The notes under the pieces are model-generated. The model was not told the DNA's origin. It searched no databases and saw only the letters and a program-made list of their open reading frames with translations. Below are positions 1 to 64,000 of a stretch of 64,000 nt of DNA, one piece after another. Source of the stretch: Methanosphaera sp. (GTDB lineage: Archaea > Methanobacteriota > Methanobacteria > Methanobacteriales > Methanobacteriaceae). The position numbers were made by a program, and so were the translations under genes. Location: assembly GCF_022768985.1 (NCBI RefSeq), contig NZ_JALEKL010000011.1, positions 124,001 through 188,000 on the forward strand, in the 5' to 3' direction. How positions within the stretch are numbered: the first letter of the stretch is position 1; the number at the start of each line of letters is the position of its first letter.

Positions 1-90
1 GCTTATTGATAGTCTTGTTAGTATTAAAGCCGCTATTGCTACAACTACTATTTCTATTGATCTTAGTATTTTTGAATCCAATTTTATCAT
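1..90 (-). CDS. N-terminus of a membrane protein, cut by the window edge
   Basis: An open frame runs from an ATG at 90 to the window edge without a stop, giving 30 residues. A short polar start (MIKLDSKILRSIE) is followed by a hydrophobic stretch (IVVVAIAALIL), so this is probably the N-terminal membrane segment of an integral or anchored protein. A weak purine-rich RBS (aggg) lies just upstream. The gene is divergent from nucS. The visible part is too short to name a family; small-conductance channels and other N-terminally anchored proteins would all fit. Confidence 0.5.
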   Translation of the reverse strand, partial: MIKLDSKILRSIEIVVVAIAALILTRLSIS

Positions 91-270
91 TTCCCTATCA
101 TGTATTATATTTATAATCAACAAACAATATATAACAATTGTTATATTATTATTAGATTATTAAAAAATTATTAAATTTATATTAATATATATTATAATAG
201 CAATTAAAATTTTATGAAAAAAAATATGAAAATCCACTAATAAAAAAAAATACAAAAGGAGAAATCAACA

Positions 271-1023
271 ATTAAATACAAAACAATAGAACATCCAAAC
301 AAACAAGAAGCATACAAACTAATAGATGATGGATTTAATAAAAAAAGTATGATAATAATCCTTGCAAAATGTCACGTAGAATATGAAGGAAGAGCAAGAA
401 GTAAACTAGATACAGGTGACAGACTCATACTAATAAAAAAAGATGGAACATTTACAATACACCAACAACTAAATCTAGACCCAGTAAATTGGCAAGCACC
501 AGGATGTAAAAACACAGTAGAATATAAAAATGGAAACCTAACTCTGAAAAGTAAGAAAACAAAGCCAAATGAAGAAATAATAGTATATCTTGATGAAGTA
601 TACACAGCAACATACTACAACTGTGTTGATACAAAAGATCTTGAAATAAGAGGATATGAAAAACACATGGTAGATCTTGCATGGGAAAATCCAGACCTAC
701 TTGAAAAGGGATTTAGACCAACAAGACGAGAATACCAGACAGACAATGGATTCATAGATCTAATGGGAAAAGATAAAAATGGAACATTAATGATTCTAGA
801 ATTTAAAAGTAGAAAAGCAGGAACAAATGCAGTAAAACAACTAAAAGGATACATAGACTGCTTTGCTGATAATAAAGACTTTGTACGAGGAATAATAGTA
901 GCACCAGACATAACAGACAATGCACAAGAAATGCTTGATGAACTACAAATGGAATTCATAGCAATGGATCCACCACTAGATCTTCTAAAACATAAAACAT
1001 CAACACTAGATTCATTCTTCTAG
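271..1023 (+). CDS. nucS: Endonuclease NucS, probable ATT start
   Basis: NucS is a PD-(D/E)xK family, RecB-like nuclease that acts on branched or mismatched DNA in archaea. The C-terminal nuclease core is visible as GFIDLMGKDKNG followed by LMILEFKSRKAG and AVKQL; the N-terminal half is the beta-rich DNA-binding/dimer domain (IIILAKCHVEYEGRA). The first ATG (349) would remove about 26 residues that match the family N-terminus (KYKTIEHPNKQEAYKLIDDG). No ATG, GTG or TTG lies between the in-frame stop at 241 and 349. A GGAG at 258-261 stands 9 nt before an ATT at 271, which is therefore the best start (250 residues). An AT-rich TATA-like region lies near 174-195. The family assignment is firm; the start is an inference. 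Confidence 0.88.
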   Translation: MKYKTIEHPNKQEAYKLIDDGFNKKSMIIILAKCHVEYEGRARSKLDTGDRLILIKKDGTFTIHQQLNLDPVNWQAPGCKNTVEYKNGNLTLKSKKTKPNEEIIVYLDEVYTATYYNCVDTKDLEIRGYEKHMVDLAWENPDLLEKGFRPTRREYQTDNGFIDLMGKDKNGTLMILEFKSRKAGTNAVKQLKGYIDCFADNKDFVRGIIVAPDITDNAQEMLDELQMEFIAMDPPLDLLKHKTSTLDSFF

Positions 1024-1062
1024 ATACAAATTAAAAAAAAAGAGAAAAAGAAAAGAAAATAA

Positions 1063-1473
1063 TTACAATATACATTCATCATATTCAACATCTAAACTTT
1101 GAAGAATAGCCTCAACAATACATGCAGTATTCCATCCAATAATCTTAGTTGCAACCTCTTCAAGTTCATCTGGAACTTCCTCAACACCATATGGACGTAT
1201 TAATATAATAGGCTTACTAAAGCTTTGAGCATACCTAATATGCTCTTCTATTTTTTCTCTATCATCATCCCAAAGACCTGATAGAACAATTAATACATCA
1301 CAATCAGCAATTGCTTCAGCATAATTATCACAATCTGTAGTGTCAGTCCACTTAAATGCTTCTGTAGCATCAGAAAGTCTTTTTATGAAAACATTATAAT
1401 CTTGACAATCCTTTGGATATGATATAAATACATTATAATCTCCTAAATCATTTTCTGGAAATAAATCTAACAT
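1063..1473 (-). CDS. TIR-like (MTH538/DUF1863-type) protein
   Basis: This 136-residue protein has the alternating strand/helix pattern of a TIR or flavodoxin-like fold: DYNVFISYPKDC (first strand and loop), CDVLIVLSGLWDDD (central strand), then an acidic helix EKIEEHIRYAQ and the strand KPIILIRPYG. This resembles the MTH538-like TIR family of Methanobacteriales. Whether it has NADase activity cannot be read from the sequence; a Glu in EEHIRYA lies about where TIR enzymes keep their catalytic Glu. It has an RBS (agaggtag) and lies 24 nt downstream of a ferredoxin gene on the same strand, so the two probably form an operon. Function unknown. Confidence 0.6.
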   Translation of the reverse strand: MLDLFPENDLGDYNVFISYPKDCQDYNVFIKRLSDATEAFKWTDTTDCDNYAEAIADCDVLIVLSGLWDDDREKIEEHIRYAQSFSKPIILIRPYGVEEVPDELEEVATKIIGWNTACIVEAILQSLDVEYDECIL

Positions 1474-1497
1474 CCTATTTCTACCTCTTATTTAATT

Positions 1498-1758
1498 TTA
1501 TATTAATGAATTACGTTCAATTTCAATCTCATCACCAGTATCATCATCATAAATAATAAAACAATCCTCAGGACAGATACTAGCTGCTGTTTCTACTTCA
1601 TAGAGTGATTTAATAACTTTTGATGCAATGTTATCTGAATCAATAAATCCACCTTCTATTGCAACAAGATTATCATCATCTAATATGAGAATTTGTGATG
1701 TTTTAATACATGCACCACAACCTCGACATTTATTTCTATTAATTTCTACTTCATACAT
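1498..1758 (-). CDS. Single-cluster ferredoxin
   Basis: An 86-residue acidic ferredoxin. Cysteines at CRGCGAC near residues 11-17 and a distal ICPEDC supply ligands for one iron-sulfur cluster, as in monocluster [4Fe-4S] or [3Fe-4S] ferredoxins. The long acidic insert between the motifs (DDDNL, DSDN) and the acidic C-terminus are typical of the longer archaeal single-cluster type. A GGTGAT RBS precedes the ATG. It is the first gene of a two-gene unit with the TIR-like protein. The electron-transfer partner is not evident. Confidence 0.8.
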   Translation of the reverse strand: MYEVEINRNKCRGCGACIKTSQILILDDDNLVAIEGGFIDSDNIASKVIKSLYEVETAASICPEDCFIIYDDDTGDEIEIERNSLI

Positions 1759-1900
1759 ACCTAAATCACCTACTATTTAAGGGCTATGATAATTTTAAAT
1801 AATTCTAATTTCTATTTATTTTTTTTAGTAATTGTATAAATTATATTAAATTAATAACTAATAAACAATACTATCATATTTATTGGAGGGAATAAAACAA

Positions 1901-2725
1901 ATGCAGGATTTTAAAATAGCAACATGTCAGATGGATGTATGTGAAAATAAAGATGAAAATATAGAACATGCAATACAATTAATAAAAAAAGCATCAGCTA
2001 ACGATGCAAAGCTTATCACACTACCTGAAATATTTAATGGACCTTATGATACAGCAAAGTTTATTGAATTTGCAGAAGATGAAAATGACGGCCAAACACT
2101 ACAAGCTATGAGTAAAACTGCAAAAAAACATGACATATACTTGCAAGCCGGATCAATAGCTGAAAGATGTGATGATAAAATATACAACACAGCATACCTA
2201 TTTAACCCTGATGGTGAGATAATTGCAAAACATAGAAAAATGCATCTTTTTGATATTAATACAAAAACAATGAAATTTACAGAATCAGACACACTAACTG
2301 CAGGAGATAAGATTACAACAGTAGATACAGATCTTGGTGTAATATCAATTGCTATATGTTATGATGTACGTTTTCCACAACTTTGGACTTTAATGAGTCA
2401 AAATAAGTCTGATATAATACTACTTCCTGCAGCATTTAATATGACAACAGGACCACTTCACTGGCAAACTCTTATTCGCACACGTGCAATTGACACACAA
2501 GCATATGTTGTTGCAACATCACCAAGTAGAATTGACAATCCATACTATGTTGCATGGGGACATTCTATGATTGTAGATCCATGGGGTAAAATATTATCAG
2601 AAGCTGAAACTAAAGAGGAAATTCTCTATGCTGACATTGAAAATAATAAAATAGATGATGTACGCGAGCAAATTCCTGTTCTTAAAAATAAAAGAAATGA
2701 CATCTATGAAACAATAATGAAATAA
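1901..2725 (+). CDS. Carbon-nitrogen hydrolase (nitrilase/omega-amidase family)
   Basis: A cytosolic amidase of the nitrilase superfamily, 274 residues. The Glu-Lys-Cys triad is visible in LPEIFNGPY, HRKMHLFD and AICYDVRFP. The YDVRFP context and the length place it close to Nit2/omega-amidases, which hydrolyse alpha-ketoglutaramate or alpha-ketosuccinamate, but the substrate is not proven. The start is set at ATG 1901 because a strong GGAGGG at 1885-1890 lies just before it; an in-frame TTG at 1883 would overlap that RBS. It is monocistronic and converges with the HEAT-repeat gene. Confidence 0.85.
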   Translation: MQDFKIATCQMDVCENKDENIEHAIQLIKKASANDAKLITLPEIFNGPYDTAKFIEFAEDENDGQTLQAMSKTAKKHDIYLQAGSIAERCDDKIYNTAYLFNPDGEIIAKHRKMHLFDINTKTMKFTESDTLTAGDKITTVDTDLGVISIAICYDVRFPQLWTLMSQNKSDIILLPAAFNMTTGPLHWQTLIRTRAIDTQAYVVATSPSRIDNPYYVAWGHSMIVDPWGKILSEAETKEEILYADIENNKIDDVREQIPVLKNKRNDIYETIMK

Positions 2726-2780
2726 AAATAAAATGAGAAAGGAGAGGATAGATTTAGATATTAAAAAAAAAGATGAAGTA

Positions 2781-3857
2781 TTAGTATCTTTTTCTACTTT
2801 TTAATACTCCTAATCTTTTCTTTCTTCCTATTTTTCTTAGCTTTTTAATGCTAACTTTTTTATCACTAGATTTTTTAATTGATGGTTTTTCAGCATCTTT
2901 CTTTTTAGATACTCGTTTAACTGCAGCTTTTGTAGGTACTGGTTTTTTATCTGATTCAATTTCTTCAGATACTCTTTTTATTGCTTCTTTTGAAGGTACT
3001 GGTTTTTTATCTGATTCGATATCTTCTGATACTCTTTTTATTGCTGAATTTTTAGGTTTAGGATTTTTTTCAGAAACCATCTTTTTTGATGCTCTTTTTG
3101 TTGCAGATTTCTTTGCTATGGATTTTTTAGATGATGCCTTCTTAGTTGATTTCTTTGTTGTTGACTTTTTAGTAGTAGATTTTTTATCTGTTGATTTCTT
3201 AGTTGTTGACTTTTTAGTAGTAGATTTTTTATCTGTTGATTTCTTTGTTGTCTTTTTTGATTCTGATTTTTTTGATGATTTCTTTTTTGATTTTTTAGGT
3301 TTTGGATCTATCTTTTTAAGTGCTTTATTTGCAACTTTTTTAAATTCTTTATCTCCTGTTGCTGCACGTCTTGCCTTTTTAATTGGATCTACTGCTTTTT
3401 TATCTCCAATATCACCAAGTGCTTTTGTTGCTGATGTTCTTACACCCCAATCTTCATCAACAAGAAGTTCAATTATTGGATCTACAGCTTCTCCTACTTC
3501 CATTTCACCAAGTGCTTTTGCTGCAAATTTACGTATTGCAAAGTCCTCACTTGAAAGAGCATTAATTAATTCTTCTGCTACTGCTGCATCACCAATATCT
3601 TTAAGTGCAAGTATACCGTATTTTTGAACCATTTCATCATCTTGTTTTAAGACATTTATTAATGGTTTTATTGATGCATCACCAATTTCTGATAATGATT
3701 TTGCTGCCTGAAATCTTACAAGTGGATTTTTATCTTTAAATGTGTCAATTAATATATCTATAGCATCTTCTGGATATTCAATTAATTCTTTACATGCTTC
3801 TATTCTTATTGTATGATCTTCATTTGATAGTTTTTGTTTTATCTCATTAATTGTCAC
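2781..3857 (-). CDS. HEAT-repeat protein with lysine-rich, histone-H1-like tail
   Basis: Residues 1 to about 175 are PBS-lyase-type HEAT repeats (GDASIKPLINVLK, GDAAVAEELINAL, GEAVDPIIELL, WGVRTSATKALGDIG), a protein-binding solenoid. The remaining half is extremely Lys/Ser/Thr-rich, with a 15-residue repeat (KKSTTKKSTDKKST type) and a 20-residue repeat (KRVSEEIESDKKPVP type), resembling H1-like basic tails that bind nucleic acid. The GTG at 3857 is preferred over a TTG at 3890 because an RBS-like aaggttgat precedes it. It stands alone on the minus strand. A DNA- or RNA-associated scaffold is a reasonable inference, but no function is known. Confidence 0.75.
   Translation of the reverse strand: MTINEIKQKLSNEDHTIRIEACKELIEYPEDAIDILIDTFKDKNPLVRFQAAKSLSEIGDASIKPLINVLKQDDEMVQKYGILALKDIGDAAVAEELINALSSEDFAIRKFAAKALGEMEVGEAVDPIIELLVDEDWGVRTSATKALGDIGDKKAVDPIKKARRAATGDKEFKKVANKALKKIDPKPKKSKKKSSKKSESKKTTKKSTDKKSTTKKSTTKKSTDKKSTTKKSTTKKSTKKASSKKSIAKKSATKRASKKMVSEKNPKPKNSAIKRVSEDIESDKKPVPSKEAIKRVSEEIESDKKPVPTKAAVKRVSKKKDAEKPSIKKSSDKKVSIKKLRKIGRKKRLGVLKSRKRY
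2908..3062. repeat. 60-bp tandem repeat inside the HEAT-protein gene
   Basis: Units begin at 2908, 2968 and 3028 (the last is partial), each opening with gatactc and containing ggtactggttttttatctga. They encode the 20-residue repeat KRVSEEIESDKKPVP plus five variable residues in the protein tail. The copies differ at only a few bases, which suggests recent expansion. Confidence 0.85.
3146..3245. repeat. 45-bp tandem repeat inside the HEAT-protein gene
   Basis: Units start at 3146, 3191 and 3236 (partial), each opening with ttgatttctt. The first two full units differ at essentially one base. They encode a 15-residue Lys/Ser/Thr repeat. Such near-perfect in-frame repeats can gain or lose units by slippage or recombination without breaking the frame. 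Confidence 0.85.
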
Positions 3858-4148
3858 TAATATCAACCTTCTATTATTGTTATCTTTCAATGAATTTCTA
3901 TTATGTAGATAGTAATCAATGCCCCTTTTTTAGTATAGTCTTAGTTTTTTTCTATAATCCCATAATAATCCATAAAATCTTACATTAAGTTATATTATGT
4001 TTTCTATTTTTAGTTATAATAATTTTATTATATGTATGTTTTTCTTTTTAGTAAAAAAATTATATCCTATAAATTTAAAATATAATAGCATAAGAGAAAA
4101 TGGTATTTTTCTTACTATTTTATAAAAAAACAATAGGATATTTTATTT

Positions 4149-5501
4149 ATGAAGAGAATAGTTTTATCAGGAACAGGTAGTGGAGTAGGAAAAACAACTA
4201 TATCTACAGGTATTATGAAGGCATTATCTGATGAATTTAAGATTCAGTCATTTAAGGTAGGACCTGATTATATTGATCCATCATATCATAGTTGTGCAAC
4301 ATCTATACCTTCACGTAATTTAGATTCATTTTTTATGTCTGATGGTCAAATAAGACAATCCTTTAAAAATGGTATGCAACATTCAAAAGCAAAATATGGT
4401 ATTATTGAAGGAGTACGTGGATTATATGAAGGTATAAGTCCAGTAAGTGATGTTGGAAGTACATCATCTATTGCAAAGGCACTAAATGCTCCTGTTATAT
4501 TAATTATTAACAGTCGAAGTTTAGTTAGAAGTGCTGCTGCTATGGTACTGGGTTTTAAAGCATTAGATCCTGAAATTAAAATTGAAGGTGTAATACTTAA
4601 CAATACAAAAAGTGAAAAACACTACCTTAAAACTAAAAAGGCAGTTGAAACTCTTACAAACACACCTGTTATTGGTGGAATTATACGAAACCCCGATATT
4701 ACAGTAAAACAAAGACATCTAGGCTTAATACCAGCTGTTGAAAAAGATACAATAGCAGGTATGGTAGAAAAATGGGGTGAGTTAATTAAGGAAAATATTG
4801 ATCTTGACATGCTTGTTGAAATTATGAAAAGAAGTGATGATATAGAAGATGACTATGCACCTATCTGGTCTGAAACTACAACAAAACAGAAGACAAAAGT
4901 AGCAATACCATTTGATGAAGCATTTAACTTCTATTATCGTGAAAATATAGAAGCACTTGAGGCTAACAATGCAGAAATTGAATATTTCAGTCCAATACAT
5001 GATGAAGTTATGCCAGATGCTGATGCATTATATATTGGTGGTGGATATCCTGAAATATTTAAAAAAGAATTATCATCAAATACCTCAATGTTAAAGTCAA
5101 TAAAACAATTCTCAGATGATAACAATCCAATCTATGCTGAATGTGGAGGTCTTATGTATTTAACACGTTCTATTGATGATATGCCAATGGTTGATGTATT
5201 TAACTATAAATCAACACTTACAAAGAAAGTTCAAGGATTAAGCTATACAATAGCAGATGTAATACAAGACAATCCTATACTTAAAAAAGGTCAATCATAC
5301 CATGGACATGAATTCCATTATTCAAAAGTTGAATATACAGGAAATAATAAGAACGACTTTGCACTTGAAATGAAACGTGGTGTAGGAATTACAGGAAAAT
5401 ATGATGGACTACTAAAAAACAATACACTTGCAAGTTATGTTCATACACACACCGCATCAATGGATGAATTTGCATATAACTTTACACAAAATGCATTATA
5501 A
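4149..5501 (+). CDS. cfbB: Cobyrinate / Ni-sirohydrochlorin a,c-diamide synthase
   Basis: An ATP- and glutamine-dependent amidotransferase that converts two acetate side chains of a tetrapyrrole to amides. In methanogens the same family acts on Ni-sirohydrochlorin in coenzyme F430 synthesis (CfbB) and on cobyrinate in cobamide synthesis (CbiA). The N-terminal P-loop [10 protein letters not shown] and the [12 protein letters not shown] motif mark the synthetase domain. The C-terminal class-I glutaminase-like domain has its Cys in [11 protein letters not shown] and a His in SYVHTHTAS. At 450 residues it has normal length. It is followed 63 nt later by mtd on the same strand. Sequence alone does not decide which substrate is used. 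Confidence 0.9.
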
Positions 5502-5564
5502 AAGTAGAATAGAATTAATGGTATTTAATAATATAGATTTATTATATTTTTTTGAAGTGAAAAA

Positions 5565-6383
5565 ATGGTTGTAAAAATTGCAATAATAAAAATGGGAAAT
5601 ATAGGAACATCACCTATACTAGATTTAATACTTGATGAAAGAGCAGATCGTGAAGATATAGATGTAAGAACAATAAGTTCTGGAGCAAAGATGGGAAAAG
5701 CACAACTTGATGTGCTTGATTATGTTAAAGAAAATGATTTTGATCTTATCTTATTTATAAGTCCAAATCCAAGTATTGGAGGACCTAAAAGTGCACGTGA
5801 AATACTAGCAGAAATTGACATTCCAACAGTAATAATTGGAGATCAGCCAGGTGAAAGAGCAATAAGTCAGATAAAAGAACAAAATCTTGGATATATCATA
5901 ATAAAAGCAGATCCAATGATTGGTGCAAGACGTGAATTCCTTGATGCTACAGAAATGGCAATATTTAACGCTGATATTATGCGTGTTCTTGCAATTACTG
6001 GTGTTTTCAGACTTATTCATACAACAATTGATGATATGGTTGAAGAAATTAAAAACAATAAAAATGTAACACTTCCAGAACTCATAGTTACATCAGAAAA
6101 TGCAACTGATGCTGCTGAATTTAAAAATCCATATGCTAAAAGTAAGGCAATAGCAGCATATAATATTGCATCAAAAGTTGCAGAGATGGATGTTGAAGCA
6201 TGTTTTAAAGTGAAAGATCCTGAAAAATACATACCAATGGTATGTGGTGCACATGAAATGATGGCAACAGCAGCTCAACTTGCACAACAAGCACGTGATA
6301 TTGAAAAAAGTAATGATGTACTTTTCAGATCATCACACAAACGTAATGGTGATGTAGAAGTAAAACACCACCTTATGGATTGA
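5565..6383 (+). CDS. mtd: F420-dependent methylenetetrahydromethanopterin dehydrogenase
   Basis: Mtd reversibly oxidises methylene-H4MPT to methenyl-H4MPT with coenzyme F420, a core cytosolic step of methanogenic C1 metabolism. The family N-terminus (KIAIIKMGNIGTSPI), ISSGAKMGKAQLD, SPNPSIGGPKSARE and GARREFLDATEMA are all present, and at 272 residues it is of normal length. An RBS-like aagtga precedes the ATG. In a methylotrophic H2-dependent methanogen it would mainly run to supply C1 units for biosynthesis; that is an inference from the genus. Confidence 0.96.
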   Translation: MVVKIAIIKMGNIGTSPILDLILDERADREDIDVRTISSGAKMGKAQLDVLDYVKENDFDLILFISPNPSIGGPKSAREILAEIDIPTVIIGDQPGERAISQIKEQNLGYIIIKADPMIGARREFLDATEMAIFNADIMRVLAITGVFRLIHTTIDDMVEEIKNNKNVTLPELIVTSENATDAAEFKNPYAKSKAIAAYNIASKVAEMDVEACFKVKDPEKYIPMVCGAHEMMATAAQLAQQARDIEKSNDVLFRSSHKRNGDVEVKHHLMD

Positions 6384-6412
6384 TATTAATTTTAAATCAT
6401 TCATATAAATTA

Positions 6413-6446
6413 TTTCACCACCACTATTTTTTATATTCTTTTTATT
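6413..6446 (+). terminator. C-rich/oligo-T 3' end of mtd
   Basis: About 30 nt after the mtd stop, a C-rich run (caccaccacta) is followed by T-tracts (ttttttatattcttttt). This layout recurs after many genes in the window and fits U-tract archaeal termination. Confidence 0.5.
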
Positions 6447-6585
6447 TAATTTTAAATACTGTATTTTACATAAATTAAATTAATAACTTTTTTTAAGTTA
6501 TATATTCTAAAAATAAATAATTTTAATTAGTTTTATCACGTAATAACTAATTAGAATTTTTTTAAATAAAAATAGGAGTGTTAAT

Positions 6586-7964
6586 TTGACTAATGAATCA
6601 AAAAAAGAAAACATTGAATTAATACTAGGAGATTATAAAAAAGCTATTCGTAAACTTTCATGGCCAATTGTTGTCAGTCTACTTATTTCAGTATCATATA
6701 ATTTTATTGATTGTATGTGGGTTGCAAAACTTGGAAGTAATGAACTAGCTGCAATGGGACTAATATTACCATTATATTTTGTTTTTGTAGCTTTTGGAAG
6801 TGGACTTGCAACAGGTGTTAATAGTCTTATTGCACGATATATTGGAGCACGCAACTTTAAAAATGCAAGCAATAGTGCAGTACATGGAATATTTCTAACA
6901 ATTATTGCATCAATTCTACTTGCAATTGTAATGAATTTATCACTTCCATATATTTTAGCACTTATGCATGCAGGAAGTGCAACAACTGCAGCCCTTGAAT
7001 ATGGAAATATAATATTTAATGGAGCCTTTGTATTATTTTATAGTAATGTTGGTATTGCAATTTTAAGATCAGAAGGAGATGTAAAACGTGGAATGTATTT
7101 AATGACAGCAACCACTATTTTAAATATAATTCTTGACCCAATATTTATATTTAATTTTAATATGGGAATTGGTGGTGCTGCATGGGCTACCATAATTACT
7201 GAAACTATTAACTGTATCGTTCTTATCTACTGGATCATATCAAAAAGGACACATACCTTAATGTTTCATTTAGAGACTTTAAATATAACACAGATATTGC
7301 AAAAAAGATTTTATCTGTTGCAATACCAGATACATCAGAAGATATACTAAGTAGTTCAATATTTATTATTGAAAACTATATTCTTGCAATGACAGGAGGT
7401 GTAGTTGCTGTTGCAGTTTATGCAGCTACTTTAAGAATTACTAAACTTATTACTATTCCAATTAAAGGTTATGGTTCTGCATTAATTACAGTTGCAGGAG
7501 CAGCATATGGAGAAAAAGATTATACAAAGTTTGATAAATCATTTAAGTATACAATGAATATCTCAATTATTGTTACATTTTTACTTGTTATAATTTTTTA
7601 TATATTTACACCACAGATATGTTCACTATTTTCAAGTGGAAATACTCAAATTATATCATATATTACTGATGCAACACGTTATTTACTTATATTTATGGTA
7701 TTTCAATGTTTTAGTGTAATTCCATGTATGCTTTTCCAGTCTGTTGGTAAAGGAACAACATCACTTATACTTTCACTTTGGAGAAGTATAATTTTAAAAG
7801 TTATATTTACAGTAGGAGTATTTGCTATACTTTTAAATAATGGATTTTACAGCATATATAATGGATATATTATGAGTTTAATATTTGGTGGAATTGTAGC
7901 ATTTATGTGGGCTTTAAGATATATTAGAAAATTAAAAAAATCAGATGATACAATTACTATATAG
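6586..7964 (+). pseudogene. MATE efflux transporter, broken by a one-base frameshift
   Basis: Two abutting open frames together make one full-length MATE (multidrug and toxin extrusion) transporter closely related to the next two MATE genes. It starts at TTG 6586 behind AGGAG. The first frame follows its paralogues down to CIVLIYW, then runs off into unrelated sequence and stops at 7350. From about 7236 the frame one base back resumes the family sequence (HIKKDTYLNV ... VAIPDTSEDIL) and continues through VAVYAATLR to 7964. A single lost base near 7236-7246, a region with an A5 run, explains this. It could be a real disruption, a sequencing error or, less likely, programmed -1 frameshifting. 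Confidence 0.85.
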
Positions 7965-7970
7965 TAATTT

Positions 7971-8000
7971 CACACAATCACCACCCCTAACTTTTTTTTA
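7971..8000 (+). terminator. C-rich/oligo-T 3' end after first MATE gene
   Basis: Just after the stop at 7964, caccacccctaa is followed by a T8 run. It has the same arrangement as the site after mtd. Confidence 0.5.
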
Positions 8001-8190
8001 TATATAAATACTAACTTATACAAAATAGTAGTAAGTAACTTAATTTACAATGATTAAACTTATATATTCAATGAATTCTATGAAAAAACTAAATTTGATT
8101 CTATTTTTTTACAAATAAATTTCTTCTTTTTTTACAACTAAAAACAACGACTTTTTCTTTTTAAAATAAAATATGAGAGGTGAAATTGTT

Positions 8191-9567
8191 ATGTCAGGTA
8201 ATGTTCAAAAAAATAGTAATATTGAACTTCTTCTTGGAGATCATAAAAAGGCAATACGTAAGCTTGCATGGCCTATGATGGTAAGTATGTTTCTTATAAT
8301 GGCATATAATCTTGTTGATAGTATATGGGTTGCAGGTCTTGGTGCTGATGCTCTTGCTGCTATTGGATTTATAAATCCGTTATATATGATTCTTATTGGT
8401 CTTGGTAATGGTATTGGAGCTGGTGCAAATAGTATGATTGCACGTTTTATTGGAGCTGATGATTATGATGGTGCAAATAATTCAGCACTGCATAGTCTTG
8501 TGTTGACTATTATAATTTCAATTTTTGGTGGAGCTTTAATATGTTTTATGCTTCCTATGATTCTTGAGGCTATGGGTGCAGGAAGTGCAACAGGTGCTGC
8601 TCTTGAATATGGATATATTGTATTTGGATGTATGCTTGTATTTATATACAGTAATGTTGCTACTGCTATTTTAAGATCAGAGGGTGATGTTAAACGTGCA
8701 ATGTATTCAATGGCTATTACTGCTATTTTAAATATTATTCTTGATCCTATAATGATTTATGTTTTAAATATGGGAATTAGTGGTGCTGGATGGGCTAGTG
8801 TTATATCTGCTCTTATTAGCTGTGTTGTACTTCTCTACTGGCTTCACTTTGAAAATAAGATGTATCTTGATATTAATTTTAAGAATTTTAAATATAATTC
8901 TGGTATTTTTAAGGGAATTCTTGGTGTTGCAATACCATCAACTTCTGAAAATATTATTATCAGTATTCTTAATATGATTTCAAATTGGCTTCTTGTAATT
9001 ACAGCAGGTACTGTTGCTGTTGCTACATATACTGCAGCTTTTCGTGTAATTTTACTTGCTAATATTCCTATTATGGGTCTTGGTACTGCTTTAATTACTG
9101 TTTCTGGTGCTGCATTTGGTGCTCGTAACTATGAAAAGCTTAAAAATGCATTTATATATACTTTGAAGTTGGGTGTTATGATTTCAACTGTGATGATTGC
9201 AATTGTTTATATTTTTGCTCCACAAGTTAGTATGTTATTTGCATATAATTCTAGTAGTGCTCTTGCACCACAGATTTCTGAGACTTTGCGTATTATGATT
9301 GTTTTTGTCTATTGTATGTGTCTTGGAAGTGTTGCATCTATGATGTTCCAGGGTGTTGGTCGGGGTAGTGTTGCACTGATTCTTACTGTTATTCGTGCTT
9401 TGATTCTTGAGAGTATATTTTCAATATTATTTGCTCTTACCTTCGCTTGGGGTGCTTATGGTGTTTATTATGGAGTTGTAACGGGTGGAATGATTGGTGG
9501 TCTTATCTGTGTAGGATGTGCAATGTTCTACTTTAGAGGTCTTTTAAAATCTAGTACTACTTCATAA
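8191..9567 (+). CDS. MATE family efflux transporter (copy 2)
   Basis: A 458-residue, roughly 12-helix membrane antiporter of the MATE family, expected to export cationic or toxic compounds using a Na+ or H+ gradient. The family signature region WPMMVSMFLIMAYNLVDSIWV, the GLGNGIGAGANSMIARFIG loop and the internal second half (VAIPSTSENI) are all intact. The ATG at 8191 is chosen because GAGGTGA at 8175-8181 lies just before it. It is very similar in protein sequence to copy 3 (10337), yet its codons strongly prefer T-ending forms (gct, ggt, ctt) where copy 3 uses A-ending ones. It is monocistronic, with its own C-rich/T-tract end. Confidence 0.92.
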   Translation: MSGNVQKNSNIELLLGDHKKAIRKLAWPMMVSMFLIMAYNLVDSIWVAGLGADALAAIGFINPLYMILIGLGNGIGAGANSMIARFIGADDYDGANNSALHSLVLTIIISIFGGALICFMLPMILEAMGAGSATGAALEYGYIVFGCMLVFIYSNVATAILRSEGDVKRAMYSMAITAILNIILDPIMIYVLNMGISGAGWASVISALISCVVLLYWLHFENKMYLDINFKNFKYNSGIFKGILGVAIPSTSENIIISILNMISNWLLVITAGTVAVATYTAAFRVILLANIPIMGLGTALITVSGAAFGARNYEKLKNAFIYTLKLGVMISTVMIAIVYIFAPQVSMLFAYNSSSALAPQISETLRIMIVFVYCMCLGSVASMMFQGVGRGSVALILTVIRALILESIFSILFALTFAWGAYGVYYGVVTGGMIGGLICVGCAMFYFRGLLKSSTTS

Positions 9568-9571
9568 TTTA

Positions 9572-9600
9572 TTAACCTCCCTTTTTTATTATTCTTTTTT
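9572..9600 (+). terminator. C-rich/oligo-T 3' end after second MATE gene
   Basis: taacctccc runs directly into T6 and, after a few bases, another T-run, within 35 nt of the stop codon. Confidence 0.5.
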
Positions 9601-9665
9601 TATTAAATTACACTTGCAACATATCTTAATAATACATTTTACTTATCCTTGTATGATTTATTTTA

Positions 9666-9727
9666 CTTTTTAAATAATTTACTTTTTTAATTATTGCTTT
9701 TTAAATAATTTACAAAATTAATTATTG
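9666..9727. repeat. Two tandem 31-bp repeats upstream of the MarR operon
   Basis: Two adjacent 31-bp units (9666-9696 and 9697-9727) match at 27 of 31 positions. Each begins ctttttaaataatttac and ends ttaattattg; the only difference is TTTT versus AAAA in the middle. The second unit runs into the inverted repeat at the MarR promoter, so this may be a regulator-binding region or a duplicated promoter-proximal element. Confidence 0.75.
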
Positions 9728-9750
9728 ACAAAGTCAATAGTTTTATATAC
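9723..9750 (+). promoter_or_regulatory. Inverted repeat and TATA box of the marR-MATE operon
   Basis: TATTGAC-AAA-GTCAATA at 9723-9739 is a perfect 7-bp inverted repeat with a 3-bp spacer. It directly abuts a TATA-box-like ttttatatac at 9741-9750, where it would overlap the BRE/TFB site. Its shape suits a dimeric MarR-type winged-helix regulator, and the first gene downstream encodes one, so autoregulation is the natural inference. The start codon is about 85 nt further downstream. Confidence 0.6.
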
Positions 9751-9834
9751 AAGCATAAATAGAATATATAAATAGAACATAAAAATTCTAAAAATAAAAA
9801 TAATTAAAAAAAATATTTTTTAGGTGAAAAATAA

Positions 9835-10335
9835 ATGAAATGCACAGAAAATAAATGCTTAAAAGATGAATGCACAAAAAATGAATGTACACGCGACAAA
9901 GACAATTTATCATTATCATTTCTATTTTCTGCATTCCTGAAAAATAAAAAAATATACTTTAATAAAGCTCTCAAAGAACATAACATCACAATAGCACAAA
10001 TGCCCGTGCTCATATCACTTCTTAAATTTGATGACTATGTATATCAAAAAAACCTAGTTAAATCACTATACATAGACACAACACTTGTTACACGTTATCT
10101 TAGAATACTTGAAAATGAAAAACTTATAAAACGTATAGAAGACTATGAAAACAGACGACAAAATAAGATAAAACTAACAGATAAAGGAAGAAAACTGGCA
10201 ACAAATTCATACCAAGAACTCCTTGAATATGAAAATACAGTTATTGATGATGTTATTTCAAGAGACGATATAATGGATATTTTAATATCAATAATTGAAA
10301 ATCAAGATAAAATAAACAAGGGAGGAAAAGATTAA
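9835..10335 (+). CDS. MarR-family regulator with cysteine-periodic N-terminus
   Basis: A 166-residue winged-helix transcription factor. The MarR core is visible as ITIAQMPVLISLLKFDD, the recognition region TTLVTRYLRILENEKLIKR and the wing EDYENRRQNKIKLTDKG. The first 21 residues are unusual: Cys at positions 3, 8, 13 and 18, exactly five residues apart, separated by charged residues. This could be a metal- or redox-sensing tail. An RBS (aggtga) precedes the ATG. The stop at 10335 is followed one base later by the start of a MATE transporter, so the regulator probably controls its own operon and that efflux pump. Confidence 0.9.
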   Translation: MKCTENKCLKDECTKNECTRDKDNLSLSFLFSAFLKNKKIYFNKALKEHNITIAQMPVLISLLKFDDYVYQKNLVKSLYIDTTLVTRYLRILENEKLIKRIEDYENRRQNKIKLTDKGRKLATNSYQELLEYENTVIDDVISRDDIMDILISIIENQDKINKGGKD

Positions 10336-10336
10336 A

Positions 10337-11731
10337 TTGGCAGATGAAATAGTAGAAAAAAATAGTAACATTGAACTACTCCTAGGAGATCATAAAACTG
10401 CAATTAAAAAACTAGCATGGCCTATGATGGTAAGTATGTTTCTTGTAATGGCATACAACCTAGCAGACGGTGTATGGGTAGCAGGACTAGGAGCAGATGC
10501 ACTAGCAGCAGTAGGATTTATCACACCATTATTTATGATACTTGTTGGTCTTGGAAATGGAGTTGGAGCTGGAGTAAACAGTCTAGTTGCACGTTTTATA
10601 GGATCAGATAACTATAAACAGGCAAACAACACAGCATTACATAGTCTAGTATTAACTGTAATAATATCAATAGTAGGAGCTGTTGTAATGTGTCTTGCAC
10701 TCCCAACGATTCTTGATGTTATGGGTGCAGGATCAGCTACACAAACAGCACTTGATTATGGATACATTGTATTTGGATGTATGATTGTATTTATATACAG
10801 TAACGTTGGAACAGCAATTCTAAGATCAGAAGGAGATGTAAAACGTGCAATGTATGCAATGGCAGTAACAGCAATTATAAACATTATTCTTGACCCTATA
10901 ATGATCTACACACTAGGAATGGGAATTAGTGGAGCAGCATGGGCAACAGTAATATCAGCTGCAATGAGCTGTCTTATACTTCTTTACTGGATACATTACA
11001 AAAAAGACACATACCTTGATTTAACACTATCAAACTATAAAACTGATAGAAAAATCATAACAGGAATTCTTAACATTGCAATTCCATCTACAGCTGAAAA
11101 CCTTATCTTCAGTATACTTGGTATAATTGAAAACTGGCTTCTTGTAACAACAGCAGGAACAGCAGCAGTAGCTGCATATACAGCAGCATTAAGACTTATA
11201 CAAATTGCAAACATTCCTATCATGGGACTTGGTACAGCATTAATTACAGTTGCAGGAGCAGCATATGGTGCTCACAACTATGAAAAACTTAAAAATGCAT
11301 TTACCTACACCCTCAAAATGGGTCTTATTATTACAACAGTAATGGTAATATTATTCTACATATTTGCACCACAAATAAGTATGATCTTTGCATTTGGATC
11401 AAGTTCAACACTTGCACCACGTATTGCAGAAATTATACGTATTATGATCATATTCATATACAGTATTTGTATGGGAGCAGTAGCTGCAATGTTATTCCAA
11501 GGTGTTGGTAAAGGTACAACATCACTTGCACTTACAGTTATCAGATCATTACTACTTGAAGTTGTATGTTCCATACTCTTTGCATTAGTATTTGGTCTTG
11601 GAGAATACGGTGTTTACTATGGAGTTGTAACTGGTGGTATTATTGGTGGATTTATAAGTTTAGGATTTGCATTATTTTATCTTAAACGTCTCAGATCAAA
11701 CTATCATCCACCAGAAAATGCAGACTTATAG
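10337..11731 (+). CDS. MATE family efflux transporter (copy 3)
   Basis: A full-length 464-residue MATE antiporter, co-transcribed with marR. It starts at TTG 10337, with GGAGG at 10321-10325 inside the end of marR. The N-terminus (SNIELLLGDHKTAIKKLAWPMMVSM) and the two-fold repeated architecture match copies 1 and 2. Proximity to a MarR regulator suggests a drug- or stress-inducible exporter. Codons are A-ending like most of the window, unlike copy 2. The transported substrate cannot be told from sequence. Confidence 0.93.
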   Translation: MADEIVEKNSNIELLLGDHKTAIKKLAWPMMVSMFLVMAYNLADGVWVAGLGADALAAVGFITPLFMILVGLGNGVGAGVNSLVARFIGSDNYKQANNTALHSLVLTVIISIVGAVVMCLALPTILDVMGAGSATQTALDYGYIVFGCMIVFIYSNVGTAILRSEGDVKRAMYAMAVTAIINIILDPIMIYTLGMGISGAAWATVISAAMSCLILLYWIHYKKDTYLDLTLSNYKTDRKIITGILNIAIPSTAENLIFSILGIIENWLLVTTAGTAAVAAYTAALRLIQIANIPIMGLGTALITVAGAAYGAHNYEKLKNAFTYTLKMGLIITTVMVILFYIFAPQISMIFAFGSSSTLAPRIAEIIRIMIIFIYSICMGAVAAMLFQGVGKGTTSLALTVIRSLLLEVVCSILFALVFGLGEYGVYYGVVTGGIIGGFISLGFALFYLKRLRSNYHPPENADL

Positions 11732-11931
11732 ATATTCTAACTTAAACCTCATATTTGTAGAATTATAGATTAATTCTACTTTCTTTTTTTATATTTTCTT
11801 ATTTTTAATAGATCTATTAAAACAAACTTAACATTATTCTAAATTATATTTTATGTAATGATTAATTATAATTAATTATAAATAGATCATGATAAATAAT
11901 TATAAATAATAATATTTAGGAGAAAATTATA

Positions 11932-12675
11932 ATGTTAAAAGATAAAGTAGCTGTAGTAACAGGTGGAACAAGAGGAATAGGATTTGCAACAGTACAAACA
12001 TTCCTCGACAATGGATGTAAAGTAGTACTATTTGGATCAAGACAAGAATCAGTAGATAAAGCATTAGCAAAACTTGATGAAATTAATCCTGACTATGCAG
12101 TTGAAGGAATGTATCCTAAACTAACAGATGAAGCAGAAATTAAAGAAGCATTTGCTACAATAAAAGAAAAATATGGAAAAATCGATATTTTAGTAAACAA
12201 TGCAGGTGTTGCAGAAGACAAACCAATTGAAAATCTTAGTGTTGAAGATTTCCAAAGAACAATTGACTTAAATGTAAATGCAATATATGTATGTACAAAA
12301 GCAGTTACAGAAATTATGAAAGATCAAGGTGAAGGAGTAATACTCAACACAAGTTCAATGGTATCACTCTATGGACAAGCATCAGGATGTAGTTACCCTG
12401 CATCAAAATTTGCAGTAAATGGTCTTACAAAATCTCTTGCACGTGAACTTGGTCCTGCAAATATTCGTGTAAATGCAGTAGCACCTGGTGTAATTGCAAC
12501 AGATATGGTAGCATACCTCCCAGAAGAAGTAGTTGAAAGAATTGCATCAACAATACCTTTTAAACGTATGGGACAACCTGAAGACATAGCAAATGCATTC
12601 TTATTCCTTGCAAGTGATATGGCATCCTATGTAACAGGTGAAATTCTATCAGTTGATGGAGCTACAATGACATAA
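11932..12675 (+). CDS. Short-chain dehydrogenase/reductase (FabG-like)
   Basis: A 247-residue classical SDR. It has the NAD(P)-binding TGGTRGIG near residue 11, the NNAG motif (ILVNNAGVAE), the catalytic Ser in LNTSSMVS, the YxxxK motif (SYPASKFAV) and the typical C-terminal GEILSVDGA. It resembles 3-oxoacyl-ACP reductases, but archaea lack the standard bacterial fatty-acid system, so the substrate is uncertain. It has an AGGAG RBS and no evident operon partner; both flanks contain T-rich terminator-like sequence. Confidence 0.88.
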   Translation: MLKDKVAVVTGGTRGIGFATVQTFLDNGCKVVLFGSRQESVDKALAKLDEINPDYAVEGMYPKLTDEAEIKEAFATIKEKYGKIDILVNNAGVAEDKPIENLSVEDFQRTIDLNVNAIYVCTKAVTEIMKDQGEGVILNTSSMVSLYGQASGCSYPASKFAVNGLTKSLARELGPANIRVNAVAPGVIATDMVAYLPEEVVERIASTIPFKRMGQPEDIANAFLFLASDMASYVTGEILSVDGATMT

Positions 12676-12690
12676 ATCTTTTTAAGATTA

Positions 12691-12730
12691 TAACCTCCAA
12701 ATTACCATTCCTTTTTTTTATATTTTTTTT
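12691..12730 (+). terminator. C-rich/oligo-T 3' end of SDR gene
   Basis: taacctccaa and a second short C-containing stretch (accattcc) are followed by T8 and another T8, starting 15 nt after the stop. Confidence 0.5.
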
Positions 12731-12872
12731 AAATAATTTTACTATATTTCATATAAATATTCTACAATGTTTAATTTTAATTACTTGAAAAATAATAAAA
12801 ACTAGTTTGAATAAATACTAAACTATAAAAAGATTAACTTTTTTTTAAATTAACTTAATATGGGAGAAAAAA

Positions 12873-14480
12873 ATGGATAGTTTATTAGCAATACTTATCG
12901 TAGTATATGTTCTTTTAATGCTACTTGTTGGATTTGTTGCATATAATCGTACAAGTAACTCAGTTGATTATCTTGTAGCAGGTCGTGAAACAAATCCATA
13001 CATCATGGCATTAAGTTACGGTGCTACATTTATAAGTACGGCGGCTATTATTGGTTTTGGAGGTCTTGCTGGAACTAATGGTATAGGTATACTATGGCTT
13101 GTATTTTTAAATATTGCAGTTGGTATTCTTCTTGCATTTGTAGTATTTGGAAAACGTACACGTAAGATGGGTCAAGCTCTTAATGCTTTAACATTTCCTG
13201 AATTTATTTCAAAAAGATTCAATAGTAAATTTATACAATACTTCAGTGGAGCTTTAATATTTATTTCAATGCCTATATATGCTGCTAGTGTACTTATTGG
13301 TGCAGCCAGATTTCTTGAAACAACAGTAAATATCGACTTTAAAATTTGTATTATAATCCTTGCAATTATTATAGGATTTTATGTAATATATGGTGGACTT
13401 AAAGGTGTAATGTATACAGATGCACTACAGGGAACAATTATGTTTGCTGGAATGCTTATCTTACTTGTAAGTATATATCACATGCTTGGTGGAGTAACTA
13501 ATGCTCATCACATGTTAACACAGATGGCACCTCTATTTCCAGAATCAGCCAAGGCAACAGGTGCAACAGGGTGGACAACATTCCCAACGATGGGATCGCC
13601 GTTCTGGTGGAATCTTGTTTCATCAATTATTCTTGGTGTAGGAATTGGAGCTATAGCTCAACCACAACTTGCTGTACGTTTTATGACAGTAAAATCAAAT
13701 AAAGAATTAAATCGTGCAGTTCTTGTTGGTGGTGTATTTATATTTGTAACAACATTCACAGCATACATTGTAGGTGCACTTTCAAATGTATACTTCTTCC
13801 AGCATACAGGACAAATTGCAATTACTGCTGCTGGTGGTAATGTTGATAAGATTATTCCAACATTTATTAATGCAGCAATGCCGAATTGGTTTACATATAT
13901 CTTTATGTTAACACTACTTTCTGCTGCTATGAGTACAATCAGTACACAGTTCCATGTTCAGGGATCTTCAATATCACACGATATTTATGGTGTGCTAAAA
14001 GGTCATAAAAGAGACAGCTTAAAAGTTACAAGAATTGGTATTCTTATTGCTATTATAATTGCTGTAGTTTTAGCATTCATATTACCTGAAAACATTGTAG
14101 CTCAAGGTACTGGTATATTCTTTGGTATTTGTGCTGCAGCATTCCTTCCTGTATATATTTGTGCTCTTTTCTGGAAACGTGCAACAAAACAGGGAGTTAT
14201 TGCTGGAATTACTAGTGGTACACTTATAAGTCTTTTCTGTCTTATATTTACTCATAAAAAAGAGGCAGTTGGACTTGGAATTTGTAAAGCTTTAACTGGT
14301 CAAAGTGTTCTATTTACTGCTATGCCATGGCCGTATGTTGATCCAATGGTTATTGCATTACCACTTTCATTTATAATTACAATTGTTGTATCACTTCTTA
14401 CACAGAATTCTAAAAAAGAACAAGAAGATATTGATGCATTATTTGAAGGTAAAACTGAAGGTGGAGATATAAATGATTGA
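12873..14480 (+). CDS. Sodium:solute symporter (SSS family)
   Basis: A 535-residue polytopic membrane protein of the SSS/LeuT-fold superfamily, which couples Na+ entry to uptake of solutes such as amino acids or vitamins. Visible markers are the N-terminal YLVAGRETNPYIMALSYGAT, STAAIIGFGGLAG, YVIYGGLKGVMYTDALQG and the sodium-site helix region LLSAAMSTISTQFHVQGSSI. A good RBS (gggaga) precedes the ATG. The last eight bases overlap a small downstream gene encoding a single-helix protein, a pairing known for some SSS transporters. The substrate is not identifiable. Confidence 0.9.
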   Translation: MDSLLAILIVVYVLLMLLVGFVAYNRTSNSVDYLVAGRETNPYIMALSYGATFISTAAIIGFGGLAGTNGIGILWLVFLNIAVGILLAFVVFGKRTRKMGQALNALTFPEFISKRFNSKFIQYFSGALIFISMPIYAASVLIGAARFLETTVNIDFKICIIILAIIIGFYVIYGGLKGVMYTDALQGTIMFAGMLILLVSIYHMLGGVTNAHHMLTQMAPLFPESAKATGATGWTTFPTMGSPFWWNLVSSIILGVGIGAIAQPQLAVRFMTVKSNKELNRAVLVGGVFIFVTTFTAYIVGALSNVYFFQHTGQIAITAAGGNVDKIIPTFINAAMPNWFTYIFMLTLLSAAMSTISTQFHVQGSSISHDIYGVLKGHKRDSLKVTRIGILIAIIIAVVLAFILPENIVAQGTGIFFGICAAAFLPVYICALFWKRATKQGVIAGITSGTLISLFCLIFTHKKEAVGLGICKALTGQSVLFTAMPWPYVDPMVIALPLSFIITIVVSLLTQNSKKEQEDIDALFEGKTEGGDIND

Positions 14481-14589
14481 GATTCTAGGTTTTACAGATC
14501 CAATGATTATTGCAGCATATCTTTCATGTATTATTATTACATTAATTTGTATAATTTATGGTGTAAAAAACTGGAATAGTGAAGATTAA
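14473..14589 (+). CDS. Symporter small accessory protein (38 residues)
   Basis: A short gene overlapping the symporter stop by 8 nt (ATGATTGA). It encodes 38 residues: a short N-terminus (MIEILGFTDP), one hydrophobic helix (MIIAAYLSCIIITLICIIYGV) and a polar tail (KNWNSED). Small single-span proteins directly after SSS transporters, often needed for stable or active transport, are an established theme. The coupling by overlap, RBS-like ggtggagat upstream and membrane helix support a real gene. It is too short for routine gene calling. Confidence 0.75.
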   Translation: MIEILGFTDPMIIAAYLSCIIITLICIIYGVKNWNSED

Positions 14590-14852
14590 ATCTTCCTTTC
14601 CTATTTTCTTTTTTTTTATTTTGAAATTTTATTAAATTTATTTCTTTTTATAAATTATTTCTAGTATTTTTTTTTATTTGGAAAATTAGTTCTATTTTTT
14701 TTTAAAAATTAAATTAAATAATATTTTGTATATTATAGAAAATAAGAATTGATTTTTGAAAAATAAGTTTATATTAAAAAAAGTGGTATTTATGATAAAA
14801 AAGGCGTCTAAAAAAAAGTTAAAAAAAGAGAAATAGCTCTACGCTACTTCAT

Positions 14853-15017
14853 CTATTCTGTTATTGCTTGTACAGGACATGCTTCTGCACATAATCCGCA
14901 TGCAACACAAGCGTCTGCATCTATTGTGTAAGGAGTTCCTTCTGAAATACAATTTACTGGGCATGCTTCTACACATAATCCGCATGCAACACAATTATCT
15001 CCTATTTGGTAAGCCAT
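14853..15017 (-). CDS. 2[4Fe-4S] ferredoxin (54 residues)
   Basis: A short clostridial-type ferredoxin. Two CxxCxxCxxxCP motifs are complete: CVACGLCVEACP (residues 9-20) and CVACGLCAEACP (residues 37-48), joined by a short linker (SEGTPYTIDAD). It carries low-potential electrons in the cytosol, for example between hydrogenases, formylmethanofuran dehydrogenase or the heterodisulfide reductase complex. AAAGGTGAT precedes the ATG at 15017. The gene stands alone and converges with the symporter unit. The two halves are near-identical at DNA level, reflecting the family's internal duplication. Confidence 0.93.
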   Translation of the reverse strand: MAYQIGDNCVACGLCVEACPVNCISEGTPYTIDADACVACGLCAEACPVQAITE

Positions 15018-15143
15018 ATTTATCACCTTTATTAATATATAATATTAGTTTTTTAACTAACAATTAACTTTTTATGAGAATTTTAATATATATTTTACTA
15101 TTATTATAAACACCTAAAAATATTAAAATAAATAATATCTAAT

Positions 15144-16109
15144 CTATTTTGGATCTATTAATTCTTTTAATTTATCTTCATCAATATCAAGCATGTCACT
15201 TACTTCTTTTAGCTTTTCTGAATCTGATTTTACGTCAAAATCATCAAATATTCCCATAGTTTCATTATTTCCTAAATTTTCTGAAACTTCTAGTGAATTA
15301 AGAATTGTATTAATGTATGTTTTTATGATTTTCTCTTTATTTTCTTTGTAGTTTTCATCATCTTTAATGTCTTCTATTGAATTTTCATATACATTAATGA
15401 TGTATCCTATGTCATATTTATCTGTAAATTCAAATACCATGTCAATATCATATTTTTCAACGATTTCAGATAGCACTTCAAGATAGAATATGATTTGATC
15501 TTTACTAAATAGTTCATATCCTGACTCTGTCTTATTTATACCTATTGCTGTTGTGATTTTATAGTTTAATTCATCAAGATCTATTTCATCATCTACTTTT
15601 GGTAGTGTTTGTAGTTTTTCATCAAGTATGCTTTGTGCTTTCTTCTCTATTGGTGTTTTTTTATGATTTAATGCTAATTCTTCAAAGCTGTTGTAGTGAA
15701 GAAGTAGTAGTTGTCTTTTATCATCTTCTGTTTTTGTAATGTCTAGTATTTTGAAACAATTTAGTATTCCTGATACTGCAAGATTCATATTTTTGTGTTC
15801 ATCAACTAAGTGTTCTTTTGGAATCTCTTGAAACTCCTTTGATAATATGTAAAATCTTGTATTTTTTAATTGATTTGTAAGACATCCTACCCCATATACA
15901 TCACAGGGATTGTATAAATATGAACCTACCATGTAAGTTTCAAATATTTCATCATCCATATGTGTATCATATACAAATAAATTATAGTTTTTAGGACTTA
16001 TCTGATCTTTCAATTCTCTTTGCTGTTTTTTATTTAACTGTGTAAAATCAATATCATCTGTTAATTCAAATAACTGCTTTTCATCTTTAAAAATATTTTC
16101 ATCACTCAT
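15144..16109 (-). CDS. Hypothetical protein, acidic, 321 residues
   Basis: I do not recognise this protein. It is cytosolic (no signal or membrane segment), rich in Asp/Glu/Lys and predicted mainly helical, with a central segment YMVGSYLYNPCDVYGVGCL that may be the folded core and a very acidic C-terminal part. It begins 53 nt after the AraC-type regulator gene on the same strand, so the two could be co-transcribed. An RBS (gggag) precedes the ATG. Confidence 0.7.
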   Translation of the reverse strand: MSDENIFKDEKQLFELTDDIDFTQLNKKQQRELKDQISPKNYNLFVYDTHMDDEIFETYMVGSYLYNPCDVYGVGCLTNQLKNTRFYILSKEFQEIPKEHLVDEHKNMNLAVSGILNCFKILDITKTEDDKRQLLLLHYNSFEELALNHKKTPIEKKAQSILDEKLQTLPKVDDEIDLDELNYKITTAIGINKTESGYELFSKDQIIFYLEVLSEIVEKYDIDMVFEFTDKYDIGYIINVYENSIEDIKDDENYKENKEKIIKTYINTILNSLEVSENLGNNETMGIFDDFDVKSDSEKLKEVSDMLDIDEDKLKELIDPK

Positions 16110-16162
16110 AAATTACAACTCCCTATTTAAAAAAAAGGATAAAAAAAAGAATAAATTGGAGG

Positions 16163-17179
16163 TTAAGTTTCGGCTTTCTTTGAATTTTTACGGTAAGCTG
16201 AAGGCAACACGCCAATTTCTGATTTAAATGCCTTTGAAAACTTACTACTATTTTTATATCCAATCATACTTGCAATCTTTGTAATTGGATAATTTGTATT
16301 TTCAATTAAATCCTTTGCTCTTTGGAACTTATATGAACGATACCATGAATATAACGGTCTTCCATACATCTCTTTAAAACAACTTTTAAGTGTTGTAATA
16401 TTAATTCCAAATTCAACTGATAAATCATCAAGTGATGCATAGCTTCCAATGTTACGTGAAATCATATTTTTAATCTTACGAACAACACGAATTTGAGAAT
16501 CAGTAAATGTTTTAAGTTTAGGATCATCTTCAGGATCAACCATATCAAAGTTATAAATATGTATCATTAATTCCAGGAATTTAATACGAAAATAACCTTT
16601 CTTTACACCCTCCATTGATGAATTGAAGTTTATTATCTGATTTAAAACTTCCTCAATTTGATTGTTATTAGTATATATCAAGTTTGGATGGCGTCTAATA
16701 ATTCTAAATAAATTATTAATAGCATCATTCGTATTTAAATATGATTTTAATACTTGACCACTTGTTTTTGTTAATATTATATTTAAAATATGGGTTCCTT
16801 CACCATAATTAAATGTATCAGGATATTCATCAATTGAGTATATATTCATATCTCCATCTTTTAAAAATAGATATTTATCTTTAGTATTTGCAGGAACCTG
16901 ACAACGTCCTTTAATTATACAATTTATAATAATTGTATCTTTAGGATTTAAAAATTCAAAGATTCCATCATAATTTGATTCATTACTTCCAAGTTTTGCT
17001 GTTGTCTCTATAACTTGCATCTGTGGAAGTATATTATAATAATCTATTTCAATTTTTGACTTATATGGTGGATTTATTATTAATTTATGACCACCAACAA
17101 TCTTTTCTACTGTTAAATATTGGAGATATTCATCTTTTATCTTAACATTGTTACCTATACTATACTCTGTTAAAACCAT
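16163..17179 (-). CDS. AraC/XylS-family transcriptional regulator
   Basis: A 338-residue protein whose last 100 residues are a double helix-turn-helix AraC domain: ASLDDLSVEFGINITTLKSCF (first HTH), MYGRPLYSWYRSYKFQRAKDL (linker helix) and ITKIASMIGYKNSSKFSKAF (second HTH), ending GVLPSAYRK. The YGRPLYSWYRSYK linker recalls the PchR-like subgroup. Residues 1 to about 230 would be the ligand-sensing region (beta-rich, unassigned). AraC proteins are mainly bacterial, so transfer from bacteria is likely. It lies upstream of an unknown gene, which may be its target. Confidence 0.9.
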   Translation of the reverse strand: MVLTEYSIGNNVKIKDEYLQYLTVEKIVGGHKLIINPPYKSKIEIDYYNILPQMQVIETTAKLGSNESNYDGIFEFLNPKDTIIINCIIKGRCQVPANTKDKYLFLKDGDMNIYSIDEYPDTFNYGEGTHILNIILTKTSGQVLKSYLNTNDAINNLFRIIRRHPNLIYTNNNQIEEVLNQIINFNSSMEGVKKGYFRIKFLELMIHIYNFDMVDPEDDPKLKTFTDSQIRVVRKIKNMISRNIGSYASLDDLSVEFGINITTLKSCFKEMYGRPLYSWYRSYKFQRAKDLIENTNYPITKIASMIGYKNSSKFSKAFKSEIGVLPSAYRKNSKKAET

Positions 17180-17281
17180 TTGATTATCTCCACTTTTTTT
17201 TATTACTATTATTTAAAATTTTATTAATAATTTCTCTACAATTAAAATTAGTTCACATATCTATAATAGTTTTACTATAAT

Positions 17282-17318
17282 TAAAAAAAAATAAAAAACA
17301 AAGAAAAAAAAGAGGTTA
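17282..17318 (-). terminator. C-rich/oligo-T 3' end of aspS
   Basis: Read on the minus strand, ttaacctc runs into T8 followed by further T-tracts, within about 20 nt of the aspS stop. Confidence 0.5.
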
Positions 17319-17335
17319 AAAACAGAGATTCACAC

Positions 17336-18655
17336 CTAAGGTGTAAGTCGTCTTCTATCTCTTGGGAAGAGAACTGTTTCTCTGATGTTTTTAACTCCAG
17401 TTAAAACCATTGTAAGTCTGTCTGCACCCATACCCCAACCAGAGTGAGGAGCCATACCATATTTAAATGCTTCAAGATATTTTTCAAATGAAGCAGGATT
17501 TAAATCTTTAGCTTCAATTTGTGAATATAATAAATCATAATCATGTACACGTTGTGCACCACTTGAAAGTTCTAAATCACGATACATTAAATCAAATGCA
17601 GTACTTTTTTCAGGATCATCTGCATTAGGCATTACATAAAATGGTTTAATTGCACTAGGCCATTCTGTAATAAAGTAGTAACTACCCATTGTTTCACCAA
17701 GAACTTTTTCAGCTGCACGATTTAAATCTTCACCATAGTTCATTTCAACATCATGACTATTTACAATATCAATAACCTGTTCATATGGTACAACAGGGAA
17801 TGGTTCAGATGGAATATCAAGTTCATGATTAAGTGATTCAAGTTCTGATGCACAATTTTGTGCAATATCGGCATTAATGTTTCTTATAAGATCTTCAAGA
17901 ATATCCATTACTTCTTCCTGGCTTTTAAATGACATTTCAGCATCAATAGATAATGCTTCATTTAAGTGTCTTAGTGTATCGTGTTCTTCTGCTCTGAAGA
18001 TTTGTCCAATTTCAAATACACAGTCAAGACCTGTTGCCATCATCATCTGTTTGTAAAGCTGTGGACTTTGTCCAAGGAATGCTTCTTTTTCAAAGTATGT
18101 AATAGGGAAAAGTTCTGTTCCACCTTCTGTTGCTGATGCTACAAGTTTAGGTGTTGTAATTTCTATGAAATCTTTATCATAGAAGTAGTTACGTGTTGTG
18201 TGTAACATTTGACTTTTAATTTTAAAGATAGCACTTACATCATGTTTTCTTAAATCCATGAATCTAGCATCTAATCTTGTATCCATTTCTGCATCTACTT
18301 TTTCTGTTGTATCAAGTGGTAAAGGTAATTGTGATACATTTATAATATCAATATTATCAGGTATGATTTCAACACCATTTGGTGCTTTTGGTGATTTTTG
18401 TACAGTACCAGTTACAGTTACAATAGTTTCTTTTCTAGCTGCACGTACATCAGCCATCATTTCTTCTGATAATTTTTTACTTGGTGCTGTAAGTTGTGTT
18501 ATACCATTTTTATCTCTGATTAATACAAATACTATTCCACCAAGATCTCTTATTTCATGTACCCATCCTGTTATCTTTACAGTTTCACCTGCAAGATCTT
18601 CAGTTAATTCGTTTGAATAATGTGTTCTTCTTGCTTTTTCAAATATGTCTGTCAA
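17336..18655 (-). CDS. aspS: Aspartyl-tRNA synthetase, archaeal type
   Basis: A class II synthetase that charges tRNA-Asp in the cytosol. The N-terminal OB-fold anticodon domain ([15 protein letters not shown]) is followed by the catalytic core: motif 2 [14 protein letters not shown] and motif 3 [15 protein letters not shown]. The 439 residues fit the short archaeal/eukaryotic type without the bacterial insertion. A His in the OB fold (GWVHEIRD) and KAPNG rather than a Lys at the discriminating site suggest the non-discriminating form that also makes Asp-tRNA-Asn for GatCAB. That reading follows published archaeal determinants and is an inference. Confidence 0.95.
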
Positions 18656-18797
18656 AATTTTTCACCTGTCATTATATATTATAATTAATCTAAATAAAAG
18701 AAAAAAAATATTTTTGTAGATTATATAATTTGGTATATGTAATTATATATCTTCTTAATAATTAATAAGAATTATTATAAAAAAAGTAAATTATTAT

Positions 18798-18830
18798 AAA
18801 AAAAAATAAAAAAGAAAAAAAGAGGGTGAT
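18798..18830 (-). terminator. C-rich/oligo-T 3' end of hisD
   Basis: On the minus strand, atcaccctc is followed by T7, C, T6 and more T, immediately after the hisD stop. Confidence 0.5.
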
Positions 18831-18833
18831 TAC

Positions 18834-20123
18834 TTAGTTATCTTCAATATCATCTGCTCGTTTACGTATTGATTCAGCATGTGCAAATAATCCTTCAGTT
18901 TCAGCAAGATTTATAACCATATCTTTAATATTTAATACACCTTCTTGTGTTAATTCCTGTATTGTAGGTTTTTTAAGATAGCTTTCAGATGAAAGTCCTG
19001 AATACATTCTTGCCCCACCACTTGTTGGTAGTACGTGGTTTGTTCCTGAACCATAATCTCCACCTGCAACAGGTGTTAGATTACCAAGGAATATTGAACC
19101 TGCATTATTAATTGATTCTAAAGTTTTATAATGATCTTCTGTAACAACAACAAGGTGTTCTGGAGCATATGTATTTGTGAAATCTATTGCATCTTGCATA
19201 TTATCTGCAACTAGTATGTGACAGTATTTTGATAATGATTCTTCAATAATTTCTGCTCTTTTTTGTTCTTTAAGTTCAGAGTTTATACAATCTACTGTTT
19301 TTTGTGCAACATCAGATGATGTTGTAACCATTATTGTTGCAGCATTAGGATCATGTTCTGCTTGTGCAAGAAGTTCTGCTGCCATATATTCTGGTTTTGC
19401 TGTATCATCACATAATGCAAGCATCTCTGATGGTCCTGCTGGGAATTCAATATCTACATCACCATATACAAGTTTTTTTGCTGTTGCAACAAAGATGTTA
19501 CCAGGTCCTACAATTTTATCAACAGATGGTATTGTTTCTGTTGAATATGCCATAGCAGCTATTGCCTGTGCTCCACCTACTTTATAGATTTTTGTTGCTC
19601 CTGCTATTGCTGCTGCTGCAAGTATTTCATCTGCAATATTTCCATCTTTATCAGGTGGTGTACAACAGATTATTTCTTTTACTCCTGCAATTTTTGCTGG
19701 AATTACTGTCATGAGAATTGATGATGGATATGCAGCACGTCCACCTGGAATGTAACATCCAACTTTTTCAAGAGGTCTTATGATTTGTCCTGCTTTTACT
19801 CCAGGTTTTACTTCCATTGTCCAATCTTCTGGTATTTGTGCTTTGTGGAATTTACTAATGTTTTCTGCTGCATCTTCTAATGCTTTTTTAAAGTCAGGAT
19901 CTATTTTATTAAGACTTTCTGTGATGGTTTTTTCATCTACTTTAAAGTTATCAATATCTGCTCCATCAAATTTTAGTGTGTAGTCATGTAAAGCTTTATC
20001 CTTATTTTGACATACATTGTCTATAATTTCTTGAACTGGCATTAGTACATCGCTTGAGTTCATCTGAATTCTTTGTGAATATTTTTGAAAATCTTCTCTT
20101 TTTAAATTAACTATTTCTAACAT
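18834..20123 (-). CDS. hisD: Histidinol dehydrogenase
   Basis: HisD performs the last two NAD-dependent oxidations of histidine synthesis, histidinol to histidine. Diagnostic segments are [60 protein letters not shown] and the zinc-site region AEHDPNA plus [23 protein letters not shown] near the C-terminus is also typical. At 429 residues it is complete. An AGGAGG lies before the ATG. It stands alone here with no other his genes nearby, the usual scattered arrangement in archaea. Confidence 0.96.
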
Positions 20124-20202
20124 TGAATCATAGTCCTCCTATTTTATTGGTGTTATATTTTCTAAATAATAGTTATCTATTTAATAATTTATGAATGTTT
20201 AT

Positions 20203-20235
20203 AAAAAAAGAAAAAAAATATGGGTGGTTAGGGTA
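20203..20235 (-). terminator. C-rich/oligo-T 3' end of thermosome gene
   Basis: On the minus strand, ctaaccacccata is followed by T8, C and T7, about 30 nt after the stop. Confidence 0.5.
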
Positions 20236-20266
20236 GATTATAAGAAAATAATTTATTTTATTTTAC

Positions 20267-21874
20267 CTACATCCATGGATTTGGTGTTCCTGGCATATCT
20301 CCACCTACAGGTGTTTCTGCTCTTGCTGCTACTACATCGTCAATTCTTAGAATTTCAACTGCAATTGATGCTGCTCCATCTACTATTGCTGCTTTTGTAG
20401 TTTCAGATTCTAAAACACCATCTTCAAGCATGTCTGAAACTTCACGTGTCATTACATTTATACCCATGTTTGGTGAGTCTTGTTGTGCTGCGAGAAGATC
20501 TGTTAGAATATCAATTGTGTTAAGACCAGTGTTTGCTGCAAGAGATAATGCAAGTTCTTCAAGTGCTTTTGCAAATGCAACTATTGCAACTTGTTCTTTG
20601 TCTTCAAAGGTGTTTGCATATTGTTTTAATTCTTTTGCAACTGCAATATCTGCTGCTCCTCCTCCAGGTAATACTTTATCTGAAGCCATTGCTTTAGTTA
20701 CTGCACCAATTGCATCGTTAAATGCTTGTTCAAGTTGGTCTGTTACGTATTTTGTACTTCCACGTACAATGATGTTAAGAACTCCAGGATATTTACATCC
20801 TTCAATGAAGATGTATTCACGATCTTCATATACAACACGTTCATATACGTGTTCTGCTTCACCAATATCGTCGCTTGTTAATTCTTTTACATTGTTTACA
20901 ATGTTTGCACCTGTTGCTTTTGCAAGTCTTTCTAGGTCTCCAGCTTTTACTCTTTTTGCTGTTAGAATTCCTGCTTCTGCAAGTAGGTTTTGTCCTTTGT
21001 CACTGATTTTTTTGTTGTTGAAAAGAACATTTGCTCCTGAATCTACAATTGTTTGTATTTCTTCTGCAAGTAGTTCTGTTTCTTTTGAAAGGTAGTCTTG
21101 GTATTCTCCAGGACTGGTTATTGTGATTTTTGCATCAGTTTCAAGTTCTTTAGAATCAAGTGGATATTGTAATAATGCTATTTTTGCATTTTTTACATCT
21201 TTTGGCATTTCTGATTCTACAACATTTTTATCTACAGTTACACATTCTGATATTTCTGTAGTTTCTGCTGCAGCTCCGTGGATTTTTCTTATTTTGATCA
21301 TGTCAGCGTCAATTTTACCTTTTTCTTCTACATCGAGAAGTGCATTTACTAATTGTTCTGCCATTTCATCAAGGTTTGAGAATGATCCTTTACCAGACAT
21401 TGATGTTTTTGCAACTTTGATAAGGTTTTCTTTACTTGCTTCCATTGATATGTCATCAAGTACTTCTAATGCTTTATCTGCTGCTTTTTCAAATCCTTTT
21501 GCTATTACTGGTGTGTCGAGTCCTTCTTCAAATAGAACTTCTGCTTGTTTTAATAATTCTCCAACAAGTACTACTGCTGTTGTTGTTCCATCTCCGTGTT
21601 CTTCTTCCTGTCTTTTTGCAAGATTTATAATCATTTGTGCTGCTGGATGATCAGGTTCTGTTTCTTTGAGTATGGTGTATCCATCATTGGTTATTGTTAC
21701 ATCACCAATTGAGTTTACAAGCATTTTATCCATTCCTCTTGGTCCGAGGGTGGTTTTTAGTACGTTGGATAATAATTTTGCAGCCATTATGTTGTTTCTA
21801 GTTGCTTGACTACCAATGGTTCTTGATGATCCATCAGCTAGAATTACTAATGGTTGTTGGTTGTTATTTGCCAT
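20267..21874 (-). CDS. Thermosome subunit (divergent paralogue, no GGM tail)
   Basis: A group II chaperonin subunit of the cytosolic double-ring ATP-dependent folding machine. The ATPase signatures are intact ([47 protein letters not shown]). Unlike the subunit at 48380, the C-terminus ends in PGTPNPWM instead of a Gly/Met-rich tail, and several segments differ (for example NPGTP-like end, ENLIKVAKTSMSGKG). It may form hetero-oligomers with the other subunit. A strong RBS (ggagga) precedes the ATG. Confidence 0.95.
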   Translation of the reverse strand: MANNNQQPLVILADGSSRTIGSQATRNNIMAAKLLSNVLKTTLGPRGMDKMLVNSIGDVTITNDGYTILKETEPDHPAAQMIINLAKRQEEEHGDGTTTAVVLVGELLKQAEVLFEEGLDTPVIAKGFEKAADKALEVLDDISMEASKENLIKVAKTSMSGKGSFSNLDEMAEQLVNALLDVEEKGKIDADMIKIRKIHGAAAETTEISECVTVDKNVVESEMPKDVKNAKIALLQYPLDSKELETDAKITITSPGEYQDYLSKETELLAEEIQTIVDSGANVLFNNKKISDKGQNLLAEAGILTAKRVKAGDLERLAKATGANIVNNVKELTSDDIGEAEHVYERVVYEDREYIFIEGCKYPGVLNIIVRGSTKYVTDQLEQAFNDAIGAVTKAMASDKVLPGGGAADIAVAKELKQYANTFEDKEQVAIVAFAKALEELALSLAANTGLNTIDILTDLLAAQQDSPNMGINVMTREVSDMLEDGVLESETTKAAIVDGAASIAVEILRIDDVVAARAETPVGGDMPGTPNPWM

Positions 21875-22197
21875 ATTAATTATCCTCCAAGGGTTTTATA
21901 GATTTATATTATTAAAGTATATTTTTTTGTGTAGTAAACTGATTAAATAAATAAACTTTTCTTTTAAATCTAAAAAATGATTCCCATGTTGTTAATTTAT
22001 TTTTTTGTAGACTGAATTTTTATAATAAAATTGATAATTAATAAAACAATTTTAATATTAATATAAATTAATTTCTATCTAAAGTATAGTTTTATTATCT
22101 ATATATATTATACTTAACTATATTTTAAGGTGTTTGAATTTATATAAATACTTTACGCTTTTCATTAAAAAAAAATAAAAAATAATATTAAAAAATA
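21875..22197. other. Intergenic, thermosome upstream region
   Basis: No gene is seen. On the minus strand a TATA-like TATTTATATAAA lies at 22139-22150, about 265 nt before the thermosome start; a second AT-rich TATA-like site (taatataaatc) lies much closer, near 21903-21913. The distal part also holds the cDPG-synthetase 3' end with T-rich sequence. Confidence 0.4.
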
Positions 22198-23574
22198 TTA
22201 TTTTCTTGCATTGAAAGTGTCAACAGCATCATAAACAACGTCCATTATAGCCTTATCAAGATCATAATCATCACTTATTGGAATTGGAATATTATCACAA
22301 TAAACAACTTCAAGACCATGTTCTAATGCTTCTTTTGTTGCAACATCCACAGCTGCAGCCTTAAGTTCTGTTAACATAACATCTACTTTATCAATATTTT
22401 CCTTAATATCCTCTTTAAGTTTTGGTCTATTAGATAAGTGGGATGAAATAGCAACAACATTACATCCATAGTTTTCCTCCAAGTATTCCTTCATAAGAGG
22501 CTGTACAGATTCAGGAGCAGTTGTTGCAAAGAGAATATTACGTCCCTCTATTGATTCAACAGGTGCTGGTCTAAATATTGTTGGAATAACTTCAGCTTTA
22601 GGATTTATACTTTTAATTTCATCAATTATTACATTAAGTTTTGATTTAGAACAAATTTCACTATCACACATTGTAATTATAACAAGATCTGCAAGTTTTA
22701 CACGATATGGTCCAAAGTAGCTTGTTATTGTTTCAAGTGGCTGATTTGCTCCAACAAGTACTATTTGTTTATCTGTTTTAATTGGAGGTATTGCAGATCC
22801 ACTTCCTTCTATTGCAACAAAGTTTGTATCAAGAGCATTTGTCATTCTTGCCCCACTTTTCATATTTGTTCTAAATACACGTCCTGCCATACCACCTGCA
22901 CAACGACGACATCCAACAGTAAGTACACGACTCATAAGTGCATCTTCCCAGTGATCTGATGCTGCATGAAGTCCTTTATCTGATTGTTCCATCAAGTATT
23001 TTGGTGTTAGTTTTATTTTATTTCCTTCTACAATTTCTGGAATTTCAGGTCCTCCACGTCCCATTGCAACAATACATGGTTTAAATTTAGCATCTTCACT
23101 TATAAGACGTGCAGTATATGCTGATATTGCTGTTTTTCCTATACGTTTTCCTGTTCCTATAATTTTATAGGATGGATTTTCAAGGACATCAAACTCTTCA
23201 AGTGGATTAAATTCAAAGTCTGGTCCTTTATATGTAGCACCAAGAGATAATACTATTGTTGCTATTTTAAATCGTTTTGTATAGTTTACTACAGGTTCAT
23301 CTGATAAGTCCATTACAAGTTTTATATCGTTATCTTTAATTGTTTCTTCAATTAGTTCATATGGGATGTCTGATGTATCTTCTGCCATTAATACTTTTTT
23401 ATTAAATAATTCAGAAATTACATCAATGTTTCCATCACGAACTTTTTCTGTTCCTCCTATTAAAAGAAGTAATTCAACATCATATCCATCACTTTCTAGT
23501 TTATCAATTGCTCCTTTTGTTACAGGAAAGTAATGTTCTCCATCAATTAGGCATAAAACTTTATCTTTATCCAT
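22198..23574 (-). CDS. cpgS: Cyclic 2,3-diphosphoglycerate synthetase
   Basis: It forms cyclic 2,3-diphosphoglycerate from 2,3-diphosphoglycerate with ATP; this is a characteristic solute and phosphate store of Methanobacteriales. The N-terminus [16 protein letters not shown], a P-loop-like [18 protein letters not shown] near residue 140, [10 protein letters not shown] and [13 protein letters not shown] match the family, and the 458 residues match its usual length. It is monocistronic, divergent from the small basic gene at 23923. Its presence in a gut-type mesophile suggests a role beyond thermoprotection. Confidence 0.9.
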
Positions 23575-23922
23575 AATAATTCACATCGAATTTTTATACT
23601 TTTTTTTGAAATTTAAAAGTATTTAATTGAAGTTTTATAAAACATGATTATTATAATTTAGATATTTGAATTAATTTCTTTTTTAAGTTAAAAAATATTA
23701 AAAAAATAATAAAATATATATTAAACTTTTAAGATAAATTATATTATACTATTTCATGATAAATTACTTTAGATTTTTTTTAGTATTCACAATTTTTTTA
23801 TAAAAAATGAATCTTGAAATTATAATCTATAGTATTCAAGGATTTTTATCAAGAAGTTATAACTTTATTTTTAAATAATTGCAATTAAAATTTAAAAAGA
23901 TAATTAGATAGGAGGGAAAATA
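23575..23922. other. Divergent promoter region, cpgS / small basic gene
   Basis: No additional ORF is seen. The region is extremely AT-rich, with several TATA-like runs on both strands, and a perfect 12-bp palindrome aagttataactt at 23854-23865 about 60 nt upstream of the small gene. The palindrome may be chance in such AT-rich sequence. Confidence 0.35.
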
Positions 23923-24030
23923 ATGGCAAAAGTAAAAGGTACAAACAGAAGAACAAGACCTAGATCCGGTTACAAAAAACAAGGAAACAAAAAAGGAAGA
24001 GGAGTAAGAGAAAAAAGATATAAAAGATAG
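23923..24030 (+). CDS. Small highly basic protein (35 residues)
   Basis: A complete ORF with an excellent RBS (aggaggg, 8 nt before ATG 23923). The 35 residues hold about 17 Arg/Lys and almost no acidic or hydrophobic residues (MAKVKGTNRRTRPRSGYKK, then QGNKKGRGVREKRYKR). This composition is typical of tiny ribosomal or RNA-binding proteins; there is a loose likeness to the small basic Thx type, too weak to name it. It has its own upstream region and a T-rich 3' end (actatcctttttt). Function unknown, but very probably a real gene. Confidence 0.7.
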   Translation: MAKVKGTNRRTRPRSGYKKQGNKKGRGVREKRYKR

Positions 24031-24124
24031 TTTCTTTTACTATCCTTTTTTATAAATTAACTAACTTTTTTTATTAAACTTAACTTATTTTATTATTAAA
24101 TTACTACTTTCATACTGATTTTAT

Positions 24125-26344
24125 CTAAATTTTATCTATTGTATTAAATAAATTATCTAGATTTTCCCACTTCCAGACTTTATCTCGATTCCATCCTGTT
24201 GCCATGTTTGGTATGTATTTTCTTCCAAAGTTACCTTTAATACCCATACGCATACTATTTAGACCACATAGTATTAGTAAACTCTTAGGTCTACTGTATG
24301 CTACAAAGAATCGTCTTATTATTTCATTAAATGCTTCATCAATTGCAACATCTTTATCAACAACATTAAGATCTGAATAATCATCTCTTATATAATTTTC
24401 AATTCCATATGTATCTCCAGGCTTTTTTGGGAATATTTTAAATTCTGAATAATTATCTAATTTTCTAATATCTGATCCTACATCCACTATTACTACATCA
24501 AATTCAAGACCTTTTGCTTGGTGTATTGACATGATATTTACTGTTTCATCAAGATTTATATCTCCAAATGATTCATCATCTATCTCCATTACTCCTAGTG
24601 CTATTGGAAATAGTATGTTGTGAAATAGTTGTTTTGATGAAATATATCCTTCATATGCTATTGCATCTATTGTTTGTTCTATTGCTTCACAAATTATATC
24701 ATAATATATCTTATTTTCTGCTGTTTGTTCTATGAGGAATTGTGATTCATTTTTTATAATGTTAATTAAGTCTGGCATATACACATTTCCTTCATCAATT
24801 TCAACTACTAGTTCTTCTTCTTTTTCATTAATATAGCTTGTTGCATATTCTCTCCATTGTGTTAATGTTTTTTGTGTTCTTTTTGGAATATTACTTACTG
24901 ATGATTCAAGTTGTTTATCTTTATCAATAGATATAAGCATAAGTCCACACATTAGTGATGCTATTTCTGTTTTTTCTATATTTTGTCCACGTGGATTAAA
25001 TACCATGATGTCCTCATCAAGTTTGAGAAGATTTTCTCGTATGTAATATGGAAGTTTTTTATTGTTACCTTTATTTATCTCCTGTGGTGAATATAACAGG
25101 TATGCTATTGATGGATCATTAAACTTCACATTAAATGATGAATTTATACCCTTAAATTCTACCTCTTCATTCATTTTAAGTGAATATATGAGGTGTGAAA
25201 TATCATTTGCCAGCTCTTCCATATTATTTCTGAAAATTCCGACTACTGGATATCCATTTTCTGCTGTTTTTGTAGCAACTATGTCAGGTTTTTGTGATGT
25301 ACGACACTGTGTGTATTTTTCATCAACTGAAATATAATCATTTAGGAAATTAACAATATTTGCAGATGATCTGTAGTTTTCATGAAGATAAACTATATTA
25401 GGTTTTATTCCAACAGATGCACTTATACGTTCTACATAGTTGATAAATAACGATACATTAGCTCCACGGAATCTGTATAGTGACTGATCATCATCACCTA
25501 CAATTGTTATTGAACCATTATTATCTTTAACATAACTTGCAATTCTAAAATATATCTGCTCTTGAAGATAGTTAGTATCCTGGTATTCATCAACAAGAAG
25601 AACTTGTAAGTTATCTATAAGATCATCAAATGCATCTTCTTGTAGAAGTTCAAAGAAACGTCTTTCAAGTAGGGAATAATCAAGAATATCACGTTCTTTA
25701 AGTTTAACTTCATATTCATTAAGTATATCAAAGACTATTTTTTCACTACCAGCTTCTGCATACATCTTTGATATATCTGCCATATCATTATATACAGCAG
25801 ATCTAAAATCTATAAGTTTCTTATTTATCTCAGAAACACTAAGTTTTGCAGATCCACCATTAAGATCTCTGATAAATTGTTTTAATTGTTTATCTTCTTG
25901 ACGATCTCCATCAAGTAATGTTTGCATCATAAGAGCTGATGTTGTAAAATTATCAATAACACTTACATCATCATGTTTTGAAACATAATCTTCTGCAATA
26001 CTATCAAGTGTTCCTATTTTCATTTTCTTAAATGAATTAGTAAGTGGTTCATCTATTGCATCTGCTATTTTTTGAGCCCAATTTATTGTTCTTTTTTCAA
26101 GTTCTCCTGCTGCCTTTTTTGTAAATGTTGTCACCATCATATTTTCTGGATTTATACCATCAACAAAGTAGTATTTTAGTATTTTAAGAACAAGTGTTGT
26201 GGTCTTTCCACTTCCAGGTCCTGCAACAATAAACTGATCATCATAAACATCAGCCAGTACTGCTTTTTTCTGATCAAGATTATCTTCTATATTACGATTT
26301 AGAACTGTTTTTGCAAGTTCAACAAACTTATCTTCATTTATCAT
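24125..26344 (-). CDS. UvrD/Rep-type superfamily I DNA helicase
   Basis: A 739-residue ATP-dependent 3'-5' helicase. Motifs are in order: Walker A GPGSGKTTT near residue 43, LLVDEYQDTN (motif II), GDDDQSLYRFRGA (III), YLHENYRSS (IV), NIMSIHQAKGLEFDVVIV (V) and FVAYSRPKSLLIL (VI). The Q-motif region is LDQKKAVLA. This bacterial-style UvrD family is patchy in archaea, so the gene may have been acquired. It has no nuclease domain, so a role in repair or replication restart is more likely than AddAB-type processing. It sits between a small basic gene and hdrA without evident coupling. Confidence 0.92.
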   Translation of the reverse strand: MINEDKFVELAKTVLNRNIEDNLDQKKAVLADVYDDQFIVAGPGSGKTTTLVLKILKYYFVDGINPENMMVTTFTKKAAGELEKRTINWAQKIADAIDEPLTNSFKKMKIGTLDSIAEDYVSKHDDVSVIDNFTTSALMMQTLLDGDRQEDKQLKQFIRDLNGGSAKLSVSEINKKLIDFRSAVYNDMADISKMYAEAGSEKIVFDILNEYEVKLKERDILDYSLLERRFFELLQEDAFDDLIDNLQVLLVDEYQDTNYLQEQIYFRIASYVKDNNGSITIVGDDDQSLYRFRGANVSLFINYVERISASVGIKPNIVYLHENYRSSANIVNFLNDYISVDEKYTQCRTSQKPDIVATKTAENGYPVVGIFRNNMEELANDISHLIYSLKMNEEVEFKGINSSFNVKFNDPSIAYLLYSPQEINKGNNKKLPYYIRENLLKLDEDIMVFNPRGQNIEKTEIASLMCGLMLISIDKDKQLESSVSNIPKRTQKTLTQWREYATSYINEKEEELVVEIDEGNVYMPDLINIIKNESQFLIEQTAENKIYYDIICEAIEQTIDAIAYEGYISSKQLFHNILFPIALGVMEIDDESFGDINLDETVNIMSIHQAKGLEFDVVIVDVGSDIRKLDNYSEFKIFPKKPGDTYGIENYIRDDYSDLNVVDKDVAIDEAFNEIIRRFFVAYSRPKSLLILCGLNSMRMGIKGNFGRKYIPNMATGWNRDKVWKWENLDNLFNTIDKI

Positions 26345-26430
26345 TAAGTTAATTCCCCATTAAATTTTATATTTCCTTGATGAATTTCTAATTAGAATGT
26401 ATATAAAAGATCATATTTAAAATAGTATTT

Positions 26431-26459
26431 TTAAAAAAAGAAAGAAAATAGGGGGTTAA
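26431..26459 (-). terminator. C-rich/oligo-T 3' end of hdrA
   Basis: On the minus strand, ttaacccccta is followed by T4, then T7, starting 2 nt after the hdrA stop. It marks the end of the hdrCBA operon. Confidence 0.5.
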
Positions 26460-26460
26460 T

Positions 26461-28791
26461 TTAGTTTTCAAGTTGATTAATCTGGCGTAGTTGTTCATCA
26501 AATTCAAAGAATTGTTTTGAAAGACCTCTAAAGTATGGAATAAATACACCATGTATTATTAATCTATCTGGATTTATTCCTTCATCTTCAAGTTTTCTTT
26601 TCATTGTAATAACATTTTGACGTATCTCTGTATGTTTTGGAGAATCAGGGTATTCACCAAGGAATACTCCATCTGCACCATGAGTTAATGCATACTTGAT
26701 GTGTCTGTATTTTACACGATTTATAAATGGAATATTTATTATACGTACAGAGTCAGGACAACTTACACGGTTTATTCCCATATTGTTTGCTGATACATTT
26801 CCTATATCATCAAGGAATGCAATGATAATTTGCTCACCTGGTTTTTTATCTTTTAGTGCTCCACGAATACTTGCCTCAAGTCTTTCATCACTTTGTCCTT
26901 GTATACTTATTGCTTCACGTTCACATGCCATTATACATACACCACATCCTGTACATGATATTGGATCAACTGATATTGAATGTTTACTTTTTGTAATTGC
27001 CTGATATACACATTCCTGTGTACATTTACCACAGAGTATACATTTTTTAACATTTACCTGTGCAATGTATGGTTCTACTTCAAGACCACCATTTACAAGT
27101 TCTGATATCTTTGTTGCAGCAGCATTTGCCTGAATTATACTATCTGTTATATCTTTTGGTCCTTGTGCTGTTCCACATACAAAGATTCCCTCTATATCTG
27201 TTGTTACAGGTTTCATTTTTGGATGTTTTTCTTTAATAAAATCATCCTCTGTTAGTGCTACATTAAGTTTACTTGCCACATCTATTGTTCCCTGTGATGA
27301 TTCTAGTGCTGCTGATAAAACTATGAGGTCTGTTGGAATTTCCTCACGTGTTGATGTGAGAGTATCTTCTATTCTTACAAGCATATGATCTCCTTCACGT
27401 GCAATTTCACCAGGTCTTCCACGTATTAGTTGTACACCATTATCTTGTGAATATTTATAGTATTTTTCATATACTCCTACTGTTCTCATATCAGTATAAC
27501 ATATTATAACTTCAGTATCAGGATAATGTGATCTTATAAGATTTGCATGTTTTAGAGCTATCATACAACATACCTTGGAGCAGTATTTATGTCCTCCTGG
27601 CATCTGGTCACGTGATCCTACACATTGTATCATTACAACACGTCTTGGTACTTTACCTGTTGATGGTACAAGTAGTTTTCCCTCTGTTGGCCCATTTACT
27701 CCCATTATACGTGCTAGTTCCATCTGATTTATTACATCATCATATAGTTCATGTCCATATTCTGGACGTTGTGATGTATCGTATCTTTGATGTCCTGTTG
27801 CTATTACTATTGATCCTACAGTTTCTGATATTACATCATTTATTGCATCTAGATTAATTGCATCTGTTGGACATACCTTTAGACATGCACCACACTTGAT
27901 ACAATTTTCATCATCAAGTGTATATGTACTTGGTACTGCCTGTGGAAATGGTTTATATATTGCTTTTCTTGTTATTAATTCTTCATTCCAGTCATCTGGT
28001 ACTATTGTTGGACATACTGCTGTACAACGTCCACAGCTTGTACACTTATATGGATCTACATATACTGGTTTTTTACTAAGCATTACATCAAAGTTTCCAG
28101 ATCTTCTCTCTGATTTTTCAAGTGTTGTATTTGTTAGAAGACGTATATTTTCATGTTGTATCATTTCACTTATTACAGGATTAAGTAGACATGCTGCACA
28201 GTCTTCTGTTAGTTTTTCTGGTGAAAATACCTTTCCTACTTTTACCATTGATCCTCCAACTGCTGCTTTTTGTTCAATTAGTATTACTTCCATTCCCTGA
28301 TTTGCTAATGATACAGCTGATGTTAATCCTGCAATTCCTGCTCCTATTACAAGTACTTTATTTTTTACTTGTGTTGGTATTTTTGCTAGTGGTTCATCAT
28401 ATTTTACTGTTTCAACAGCAGAGTTTATGAGTGATAATGCCTTATTTGTTGCTTTTTTTGGATCATCTGTTACCCAGGAGCATTGTTCTCGTATGTTTGG
28501 CATTTCAAATAGGTATGGATTTAATGGTTTTATATAGTTTTGGAACGTATTTCCATGAGTTATTCGTGAACATGCAGCTATTACTACACGATCCAGGTGA
28601 TTTCTTAGAATTTGATCTTTTATTATTTGATTTCCTTCATGTGAACATAGATTTTGATGATGTTTTACAGAGATTATATCTTTATTTTCTAGTAATTTTT
28701 TTTCAATTGCATCAAGATCTATTACATCTGAGATGTTTCCTCCACAATGACATAGAAATACTCCTATTCTTGGATTTTCATCATCACTCAT
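26461..28791 (-). CDS. hdrA: Heterodisulfide reductase subunit A with degenerate MvhD-like C-terminus
   Basis: HdrA is the flavin-bifurcating core of the cytosolic CoM-S-S-CoB reductase complex. In this 776-residue protein: N-terminal CHCGGN (14-19); FAD-binding VLVIGAGIAGL (146-156); ferredoxin clusters at 250-261 and 298-308; the Cys region 390-409 (YCSKVCC); two further clusters at 584-594 and 613-623. Residues about 655-770 form an extra domain resembling MvhD (RIINIPF..NRV, HGADGVFLGEYP, EGINPDRLIIHG), but all its iron-sulfur cysteines are replaced. The ATG at 28791 is chosen over GTG 28809, which is part of the GAGGAGG RBS. It overlaps hdrB by 8 nt. The divergent N-terminal motifs suggest a second HdrA type. 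Confidence 0.92.
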   Translation of the reverse strand: MSDDENPRIGVFLCHCGGNISDVIDLDAIEKKLLENKDIISVKHHQNLCSHEGNQIIKDQILRNHLDRVVIAACSRITHGNTFQNYIKPLNPYLFEMPNIREQCSWVTDDPKKATNKALSLINSAVETVKYDEPLAKIPTQVKNKVLVIGAGIAGLTSAVSLANQGMEVILIEQKAAVGGSMVKVGKVFSPEKLTEDCAACLLNPVISEMIQHENIRLLTNTTLEKSERRSGNFDVMLSKKPVYVDPYKCTSCGRCTAVCPTIVPDDWNEELITRKAIYKPFPQAVPSTYTLDDENCIKCGACLKVCPTDAINLDAINDVISETVGSIVIATGHQRYDTSQRPEYGHELYDDVINQMELARIMGVNGPTEGKLLVPSTGKVPRRVVMIQCVGSRDQMPGGHKYCSKVCCMIALKHANLIRSHYPDTEVIICYTDMRTVGVYEKYYKYSQDNGVQLIRGRPGEIAREGDHMLVRIEDTLTSTREEIPTDLIVLSAALESSQGTIDVASKLNVALTEDDFIKEKHPKMKPVTTDIEGIFVCGTAQGPKDITDSIIQANAAATKISELVNGGLEVEPYIAQVNVKKCILCGKCTQECVYQAITKSKHSISVDPISCTGCGVCIMACEREAISIQGQSDERLEASIRGALKDKKPGEQIIIAFLDDIGNVSANNMGINRVSCPDSVRIINIPFINRVKYRHIKYALTHGADGVFLGEYPDSPKHTEIRQNVITMKRKLEDEGINPDRLIIHGVFIPYFRGLSKQFFEFDEQLRQINQLEN

Positions 28792-29764
28792 GTAAGTAAT
28801 CCTCCTCACTGTTATATTCTACTCCTAGTTTGTCAAGTAATGGTTCTACATTTACTGTGTGTGTTTGTATTCCAAGTACTTTGTATGGATCTGCTCCCAT
28901 ATATAATGCTACAAGTTGTGCTATGTTTAATACTGCCATGTAGTGTTTTTCTTCTTTTTGTCTTTGTATTAATTCTTCATATCTGTCAAATTGTATCTGA
29001 CAGTTTGGACACATTACAAGTAGTACATCTACTTTTTCTTCAAATAGACTGTCAAATTTATCCATTGTTGCTTCAAGTGAAAGTTGGCGATTTGCATATC
29101 TTTGTCTGAATCCATTTCCACATGTTAGTCTTTTATGATCATACCATCCTATTGTTGGTATTTTCATTGCTTCACATATTTCATCTATTACCATTGGATT
29201 TCTTACACCTGCTAGTGTGTCATCATAGTGTACTTTACAGTAGTGACATCCATGGTGTGTTGCTATTTTTACATTTGAAAGATCAGTCTTTTTGTATTTT
29301 GGTAGTTTATCACGCATTGCATAGAGTATATCTACAACGTGTGTTATGTCATCACGTACATCTATGTCACCTTTGGTGTATTGGAGGTGTTCAAGTCCAT
29401 TTTCTCTGAATGCTTCATTGATTTCTTCTCGTGTTTTATCATCTTCATTTAATGTTTTTGCTGCATTTTTTAGTATTGCATAGCATGTTGCACACATTGG
29501 TACGTAGTGTTTGTGTTTGTTTTCTATTGCATGACTGAAGTTACGTGCTGCTAGTGCTACTGTTGATTTTTCATCGAATATATCATAGTAGTGTCCTAGT
29601 CCTGTACAGCATGATTGGTTTCTATCTATTACATACTCTATTCCTAACTTGTCAAATACATACTTTGTTGATGCTTCAACTCCTGGGTATTCGGCAGATA
29701 CAAGGCAACTTCTAAATAGTGTAATGTCTTTTGTTGGTATAAATTTATCAATTTTTTCACTCAT
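28784..29764 (-). CDS. hdrB: Heterodisulfide reductase subunit B, altered second CCG motif
   Basis: HdrB holds the two non-cubane [4Fe-4S] clusters at which CoM-S-S-CoB is reduced. The first CCG domain is complete: Cys20, Cys52-Cys53 and Cys91/Cys94 (MCATC). The second has Cys173, Cys215 and Cys252/Cys255 (MCPNC), but the expected Cys-Cys pair reads Thr214-Cys215 (RLTCGNGF). At 326 residues it is longer than usual (about 290-300), with about 10 extra residues in front and a longer tail. The start overlaps the hdrC stop by one base, so the subunits are translationally coupled. Confidence 0.92.
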   Translation of the reverse strand: MSEKIDKFIPTKDITLFRSCLVSAEYPGVEASTKYVFDKLGIEYVIDRNQSCCTGLGHYYDIFDEKSTVALAARNFSHAIENKHKHYVPMCATCYAILKNAAKTLNEDDKTREEINEAFRENGLEHLQYTKGDIDVRDDITHVVDILYAMRDKLPKYKKTDLSNVKIATHHGCHYCKVHYDDTLAGVRNPMVIDEICEAMKIPTIGWYDHKRLTCGNGFRQRYANRQLSLEATMDKFDSLFEEKVDVLLVMCPNCQIQFDRYEELIQRQKEEKHYMAVLNIAQLVALYMGADPYKVLGIQTHTVNVEPLLDKLGVEYNSEEDYLHE

Positions 29765-30378
29765 TAGTCATCATCTTCTTCTACTGCTTTTATTTGTTTT
29801 ACTCGTTTTTTAAATCCTATTGCTTCTAATGTTTTTCCTACTTCTTCTTCAGCTTCAGGTAGTAAAAATCTACTTTCTAGCCCTAATTCTTCTCTTACTT
29901 CTTCTAGGTGTTCTTGTAGGTTGTCCCAATGTTTTCCATAGTCTTCTGATAGTTGTCCACAGTATTCTTGTGGTATTATTCCTAGTCCTTTGTCTATAAA
30001 GCTGTCTGCAAAGCTTATGAATGATACTATTTGTTTTTTTCCTTCATCTTGTTCTATTGCCATTTGTCTTAGTATCTGGTTTACTTCACATACACTGTTT
30101 CCTACAGGACATATACTGTGGCAGTTGTAGCAGTAGAAACAGTTCCATATGTCTTTATCTTCTAGTATTGTTGTGTCGTTGTCTAGCACTCTTTTTATTA
30201 CTACTCTTGAATCGTAGTCTGAGTGTCTTGATGCTGGACATGTTGATGCACACATTCCGCATTGTACACATCTTAGTAGTCCTAGATCTGGTGATGCTTT
30301 TATATCATTTAGCACTTTGTGTGCTAGATCGTTTTCATCTTCTTTTTGACCCATTTCTCGTCTTTTTACTTTGGTCAT
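29764..30378 (-). CDS. hdrC: Heterodisulfide reductase subunit C
   Basis: HdrC is the iron-sulfur subunit that passes electrons from HdrA to HdrB. Two [4Fe-4S] motifs are visible: CVQCGMCASTCP (37-48) and CFYCYNCHSICP (80-91). The 204 residues include a charged C-terminal helical part. It is the first gene of hdrC-hdrB-hdrA; AGGTGAT precedes its ATG. In many Methanobacteriales hdrA is separate from hdrBC, so a contiguous hdrCBA set, with the odd features of its partners, suggests a second or specialised complex. Confidence 0.93.
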   Translation of the reverse strand: MTKVKRREMGQKEDENDLAHKVLNDIKASPDLGLLRCVQCGMCASTCPASRHSDYDSRVVIKRVLDNDTTILEDKDIWNCFYCYNCHSICPVGNSVCEVNQILRQMAIEQDEGKKQIVSFISFADSFIDKGLGIIPQEYCGQLSEDYGKHWDNLQEHLEEVREELGLESRFLLPEAEEEVGKTLEAIGFKKRVKQIKAVEEDDD

Positions 30379-30613
30379 ATAATCACCTATTATTTTTTTT
30401 AATGATTTGTGTTAGTTTTAGTTTTCTTTTATTATTTTTTTTTATTAAGTTTTCATATATTATTTAAATTTTATATTATTTTAATCTTTATTTATATAAC
30501 TATAGTTATATTTTTTATGTCTATTAAAATTTAATTAAATAAAGAAAAAACAACACAAAAATAGTTTAAAATCTTAGAAAAAAAGTAAAAAAATAAAAGT
30601 ATGAGGATGTTAT

Positions 30614-31987
30614 CTATTTATCCTCAAGATTAATATCTAAAGCTGCTAAATCATCACGGATTTTATCTGCAAGATCCCAGTTTTTATCAGCTCTAAGTTG
30701 ACTTCTTACATCTGTAAGAATATTAAGAAGTTCATCTGATGATTCAGATGCATCATCTTCCACAATTATTGTAAATCCAAAGATGGATTCAACTTCTTTT
30801 AATGTATCAACAATTAAAGCTAGACTTTCAGCTGACACCTGGTTGTCTGCAATTACCTTATTTAATTTATGTGTGAAATCAAATAGGCTTGAAAGTGCAA
30901 TAGGTGTATTAAAGTCATTGTTCATTGCATCAAAGAATTCTGATCTGAAACTTTCAAGATCATCAATAATAGAACATTCATCATCTTGTGGTAAGTTATC
31001 ATTTTCTTGTTGTGCAACTACTAATTTTGCAGTGTTCTGTATACGTTTAAGACTGTTTTCTGCCTGTTTTAGTATGTCATCACTGAAGTCTATAGGACTT
31101 CTGTAATGTGTTGAAAGTACAAAGAATCTATATACATCAGGTTCATAGTCTTTGAGTAATTCTTTAATTGTAATGAAATTTCCTAGTGATTTACTCATTT
31201 TTTCTCCACGTACATTTAAAAATCCTGTATGCATCCAGTATTGTACTAGTGGTTCTTTTCCTGATGCTGCTTCCATCTGTGCAATTTCAGCATCGTGGTG
31301 TGGGAATATTAAGTCAAGTCCTCCACCATGTATATCATATTGTGGTCCAAAGTATGATTCTGTTATTGCTGTATCTTCAATATGCCATCCTGGTCTTCCA
31401 TTTCCCCATGGTGAATCCCAGTAAGGTCCTTCATCTTGTTTTTTCCAGAGTGCAAAGTCTTTTGGATCTTTTTTAGATGTATCTACTTCTATTCTTGTAT
31501 TTTGAAGATCATCTAGGTTTCTGTTTGATAGTTTTCCAAATGATTCAAATTTTGATACATCAAAATATACTCCTGTTGGTGTATCGTATGCATATCCTTT
31601 ATCTATTAGATCTTGTATTTGATCTATGATTTCCTGCATATGTTCTGTTGCTCTTGCATAGAAGTTTACATTTTTAACATTTAATGTTTCCATATCTTTG
31701 ATGTATTCTGCTTCAAATTTATGTGCAAGTTCTAGTGGATCTTCTCCTCTTTCTTTTGCACGGTTTATTATTTTATCATCTATATCTGTGATGTTTTGTA
31801 GATAGAATACTGAATATCCTTCATGTTTAAGATATCGTACTATTACATCGAATGATATGTATGTTCTTGCATGTCCTATGTGTGAATAATCATACACTGT
31901 AGGTCCACATACAAAGAGTTTTATTTTATTATTTTCGACTTTCAATGGTTCTTTTTGACGACTCATTGTGCTGTAAACATTTATCAT
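30614..31987 (-). CDS. cysS: Cysteinyl-tRNA synthetase
   Basis: A class I synthetase charging tRNA-Cys. Visible: the zinc/HIGH region LFVCGPTVYDYSHIGHARTY, the ITDIDDKIINRA segment, GWHIEDTAI, HGGGLDLIFPHHDAEIAQ and the KMSKS loop GEKMSKSLGNF; the C-terminal helical anticodon part is shorter but complete at 457 residues. Having CysRS means tRNA-Cys need not be charged through the SepRS route. A tRNA-Cys gene lies about 200 nt upstream on the same strand. An RBS (aggag) precedes the ATG. Confidence 0.97.
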   Translation of the reverse strand: MINVYSTMSRQKEPLKVENNKIKLFVCGPTVYDYSHIGHARTYISFDVIVRYLKHEGYSVFYLQNITDIDDKIINRAKERGEDPLELAHKFEAEYIKDMETLNVKNVNFYARATEHMQEIIDQIQDLIDKGYAYDTPTGVYFDVSKFESFGKLSNRNLDDLQNTRIEVDTSKKDPKDFALWKKQDEGPYWDSPWGNGRPGWHIEDTAITESYFGPQYDIHGGGLDLIFPHHDAEIAQMEAASGKEPLVQYWMHTGFLNVRGEKMSKSLGNFITIKELLKDYEPDVYRFFVLSTHYRSPIDFSDDILKQAENSLKRIQNTAKLVVAQQENDNLPQDDECSIIDDLESFRSEFFDAMNNDFNTPIALSSLFDFTHKLNKVIADNQVSAESLALIVDTLKEVESIFGFTIIVEDDASESSDELLNILTDVRSQLRADKNWDLADKIRDDLAALDINLEDK

Positions 31988-32190
31988 TATATCTTAATTC
32001 TCCTGAATTAATCCACTTAATTAATTAAATACTATAAAAAATAGTAGAGTAAGTATTTCTTTTATTATATTTAATGTATGTTTTCTTAAAATTATAAAAT
32101 TATTTACTAAAATAGCTAGTTTTATTAGAAAATTAGTTTAATTATTTAAGTTAAGTTTTAAAAAATAAGTTTTGTTATGTGTTTTAAAAA

Positions 32191-32260
32191 GCCAAGGTAG
32201 GGATTTGAACCCTAGTATTATGGTCTGCAGCCACACACCTAGCCGCTCGGTCACCTTGGC
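32191..32260 (-). tRNA. tRNA-Cys (anticodon GCA)
   Basis: The minus strand folds into a full cloverleaf of 70 nt. The acceptor stem is GCCAAGG/CCTTGGC (7 bp); the D stem is ACC/GGT; the anticodon stem TGTGG/CCATA has the loop CTGCAGA (anticodon GCA); the T stem is TAGGG/CCCTA with loop TTCAAAT. CCA is not encoded. A T5 run directly follows the 3' end and probably terminates transcription. It lies just upstream of cysS on the same strand. Confidence 0.96.
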
Positions 32261-32640
32261 ATATGTAAAAATAGTATTAATTAGTATAACACTATTAATT
32301 ATTTTGTTTTTATTTTATATATAAATGTTTTGGTATCTGAATTAAAAATTCAATAAAATTTAAATAAAAATACAAAAGTACTTTAAAAAATAATTTAGTA
32401 AGTATTAAAATAAATTTTACAAGATATTTCTAAAAAAGTATTAATAAAATACTAATTTTAATAAAGTTAGTAATAATTAGTAATTATTAATAATATTCAA
32501 TAATACAAATCATAATTAAACAATGTTTATAAAAATAAATAAATTTAGAAAAAATTTTACAGGTTTGTTAAAATTATTAATAAAATAAACATTTAAAAAG
32601 ACATTTTTAAAAAATAGTGAAAAATAAAATAAAATTCATA
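32261..32640. other. Intergenic between tRNA-Cys and histone gene
   Basis: Apart from the tRNA promoter (TATA-like attatatataaaa-type sequence near 32313-32326) I see no gene. The rest is almost pure A/T with short repeats such as attaataataataat-like runs near 32460-32500 and no convincing RBS or ORF. Confidence 0.4.
32313..32326 (-). promoter_or_regulatory. TATA box for tRNA-Cys
   Basis: On the minus strand, atttatatataaaa lies about 55-65 nt upstream of the mature tRNA 5' end. A start about 25 nt downstream would give a short leader to be removed by RNase P. Confidence 0.5.
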
Positions 32641-32676
32641 AAAAAAAGTAATTAAAAAGAAATTCTGACGAATTCC
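32641..32676 (-). terminator. Hairpin and T-tract after histone gene
   Basis: On the minus strand GGAATTC-GTCA-GAATTTC (32659-32676) forms a 7-bp stem (one G-U) with a 4-nt loop. It is followed by TTTTTAATTACTTTTTTT, beginning 5 nt after the stop codon. Confidence 0.6.
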
Positions 32677-32680
32677 TTAA

Positions 32681-32887
32681 TTATAAATCACGACATGCTA
32701 AAACTATGTCTGCTGCTTTAACAGTTTTTCTTCCTGCGTGTTTTGCAAGCTTTACTGCGTCTTCTGAGATTTCTGTTCCAATACTTTCTAGTACTTCTGC
32801 GAGTTCTTCTTTAGCATCGTCACTTATTCTGTTTGCTCCGGCATTTTTTAATAATCTGCCTACTGGTGCTATTGGTAATTCAGCCAT
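32681..32887 (-). CDS. Archaeal histone
   Basis: A 68-residue HMf-type histone fold protein that wraps DNA as dimers and longer polymers. All three helices are evident: [46 protein letters not shown] and [13 protein letters not shown]; the RKTVK DNA-binding loop is intact, and there is no tail. A perfect GGAGGTGA RBS at 32892-32899 and a TATA box close upstream indicate strong expression from a short leader. It stands alone between long non-coding flanks. Confidence 0.97.
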
Positions 32888-32924
32888 AATTTCACCTCCA
32901 CTATATTATAATTTAATCTAATAG

Positions 32925-32934
32925 TATTTATATA
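32925..32934 (-). promoter_or_regulatory. TATA box of histone gene
   Basis: On the minus strand, tatataaata is preceded by purine-rich agaaa (BRE-like) and lies about 40 nt before the ATG, which predicts a short 5' leader containing the RBS. Confidence 0.6.
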
Positions 32935-33458
32935 TTTCTTATTTTTGAATTATAGATGTAAAAAAGAAAGATTAAGGCTTTAAAATAGTCCATAAAAATT
33001 AAAACTATTGCATAGGCAAATAAAAGAATTCTAAGAAAAAAACAAAAGAAATTTAAAAAAATGAATTATTTATGAACAACAATCTCAAAAACACACCTAC
33101 TTTAAAAAGTGTTTAACAAAAATATTAAAAAAACAAAACATTGTTTAATTCTATAAATTAAATACTAACAGTATTACCAATTAAATTAAAAATTAATACA
33201 AATATGTCATAAATATTACATATATAATTTACTACATATAACAAAGTTAACATAAATTATTAAAATAAAATACACAAAAAAGAGCATTTAATTTAACCTA
33301 AAAGATCAAATAACACTACTTTTAATAAAAATAACTGAAAAAAACATTCAATATTTAAAAAAAAGAATTATGAAATATAAATAAAATTAAATAAAAATTA
33401 ATTAAAAAAAAATAGAGATTATAACTCTAAAAAAAAGATAAAAAAAAATAAAAGAATC
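32935..33458. other. Long intergenic region upstream of histone
   Basis: More than 500 nt with no ORF supported by an RBS on either strand. A short inverted repeat (aaacac ... gtgttt near 33090-33114) and the T-rich 3' end of the ATPase gene (near 33425-33455, minus strand) are the only structures I can point to. An untranslated RNA cannot be excluded. Confidence 0.35.
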
Positions 33459-35825
33459 CTAAAATATTGGATCTTTTACTATTCCTATTCTAAATGAGTT
33501 TAATATAACAAGCAATGTTAAACCTAAATCTCCAATACCTACAGCCATCATAAGTGTTATAAGTCCAAGTATTGCAAGAATTACAAATAAGAACTTAACT
33601 GTAAGTGCTACTTTAATATTTTGTTTAATAATACTCATTGTCTTGTTACTTAATGAGAAAAGATATGGTAATTTTGTAAGATCATCCTGCATAAGTGCAA
33701 TATCTGCAGTTTCAATTGCCACATCAGAACCAACAGCTCCCATTGCAATACCAACATTAGCACGTGCAAGAGCTGGTGCATCATTTACACCATCACCAAC
33801 CATTGCAACATCACCAAATTTATTACGTATTACATCAAGAATGTTGATTTTATCTTCAGGTAATAGATTTGAATATACATAGTCAACACCAATAGTATTT
33901 GCCACACTTTGTGCTGCTGTTTTATTATCACCTGTTAACATGATAGTTTCAATGTTTTGTTCTTTAAGATTTGCAATAACATCAATTGTTTCATCACGTA
34001 TTTTATCTACAACTGTGATAACTCCTATTACTTCCTCTTTACATCCTACATATACAACAGTCTTACCTTCTTTTGTATATTTTAGGATGTCAGATTCTGT
34101 TATATTAAAATTTCCACCATCAATTAATGATTCATTTGCTGTGTAGTATTCAACACCACCTATTACTCCTTTTATTCCTTTTCCTGGAATGTTTTTGAAG
34201 TCTTTAGTTTCAGCATCAGGTATGTTATTATCTTGTGCATATTTTATTATTGCATTTGATATTGGATGTGATGAATATCTCTCAAGTGTTGATGCAATTT
34301 GAATCATATCATCTTGTGTGTAGTTTTCACTTAAAAGTTCTACATCTTTTACTTCTAGTTTTCCTTCTGTAAGTGTTCCTGTTTTATCAAAGATAATTGC
34401 ATTTATATGTCTCATCTCTTCAACATAACTACTACCTTTAATTAAAACTCCTTTTTTAGTTGCAGAGGTAATTGCTGATACCATACCAATAGGTGTGGAT
34501 ATTAAAAATGCACAAGGACATGATATTACCATGAGTGATAATGCACGATAAATCCAATCAACTAGTGGTTGAGCAAATAGTAATGGTGGAATAAATGCTA
34601 CAAGTATAGTTATTACAATGATTGCTGGTGTATAGTATTTTGCAATCTTTTCAACCATTGTTTCTGTTTGTGATCTGTTAAGTTGTGCTGTTTGAACAAG
34701 TGATACAATTTTTGATAATACACTGTCTTTTGCAGCTTTTTTAACTACTACTTCAAGGTATCCATCCTCATTTACAGTTCCTGAAAATACTTTATCTCCA
34801 ATATTTTTAATAACTGGTGTACTTTCTCCTGTAATTGCTGCTTGATTTACATTTGATGTTCCTTTTACTACTTCACCATCTAGTGGTATTTTATCTCCAG
34901 GTTTTATTAATGTTATTTCACCAACTTCTACCTGATTTATTGGTAGTTCAACTTCTTTTCCATCACGCATTAGTAGTGCTGTTTCTGGTGCAATTTCAAC
35001 TAATGATTTTATTGAATGTTTTGCACGGTGTTCTGAGTAGTCTTCTAGGAATTCTGCTACAAAGTATAGAAATGTTACAGCTGCTGCCTCTTCAAAGTGT
35101 CCTATTATGAACGATGCTATTGCTGCTATACATACTAGTACTGCTGGTGTTATGTTATGTCTTAGTATTGCTTTTTTTGCCATTTTTGCTATGTCATATC
35201 CTGATATTACTGCTACTACCAGAAATAGTATCATTGGTATTGTCTGAATTGACATGTAATCCATGATTATTCCTGCTGCAAATAATATTCCACTTGAAAG
35301 TATTATTTGTATTGCACGATTTTGTATGAGTGGTATTCCTTCTTTAATTACATCTTCTTCATCTTCATCTGCACAATCTTCACAGTTACATATTTTTATA
35401 TCTCCAGATTCACCACAACAGCAGTCATCATCACAACAACAATCATCATCACAGCAGTCATCATCTTCATCACAACAGCAGCATTCATCTTCATGTTCAT
35501 ATTCATGGTGATGGTGGTGATGGTGTTCATCTTCTTCATGGCAGTGACATTCATCATCTGTGCATGAATCTGTATGTTCATGGTGATGATGGTGGTGTCC
35601 TTCATGGTCATGATGGTGATGGTGTTCTTCTTTTGCATCTATATCTAGACCATTTTCATGTTGGTAGTTTTTTAGTAGTTGTTTGTTGTAATGTTGATGA
35701 TTCATGCAATGTAGATTTTCACATTCTGGATCCATACATATAAAATTGAAGTGTTCTGGATTAAAACATGCTTTTTCATGACATTCTGGTTCATAACATT
35801 CATTTATTTTAGTTTTGTTTTCCAA
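33459..35825 (-). CDS. Heavy-metal P1B-type ATPase with His/Cys-rich N-terminus
   Basis: A 788-residue membrane pump, most like Zn/Cd/Pb exporters (CadA/ZntA group). The core has SCPCAF in the transport helix, the phosphorylation site DKTGTLTEG, TGES in the actuator domain and GDGVNDAPAL. The first 160 residues replace the usual ferredoxin-like metal domain with runs of His (up to seven), a CCCC run and repeated CC/DD clusters, probably a metal-binding buffer. TTG 35825 is the start, behind AAGGTGAG. It follows an ArsR-type regulator gene in an apparent operon. Confidence 0.93.
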   Translation of the reverse strand: MENKTKINECYEPECHEKACFNPEHFNFICMDPECENLHCMNHQHYNKQLLKNYQHENGLDIDAKEEHHHHHDHEGHHHHHHEHTDSCTDDECHCHEEDEHHHHHHHEYEHEDECCCCDEDDDCCDDDCCCDDDCCCGESGDIKICNCEDCADEDEEDVIKEGIPLIQNRAIQIILSSGILFAAGIIMDYMSIQTIPMILFLVVAVISGYDIAKMAKKAILRHNITPAVLVCIAAIASFIIGHFEEAAAVTFLYFVAEFLEDYSEHRAKHSIKSLVEIAPETALLMRDGKEVELPINQVEVGEITLIKPGDKIPLDGEVVKGTSNVNQAAITGESTPVIKNIGDKVFSGTVNEDGYLEVVVKKAAKDSVLSKIVSLVQTAQLNRSQTETMVEKIAKYYTPAIIVITILVAFIPPLLFAQPLVDWIYRALSLMVISCPCAFLISTPIGMVSAITSATKKGVLIKGSSYVEEMRHINAIIFDKTGTLTEGKLEVKDVELLSENYTQDDMIQIASTLERYSSHPISNAIIKYAQDNNIPDAETKDFKNIPGKGIKGVIGGVEYYTANESLIDGGNFNITESDILKYTKEGKTVVYVGCKEEVIGVITVVDKIRDETIDVIANLKEQNIETIMLTGDNKTAAQSVANTIGVDYVYSNLLPEDKINILDVIRNKFGDVAMVGDGVNDAPALARANVGIAMGAVGSDVAIETADIALMQDDLTKLPYLFSLSNKTMSIIKQNIKVALTVKFLFVILAILGLITLMMAVGIGDLGLTLLVILNSFRIGIVKDPIF

Positions 35826-35893
35826 TTTCTCACCTTCCCTATGTTTTTTTAGGGGAGTTTATTTTTTTTTTATTAGTGTGGGTGGTTATTTTT

Positions 35894-36265
35894 TTATTCA
35901 AGGACGTGTTCTATACCCATATTTAGTATTTCTACTACGTGTTTGTCTGCTAATGAGTATCGTACAAGTTTTCCTTCTTTTTGGTATTTCACTAGATTTT
36001 TACTTCTTAGTGTTCTTAGCTGATGTGATACTGCTGATTGACTCATGTTTAGTATTTCACATATATCACATACGCATAGATCTTCTATTACAAGAAGTGA
36101 CATTATTTTAAGCCTTGTTGTATTCCCAAATATTTTAAATGTTTCTTCTAGTTTCATGTATGTTTCTTCTGAATCCATGCCTTCTTTGGCTTTTTTTATT
36201 GCATCTATGTGGATTTCTTTTATTTGACATACATCGTCTGCAATATTATTTTTCTCATCACTCAT
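35894..36265 (-). CDS. ArsR/SmtB-family metal-responsive repressor
   Basis: A 123-residue winged-helix repressor. The core TFKIFGNTTRLKIMSLLVIEDLCVCDICEILNMSQSAVSHQLRTL includes the ELCVCD-like metal-site motif (CVCD) in the alpha-3 position and the recognition helix; a second acidic/His region lies at the C-terminus (DKHVVEILNMGIEHVLE), like the alpha-5 zinc site. The ATG at 36265 is preferred over GTG 36274. It lies upstream of the metal ATPase and behind a palindromic operator, so it should repress the operon until metal binds. Confidence 0.93.
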   Translation of the reverse strand: MSDEKNNIADDVCQIKEIHIDAIKKAKEGMDSEETYMKLEETFKIFGNTTRLKIMSLLVIEDLCVCDICEILNMSQSAVSHQLRTLRSKNLVKYQKEGKLVRYSLADKHVVEILNMGIEHVLE

Positions 36266-36278
36266 ATGAATCACTCTT

Positions 36279-36300
36279 CATATGAATGTTTATTCATATG
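36279..36300 (-). promoter_or_regulatory. Operator palindrome of the arsR-metal ATPase operon
   Basis: CATATGAAT-GTTT-ATTCATATG is a perfect 9-bp inverted repeat with a 4-nt spacer. A third copy of the half-site, CATATGAAT, lies at 36263-36271 over the start codon. Its sequence and size resemble ArsR/SmtB operators. The expected transcription start (about 25 nt after the TATA box) falls inside it. Confidence 0.75.
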
Positions 36301-36303
36301 TCC

Positions 36304-36312
36304 TATATAAAA
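36304..36312 (-). promoter_or_regulatory. TATA box of the arsR-metal ATPase operon
   Basis: On the minus strand, ttttatata sits immediately upstream of the palindromic operator, giving a start site inside the operator. Confidence 0.6.
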
Positions 36313-36450
36313 GTTTCATAATAAAATAACTAAAAAGTATTATCTAAAAAAATATGAAAAAATAAACAATAAAAAATTGAAAAAAAATCAGATGAATAAA
36401 AAAAAAGAAAAAAAAAGATTTAATAAATTTATTTTTTAAGTATAAATTTA

Positions 36451-37428
36451 TTAGTCCTCAACTTCACTACTTGTCTTCATTGTAGTTGACGAAGTTGTAT
36501 TGTTTGCTGTTGTATTATTACTATCTGATGAATTTGAATCATCAACAAATGTCTGATTTTCAAGAGCTGAATAATATCCATTAAAATCAAATCCATCAAT
36601 AGCGGCAATTACCATCTGCACCTCATCTGAAGGTTGTGATGAATAATATGTACTTGTTGCATATACAAATGATGGTGTGTTATTTCCAATTAATGGAAGA
36701 GATGCACCATATGCATAGTCATAATTGTTAGGAACACCTTTTGAAATACCAGATGCATTTGAAACATTATTTAACACAATCTTTGATGTATATGTATTAT
36801 CTGATGGAACAAACATGTATGAACCATTACTACTACTTTGAATCTGCACAGCAAGATCATAACTGTTATTTACAATATCAGGTACTGCATAATCACGTGC
36901 AAGATTTGCTGATGCATTTGCAACAATCTTATCAGCACTAGCTGATGATGATTTTGTAGTAGTGTTATTGTCTGATGTGTTAGTATCATTATCAGATGTT
37001 TCATTTGTATCATTATCTGATGTATTATTTGATACTTTATCAGGTGTAAGTGTAGTATTTACAAGGTAAACATCGTATGCATACTTAGCATTTAAAACAT
37101 TTTCAAGTGTTGGAATAACAGATATATCAGATGTAGTATTTTCACCAACACCAATAATTAATGCAATACGTACATTAGATGAATTACTACCATATGTTGC
37201 ATACTTAACAACAGAACCATTTGAATTATTACCAATCATCTTAGGCTGAATTGATGAAGTAGCAGTAGTATTATTATCAGCTGTTGTATTATTTTCTACC
37301 GCCTCAGCAGGCTTACCTCCACCACCATTTAATGCATAAGTAACACCAATAATTGCAACAACAGCAATTAAAAGTAAAACTATTACCTTAAACTGATTAT
37401 TAGGTGGATCTCTAGGATCACCATACAT
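36451..37428 (-). CDS. Membrane-anchored Asn/Ser/Thr-rich surface protein
   Basis: A 325-residue protein with a short cytosolic N-terminus (MYGDPRDPPNNQFK), one membrane helix (VIVLLLIAVVAIIGVTYAL) and an extracellular part very rich in Asn, Ser and Thr. Many N-x-S/T sequons (NNTT, NNS, SNVS) point to archaeal N-glycosylation. Low-complexity NDTN/SDNDT segments occur near the middle and at the C-terminus. The folded part (VRIALIIGVGENTTSDIS, YAYDVYLVNTTL) is not recognised. ATG 37428 is chosen because GGAGGT precedes it. Confidence 0.75.
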   Translation of the reverse strand: MYGDPRDPPNNQFKVIVLLLIAVVAIIGVTYALNGGGGKPAEAVENNTTADNNTTATSSIQPKMIGNNSNGSVVKYATYGSNSSNVRIALIIGVGENTTSDISVIPTLENVLNAKYAYDVYLVNTTLTPDKVSNNTSDNDTNETSDNDTNTSDNNTTTKSSSASADKIVANASANLARDYAVPDIVNNSYDLAVQIQSSSNGSYMFVPSDNTYTSKIVLNNVSNASGISKGVPNNYDYAYGASLPLIGNNTPSFVYATSTYYSSQPSDEVQMVIAAIDGFDFNGYYSALENQTFVDDSNSSDSNNTTANNTTSSTTMKTSSEVED

Positions 37429-37477
37429 TATTTCTACCTCCAATTATTATTTTATATAAAAAAAAATAATTAGGAAA

Positions 37478-38140
37478 TTATTTATTTAAAAACTTATTAT
37501 CTAAGATCTCATCTGCATAATAATCCTTATCTGATATAAGCTTTACTGCCATAATACCAGCCTGTTTTGGATCATTAATTACATGATCAACAACAGAAGA
37601 TAAATCTCCCATCATATCAACAGAAATTATGATAAGATCTTCATTATTTTCTTTTAACTTTACAATCTCATCACTAATCATACCACCCATCATAGATCCA
37701 GATAAAACTAAAGCTTCAACACGTGGAAGTTGTTCTAGTGACTTTATTGATTCTTGAATTTCAGAACCTCCACCAATAATCATACCATCAACACTAATAG
37801 TTTCACCACTCATATTATGAGATTCAGCCTCAATAATAGCTGCCTGTATTGTTTGAGCCATGACTTCACCATCACCTAAAACAATAACTCTTTTTCCAAA
37901 ACTAGCATGTAGTGTTTGTTGTAATTCTACAGATATGACATCTGGTACTTCTGAAATACACTTTACAACATCATCTGCACAATCTACACCTGTTATTTCC
38001 ATATAAATTCGTCCTGAATTATCTCGCAGAAATAGGTGAGTATGAATTATATTATAATTTTGTTCATATAATTTATCAGCTATGGTGTGAAGTACACCTA
38101 CTTTTTCTACAGTTTTAAGATTAACTGTTACTGTGCTCAT
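37478..38140 (-). CDS. ACT domain / DUF5612 protein
   Basis: The first 75 residues are an ACT-like ligand-binding domain (GVLHTIADKLYEQNYNIIHTHLFL..GRIYMEI). The rest is a conserved methanogen domain that I associate with DUF5612 (KRVIVLGDGEVMAQTIQAAIIEAE, VDGMIIGGGSEIQ, ALVLSGSMMGGMISDEI). ACT domains usually sense amino acids, so a regulatory role is likely, but the target is unknown. It is 220 residues long and divergent from the mevalonate-pathway operon. Confidence 0.75.
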   Translation of the reverse strand: MSTVTVNLKTVEKVGVLHTIADKLYEQNYNIIHTHLFLRDNSGRIYMEITGVDCADDVVKCISEVPDVISVELQQTLHASFGKRVIVLGDGEVMAQTIQAAIIEAESHNMSGETISVDGMIIGGGSEIQESIKSLEQLPRVEALVLSGSMMGGMISDEIVKLKENNEDLIIISVDMMGDLSSVVDHVINDPKQAGIMAVKLISDKDYYADEILDNKFLNK

Positions 38141-38496
38141 GATTTTGTAACTCCGTTATTTTATATAACTAATAATATTATATTTATATAGTCTACTATT
38201 TTATAATTATTTTTAAAAAAATAATAACAATTTCAATAGAAATTACTCCTAAAATTCTCTAAAAATTAACTTTTTTATAAAAAATAACTAATTTTACATA
38301 CAAAAATATATAATAAATATATTAACTTGAATAAACTAAACATTTAGTAATAATAGATCAACAATTTTTAAGAAAAATAATCTTTAAAATTAAATCAAAA
38401 AACTCACTTTTGTAGAAATAAAAGATAAAAATTTACTTTCTATAAATGAATATGAGATACAATTAAAAAATCTTAAAAATAATGTAAGGTGATATA
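38141..38496. other. Divergent intergenic region, DUF5612 / HMG-CoA synthase
   Basis: No gene is visible. The region is AT-rich with TATA-like runs (for example aaaatatataataaatata near 38302-38322 on the plus strand). Promoters for both flanking genes must lie here, but I cannot place either with confidence. Confidence 0.35.
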
Positions 38497-39537
38497 ATGA
38501 CAGGAATAATTGGATATGGAGCTCATGTTCCTTCTTACAGAATAAAAGTGGAAGAAATTGCCAAGGTATGGGGAGATGATCCTGAATCTATCTCTAAAGG
38601 ATTAGTAGTAGAAGAAAAATCCGTACCAGGACCTGATGAAGATACAGTGACAATAGCAGTTGAAGCAGCAAGAAGAGCATTAAAAAGAGCAGAAATTGAT
38701 CCTCAAGATATTGGAGCAATTTATGTGGGATCAGAATCACACCCATATGCAGTAAAACCTACAGCAACAATAGTTGCAGATGCAATAAGAGCAGCACCAG
38801 AACTTACAGCTGCTGACCTAGAATTTGCATGTAAAGCAGGAACTGCAGGTATTCAAGCAGCAACAGGTTTAGTTAAATCAAAACTTGTAAAAAATGCACT
38901 TGCAATTGGAGCAGATACATCACAAGGTGCACCAGGAGATGCACTTGAATACACAGCATCAGCTGGAGGAGCTGCATATATTATTGGAGAAGAAAACACA
39001 ATAGCAGACATTGATGCAACATGCAGTTTTACAACAGATACACCTGATTTCTACAGAAGAGAAGGTCAAGATTACCCATCACATGGTGGAAGATTTACAG
39101 GACAACCTGCATACTTCAAACACGTACTTGGAGCAGCAAATCTAATGTTTGAAAAAACAAATACAACAGCAGAAGACTATGACTATGGTGTATTCCACCA
39201 GCCAAATGGTAAATTCTACATAAGAGCAGCAAGAAAACTTGGATTTACAGAAGAACAATACAAACAAGGTCTATTAACTCCACACATTGGAAATACATAC
39301 TCAGGAGCAACACCACTTGGTCTTGCATCAGTACTTGATATTGCAAAACCAGGAGATAAAATCTTCATGGTATCCTATGGATCAGGAGCTGGAAGTGACG
39401 CATTTACACTTACAGTAAATGATAGAATAGAAGAAGTAAGAAACAATGCTAAAACTCTTGATGAAATTACTAAAAACGTAACATACGTTGATTATGCAAC
39501 ATATGCTAAGTTCAAAGGAAAAATAAAAATGAATTAA
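38497..39537 (+). CDS. Hydroxymethylglutaryl-CoA synthase
   Basis: It condenses acetoacetyl-CoA with acetyl-CoA to HMG-CoA, the second step toward isoprenoid ether lipids. This is the short archaeal form (346 residues). The catalytic Cys lies in [11 protein letters not shown] near residue 111, the catalytic Glu in [10 protein letters not shown] near residue 40-50 and the active-site His in [18 protein letters not shown] near the C-terminus is also typical. It is followed 34 nt later by the acetyl-CoA acetyltransferase, with which archaeal HMGCS forms a channelled complex. An RBS (aggtgat) precedes the ATG. Confidence 0.96.
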
Positions 39538-39550
39538 AACTAGAGAGTAA

Positions 39551-40732
<1,182 letters not shown>

Positions 40733-40958
40733 ATTAACATCAACTTCTTTCTTTCTTTTTTTTAATAAATTTAAATAAAATTATAACTACATCTACATAA
40801 CATACCACTAATTTCTATTTCTAATATAACATATATTATTAAATCATAAATTCTATTAATTAAATAATAATAAAAACCATTTCTACATAAAATTATTAAC
40901 TATTATTTTAAAATAAATGAGTGTTAAAATTATTCTAAAAAATAAGATATTATTTAAT

Positions 40959-40985
40959 AAAAAAAATAAGGGGTGGGGAGATAGT
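40959..40985 (-). terminator. C-rich/oligo-T 3' end of the adhesin-like gene
   Basis: On the minus strand, tctccccacccctta is followed by T8, about 30 nt after the last stop of the broken surface-protein gene. Confidence 0.5.
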
Positions 40986-41015
40986 TAGATAAAACTATAA
41001 AATTAAATTCTATAG

Positions 41016-44000
41016 CTATCCTGTAATTTCAAGTGGAATTAATATATTGCCTTTTAAGTATCTGCTGTTTTCACCAAGTACAACTGTAATATTATGATTT
41101 CCAACTTTTGTTTTCTCAGTTATAAGATCAACATTTAACATTCCATCATAGATGTAAGTATTAAGTACTGTTGCTCCATCAATTTTTATGGCAATTTTAG
41201 TTTTACCATAAATTTCTCTTCCCTGTGCATCTTTAATTGTCATATTAATTGTTGTATTTTCACCTTTTGGTGTTGTTATCTTATCTGCTGTTATGTTTCC
41301 AATAGCACTTTTATCTACATTAAAGTTATCTGTTACATCTACTCTTTCATAGTTTTTATCAGAATATACTGCTGTTATGTTATATTCTCCAGATCCAATG
41401 TATGATGGTAGTATGTAGTTAAGGTGTGCTTTACCATCTTCTGTCACATTTACTGTAATTGTATTGTTATTTTCATCAAGTAATGTTTTACCATTAATTT
41501 TGAAACTTACAACTCCACTATCTATCTGTTTTTCATTATCTGTAACATTTACATCAACAATTAAGTTACCTGATGTTGTAGGTGTATTTGTTGATATGCT
41601 GATATTTGCATCACGTTTTATGATTGTTAGGTTTATATTAAATTCTTCTGCATTATATAGGCTGTTTTCTCCAAGTTTTACTGTGATTTTATGATTTCCT
41701 ACTTTTTGTGTTTGTGTATCTAAAACTTCATAAAGTACTCCATCTTTTATTGTTGTATTCATAAATGTTTTATCATTTAGTTTTATTACACCTTTAATTG
41801 TACCTATTAGTTGTACTCCATTTTCATCATATAATGTGATGTTAATTACTGTTTATGTTTTTGCCTTAATTGTCATTTCCATATCTTTAACTTCAATATC
41901 TAATCCTTCAATATTACATTGTGTAGTATTTTCTACTTTGTTGTAATTGTTTGATTCATATACTGCTGTTATATTATATTGTCCTTGTCCAATTTCTTGT
42001 GGTAGTGTGTAGTTTAGTTGTGCTTTGTTGTCTTTAACATGAACTTTTATTGGGTTTCCATTTTCATCACGTACTACTTTATTGTTGATTTTAAATACAA
42101 CATTTCCACTATTTATTGTCATGTTTTCATCATTTAATGTAACATTAATTGCAAGTGTATTTAGTACTTTTGTTGTATCTGCTTCAACTGTTAGTATTGC
42201 ATCACGTTTTATAATGTTAAGTTTAGATGTTAATATTTTTTCATTATATATTCCAAATTCATCAGGTTGAATATTAAATTCAACACTATATTCACCTGCT
42301 GGTAGATTTTCTGTTGGAATTGTATCTTTAAGTACTCCATCAACAATTGTGGTATTTAGTATGCTTGTTCCATTTACTACTACTTCAACAGGAATACTTC
42401 CAAGAAGAGCATTTCCTAATTCATCATTGATTATTACATCAACATGACTATTCAAATACTCTAGTATCATCAAGCACTACTGTTGTATCTGCAATATCCA
42501 TTTTTATTACATCTACTGGAAGATTGTTACTTGCCTTATTGTAGTAGTTGTTTGTAATATAATCTGCTTCTACTGTATATGGCATGAATGGTATTACTAT
42601 AACATTTGATGGTATTGTGTAAGTATATGTAGCTTTTCCATCTTTAAGATCTAGTGTTGTAATTTCATTGTTGTCAAATTTAAGTACAACTTGTCCTTCT
42701 TTTACAGGTTGTGTTGTGTTTTCATCAGTGACTGTTATTGTAAATGTAATATTGTGTAGTGGTTTTATCTCAGATACATCAGATGTAATATCTACTATTA
42801 CATCACGTTTTAATATGTTAAGTTTAGTTGTGAATGTTTTTGCGTTGTATATGTCTGTTTCTTCAATTCTAAATTCAACATCATATTCTCCTGCAACTAG
42901 TGTGTCTGTTGGTATGGTATCTTTAAGTACACCATCAACTATTGTTGTGTTAAGTACACTGGTACCATTTAGTAGTACTTCAACAGGAATACTTCCAATG
43001 AGTGTATTTCCTTTTTCATCATTGATTGTTAAGTCTATAATTGTATTTTCAAATGTTTTAATTTCATCTATTGTGATTGTTTTATCTTCAATATCAAGTT
43101 TTTCCAGGTTTACTTCTATTTTATTACTACCTGTTGTGTAGTAGTCATTTTCTTCATATACTGCTTCAAAGTGGTATGGTAGGAATTCAAAGATTATAAC
43201 ATCAGTTGGTATTGTGTAGGTATATGTTGCACGTCCATCTGTAAGTTCTAGTGTTGCAATTTCACCATGTTCATCAAAGCTAAGTACAACTTTTCCATTT
43301 CTTACACTTTGTGCTGTGTTTTCATCAGTAACTGTTATGGTTACTGTAACATTATCTAATGGTTTAACAGGGTCAGCATTAGTTGTAATATCTACTATTA
43401 CACCACGTTTTAATATGTTAAGTTTAGTTGTGAATGTTTTTGCGTTATAGTTGTCTGATTCTGGTATTTTAAATTCAACATCATATTCTCCTCCAGCTAG
43501 TGTATCTGTTGGAATTGTATCTTTTAAAACACCATCAACAATTGTAGTGTTAAGTACACTGGTACCATTTAGTAGTACTTCAACAGGAATACTTCCAATA
43601 AGTTGTGTTCCCATTTCATCATTGATTGTTAAGTCTATAGTTGTATTTTCAAATGTTTTAATTTCATCTATTGTGATTGTTTTATCTTCAATGTCACGTT
43701 TTATAATTGTGAATTGTGTTTGATTTTCTACTCCTACAATTACTACTACATCATAGTCTCCTACTGGTAGTGTTGATGTGTCTATTTCTTGTGTTGTTTG
43801 TCCACCTGTTATTGTAGTGTTTTTATAGATTTTATCTCCTATTTTAAATGCTACTGGTAGTTCATCTGTGAAAAGTGTTCCATCTGCTTTTTTAAGTGTT
43901 ACATCTACTGTTATTTTATCAAATACTCTGATGTCACTTACTGGTTGTATTTCTATTATATCTACTGCTTCTACATTGTCCATTAGTAGGTTTATATTAC

Positions 44001-47000
44001 TATCTGCATATGTTGGATATGACATTTTTATTGTTTTATCTCCACTTGTTGAGAAGGTGTAGTTGAAGCTTGTAATATTTGTTGTTGCATTTTTATTTGT
44101 AGTAAATATTTGATTGTCAACTGTTATTGTTATGTCTTCATTTTCACTTAGTGTATCTACCTGTATTGGTGTGTAGTATGTATTTTCTTCATATGCTTTT
44201 GGTGTTGTAATTGTATTGTTTAGTGTTACATTTATAAGTGTTATATCTGCATTTGAATAGATTGTGTTGTTTTGATTTAATGTATTTGTAAATATGGAAT
44301 TTTCTATATTTAATTGTCCTTTATCATTATATATTACTCCACCCATAAGATTTTCTGTTGTTTGATTGTTATCTGTGAAGTTTGAATTTCTTATTTCTAC
44401 ATTTCCCTGTGAATTGTAGATTACACATCCTATTCCTGCTGCTGTATTTGAGCTAAATTGTGAATCTTCAATTATTAGGTTTGAATTTCCACCTAAATAG
44501 ATTGCACCTGGACCATTAGCATTAATTTGAGTTTTTGTAATATTTGATGATTTAATTTTTAGGATATTTGAACTTCCTCCAATGTAGAATAATCCACCCA
44601 CATTTGTTGAGATTGTTTCATTAATTAATGTATTTTCTACTATTATATTATCATTACCTGATAGATATCCTACTGCTCCTGGTGCACTTGTTGCAACTGT
44701 ATTTGTGATATTTGTTGATTTTATTGTTAGATTATTTGATGTTCCTGAATAGAATATTGATCCCATCATTGCTGATGTATCATTAATATTTGAATCTATT
44801 ATACTTACATTTGAACTTGTAAAGTCAACTATTCCTCCAGGACTTCCTGCTTTTGTATTTGTAAAGTTTGCATTTGTAATATTAAGATTTGTATTTCTTA
44901 TACTGAATGCTCCACCTGTTGATCTTGCATATGTTGTATTGAAATTTGCATTTGAAATTGTGATATTTGAATTAGTACTTGCTATTACTCCTCCATTACC
45001 ACCTGTTGTATTACATCGTGTGAAGTTTACATTTGTAAGATTTATTCTTGAATTTAATGTATTAAATACTCCACCATTTGATGCATTACAATCTGTGAAG
45101 TTTACATTTGTAGCATTAACTGTTGTATTTGTTATATTAAATACTCCTCCAGGACCTGATGATGATGTTTGATTAAATATTACATTATCCATTATAATTG
45201 TTGAATCTGATGCTTCAAATACTCCTCCAGTACCACTTGATATGGTATTTATGTATGTTACATTTTGTACTATCTGTGTACTATTTACACTTTTTTCCAT
45301 TCCATATCCTGAAAATGTTATATTTGTAAATATTAAGTTTTGTAGTGTTATGTTTGTATTAACATTTGAATTTATACCTACAGGTCCTGATGTATTATTT
45401 GTGAAGTTTGAATCTAGTATTGTTATGTTGGTATTTTCATTGTAGTTTATTGATGAATTACTTCGTGCTTTGTTATTTGTGAAGTTTACATTTGTAATAT
45501 TTACATATGAATTATTGTTGAAGTTTATTCCACCAACTACACCTGTGTTATTTGTGAATTTTGAATCTGTTATATTCATATAACTTTTATTATTATAATT
45601 TATTCCACCTTTATCATTTGCTGTGTTATCTTTAAATTCTGATTGTATTATATTTAAGGTAGCAGAATTAGTGTTATAATTTACAGATCCATTTAATGCC
45701 ATGTTATTTATGAAACTTGAATTTGTAATATTTATATTTCCACCAATATTATAGTTTACTCCACCAATTTTCATTTGCATGATTTAATGTAAATGTTGAA
45801 TTTTTAATATTTATATTAACAGCATTAGAATTATAATTTACAGAACCATTTTTTGCTGTGTTATTTATGAAACTTGAATCTGTAATATTTAAAATACTGG
45901 TATTATTGTTATAGTTTACTCCACCATTACCTAGACCTGCTATGTTGTTTTCAAATACTGAATTATTTATAACTACATATTCTAGGTTTTGATTATAATT
46001 TACTCCACCATTTTCATGTGCTACATTTGCTGTGAAATTTGAATCTGTAATATTTAAATTTCCACCGAAATTATAGTTTACAGAACCATTACCTGTTGCA
46101 TTACTATTTGTGAAATTTGAATTTATAATTGTTAAATAAGCATTAGAATTATAATTTACAGCACCATTTGTTGCATTGTTGTCTGTGAAGTTTGAATTAT
46201 TTATCACTAAATTAACATTATTATAATTATAGTTTGCTCCACCTTCAGTTGCTGTGTTATTTATGAAAGTTGAATTATTAATTATTGTTTTATTGTTACG
46301 ATTAGAATTTGCTCCACCTTGATTTGCTGAGTTATTTGTAAATATACAACCTTCAATTGTTAGATTTCCATCGTTCCAATTTGCTCCACCTTTACTTAAA
46401 GCTGTATTGTTTGTGAAGCTTGAATTTATAATTGTCATAACTCCATAGTTAACATTTGCTCCAGCATCAACATCTACATTGTTGTTTTCAAATGTGGAAT
46501 TTACAATTGTCATAGTTCCTGGTCTTACATAGTTTACTCCACCATTATTTGCATGATGATTTTTAAAGCTTGAATTTGTTATTTCTACTGTTCCTTGATT
46601 TAAATAACAAAATGCTCCACTATGTGATGCTGTTATGTTTTCCACTGTTAGTTTTGAGTTATTTACATATATTACTGCACCATCTGATGCTTGACAGTTA
46701 TTTATTATTAGATTTTTAAGATTTAATGTGTAGCCTTCTGCTACTGTTATAAATTGATGATTTTGTCCATCAATTGTTTGTCCATTTCCATTTATTGTTA
46801 AAGTTTTGGTATTTGAACCTGTCCAGTTTATTGTATTTGTCACTTGGTATGTTCCCTGATTTAGGTTTATTGTTGTCTCTGTCTCTGAACTTGATTTTAT
46901 ACTTTCTATTGTATTATACAGTTGATCATAATTATCTACTGTATAGGATGCTTTTTTTGTTTCTTTATTACTAATTTTTTTCGGACTATCTAATTTTTTC

Positions 47001-47206
47001 GTATTATCCTTAATATCTTTCTGTTGTGATTGTGTATTTACATCATCTGTTGTTTTATTTATAGATGTATGTGCTTGGACACTTTGTATGTCACTCATAT
47101 CACTATTTGTATTATTATCTGCAGCTGTGGCAGCTGAGATAATCATTATAAAAAATATTAAAACTAGGATAAATGAGAAAATTTTTTTATTTCGAAATTT
47201 AATCAT
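41016..47206 (-). pseudogene. Large adhesin-like surface protein, interrupted three times
   Basis: Four minus-strand open frames make one roughly 2,060-residue secreted protein. It has a signal peptide (FSFILVLIFFIMIISAATAA), a long parallel beta-helix built of NNxA..GGVNYN / ITNSxFTNN repeats (to about 44100), then Ig-like Big repeats (TTIVDGVLKDTIPT, KTFTTKLNILKRD, ATYTYTIP). The frame breaks are a one-base gain at about 45764-45771 (aaaattgg), a one-base loss at about 42451 (gaa-aat), and an in-frame TAA at 41853-41855; on either side of each the family sequence resumes. Such proteins are abundant in gut Methanobacteriales and mediate attachment. Real decay, phase variation or sequencing error are all possible. 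Confidence 0.85.
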
Positions 47207-47553
47207 ACATTTTCATCCTAATAATTTTTTTATTGTATTTAAAGACTTTTTTTTTATAATAAATAAATCTAATTTTTTTTTATATGTTAAGTTAAGTTTC
47301 AAACATATTATTAAAAAAATCTTTAATGTTATATATTTTATTTGTAAAATTAAATAAAATTATACTCTAATTTTTAGATTTAAATTTTAAATGATATTGG
47401 ATAATTTCTAATTAAAATAAAATAACTTAAATATTATTATAAATTATTTAAAATAAGATAATTTAAAAATAGATTTTATAAAAAGGATGTTTGATTTAAA
47501 ATTAAGCTTGATATATAAATATTTTTTAAAAAGAGTTTAAAGAGAGGTTGAAT
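47207..47553. other. Intergenic upstream of the adhesin-like gene
   Basis: No ORF with an RBS is seen. It holds the promoter side of the surface-protein gene (T-rich on the plus strand, so A-rich in its leader) and the 3' end of the 175-residue gene, where aacctctcttt marks a possible terminator (47537-47549, minus strand). Confidence 0.35.
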
Positions 47554-48081
47554 TTATTCAAGTTCATCAAATTTGTCAAATTCATCATATAATTCTATGA
47601 ATTCATCTCGATAGTTGTTAAATCTTTCAATAAACTTTGTAAATTCATTAATATATTCATCCATTACATCATCAGCAACTGATAGTACTCCTTTGCCTTC
47701 AAATAGTAATACTTTTACTTCTAGTAGTGTAAAAAAGTCTGATGAAAGATTTACTGCCAAATTTAGGTATCTTTCATTGTCATAGAAGTGATCTGAAAGT
47801 AAGCATTCTATCATTTCTCTTATTTCTACAAAATAAGGATATTCTTGTGCTATGTTTTCATTTGCATAGAAGCATTCTGCAATTTCACTGTATGAATCTA
47901 GAATTAGATCTATTATTTCCATTGCTATTATTGTTGAAAGTCCTTTTTTTCCATCAACATGCATATTCCAGAATGTTTCTGCTGTTACTGATTTTAATGT
48001 TTCAAATAATCCTGTTATTAGTTGGTTATATTCATGTATATTTCCAAAAACTCCATCATCAAAATCTAGGGCTTGTTCCAT
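47554..48081 (-). CDS. Hypothetical acidic helical protein, 175 residues
   Basis: I do not recognise this family. The protein is cytosolic, strongly acidic (tail IELYDEFDKFDELE) and almost entirely helical by composition, with conserved-looking aromatic positions (ETFWNMHVDGKKGLS, HFYDNERYLNLAVNL). It stands alone between the adhesin-like gene and a thermosome gene. The start is supported by the reading frame and a weak RBS only. Confidence 0.6.
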   Translation of the reverse strand: MEQALDFDDGVFGNIHEYNQLITGLFETLKSVTAETFWNMHVDGKKGLSTIIAMEIIDLILDSYSEIAECFYANENIAQEYPYFVEIREMIECLLSDHFYDNERYLNLAVNLSSDFFTLLEVKVLLFEGKGVLSVADDVMDEYINEFTKFIERFNNYRDEFIELYDEFDKFDELE

Positions 48082-48260
48082 AATTATTCACATTTGTATA
48101 ATTTTTTTAGTTAATTATTAGGTTTAATTTTTAAGTTATATAATTATTTTTTAAAACAATGTAATTATATGTTTTAATTTAAAATAAGTAAGTTCTATTA
48201 TTATATAAAAAAAAGTAATGTGTGGTTAGAAATTTAAATTTATCAAAAAAAATATTATAA

Positions 48261-48299
48261 AAAAAAGAAGTAATATGAAAAAAGTAAAACTTCTTTTTT
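48261..48299 (-). terminator. Hairpin downstream of the thermosome gene
   Basis: aaaaaagaagt and acttctttttt form an 11-bp inverted repeat with a 17-nt loop about 80 nt after the thermosome stop. The T-rich arm ends the minus-strand transcript; the structure could also stop plus-strand transcription. Confidence 0.4.
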
Positions 48300-48379
48300 A
48301 TTTTTCCGTCTGAGTATTTTAGATTTAGTCTATAAGTTTTTTTTAGTTTATAAGTAATTTAACATGTAATTTAGCCTAT

Positions 48380-49999
48380 TTACATAGGAGGCATTCCGCC
48401 CATTCCACCCATGTCAGGTGCTGCAGCTGCAGCTGCTGCTGCTCCTTGGCTGGATGATGCAATTACGTCATCGATTCTTAAGATCATTTCAGCTGCTTCT
48501 GCTGCAGATTGTATAGCTTGTTTTTTAACTCTTTGTGGTTCGATTACTCCAGCTTCTTTCATGTCGCATACTCCACCTTCAAATACATTTAATCCCATGT
48601 ATTGTGAGTCTTCGTGTGCTGCTCTTAAATCTACGAGTGAGTCTATGCTGTCGAGACCTGCATTTTCTGCGAGTGTTCTTGGAACTACTTCTAATGCTTC
48701 TGCAAATGCTGTTACTGCTAATTGTTCTCTTCCGCTGATTGTTTCTGCGTAGTCTTTTAATCCTTTTGCAATTGCTATTTCTGGAGCTCCTCCACCAACA
48801 ACAACTTTTCCGTCTTCTACTGTTGATGCTACTACTCCTATTGCGTCTTCTACTGCTCTTTCAATTTCGTCAACTACGTGGCTGGTTGAACCTCTTAAGA
48901 GGAGTGTTACAGCTTTAGGATCTTTACATTCTTTTACAAAGATCATGTCGTCACCGGATACTTTGTCTTCTTTAACAAGTCCTGCATCTCCAAGATCTTC
49001 TTCTTTTAAATCTTCAATGTTTGTTACGATTTTAGCACCTGTTGCTTTTGCGAGTTTTTCCATGTCGGATTTTTTAACTCTTCTTGCTGCTAAGATTCCT
49101 GCTTTTGCAAGGTAGTGTTGTGCTAAGTCGTCAATTCCTTTTTGACAGAATAATACGTTTGTTCCTGCTGCTTCAAGTCCATCGATCATTTCTTTGATCA
49201 TGTTTTCTTCTTGTTCTATGAATGCTTGCATTTGTGCTGGGTCTGTAATTCTGATTTCTGCATCTACTTCGGTTTCTTTTACTTCAATTGCACTGTTTAC
49301 TAATGCGATTTTTGCACCGTTGATTTCTGATGGCATACCAGGGTGTACTTTTTCTTTGTCGATGATTACTCCAGATACGAGTTCTGAGTCTTCTACTGAT
49401 GCACCGTCTTTTGATTCGATTTTTATTTGTTCTGAATCTACTTTACCGTCTTCTTCTACTTGGCTTACTGCTCCTACGATGATTTTAGCTAAAGGTTCTT
49501 TTGCTTTTTCTGTTCCTTTACCTGTCATAGCTGTCATTGCTACTTTGAGGAGTGTTTCTTTGTCTGCTGCATCAATTGAGATATCATCTAAGATTTCTGT
49601 TGCTTTGAGTGCTGCTTGTCTGTATCCAAGTGCGATGATTGTTGGGTGGATTTCTTTGTCAAGTAAATCTTCTGATTTTTTGAGTAATTCTCCAGCAATG
49701 ATTACTGCTGTGGTTGTTCCGTCTCCTACTTCATCTTCTTGTGTTTTTGCTACTTCTACAAGCATTTTTGCTGCAGGGTGTTCGATGTCCATTTCTTTGA
49801 GGATTGTTACACCGTCGTTTGTTACAACAATGTCTCCAAGTCCGTCTACAAGCATTTTGTCCATTCCTTTAGGACCTAATGTTGTTCTTACTGTTTCTGC
49901 TAAAACTTTTCCTGCTAAAATGTTGTTTCTTTGTGCATCTCTACCTATGTTACGGGTTGTTCCTTCAGGTAAGATGATTAATGGTTGTTGTTGTGCCAT
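48380..49999 (-). CDS. Thermosome subunit with GGM tail
   Basis: A canonical archaeal group II chaperonin subunit, 539 residues. It shows [69 protein letters not shown] and [15 protein letters not shown]; the C-terminus is Ala-rich and ends [10 protein letters not shown], the usual Gly/Met tail inside the ring. Its base composition is clearly richer in G+C than its neighbours, fitting high expression. The TATA-like TATTTATATTAA at 50177-50188 lies about 180 nt upstream. Confidence 0.97.
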
Positions 50000-50330
50000 A
50001 TTTATTACCTCTAAATAATTTTAATTTTATAAAAGTTTTTATTTGATTAAAACATTGAAAATTTATCTTTATATGAATGTAAAATCATTGATTCATATAT
50101 TTTTTTAGTTTTTAAAATTAATTTTATTAAAAATTTATTTTATTATTCAGTCTACTATATATTACTGGATTTAACTTAATATAAATACTTTTTGGTTTTT
50201 TTCTGTACAAAACACAGAAAAAGATTAAAAACAATTTAGAAAAATTGAAAAATACCATAAAAAAAATAATAAAAAAAATAGTAGGGAGGTGAGAAATTAT
50301 TGGATAGTATTATTTCTTAGACTTTAAAGC
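50000..50330. other. Intergenic: thermosome promoter side and coiled-coil 3' end
   Basis: No gene is seen. It contains the thermosome leader with a TATA-like element at 50177-50188 and, at 50259-50295 (minus strand), ctcacctccctacta followed by T8 and more T, a likely terminator of the coiled-coil gene. Confidence 0.45.
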
Positions 50331-53300
50331 CTATTCTTCTGGAACCTGATGAAGTGGTATTTTTACCCAGATAATTTTATCTTCATCTTTTGCTCTCTGG
50401 TAATAGCCTCGTTTTTCAAGTGCTTTAAGAGTTTTTGCAAAGTTTTCCTTTTTAAGTTCTGCAAATCCTATACTTTCAAGATAATCATAAAGTTCACTTG
50501 CACTCATTGCATCAGGAAGAATGTGATATATCTGTGATTGGAAACTTGTAAGACCAGGTAATGGTTTTTCTGTCATAATTTGGAAGTAATCACGGTATTT
50601 AAGTGAATCTGCAAGTTTTACCTCACTTTCCTTAATTTGAGCAGACATATCCTCGAGTTGTTTTGCAAATTTCTCATTTTCTTCTTTGAGTTTTTCATCT
50701 TTTTGAAGCTTAATTTCAAGATCTGCAACCTGTTTTTCATAGTCAATTTTCATATCGTTCTTTTCAGCTTCAATAGCATTAACTTTTACTTTAAGAGCAT
50801 CATACTCCTTGAGTTGTTGATTTTTATCATCAATAAGTTTTTTATGATTTTCAAGTTCTTCATTTTTAAGTTCAACAAGATTTTTAAGTTCATTAAGTGA
50901 AGATGTAACATTTATGAGTGTTGATTCACTTTCTTGAAGTTTCAATCCTCTTTCCTCAATTGTTGCATCTTTTTGAGATATCTCATCTTTAAGATCATCA
51001 ATAACTTCTAGTTTCTGTGTAGTTTCATCAATTTCAGATTTAAGCTTATTGATATCTTCATCATAACCTTCAATTTGCTTGGTAAGATCTTCAATTTCAT
51101 TATCTTTAAGTTTAATCTTATTTTCAAGTATTTCAATATGTTTTTTAATATCATCAATAAGATCATCTTTTTTAGCTAAACTTTCATCTTTAGCCTTAAC
51201 AATACCCTCAAGATGAGCATATTTCTGTGTATTATCATTATATTTTTCTCTGATAATTTCAAGATCATCATTTAATGAATCAATATTTTCATTAAGTTCA
51301 TCAATTTTATAATCTCTCTGACTTACAATGGAGTTAAGTTTTCCAATTTCATGATCTTGTTCTTCCTTAGATTTAGTGAAATTCTCTTTCATCTTAAAGA
51401 TTTCATCATCTTTTTCCTTAATTTTTTCTGCAACAATAACATTGTTCTGTGCAATTTGATCATTTACCTGTTTTACTTTCTCTTGAAGATCCTGAATATT
51501 ATTTCTTAAATCCTTAATTTTATCGTTTTTATCAACAATTTCAACTTCTTTAGATTTAAGCATCTTATTGAGTTGTGATATTTCAACATCTTTCAATTCA
51601 AGTTTCTGTGGAAGTGCTGCAATCTTATCTTTTTGATCCTGTATTTGTTTGTTAAGTGCTGTGATTTCCTCTGATGTATTCTTCTTAGTTGACTGTAGAT
51701 TTTCTTTAACTGATTTAAATTCTGCATCTTTTTCTTTTATCACAACATTTAATGTACTGTTTTCCTGTTCAAGTTTTGAAAGAGCAGTATTTTTCTCATC
51801 AACAGTTTTCTGCAGATATTGTTTTTCATTTAATAGTTTTTCATTACTATTTGTGAACTTTGTAAGTTCTTCATTTAACTCATCAATTTGTGTTGAAGTT
51901 TTCTTATTTAATTCATTATAGTCAATTTTAAGTTTGTCAAACTCTGCATCTTTTTCATATAATTCATGTTTAACATCATTTAATTGTTGTGTTAATTCGT
52001 TTTCTTTTACATCATTAACTTCTGCTGCTTCAACTTTAACTTTAAGATCTGAAATTTCATGATCTCTTTGTGTTAGAATATCTTCAAGTTCAACAACTTT
52101 AGATTCTGCTGAATCCTTATCTGCTGTTAATGATTTAATCATAAGATCTTTCTGTGTTGTATCTTCTTTAAGTTTTGAAATTTCACCAGATACACCAGTA
52201 CTGCTTTCTTTAAGTTCATTATATGACTTTTCAAGTTCATCATATCTGATTTTTAGGATGTCATATTCAACTTCAGCTGCAGCTTCCTCATCATCTATTT
52301 TTGATTGTGCCTCTGCTTTTGCATCTTCAAGTTCTTTAACTTTACCTTTAAGATCTTCAACTTCAGATTTTGATGTTGTAACTTCAATTTCTAGTTGTTC
52401 TATTTTTTCATCTTTATCTTTTACATCAGCTTTAAGTGTTTCATTTTCATTAGATAATGTATTATTTACATCTACTAATTCCTGATTTTCCTTAATTACC
52501 TCATCATCTGCTGCTACAACTGATGCATCTACCACTTTAAGATCTTCTGAAGCTTTTCTAAGTTTGGCGTTTTCATTTTCAAGTTCTTCAATCTTAATTT
52601 GATTAATTCGAGTTGAATCTTTCAGATGTTCATATTTTACTTTCACATCTATTAATTCATCAGATTTACGTGTGAAATCCTCAATTAATTCACTCATAGA
52701 TGTACTTGTTGTAGATGTTACATCAACTGTTGGTGTTTGAGCTTTAAGTTTTAATGATTCAGCTTCCTGCTTTAAGGATGCATTTTCATCTTCAAGTTCT
52801 GCAATTTTAATGTTAAGTTCTGCAAAGTCATCATCTGAATTTTGTGCAACTTTAAGTTGTGCAATGTCTTGCTGGTATTTTTCTATTGCTGCTTGTTTTT
52901 CATCTAATTGTTTTTTATAATCTTCAACTTCACTATCTTGTATTTGTTGTGTTGTCTGTTTTAGTTGTGCATTTTCATCTTCAAGCTTACTTATTTGCTG
53001 GTCACGTTGTGCCATTTCTAGTGTAAGCTTATTTTTAAGATCTGGAATTTCCTTTAATTCCTCATTTTGTCTGTCAATTACTGCTTTTAGCTGATTTATC
53101 TCTGTTGTTGATGTTGATGATTGTGCATCTTCTACTTCTTGTTTTAGTTTTTTAATTTCATCTTCGAGTGCTGCTGTTTTTTCTATTTCATCAACATTTA
53201 CTTTCTGTAGCTCATCTACTTGAGCATCTTTTTTTGTAACTTCTTCTTGTAATTGTTTTAATTGTTTTTCATAATCTTGTTTTTCTTCTTCTACTTCTTT

Positions 53301-53612
53301 TGTAGCTTTAGAGTTAAGTTCTAGAATTTCAAGATCTTTTTCTTTAAGTTGTGTTTCTTTTTCCTGTAAATTTAAGTCAAGTTCTTTTAGTTGATTGTCT
53401 TTACTTCTTATTTCATCTGTTAATTCGTTAATTCTACCATGTAGAGCTGAATTATTACTTTCTGTCTGTATTAGAACGTTTTTAACAACTTCTTCTGTTC
53501 GTATATCTTTATATTCTTCACTTAACTGTTCTTTTAACATGTTAATTTCTTTAAAACAAGATTTCACAAGTTCCCTTAATTCTTCTGATTCAACATCATT
53601 TAAAAACGCCAT
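50331..53612 (-). CDS. Giant coiled-coil protein with C-terminal winged-helix-like end
   Basis: A 1,093-residue protein that is almost uninterrupted heptad-repeat coiled coil rich in Glu, Lys, Leu, Asp and Gln (for example EIEDLTKQIEGYDEDINKL). There is no Walker A or ABC head, so it is not SMC or Rad50. The last 80 residues look globular (PGLTSFQSQIYHILPDAMSA, SELYDYLESIGF, FAKTLKALEKRGYYQR), like a winged helix. No signal or membrane segment is seen, so it is intracellular. A structural, chromosome-organising or cytoskeletal-like role is a guess. The ATG at 53612 is used rather than GTG 53621. Confidence 0.8.
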   Translation of the reverse strand: MAFLNDVESEELRELVKSCFKEINMLKEQLSEEYKDIRTEEVVKNVLIQTESNNSALHGRINELTDEIRSKDNQLKELDLNLQEKETQLKEKDLEILELNSKATKEVEEEKQDYEKQLKQLQEEVTKKDAQVDELQKVNVDEIEKTAALEDEIKKLKQEVEDAQSSTSTTEINQLKAVIDRQNEELKEIPDLKNKLTLEMAQRDQQISKLEDENAQLKQTTQQIQDSEVEDYKKQLDEKQAAIEKYQQDIAQLKVAQNSDDDFAELNIKIAELEDENASLKQEAESLKLKAQTPTVDVTSTTSTSMSELIEDFTRKSDELIDVKVKYEHLKDSTRINQIKIEELENENAKLRKASEDLKVVDASVVAADDEVIKENQELVDVNNTLSNENETLKADVKDKDEKIEQLEIEVTTSKSEVEDLKGKVKELEDAKAEAQSKIDDEEAAAEVEYDILKIRYDELEKSYNELKESSTGVSGEISKLKEDTTQKDLMIKSLTADKDSAESKVVELEDILTQRDHEISDLKVKVEAAEVNDVKENELTQQLNDVKHELYEKDAEFDKLKIDYNELNKKTSTQIDELNEELTKFTNSNEKLLNEKQYLQKTVDEKNTALSKLEQENSTLNVVIKEKDAEFKSVKENLQSTKKNTSEEITALNKQIQDQKDKIAALPQKLELKDVEISQLNKMLKSKEVEIVDKNDKIKDLRNNIQDLQEKVKQVNDQIAQNNVIVAEKIKEKDDEIFKMKENFTKSKEEQDHEIGKLNSIVSQRDYKIDELNENIDSLNDDLEIIREKYNDNTQKYAHLEGIVKAKDESLAKKDDLIDDIKKHIEILENKIKLKDNEIEDLTKQIEGYDEDINKLKSEIDETTQKLEVIDDLKDEISQKDATIEERGLKLQESESTLINVTSSLNELKNLVELKNEELENHKKLIDDKNQQLKEYDALKVKVNAIEAEKNDMKIDYEKQVADLEIKLQKDEKLKEENEKFAKQLEDMSAQIKESEVKLADSLKYRDYFQIMTEKPLPGLTSFQSQIYHILPDAMSASELYDYLESIGFAELKKENFAKTLKALEKRGYYQRAKDEDKIIWVKIPLHQVPEE

Positions 53613-53710
53613 TGTGATCACTATCCAATATATATTATTTATATATGTTTAAAACATTTTTTTATAATTTACTATTTTAGTTAAATAATTTTCAATTTTT
53701 CCCCATTATT

Positions 53711-54241
53711 TTATAATAAATTCTTTGTTTTCATAAAATATTCACATAGATATGATACTATATATCCAAATATAAATCCACCAAGAACATCTGATGGATA
53801 ATGTACACCAAGATACATTCGACTTAATGCTACAAGTACTGGTATTAGTATGAAAAGCCACCAATGTCCATATCTTTTTGATAATGTATAAAACAGTACT
53901 GTTGCTGTTGTTGTATGTCCTGATGGAAATGAATAACTACTCTCATGTGCAAGCACATATAAGGGTGTTATGACATCGTATGGTCTTATTCTATGTACTC
54001 CAAGTTTTACAGCTTCAATTGTAAGCCATGCTACTATTGTTGAAATAATAAGAAGTTTTGCATAATTTTTTGTCTTCTTATTTTTTGATATGAAATATAG
54101 TAGTACTCCTATTATAATAGCCACATATGCCCATCCAAAGATTGTTATAAAACTTGCTATGCTATTTAGGATGTTATTGTGAAATCCTAAGTTTATAAAT
54201 TGAAGTATTGCCACATCAATTGAATATAAATCAATTATCAT
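53711..54241 (-). CDS. PAP2-family membrane phosphatase
   Basis: A 176-residue protein with about five to six membrane helices and the three phosphatase motifs: KLGVHRIRP, SFPSGHT and SRMYLGVHYPSDVLGG. Members dephosphorylate lipid pyrophosphates such as polyprenyl diphosphate, recycling the carrier used in cell-wall (pseudomurein) or glycoprotein synthesis; the substrate here is inferred. The RBS (gaggattg) precedes the ATG. The gene is monocistronic. Confidence 0.9.
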   Translation of the reverse strand: MIIDLYSIDVAILQFINLGFHNNILNSIASFITIFGWAYVAIIIGVLLYFISKNKKTKNYAKLLIISTIVAWLTIEAVKLGVHRIRPYDVITPLYVLAHESSYSFPSGHTTTATVLFYTLSKRYGHWWLFILIPVLVALSRMYLGVHYPSDVLGGFIFGYIVSYLCEYFMKTKNLL

Positions 54242-54453
54242 ACAATCCTCTCCCCCTAAAAAAATATAATCATATAAGTATTATAATGTAAAATTAAAAA
54301 AAATAGTTTTTTTTCTTTTCTTTGAAAAAAAGAGATTAAGAATTCTTTTTTTGGTTAAAATAGTTTTTATAAAAAAAATGGTTTGAATTTTAGAATAGTA
54401 TATTAATTTAATTTTCCTACCCTAAAATATTTTATTTCCCCTTTTTATTTTTC

Positions 54454-55506
54454 TTATAAGTATAGTTTAGATATAAGTTGAGCATTTAATATTGAAGCTC
54501 CAGCTGCTCCACGAATAGTATTATGTCCTACAAGGGTATATTTGAAACTGTTATCAAATACATCTTCACGTACACGTCCTACAGTTACAGCCATTCCATG
54601 TTGTGAGTCACGATCCATACGTGGTTGTGGACGATCTTCTTCATCACGTACAAGTACAGGTTGCTCTGGTGCAAATGAAAGATTTTCTTTCTGTGGAAGA
54701 CCTCTGAAGTTTCTCATTTCCTCTTTAATATCTTCAACTGTCACATCATCTTCTTCAAATTCAATAAATACAGATTCTGTGTGTCCATCAATAACACCTA
54801 CTCTATTACATGAAGCACTAAGTGGGAAGTTAGCTTTTTTCACTAATCCTCCTTCTGCTTTTCCAAGTAAGTGTAGAGTTTCAGATTGCATTTTTTCTTC
54901 TTCTCCACCAATGTATGGTATTACATTATCAAGTATTCCCATTGATGGTACACCATTGTATCCTGCTCCACTTACAGCCTGCATTGTTGATACAGATACA
55001 CGTTTAAATGTATATTTATCAAATAATGGTTTTAATGTAAGTGTTAATGCTATTGTTGAACAGTTTGGATTTGTTACAATACATCCATCCCATCCATTAA
55101 TATCTTTTTGAAGTTCCATCATTTCAAGGTGTTCAGGATTTACCTCTGGAATTATGAGTGGAATATTTTCTTTCATACGATTTACACTTGCATTTGATGC
55201 TACAATAAATTTCTCAGCAAATGCAGCTTCTACAGGTTCTGCAAGTGATGCTGGAAGTGATGCAAATACAAAGTCTACATCATCACTTACCTCATTTGGA
55301 TCTGTATTTACAAGTTTCATATCCTTTACACATTCAGGTATTGGTGTTGTTTGATGCCATCTTACTGCATCTTCATAACGTTTTCCTGCAGATCTTTCTG
55401 ATGCTGCTATACTTACAATATTAAAATCTGGAATTTCAGATAATAGTTGGATAAAACGTTGTCCTACCATTCCAGTTGCACCGAGTACACATACATTATT
55501 TACCAT
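54454..55506 (-). CDS. asd: Aspartate-semialdehyde dehydrogenase
   Basis: It reduces aspartyl phosphate to aspartate semialdehyde with NADPH, the branch point to lysine, threonine and methionine. It is the archaeal/fungal-type enzyme of 350 residues: GATGMVGQRFIQLL (nucleotide binding), VTNPNCSTIALTLTLKPL (catalytic Cys), SVSTMQAVSGAGYNG, and a late His in RVGVIDGHTES. It is the last gene of the lysC-dapA-dapB-asd cluster, 31 nt after dapB. Confidence 0.96.
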   Translation of the reverse strand: MVNNVCVLGATGMVGQRFIQLLSEIPDFNIVSIAASERSAGKRYEDAVRWHQTTPIPECVKDMKLVNTDPNEVSDDVDFVFASLPASLAEPVEAAFAEKFIVASNASVNRMKENIPLIIPEVNPEHLEMMELQKDINGWDGCIVTNPNCSTIALTLTLKPLFDKYTFKRVSVSTMQAVSGAGYNGVPSMGILDNVIPYIGGEEEKMQSETLHLLGKAEGGLVKKANFPLSASCNRVGVIDGHTESVFIEFEEDDVTVEDIKEEMRNFRGLPQKENLSFAPEQPVLVRDEEDRPQPRMDRDSQHGMAVTVGRVREDVFDNSFKYTLVGHNTIRGAAGASILNAQLISKLYL

Positions 55507-55537
55507 AATTTGATTTCTCCATTAATTTTTAGTTTTC

Positions 55538-56365
55538 TTAGAAGTTTAAGTCTAGTACATCGTTCATACCTGCAATTGTTTTATCCTGTTTTGTCATAAG
55601 GTAGTTAATTGCACGTATTACACCGTTTACAAATGCTTGTCTTGTTGATGCTCTGTGTGTTACTTCTATTCTTTCTCCATCTCCTGCAAACATTACAGTG
55701 TGATCTCCTACTATGTCTCCTCCACGTACAGCATGGATACCAATTTCATTTTCTGGTCTTGCACCTACCATACCTTCACGACCATAGCATGCATTTTCTT
55801 TAAGGTTAAGGTCAAGATTTTTAGCTACAATTTCTGCTGCTCTTTTTGCTGTTCCTGATGGTGAATCTTGTTTGTTGTGGTGGTGTGCTTCTATAATTTC
55901 CACATCATATTCTTGTCCTAGGATTTTTGCAACTTGTCCTACAATTTCAAAAAATACATTTACACCTGTTGCCATGTTTGGTGATATTACACCTTTTACA
56001 CCGTTTTCTTCGATAATTTTATACATTTCATCGAGTTGTTCATCAGATATTCCTGTTGTTCCAACTACCACATTTACTCCACATTTTGCACATACTTTTA
56101 CAGTTTCAACAGCTGCTGCTGCAATTGTAAAATCTACTAATACATCTGGTTTTATGTCATTTAATGCAACTTCAAGGTTTTGTGAATCTATTATTTCCAC
56201 TCCCATTGTTCCGAGTCCGATTTGTTCTCCTAAATCTTTTCCTTCCAGTGGTGTGTTTGGTCTTTCTATTCCTAGTACTACTTCCATATTTTCTTGTGCT
56301 TGTACTGTTTTAACAATTTTTGAACCCATGTTTCCAGCACAACCTGTTACTGCTACTTTAATCAT
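55538..56365 (-). CDS. dapB: 4-hydroxy-tetrahydrodipicolinate reductase
   Basis: The second committed step of the diaminopimelate/lysine pathway, using NAD(P)H. Motifs: GCAGNMGSKIV (cofactor), VVVGTTGISDEQ, SPNMATGVNVFFE and the catalytic EAHHHNKQDSPSGTAKRAAE; GDHTVMFAGDGERIEVTHRA is also present. At 275 residues it is complete. Third gene of the lysine cluster, 54 nt after dapA. Methanobacteriales lack peptidoglycan but need lysine for protein and pseudomurein. Confidence 0.96.
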   Translation of the reverse strand: MIKVAVTGCAGNMGSKIVKTVQAQENMEVVLGIERPNTPLEGKDLGEQIGLGTMGVEIIDSQNLEVALNDIKPDVLVDFTIAAAAVETVKVCAKCGVNVVVGTTGISDEQLDEMYKIIEENGVKGVISPNMATGVNVFFEIVGQVAKILGQEYDVEIIEAHHHNKQDSPSGTAKRAAEIVAKNLDLNLKENACYGREGMVGARPENEIGIHAVRGGDIVGDHTVMFAGDGERIEVTHRASTRQAFVNGVIRAINYLMTKQDKTIAGMNDVLDLNF

Positions 56366-56419
56366 TAAATCATCCCCATTTAATTTATTTTCTTTATAAT
56401 TTTTAATTTTCTATAAATC

Positions 56420-57310
56420 TTATAATAAGTTATATTCTTTAAGTACATCTTTTAGTATTGCATCATTTTCCTGTGAAATTTCATTAATTGGCATTCTTAG
56501 TCCGCCAATATCCATTCCCATATAGTTTAATGCTCTTTTTGTTGGAGCAGGACTTGCTTCAATAAATAATACATCCATCATGTCATATAATTCATTTGAA
56601 AGTGTACGTGCTTTTGTATAATCTGCATCAAGTGCAGAGCGTACCATTGTTGACATCTTATTTGGAAGTACATTTGCAACAACACTTATAACTCCACGTG
56701 CACCTTGTGAAATCATTGGAAGTGTTAGTGAATCATTACCAGAAAGTACTGTGAAATCATCAATGTCACTTTTTGCTAGTCTGCTAAATACTTCTGCAAG
56801 CTTATTTAAGTCAGGATTTGCCTCTTTTATTGCTACAATATTGTCAAGTTCTGCAATTTTTAGTATTGTGTCAATTGATAAATCTACACCTGTTCTTGAT
56901 GGTACATTATATGCAATTATTGGTATGTTTGTTGAATCATTAAGTAGTTTATAATGATTGTAAAGTCCACTTTGTTGTGGCTTATTATAGTATGGTGTTA
57001 TAACTAAAGCTGCATCTGCACCTGCATCTTCTACATATTTTAGTAGATCTAGTGCTTCTGCTGTTGCATTACTTCCTGCACCTGCAATGGTTGTTACCCG
57101 TCCATCTGCTTGATCTACCATGATATCTATTACTTTTTGATGTTCATCATGTGTCATTGTTGCAGATTCACCTGTTGTACCTGCTGCAACTATTCCATCA
57201 ACACCTTGATCTATGAGAAAATCTATGAAGTTTCTATATTTTTCTTCATCAATATTATTATCACCATCAAAAGGTGTGATCATTGCAACATGTGTTCCAT
57301 CTAAATTCAT
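56420..57310 (-). CDS. dapA: 4-hydroxy-tetrahydrodipicolinate synthase
   Basis: It condenses pyruvate with aspartate semialdehyde. The (beta/alpha)8 aldolase has [14 protein letters not shown] near residue 43, [14 protein letters not shown], the catalytic Tyr in AYNVPSRTG and the Schiff-base Lys in IVAIKEAN. The 296 residues match the family. Its ATG overlaps the lysC stop by 4 nt (ATGA), so the two are translationally coupled. Confidence 0.97.
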
Positions 57311-58533
57311 ACTAAAGTCTCCTTAATTAATTTATATGCTTTTTCACCATTTTCCCAGTCAACAAATACTACTACTGCTGTTTGGCTGGAAGATAATTCA
57401 ACTATGTTAATATTGTTTTCATGAAGTGGTTTTGTAATACTTGCTATGATGCCAGGGGTGTCAATGAAGTCATGACTTACAAGTGAAATCATAGCAATTT
57501 TCTGTCCAAGTGATATTGAACTAAATGTATCTCCTTCAATTATTGCTTGATGTAATATTTCATGTGCTTTTATTGCATCTTCATATTTGAAAAATAGGGT
57601 TATTGAACTTTCACCAGTTGAAATGCCATATATGATGAAGTTATGTGCATTTACAAGCTGTGCTATTTCTGCTATTATTCCCTGTTTTTTCATGAGATTC
57701 TCACCTACAACGGCAAGAACTGCTAGTTGATCATCTAATTTTGTTATTGTTATTATGTCTTCATCAGGATTTGCCGGACCTATAATATCAGTCCCCTGTA
57801 CTCTTAAATTTCCATATTCAAAGCTTATTATCTTAGCTTTTATTGATGGATCCTTGTATCTTAAAGCATTAGGATGAAGTACCTGTGCTCCATAGTTTGC
57901 AAGATCTATCATTTCTTCAACTGTTATCTTATCAAGCTTTCGTGCTGTGTTTAATTTACGTGGATCAGTAGACATTACACCTTTTACATCTGTTACAATA
58001 ACTACTTCATCTGCACCTATACATTGTCCTATAAGGAATGCTGATACATCACTTCCTCCACGTCCTAGTGTTGTTACATTGTTTTCACTATCTCGTCCAA
58101 GGAATCCACAGATTACTGGAATTATTCCCTGATCTACTAGTTTTTTTATGTGTTGTTTTACTTTTTCTTCTGTAGCTTTCTTGTCAATCTTGGCTTCTGT
58201 AAAGTTACTATCTGTTATTACTGGCCATTTTTCACTGAATGGATCTATATATTCTGCTTTTACTCCTAATGACTCTATTGTTGCTGCCATTATTCGTACA
58301 CTTTGCATTTCACCCATTGAAAGTATGCCTGCTAACTGTTTGTCCGTTACTAGATCTCCCATTGATTCATTTACAAGCTTTATTGATTCATCAGTTGTCT
58401 TGTTAATTGCAGAAACAACTACTATTACCTTGTTTCCCTGCATGTATTCATTCACTACTGATTTTGCTGCTTTTTGAATCCTTTCTCCAGTTCCTACTGA
58501 AGTTCCACCAAATTTTGCCACAACCGTCGCCAT
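57307..58533 (-). CDS. lysC: Aspartate kinase
   Basis: It phosphorylates aspartate, opening the lysine/threonine/methionine family pathway. The kinase domain ([39 protein letters not shown]) is followed by two ACT domains near residues 270-408 ([40 protein letters not shown]), the usual site of feedback inhibition, probably by lysine given the operon. At 408 residues it is complete. First gene of lysC-dapA-dapB-asd. Confidence 0.97.
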
Positions 58534-58895
58534 AGATTCACCCTTAAAAATTATATTTTCTATCTAAATAAACTTAATTCATAAAATTCATTAAATTTTT
58601 TTTTATATGAATATTATCATTTTTTTATATTAATTTTATTATTATAACATTAAACTGTTACTAGTTACATAATATATATGAATTATATATTTATTAAAAT
58701 TTTATAATAAAAGATCATTAAAATATTAAAAATTATGAAAAAATAGACCTTATTTTAGAAATTTTACAGCATCGTTAAAAATAGTTGGGAAGTTAGAAAA
58801 GAAAAAAAATATTTTTTATATATAGAATTAGAATTTATTAAAAATTAGTAAATTATGAAAAAAAAGTAAAAAAAAAGAAAAATAACTTAATGAAC
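58534..58895. other. Intergenic between S17e and the lysine cluster
   Basis: No gene is visible. The side next to S17e holds a T-tract terminator (minus strand, about 58860-58880, T5 then T9). The side next to lysC must hold its promoter; a run taaatatataattcatatat near 58678-58700 on the minus strand is the best TATA candidate. Confidence 0.4.
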
Positions 58896-59078
58896 TTATT
58901 GTTGCATTAAGTGGGTTGCATATCCAGCAATTTGATTTCTTAAGTGTTTTGTTGACACTGTTGAGTATTCAGCAACAACTTGTTTGTTGTTTTCAAAATC
59001 ATTGTTGAATTTTTCACCGTGTGCTTCAAGTAATTCTTTTGCTGTTCTTTTTACAAATGTTGTTCTTATATTTCCCAT
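58896..59078 (-). CDS. 30S ribosomal protein S17e
   Basis: A 60-residue archaeal small-subunit protein with the family pattern [26 protein letters not shown] and [14 protein letters not shown]. The start is placed at ATG 59078, with GGAGG 7 nt upstream; ATG 59084 is only one base from it. It follows chorismate mutase in the same direction, an order also known in other Methanobacteriales. The lack of a close gene downstream suggests it ends the transcript. Confidence 0.95.
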
Positions 59079-59169
59079 AATCATTCCTCCAAAATTTTCT
59101 ATAAGTATATAAATTTATTATTTTGTTATTTTTTTATTATAAAAAAAATTTAAAAAAAAGTAATTAACG

Positions 59170-59460
59170 TTAATTTAAATATTTCTTCTGCTCTTGTTTA
59201 CTTAACTTTGCAAGCATGTCAAAGATTTCAAAGATTATTTCCTTGTCATATTCAACATCTGCCATTAAGTTTTCAAGTTTATCATGAATAATATCTTCTC
59301 TTGATTTATCAAATAAATCCATATCTAAAGCTTTCTTTGATGAGATAATATCAGGAGCAAGTGATGTTCTCTCAAGTATTAGATTAAAAATTTGCTCATC
59401 TATTTCATCAATCTTCTTTCGTGATTTATTTAATAATTTTTCAGCTTCTTGTTTATTCAA
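59170..59460 (-). CDS. Chorismate mutase (AroQ type)
   Basis: It turns chorismate into prephenate, the first step to phenylalanine and tyrosine. All-helical AroQ pattern: SRKKIDEIDEQIFNLILERTSLAPDIISSKK, with FDKSREDIIHDKL after it. TTG 59460 is chosen, preceded by AGGTGAGG, rather than GTG 59472, which would overlap that RBS; the product is 96 residues. It lies directly after shikimate kinase in the same operon, 8 nt beyond its stop. Confidence 0.9.
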   Translation of the reverse strand: MNKQEAEKLLNKSRKKIDEIDEQIFNLILERTSLAPDIISSKKALDMDLFDKSREDIIHDKLENLMADVEYDKEIIFEIFDMLAKLSKQEQKKYLN

Positions 59461-59468
59461 AATAATCC

Positions 59469-60383
59469 TCACCTTATTACTACAGATCCCTCATTATCAG
59501 GTTCTGTCTCTATCAACAATCCAGGATACTTAGAAAGTGCACTTTTAATTTCTTCAATATCAAGATCATCTACTAATATAGAATAAGCAGATCCAGTCCC
59601 AGATAATCCTGCAGCTTTTGCTCCTGCTTTTAATGCATCAAGTACAATGTTTGTATCAAAATTTAGTGCATTAGCATAAAGTAAGCCATTTAAGGTTAGA
59701 GCTTTTTCAATATTTTCATCTATTGCATGCGAAAATGCTATTTCCACAAGTGGTGCTAAAACTTTCATATTTTCAACATCACACTGTGCAGTATATGAAG
59801 ATTTGTCTGGTATATATATTAAAACTTTCGAATATTTAATAGAATAATCTTTCAAAATTTTCCTTTCATAATTATCACATATCTTCCATCCACCATAAAA
59901 TGATGCAGAAGCATCATCATATGCACCAGTAATAGATACACCAACATCTAGTGATGCTTCAATTGCAATATTTACAATGTCATCATCTGTAATATTAACA
60001 TCATCCATAGTTAAGTTACATGCACCTAAAAGCTCAATTATTGTCCCATAAACTACTGAATTTGATGCTGCACTACTACTTGAAAGACCTGATCCTGGTG
60101 GAATATCTGATTTTGTTTTAACTTCTAATTTAATATTTTTAAGATTAAAACAATCATATTCACATAATTTTTCATATGTTAACTTGATACAACGCTCCAT
60201 TAGTGATGTATCCATGTCTGGATCATCAAGGCTGATACATTCACATTCTATATCTTCTTTTGCATCAAAACTTACAATATTTACATCTGCTGTTACATAT
60301 AATTTTATTCCAAAAGCAGAACCAAAACCTGTTGCAATTGCATTAATTACTGTTGCTGATGCAGGAGATCGTACTTTTACCAT
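59469..60383 (-). CDS. Shikimate kinase, archaeal GHMP type
   Basis: It phosphorylates shikimate in aromatic amino-acid synthesis; archaea use a GHMP-superfamily enzyme unrelated to bacterial AroK. The ATP motif SDIPPGSGLSSSSAASNSVV lies near residue 93 and the C-terminal GHMP motif in KAAGLSGTGSAYSILV. At 304 residues it is complete. An AAAGGTGTA RBS precedes the ATG. First gene of the shikimate kinase-chorismate mutase-S17e cluster. Confidence 0.95.
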   Translation of the reverse strand: MVKVRSPASATVINAIATGFGSAFGIKLYVTADVNIVSFDAKEDIECECISLDDPDMDTSLMERCIKLTYEKLCEYDCFNLKNIKLEVKTKSDIPPGSGLSSSSAASNSVVYGTIIELLGACNLTMDDVNITDDDIVNIAIEASLDVGVSITGAYDDASASFYGGWKICDNYERKILKDYSIKYSKVLIYIPDKSSYTAQCDVENMKVLAPLVEIAFSHAIDENIEKALTLNGLLYANALNFDTNIVLDALKAGAKAAGLSGTGSAYSILVDDLDIEEIKSALSKYPGLLIETEPDNEGSVVIR

Positions 60384-60699
60384 TGAAAATTACACCTTTT
60401 TATAAATTTTTTTAATATTTTTTTTATATTATTTTAAAATATATTAGAATTTATTAATATAAGTTAAATGAATTTTACATAAAAATATGCTAATTTTATA
60501 GGATGATATGTAGCATATAAAACTATTTTATAAATTATGAATATTATCTTTAAAATAAAATTTAAATTATATATAGATGGTTGTTATATTATTATATGAT
60601 TATAAAAAAAAATGAAATCTAATAGATGATATTATAAAATATTTATATATTTATATAAAGTTAATATAGATACAAAAAAAAATTTTAAAGGTGAAAAAA
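60384..60699. other. Divergent intergenic, shikimate kinase / glutaredoxin
   Basis: No gene is seen. On the plus strand atttatatatttatataaag at 60641-60660 is a strong TATA candidate about 45-60 nt before the glutaredoxin-like gene, whose RBS (aaaggtga) lies at 60687-60694. Confidence 0.5.
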
Positions 60700-60960
60700 A
60701 TGGTTGTAAAACTTGAAGTATACACATCACAAACATGCCCATTTTGTCCAAGGGCTGTTGCTGCAGCAGAAAAAGTAGTTGAAAAATTTGGTGACCAAGT
60801 AGAATATGAACATCTTGATGTAGCAGAAAACATGGATAAAGTACAACAATATGAAATAATGTCTGTACCAACAGTTATTATTGATGGTGAAGTTGCATTT
60901 GTAGGTGCACCAACAGCAAGAAATCTTGCAGAAAAAGTAAAAGAAAAATTAGGACAATAG
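60700..60960 (+). CDS. Glutaredoxin-like thiol-disulfide protein
   Basis: An 86-residue thioredoxin-fold protein. The dithiol site CPFC lies in YTSQTCPFCPRAVAAAE, and the cis-proline is in MSVPTVIIDGEVAFVGAP. It resembles the small archaeal Grx/Trx hybrids (such as MtTrx of Methanothermobacter), which reduce protein disulfides. The ATG at 60700 is preferred because AAAGGTGA lies just before it; a GTG at 60691 would be inside that RBS. Confidence 0.92.
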   Translation: MVVKLEVYTSQTCPFCPRAVAAAEKVVEKFGDQVEYEHLDVAENMDKVQQYEIMSVPTVIIDGEVAFVGAPTARNLAEKVKEKLGQ

Positions 60961-61281
60961 ATACAATCTCCTAATTTTCCATAACCCCCTTCTCCTCCTC
61001 TTTTTTATTAGATGAACTATTTTTTTCTAAGATCACTTATTTCATATTATTTTAAATTAAAAAAATACAAATTTTAAATACCTTATTTTAAAGCTTTATT
61101 TATTTTTATTAAACAATATAATACAACAAATGCCTATTATTTTAGATAAATAATTAAAGAAATATCACTATAATTATTATATAATATGATTTAATGCTAA
61201 TATAATCATGAAAATTATTAGAAATTTGAAAATATTACAAGTTAAGATTATATTTTTTTTATTGATGGGGGATAATTTTAA
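60961..61281. other. Intergenic between glutaredoxin and cbiD
   Basis: It begins with a likely terminator at 60981-61008 (ataaccccct, tctcctcctc, then T6). The rest is AT-rich leader for cbiD, with an RBS-like gggggat at 61266-61272; no other gene is seen. Confidence 0.45.
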
Positions 61282-62397
61282 ATGGAAGCACATGAAAATT
61301 CACCTGAAAAGTCAGGTATTACAACAGGAAGTGTTGCAACAGCAGCATCACTTGCAGCACTACTAAAACTAACAGATAAAGCACCAGAAGTTGTTGAGAT
61401 AAGAACTCCAATAACAAAACTTAATGTTAAAATTGAAAAATCAAAAGTTATTGATGATAAAACTGCACAAGCAAGTGTAATTAAGCCTACATATAATGAT
61501 CCTGATGTTACACGTGGAATTGAAATAATATCTGAAGTTACACTAACAGATAATAGTGGTTTTGTTGAAATTACAGCAGGAGAAGGTGTGGGTGTTGTTA
61601 CAAAGCCTGGTCTTCAAATTCCTGTTGGTGAATATGCAATAAATCCAACACCAAGAAGTATGATAAAAGAAAATCTTAAAAGATATCTTCCAGAGGGCAG
61701 GGGTGTTATTGTTAAGATAATAATACCAGAAGGACGTGCTATTGCTCCTAAAACCATGAATAGTCGTCTTGGTATTATGGATGGAATATCTGTTCTTGGT
61801 ACAACAGGTGTTGCAAGACCAATGTCATCAAAGGCATATAAGGATTCTCTTCGTGTACAAATTGATGTTGCAGTAGCAAATGGATATCGTGATCTTCTCT
61901 TTGTTCCTGGAAATATTGGTACAAATATTGCAAAGGAAAATCTTGAAGTTGAAGATGATGCAATAATTGAGATGAGTAACTTTGTTGGATTTATGCTTGA
62001 TGAGGCTGATAAAGAATCAGGTTCTATTGATTCAATCACAATTTTTGGTCATGCAGGAAAGCTTATTAAAATTGCAGCAGGTATATTTAATACAAAGCAA
62101 AGTGTTGCAGATGCAAGACGTGAAATTATGGCATGTTATAGTGCTCTTTGTGGAGCAGATACAAAGACTGTTTGTGACATCTTTGCATGTATTACAACAG
62201 AGGATGTTATTAAAATTCTTGATAAAAACAATCTAACAGATAAGGTATTTACACTTATTGCTGATGAAATTGTTAAATTATGTGAACTTAAATATAATAT
62301 TAAGTTTTATGTTACAATAGTTAAGATGAATGGTGATATTCTAACAAAAGATCATGCAAAGCAAATACCATTTAAATGGAAAACAACAGAAGAATAG
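61282..62397 (+). CDS. cbiD: Cobalt-precorrin-5B C1-methyltransferase
   Basis: An enzyme of the anaerobic cobamide pathway that methylates C1 of the corrin ring using SAM. Family marks are the N-terminal SGITTGSVATAASLAAL, GEGVGVVTKPGLQIPVGE, NPTPRSMI, IFGHAGKLIKIAAGIFNT and DARREI. At 371 residues it is complete. Cobamide is essential for the methyl-transfer reactions of methylotrophic methanogenesis. It precedes the glycosyltransferase gene by about 50 nt, with no obvious functional link. Confidence 0.95.
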   Translation: MEAHENSPEKSGITTGSVATAASLAALLKLTDKAPEVVEIRTPITKLNVKIEKSKVIDDKTAQASVIKPTYNDPDVTRGIEIISEVTLTDNSGFVEITAGEGVGVVTKPGLQIPVGEYAINPTPRSMIKENLKRYLPEGRGVIVKIIIPEGRAIAPKTMNSRLGIMDGISVLGTTGVARPMSSKAYKDSLRVQIDVAVANGYRDLLFVPGNIGTNIAKENLEVEDDAIIEMSNFVGFMLDEADKESGSIDSITIFGHAGKLIKIAAGIFNTKQSVADARREIMACYSALCGADTKTVCDIFACITTEDVIKILDKNNLTDKVFTLIADEIVKLCELKYNIKFYVTIVKMNGDILTKDHAKQIPFKWKTTEE

Positions 62398-62446
62398 AAA
62401 AATAATAATATTAAGATAATAAGTATTTTAGGTTGTGTATGTGGTT

Positions 62447-63520
62447 ATGAATATTTGTATTATTGGACAGTATCCTCCAAAGCTTGGTGGTGTTGCAACT
62501 TATATGAAAAACTTGGAAGATGAACTTCAAGCTATGGGACATAATGTTTATGTTCTTACATATAAACAAGACTGTGACTTTAAAGATAATGTCTTTTGTG
62601 CAAATACAGTTAATATTCCAGTTCTTCGTGGTGTTAGCTTTATAATATCTGCATATTTTAAGTTACGTGAAATTATAAAAAAATATGATATTGATGTTAT
62701 ACATGCAAACTACCTCATACCCCCAGGTATTATTGCATCATTAATTCATAAAAAAGATATTAAAATTGTCATGACAGCACATGGATCTGACATAAATATA
62801 CTACCCGAAAATAAGATTATACGACCAATACTTAAACATACCCTTAAATGTGTAGATGAGGTGTATTTTGTAAGTGAAAAGCTACAACAAAAAGCATTAG
62901 CAATGAATATTGAAGGACTAGCTGAAAAATCAAAAGTTACACCAAATACTGTTAATATAAATAAATTTAAGCCAATAGATGAAAATACCAAAACATTAAA
63001 TGAAAAATATCAAATGCCAGTAGTTGTATTTATTGGAAATCTAGTTAAACAGAAAGGACTAAAATACCTACTTAAAGCAAAAAAACTATCAAAAACAACA
63101 TACACACTTCTAATATATGGTGATGGAATACTAAAAGATGAACTAAAAAACTACATCAAGGAAAATAAAATACAAAACACCTACCTTATGGGAAAAACAG
63201 ACACACCCGAGATAATCATACCACAAAGTGATATAATGGTACTTCCATCAGTATCTGAAGGTGCAAGCCTTGTAGCACTTGAGGCAATGTCATGTGCAAA
63301 GCCATTAATTGCAACAGATACAGGAAATATAACAACAACAATAAAAAATAACCATGATGGAATAATAGTTCCAACATGCAACCCTCAAAAACTAGCAGAT
63401 GCAATAGATGAACTAATAGAAGATGAAGATAAAAGAATAAAAATAGGTGAAAATGCACGAAAAACAGTGATTGAAAACTACTCAAAGATGCAAATACCAT
63501 ATGCAAATAAAGAACAATGA
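62447..63520 (+). CDS. GT4-family glycosyltransferase
   Basis: A 357-residue GT-B enzyme transferring a sugar from a nucleotide donor, probably for surface glycans. The N-terminal acceptor side begins NICIIGQYPPKLGGVATYMKNL; the donor side has VVFIGNLVKQKGLKYLLKA and the EX7E motif region SEGASLVALEAMSCAKPLIATDTG. No membrane span is evident. ATG 62447 is chosen at the usual family start; GTG 62435 is an alternative. It precedes the helicase gene by about 60 nt on the same strand. Confidence 0.92.
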   Translation: MNICIIGQYPPKLGGVATYMKNLEDELQAMGHNVYVLTYKQDCDFKDNVFCANTVNIPVLRGVSFIISAYFKLREIIKKYDIDVIHANYLIPPGIIASLIHKKDIKIVMTAHGSDINILPENKIIRPILKHTLKCVDEVYFVSEKLQQKALAMNIEGLAEKSKVTPNTVNINKFKPIDENTKTLNEKYQMPVVVFIGNLVKQKGLKYLLKAKKLSKTTYTLLIYGDGILKDELKNYIKENKIQNTYLMGKTDTPEIIIPQSDIMVLPSVSEGASLVALEAMSCAKPLIATDTGNITTTIKNNHDGIIVPTCNPQKLADAIDELIEDEDKRIKIGENARKTVIENYSKMQIPYANKEQ

Positions 63521-63579
63521 AATGAATAATTAGAAAAAATATAGAAAATAAAATGACTTAATTGTGAGGCTTGAATAAC

Positions 63580-64000
63580 TTGGTAAATATTGACCCAGAA
63601 ATTGATGCAATAATAAAAAAGGCATATCCATACATTAAAGAATTTAACCCAGCACAACAGGCAGTGATAGATTCAGGATATCTTGAAAGTGAAGACAACT
63701 ACATAATCTCAATTCCAACAGCAAGTGGTAAAACAGTTCTCGGAGTACTAGCAGCACTAAAAGTACTACAAAAAGGTGGAAAGATAATCTATGCAGTACC
63801 ACTAAAATCACTACAAAATGAGAAATATAAGGAATTTAAGAGATTTGAGGAATTTGGATACAAGGTAGGTAAAAGTCCAAAAACATCAGACATTGCAGTG
63901 ATGGTATTTGAATCATTTGATGTGCTAACACGTTCTGCAAATCAAATAAGTGAAGTTGACCTTGTAATAATTGATGAATTTCACATGATAGGTGACTATT
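63580..64000 (+). CDS. Ski2-like DExH helicase, N-terminal part
   Basis: An open frame runs to the window edge (about 140 residues). Visible are the Q-like NPAQQAVIDSG, Walker A IPTASGKTVLGVLAAL, motif Ia YAVPLKSLQNEKYKEF and motif II LVIIDEFHMIGD. This fits Hel308/Ski2-like helicases, which remodel forks or RNA, but the rest of the gene is missing. There is no ATG; TTG 63580 is preferred, with gagg 10 nt before it (another TTG lies at 63571). Confidence 0.85.
   Translation, partial: MVNIDPEIDAIIKKAYPYIKEFNPAQQAVIDSGYLESEDNYIISIPTASGKTVLGVLAALKVLQKGGKIIYAVPLKSLQNEKYKEFKRFEEFGYKVGKSPKTSDIAVMVFESFDVLTRSANQISEVDLVIIDEFHMIGDY

Follow-up and report, generated by a model that had tools for sequence, protein, structure and literature searches.

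A short basic peptide conserved across a methanogen family is a candidate ribosomal RNA-binding protein

Is a strongly basic reading frame of 35 codons in Methanosphaera a gene and, if so, what might its product bind? The frame lies in the window, by which we mean the whole 64-kb stretch analysed, part of contig C11 of a 1.6-Mb genome. A first-pass annotation had described a small protein, nearly half Arg or Lys, with a strong ribosome-binding site, an upstream region of its own and a T-rich end. We analysed the locus and recorded the following features.

22198..23574, minus strand: divergent neighbour of 458 aa, cyclic 2,3-diphosphoglycerate synthetase-like as judged from its sequence; among the loci drawn, found in Methanosphaera only
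23711..23765, plus strand: probable promoter block, AT-rich (AAAATATATATTA...TTATATTATACTATTTCATGATAA), placed by alignment with Methanosphaera relatives
23910..23916, plus strand: Shine-Dalgarno (SD) sequence AGGAGGG, with the ATG 6 nt downstream
23923..24030, plus strand: basic-peptide ORF MAKVKGTNRRTRPRSGYKKQGNKKGRGVREKRYKR, 35 codons, stop TAG; homologues in 123 of the family's 138 genomes
24017..24050, plus strand: probable terminator, placed by folding, a hairpin across the last codons and the stop followed by a U-run
24125..26344, minus strand: convergent neighbour of 739 aa, a UvrD-like helicase as judged from its sequence; among the loci drawn, found in Methanosphaera only

Each trait in the first-pass description was borne out, as were the length and translation. 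The peptide contains 8 Lys and 8 Arg (16 of 35 residues, 46%) and a single acidic residue, and its gene occupies an intergenic region of its own, flanked by a large divergent ORF on one side and a large convergent ORF on the other. The SD pairs with the 16S tail at −11.3 kcal/mol; of 99 longer ORFs in this genome, 4 do as well or better, and of 2000 20-mers from the window, none does. The hairpin and U-run at the stop reached −7.1 kcal/mol, and 3 of 200 shuffles were equally stable; a strict GC-rich terminator scan returned none, and we regard the element as a probable terminator. The promoter scan covered bacterial-type promoters only. The AT-rich block at 23711-23765 can be aligned with a similar block ahead of the gene in other Methanosphaera, with a poor fit in one of them (L002). 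It is a probable promoter of the peptide gene and could serve the divergent gene as well.

The pattern of substitutions demonstrates selection on the frame. Seven separate Methanosphaera pairs showed 7, 4 and 32 differences at the first, second and third codon position (32 of 43 at the third; P = 4e-8), and ten pairs from other genera showed 6, 12 and 54 (P = 6e-13), sites being treated as independent in both tests. Between the window and L002, 10 differences were synonymous and 1 was non-synonymous, and pN/pS came to 0.27 for Methanosphaera (16 sequences) and to 0.18 for other genera (50 sequences of 34 residues). The peptide frame is under strong purifying selection and is not a product of chance. 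The first-pass annotation had held that a frame lacking conservation in related species, with synonymous changes not favoured, would speak against the gene; we found the frame conserved across genera and the changes mostly at third positions, an outcome that strongly favours a real protein.

Homologues are 30–35 residues long and share the start, SD and stop, the start being TTG in one locus (L029). An SD stands upstream of nearly every homologue, and among 80 named loci it was weaker than −5 kcal/mol only in L127. Nine positions (M1, K3, G6, T7, R12, K19, G21, G25 and R26) were invariant in 31 of 31 aligned sequences, and further positions were near-invariant, with Gly, Thr and Asn among the conserved ones. 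Such conservation is position-specific and extends beyond basic charge. The C-terminus differs between genera: some have an RYRG-like end, some a QTWKK-like end, and in others the peptide stops near residue 30. The peptide has no hydrophobic core, and AlphaFold predicted no confident fold (pLDDT 67, pTM 0.21), as would be expected for a peptide that becomes ordered only on its partner.

We analysed the distribution of the gene across archaeal genomes. A single-sequence search matched 34 of 60 genomes, the window's own included; one of these matches (G052, E 0.2) is a chance match. Profile A1 matched 123 of the 138 genomes of the window's family at E ≤ 2e-8 and, in a manual tally of its hits, all 41 family genomes that are at least 97% complete. 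The 15 genomes that gave no match are 62–96% complete, and among them G030 (96%) and G075 (95%) are possible true losses. In the rest of the phylum, none of 13 genomes matched the profile at E < 0.1, and the weak matches there were short, some of them with stops. Two further archaeal phyla yielded no match in 223 genomes (200 drawn from a larger group plus 23), in searches run without a positive control of their own. A named species collection gave 89 relatives, of which 80 were retained as named loci; their titles read Methanosphaera, Methanobrevibacter, Candidatus Methanovirga, Methanorudis, Methanoflexus, other Methanobacteriaceae or 'archaeon', and none of the 80 carries the genus name Methanobacterium. 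All three genomes of genus g17 (G035, G160 and G161) hold two copies; in isolate nzgw21 these are L087 and L127, the second of which has the weak SD. The peptide gene is a core gene of the window's family, which comprises gut and environmental methanogens, and is single-copy except in g17. Because it is absent from the sister families (0 of 13 genomes), it is not an ancient part of the ribosome.

Its surroundings give no functional hint. Most neighbours stay the same within Methanosphaera; in Methanobrevibacter loci such as L076, L086 and L097 the gene follows an argJ-like gene, so named from its sequence, by about 90 bp; elsewhere the neighbours are unrelated and mostly metabolic, again with names read from sequence. 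Across the 41 loci drawn, we found no synteny conserved between genera and recognised no translation-gene neighbourhood. The peptide gene is a stand-alone gene.

We compared its codon use and divergence with those of ribosomal proteins. A codon score was built from 22–23 ribosomal-operon ORFs against other ORFs, and the peptide was compared with background draws. Its codons were ribosomal-protein-like in two Methanosphaera genomes, that of the window (P = 0.0016) and G014 (P = 0.0001); in G093 the bias was not significant (P = 0.14). Against G014, 32 of 35 residues were identical (91%), compared with a median of 92% for ribosomal proteins (n = 23) and 70% for the background (n = 36). Against G093, identity was 20 of 35 (57%); there the ribosomal proteins had a median of 66% (n = 23) and the background one of 52%, the latter from only six genes. 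In its pace of change the peptide resembles ribosomal proteins. Core status and divergence rate are those expected of the ribosomal class; for high expression, judged from codons, the signal is present in the two Methanosphaera genomes and not significant in G093. The codon use in Methanosphaera suggests that the gene is probably highly expressed.

The earlier remark that the protein fits none that can be named held in every library searched, Pfam, NCBIfam, PHROGs, Rfam and PDB all returning nothing usable. The sole Pfam match was PF15012 (E 2.9, one of 17 members). Among 31 members searched against NCBIfam, one matched TIGR00030 (S21p) at E 0.046, which we took as a composition effect. PHROGs gave no usable match, no PDB chain matched the peptide by sequence, and Rfam had no match within 22000-26500. 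In the literature searched, we recognised no paper on the peptide and found none that contains the string AKVKGTN.

Four kinds of short ribosomal protein deserve comparison. bTHX (Thx, S31; PF17070), which occurs in the small subunits of Thermus, chloroplasts and plant mitochondria and binds the small-subunit head, is likewise lineage-restricted, 25–35 residues long, rich in Lys and Arg and Gly-containing; unlike the peptide, it is bacterial or organellar. Its N-terminus reads MGKGDRRTRR in PDB chains, against MAKVKGTNRRTRP in the peptide. The bTHX profile had no match at the gene in six family genomes, and the pairwise likeness (KGxxRRTR) does not go beyond composition, 95% of 500 shuffles scoring as high. 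eL41 (PF05162) is a very short basic ribosomal protein of archaea and eukaryotes, a likeness to the peptide, but is not known to have such a fixed Gly/Thr/Asn pattern. Its profile matched none of 11 phylum genomes at E 10, the window genome included; since it did not reach its cut-off in any of the 14 control genomes either, PF05162 may be insensitive. eS30 (PF04758), also short and basic, has a K-V-x-G near its start as the peptide does; no genome of nine exceeded the cut-off, none matched at the gene, and two sub-threshold matches lay elsewhere in the genomes. Compared with some 45 ORFs from the ribosomal operons of G000 and G093, the peptide showed no similarity above that of shuffles, the best shuffle fractions, before correction for the number tested, being 0.07 and 0.08 for ORFs that we take to be uL24-like and eL19-like. 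Small, lineage-restricted ribosomal additions are also suggested in archaea by aL45–aL47, terms that occur in PMC10516650, a paper on a crenarchaeal ribosome; the peptide has no sequence match in PDB. We think that the peptide may work like bTHX, eL41 or eS30, and the profiles of these families do not pick it out.

The explanation we favour, and hold to be somewhat probable from the sequence evidence, is that this core peptide of 30–35 residues is a lineage-specific protein that binds rRNA, either as a ribosomal protein or in association with the ribosome. A more specific form of it, which we put forward tentatively, is that the peptide may be an undescribed structural ribosomal protein, gained in the ancestor of the family, retained in every near-complete genome and overlooked by annotation and structural work because of its 30–35-residue length. 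Lacking a hydrophobic core, the peptide would not fold alone; its individually conserved Gly, Thr, Asn and Lys positions suggest one specific partner; and its core status, divergence rate and codon use, which resemble those of ribosomal proteins, point to the ribosome. We infer an RNA partner and, more specifically, rRNA. An extended basic chain would wrap into a pocket formed by folded RNA, with turns of the backbone set by the fixed Gly, Thr and Asn positions and with Lys and Arg side chains pairing with phosphates, and would become ordered in an rRNA pocket much as bTHX and eL41 do in other lineages. Supporting this explanation are the presence of the gene in all 41 near-complete genomes, pN/pS, the third-position bias, the invariant residues, the strong SD and the stand-alone gene. 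Counting against it are the lack of a recognised translation-gene neighbourhood in 41 loci, the non-significant codon bias in G093, the absence from sister families, the lack of any likeness beyond composition to bTHX or to the ribosomal proteins compared, and the duplicate gene in each of the three g17 genomes, which is unusual for a ribosomal protein.

Composition alone suits DNA binding equally well, and the first-pass annotation had offered a ribosomal or RNA-binding role and a nucleoid role side by side. The ribosomal or RNA-binding part stands as the likeliest explanation, with indirect support from composition, position-specific invariance, core status, and codon use and divergence like those of ribosomal proteins; the nucleoid part has become less likely. 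A protamine-like peptide or histone partner coating DNA through its basic residues would be small and 46% Lys/Arg, with expression signals that suggest abundance, as seen here. However, nine invariant and many near-invariant positions, Gly, Thr and Asn among them, better fit a specific binding surface, and the divergence rate and codon use are like those of ribosomal proteins; we consider such a role quite unlikely. Composition and conservation speak just as well for a component or cofactor of another ribonucleoprotein, such as an rRNA assembly factor, an RNA chaperone, a tRNA, SRP or RNase P accessory, or an initiation or hibernation peptide, and a stand-alone gene would suit a factor no less than a structural protein. 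We rate this as unlikely: the ribosomal-like codon use suggests high abundance, and no specific pointer leads to any such particle.

The remaining explanations concern the locus more than the partner. That translation of the frame merely controls a downstream gene, as a leader peptide or regulatory upstream ORF, would fit a short ORF with a strong SD, but the amino acids themselves are conserved, a T-rich hairpin lies directly at the stop, and the downstream gene is convergent in the window and varies between genera; neighbours that change from genus to genus speak against a leader, which we find very improbable. We give equally little credence to a toxin, antimicrobial or antitoxin-type peptide: small and cationic it is, yet it is encoded by a core gene whose sequence pattern follows genus, no partner gene is common to the genera, and the plasmid and phage collections held no match at E 0.01. 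A small RNA gene whose frame is open by chance might account for a conserved stretch between large genes, but is scarcely credible given the third-position bias, the pN/pS values, the conserved SD, start and stop, and the empty Rfam search around the gene.

If the peptide is ribosomal, the composition of the core ribosome was still changing at the origin of the window's methanogen family, and gut archaea (Methanosphaera, Methanobrevibacter) offer a specific testable target. Whatever its function, this is a family-wide core gene below gene-calling size that is missing from the curated libraries searched.

In Methanobrevibacter, the flank between argJ and the peptide gene showed a further peculiarity. 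On one viral contig, L157, the peptide gene lies at the contig end, and a divergent archaeal phage integrase (L157:1703-3153; Pfam PF16795, E 8e-7) lies about 130 bp upstream of it. The junction falls at GAAAACAAATATTTTTTTGTTATAG, upstream of the gene, and chromosomal sequence is kept from there onward; two contigs of one MAG start inside this junction sequence, and a scan for it found L157 as the only viral contig. Assemblies break at the peptide gene or shortly before it (L077:1-100, L079:1-100), and six genomes (G105, G106, G124, G129, G132 and G140) carry it at a contig edge, breaks that are consistent with integration polymorphism or strain mixture. On the basis of this viral contig and the places where assemblies break, the promoter-side flank is probably a provirus attachment site. 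In L117 (4880-5090), about 50 bp before the junction sequence are missing, among them the stop codon of argJ and the AT-rich promoter region, so that argJ runs on into the peptide gene in a different frame; the gap may reflect either imprecise excision or an assembly artefact.

What the first reader, a model, noticed from the sequence alone, without database searches (positions are those of the whole stretch)
26461..26830. HdrA ends in an MvhD-like domain that has lost its iron-sulfur cysteines
Residues about 655-770 align in pattern with MvhD (strand RIINIPF, NRV, HGADGVFLGEYP, INPDRLIIHG), the subunit that links hydrogenase or formate dehydrogenase to HdrA. Where MvhD has its cluster cysteines (CNWC, CSGRV, CHPGDCH), this protein reads FLDDIG, PFINRV and EYPDSPKH. 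A fused but cluster-free docking domain could block the normal electron donor or dock a different one, suggesting a different bifurcating complex.
Basis: partly seen in the sequence, partly recalled or inferred. Interest (0 to 1): 0.7.

Follow-up and report, generated by a model that had tools for sequence, protein, structure and literature searches.

The report
HdrA with a cluster-free MvhD domain
A second copy of a key methanogen enzyme carries a built-in electron-entry domain that has lost its iron-sulfur cluster; this holds in every relative examined and goes with the genes that make coenzyme M, so the enzyme probably works as a simple ferredoxin-driven reductase for coenzyme M upkeep and not as an energy-splitting machine.

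Summary
HdrA (782 aa; window 26461-28809, minus strand) ends in an MvhD/FlpD domain. The predicted fold matches MvhD structures (E about 1e-9), but the cluster cysteines are absent. It is neither a local oddity nor decay: none of 50 distinct homologues from 14 Methanobacteriaceae genera has them, and the domain is under purifying selection. NCBI already has a model for this protein (hdrA_Methbact), and HdrA-MvhD fusions are published as 'type Ia', described as carrying a [2Fe-2S] cluster. Two further changes accompany the loss in all 50: the flavin-site glutamate of bifurcating HdrA (Glu356) is Ala or Gly, and one cysteine of HdrB's second CCG motif is replaced while another appears nearby. 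Profile probing suggests that Methanosarcina HdrA1B1C1 shares all three changes; HdrA2 keeps the MvhD cysteines and Glu. The hdrCBA operon lies beside coenzyme M biosynthesis genes (comA, MMP16/comF, comD, comE) in several genera and is mostly lost together with MMP16. Best reading: a ferredoxin-dependent, probably non-bifurcating Hdr tied to coenzyme M synthesis or thiol upkeep, with the dead domain as a structural plug in the donor arm. No biochemistry was available.

The parts
26461..28809 (-). hdrA, 782 aa: HdrA core plus fused C-terminal MvhD-like domain
   Evidence: NF041891 hdrA_Methbact 1191.9 bits over 14-777 (below its 1300 cut-off)
26479..26826 (-). MvhD/FlpD-fold domain (residues 662-777), no cluster cysteines
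   Evidence: PF02662 E=1.9e-19; AF2 pLDDT 94 and Foldseek to MvhD 5odh_D E=7.6e-10
26803..26814 (-). LDDI (666-669) at the position of MvhD CNWC
   Evidence: alignment A1
26725..26727 (-). F695 at the position of the Cys of MvhD CSGR
26635..26652 (-). YPDSPK (720-725); Y720 and K725 at the positions of the two Cys of MvhD CHxxDCH
27712..27714 (-). A366, equivalent of Glu356 of the bifurcating HdrA of Methanothermococcus (A or G in 50/50 relatives); K409 equivalent K420 is kept
   Evidence: role of E356/K409 from PMC12054007
28784..29764 (-). hdrB, 326 aa, overlaps hdrA; second CCG motif altered
   Evidence: NF041780 509 bits, cut-off 450
29123..29125 (-). HdrB T214: first Cys of the CC pair of the second CCG motif is replaced (T/H/S in 50/50)
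   Evidence: profile probe
29237..29239 (-). HdrB C176: extra Cys (CHYC), 50/50 here, Leu in the genome's canonical HdrB
29764..30378 (-). hdrC, 204 aa, two intact 4Fe-4S motifs
   Evidence: NF041890 265.4 bits

Best explanation
This is the HdrA subunit of a second soluble HdrABC complex that works as a ferredoxin-driven, probably non-bifurcating disulfide or persulfide reductase serving coenzyme M biosynthesis and thiol upkeep. The C-terminal domain is a former MvhD that became fused and then lost its [2Fe-2S] cluster. In canonical complexes that cluster is the last station for electrons from hydrogenase, formate dehydrogenase or Elp before the bifurcating flavin. Without it, and with the domain covalently filling the MvhD place, that entry is closed. 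Electrons are proposed to enter at HdrA's intact ferredoxin domains and run via FAD and the 4Fe-4S clusters to HdrC and HdrB, where a remodelled cluster site reduces a CoM-containing disulfide, or possibly delivers reducing power to the coenzyme M synthase MMP16/ComF. Shown here: fold, cysteine loss, Glu356 loss, HdrB change, conservation, gene neighbourhood, co-loss. Inferred: absence of the cluster in the protein, electron path, no bifurcation, substrate, and the plug role.
For: MvhD fold without ligands, conserved in 50/50 and under purifying selection. All HdrA 4Fe-4S cysteines kept, Glu356 equivalent A/G in 50/50, Lys409 equivalent kept. Profile probe: the NCBI family for Methanosarcina-type ferredoxin:CoB-CoM HdrA (NF041778) is indifferent to Cys at all three MvhD sites (C to A +0.2, +0.3, +1.5 bits) and disfavours Glu at 366 (-3.0), whereas HdrA2 (NF040770) demands Cys (-10.5, -5.2, -10.5) and Glu (+3.3). 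HdrB passes NF041780, which prefers Thr214 and Cys176; the classical TIGR03288 prefers the opposite. MMP16 (TIGR03287), ComA, ComE and ComD flank hdrCBA; MMP16 lies within about 5 kb of fused hdrA in some 60 genomes (coordinates compared by eye). Co-presence with MMP16 at >=90% completeness: 72 both, 8 neither, 1 and 2 discordant, p=1e-8; losses of fused HdrA need at least 5 changes on a tree. Published: M. acetivorans dhdrABC has 66% less free CoM-SH (PMC12713407); hdrABC rises in dMMP16 (PMC12068725); the dhdrABC defect is relieved by sulfide or by CoM plus acetate (PMC9963511).
Against: No biochemistry for any Methanobacteriaceae member. Co-loss partly reflects physical linkage: one deletion can remove the whole cluster; Fisher's test ignores phylogeny. 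Thermophilic families and G106, G133, G138 have MMP16 without fused HdrA, so it is not required for CoM synthesis everywhere; G004 has it without a detected MMP16. In Methanosphaera itself hdrCBA is not beside com genes (MMP16 and ComA lie on contig C9). Absence of Glu356 does not prove absence of bifurcation. No Methanosarcina sequence could be fetched, so the HdrA1 link rests on profile scores and NCBI naming.
Confidence: 0.5

Rival explanations
1. The complex hands electrons directly to MMP16/ComF: the cluster-free MvhD-like domain is a docking face for ComF, and HdrABC supplies the electrons for converting sulfoacetaldehyde to coenzyme M.
For: MMP16 directly upstream of hdrC on the same strand in four genera; MMP16 carries an inserted ferredoxin domain (PMC12068725); co-loss.
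Against: MMP16 works without fused HdrA in thermophiles and in heterologous E. coli (PMC12068725); genes unlinked in Methanosphaera; HdrB and HdrC are retained, which a pure ferredoxin relay would not need.
Confidence: 0.15
2. One reading: a distinct electron-bifurcating (or confurcating) complex in which the cluster-free domain docks another electron donor, such as F420H2, as reported for M. acetivorans HdrA2B2C2.
For: FAD site, Lys409 and all 4Fe-4S motifs are retained; HdrA2 with a fused MvhD bifurcates with F420H2 (PMC5296606); HdrA1B1C1 has been proposed to confurcate (PMC6019823).
Against: HdrA2 keeps the Cys and Glu that are lost here; no donor gene is linked to hdrCBA in any sampled genus; co-loss with CoM synthesis is not expected of a catabolic bifurcating enzyme.
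Confidence: 0.2
3. Housekeeping ferredoxin-dependent heterodisulfide reductase in catabolism, with a vestigial MvhD domain, and no special link to coenzyme M synthesis.
For: NCBI names the family ferredoxin:CoB-CoM heterodisulfide reductase; reduced-ferredoxin cycling is the published view of HdrA1B1C1 (PMC9963511).
Against: Clustered with comA, MMP16, comD and comE and lost in genomes without MMP16 that still have canonical HdrA; HdrB active-site region altered; domain strongly conserved, hence not vestigial.
Confidence: 0.15

Closest known systems
hdrA_Methbact (NCBIfam NF041891), Methanobacteriaceae HdrA
   Same: Full-length match including the C-terminal domain (residues 14-777, 1191.9 bits); the family's other members share the Cys-free domain and the Glu356 loss
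   Different: The Methanosphaera member is below the model's 1300-bit cut-off; the model carries a name but no tested function
Methanosarcina HdrA1B1C1 (NF041778/NF041780, ferredoxin:CoB-CoM heterodisulfide reductase)
   Same: HdrB passes the family cut-off; by profile probing, shares the absence of MvhD cysteines, of Glu356 and of the HdrB CC motif
   Different: 791.9 bits for HdrA, under the 1400 cut-off; PMC6019823 states HdrA1 lacks the MvhD extension that HdrA2 has; its sequences could not be read here
M. acetivorans HdrA2 and 'type Ia' HdrA-MvhD fusions (PMC5296606, PMC12054007)
   Same: Same domain order: HdrA core, two ferredoxin domains, C-terminal MvhD
   Different: HdrA2 has the cluster cysteines and Glu356 (by profile probe); the published type Ia description gives the domain one [2Fe-2S] cluster
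MvhAGD-HdrABC and FdhAB-MvhD-HdrABC complexes (5odc, 7bkb)
   Same: HdrA fold (E=5e-72 to 5odc_A) and MvhD fold
   Different: Separate MvhD with [2Fe-2S], Glu356 present, hydrogenase or formate dehydrogenase attached

Membership tests
HdrABC soluble heterodisulfide reductase | HdrA core with FAD fold and all 4Fe-4S motifs, with HdrB and HdrC | tested here: met
   gene order hdrC-hdrB-hdrA wherever flanks allow
HdrABC soluble heterodisulfide reductase | Two intact CCG motifs (CX31-39CCX35-36CX2C) in HdrB | tested here: not met
   first motif intact; second has T214 in place of the first Cys of CC, with extra C176
Type Ia HdrA (HdrA fused to MvhD) | C-terminal MvhD fold | tested here: met
Type Ia HdrA (HdrA fused to MvhD) | [2Fe-2S]-binding cysteines in the MvhD domain | tested here: not met
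   0 of 50 distinct sequences
Electron-bifurcating HdrA | Lys409 and Glu356 at the flavin | tested here: not met
   Lys kept, Glu replaced by A or G in 50/50
Electron-bifurcating HdrA | Coupled reduction of ferredoxin and heterodisulfide | not testable with these tools
   needs purified enzyme
HdrA1B1C1-type (NF041778/NF041780) | HdrB over the family cut-off | tested here: met
   509 vs 450 bits; canonical HdrB of the same genome 180.7
HdrA1B1C1-type (NF041778/NF041780) | HdrA over the family cut-off | tested here: not met
   791.9 vs 1400 bits; the Methanobacteriaceae have their own model NF041891
Coenzyme M biosynthesis gene set | Linked to and co-inherited with comA, MMP16, comD, comE | tested here: inconclusive
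   linked in about 60 genomes and co-lost, but unlinked in Methanosphaera and absent in thermophiles that make CoM

The most novel reading that the evidence does not exclude
A whole subclass of soluble HdrABC, spanning Methanobacteriaceae and Methanosarcina HdrA1B1C1, has given up bifurcation by losing the donor cluster, the flavin glutamate and one HdrB cluster ligand, and has been recruited as the reductase of coenzyme M biosynthesis, possibly supplying electrons for the ComF step, whose electron and sulfur sources are unsettled.
Probability: 0.3. Interest if true: 0.8.

Novelty: new variant of a known kind. Interest (0 to 1): 0.6.

Why it matters
HdrA-MvhD fusions are treated in the literature as one type with a [2Fe-2S] entry cluster. 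If a large branch of them is cluster-free and lacks the bifurcation glutamate, then counting such genes as bifurcating enzymes in methanogen energy budgets is wrong. The link to coenzyme M genes would help explain why the Methanosarcina hdrA1B1C1 mutant shows low CoM-SH, and gives a concrete candidate for the unidentified reductant in CoM synthesis. It also gives a natural example of a bifurcating enzyme taken apart by evolution.

Tried and rejected
Local pseudogene or sequencing error: rejected, domain open and conserved in over 100 genomes with low dN/dS. A chance match: rejected by Pfam E-value and fold search. Loss special to Methanosphaera: rejected. Linked donor genes (mvh, fdh, frh, adh): none among the recurrent neighbours within 6 kb in sampled loci. 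Direct fetch of Methanosarcina HdrA1/HdrA2: not possible; the genome-contig scan returned only Methanosphaera-type relatives plus a few distant archaeal and bacterial ones, and 'of' does not accept named loci; replaced by profile probing with single-site changes. The full-length AF2 model (pLDDT 84) confirmed the HdrA fold, but coordinates could not be compared with the MvhD position in the complex, so the 'plug' pose is untested.

Full report
What is there. The ORF at 26461-28809 (minus) encodes a 782-residue HdrA, overlapping hdrB (28784-29764) and following hdrC (29764-30378). It has the HdrA core (best solved relatives 9sfi_A and 5odc_A, E about 1e-159) and a C-terminal PF02662 domain at 662-777 (E=1.9e-19). 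The genome (its named relatives are Methanosphaera MAGs) also has a canonical HdrA, 38% identical and ending at about residue 657, a canonical HdrB on another contig, and two cysteine-containing MvhDs, one beside mvhGA and one beside fdhAB-like genes.

The domain. Aligned with those MvhDs, all five conserved cysteines are replaced. A model built from window and relative sequences (pLDDT 94.4) matches the four solved MvhD-type chains and nothing else well (TM 0.78). So the fold is MvhD and the ligands are gone.

How general. Fused homologues occur in about 108 of 139 Methanobacteriaceae genomes searched, and in none of the 13 genomes of the other families in the phylum. Of 50 distinct sequences from 14 genera none has the ligand cysteines. 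dN/dS of the domain is 0.04-0.23 where computable, of the same order as the core. NCBIfam already has a model, NF041891 hdrA_Methbact, covering the domain. The loss is therefore old and the domain is maintained.

Linked changes. Glu356 of the Methanothermococcus enzyme, which holds Lys409 at the flavin and is used as a marker of bifurcation (PMC12054007), is Ala or Gly in 50/50 while Lys is kept. HdrB's second CCG motif has Thr (or His/Ser) for the first Cys of the CC pair and an extra Cys three residues after the motif's first Cys, again in 50/50. The cluster cysteines of HdrA, the first HdrB motif and HdrC are otherwise kept.

Relation to HdrA1 and HdrA2. Methanosarcina sequences could not be fetched. 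Single-site changes were scored against NCBI profiles instead. HdrA2 (NF040770) loses 10.5, 5.2 and 10.5 bits when the MvhD cysteines become Ala and gains 3.3 when Ala366 becomes Glu. NF041778, the ferredoxin:CoB-CoM HdrA family, changes by +0.2, +0.3, +1.5 and -3.0. NF041780 HdrB likewise prefers Thr214 and Cys176. Exactly one of 14 control genomes exceeds the cut-off for each of these families, very probably M. acetivorans (the tool does not say which). The window HdrB passes NF041780 (509 vs 450); the HdrA does not pass NF041778. This suggests that M. acetivorans HdrA1 carries a cryptic, cluster-free MvhD-like end, although PMC6019823 describes the MvhD extension as absent from HdrA1.

Genomic association. 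In genera g3, g6, g9 and g10 hdrCBA is preceded on the same strand by MMP16 (TIGR03287, 532.7 bits) and ComA (TIGR03849), and in these and two more genera ComE and ComD lie nearby. MMP16 is the coenzyme M synthase ComF (PMC12068725). Comparing coordinates by eye, MMP16 lies within about 5 kb of fused hdrA in some 60 genomes. Among Methanobacteriaceae genomes at least 90% complete, 72 have both, 8 neither, 1 only fused HdrA, 2 only MMP16 (p=1e-8; the absence of MMP16 in four genomes not listed was deduced by elimination, and phylogeny is not corrected). A tree of canonical HdrA needs 7 changes of state, at least 5 forced by well-supported branches; most losses coincide with MMP16 loss. M. ruminantium M1 lacks comA, comD and comE and needs CoM (PMC2812497), and M. 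millerae, which makes CoM, has an additional hdrABC relative to it (PMC4987999). The eight genomes at least 90% complete that lack both keep canonical HdrA, so the fused complex is not needed for catabolic methanogenesis there.

Mechanism. In solved complexes electrons pass from donor subunits to the MvhD [2Fe-2S] and then to the bifurcating FAD, on a mobile arm that includes HdrA's terminal domains (PMC12350162). Removing that cluster closes this entry while the ferredoxin-domain clusters, the FAD fold and the path to HdrC and HdrB remain. The simplest reading is ferredoxin in, disulfide (or related sulfur species) out, without bifurcation, the domain staying as a structural part of the arm. 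Published phenotypes of M. acetivorans dhdrA1B1C1 fit: free CoM-SH down 66% (PMC12713407), relief by sulfide or CoM plus acetate (PMC9963511), and induction of hdrABC when MMP16 is deleted (PMC12068725). The authors of the last paper caution that the rescue used 1 mM CoM, far above need.

Limits. Everything functional is inference from sequence, neighbourhood and work on a distant organism. Co-loss is inflated by linkage. Thermophilic relatives and three mesophiles have MMP16 without this complex, and Methanosphaera has the genes unlinked.

Noticed in passing
window 16163-17179 (-): Predicted protein with a C-terminal AraC-type helix-turn-helix (PF12833 E=2.3e-18), a regulator class more typical of bacteria, in a methanogen genome.
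   Followed up: no
L063 (G055) 5002-7314 and 11836-14148: One genome carries two tandem copies of the MMP16-hdrC-hdrB-hdrA(fused) cluster.
   Followed up: partly
G058 (ComA at G058:C25:3061-3783): Genome with ComA but neither MMP16 nor fused HdrA detected: a partial loss that could separate linkage from function if the assembly is sound.
   Followed up: no
window 50331-53621 (-) and 42448-45780 (-): Large proteins: one coiled-coil-like with only weak Pfam matches, one with a beta-helix region as in adhesin-like surface proteins.
   Followed up: no
L067 3278-3778 (+): A 167-aa gene convergent with fused hdrA in genera g4, g15 and g16 with no Pfam or NCBIfam match.
   Followed up: no
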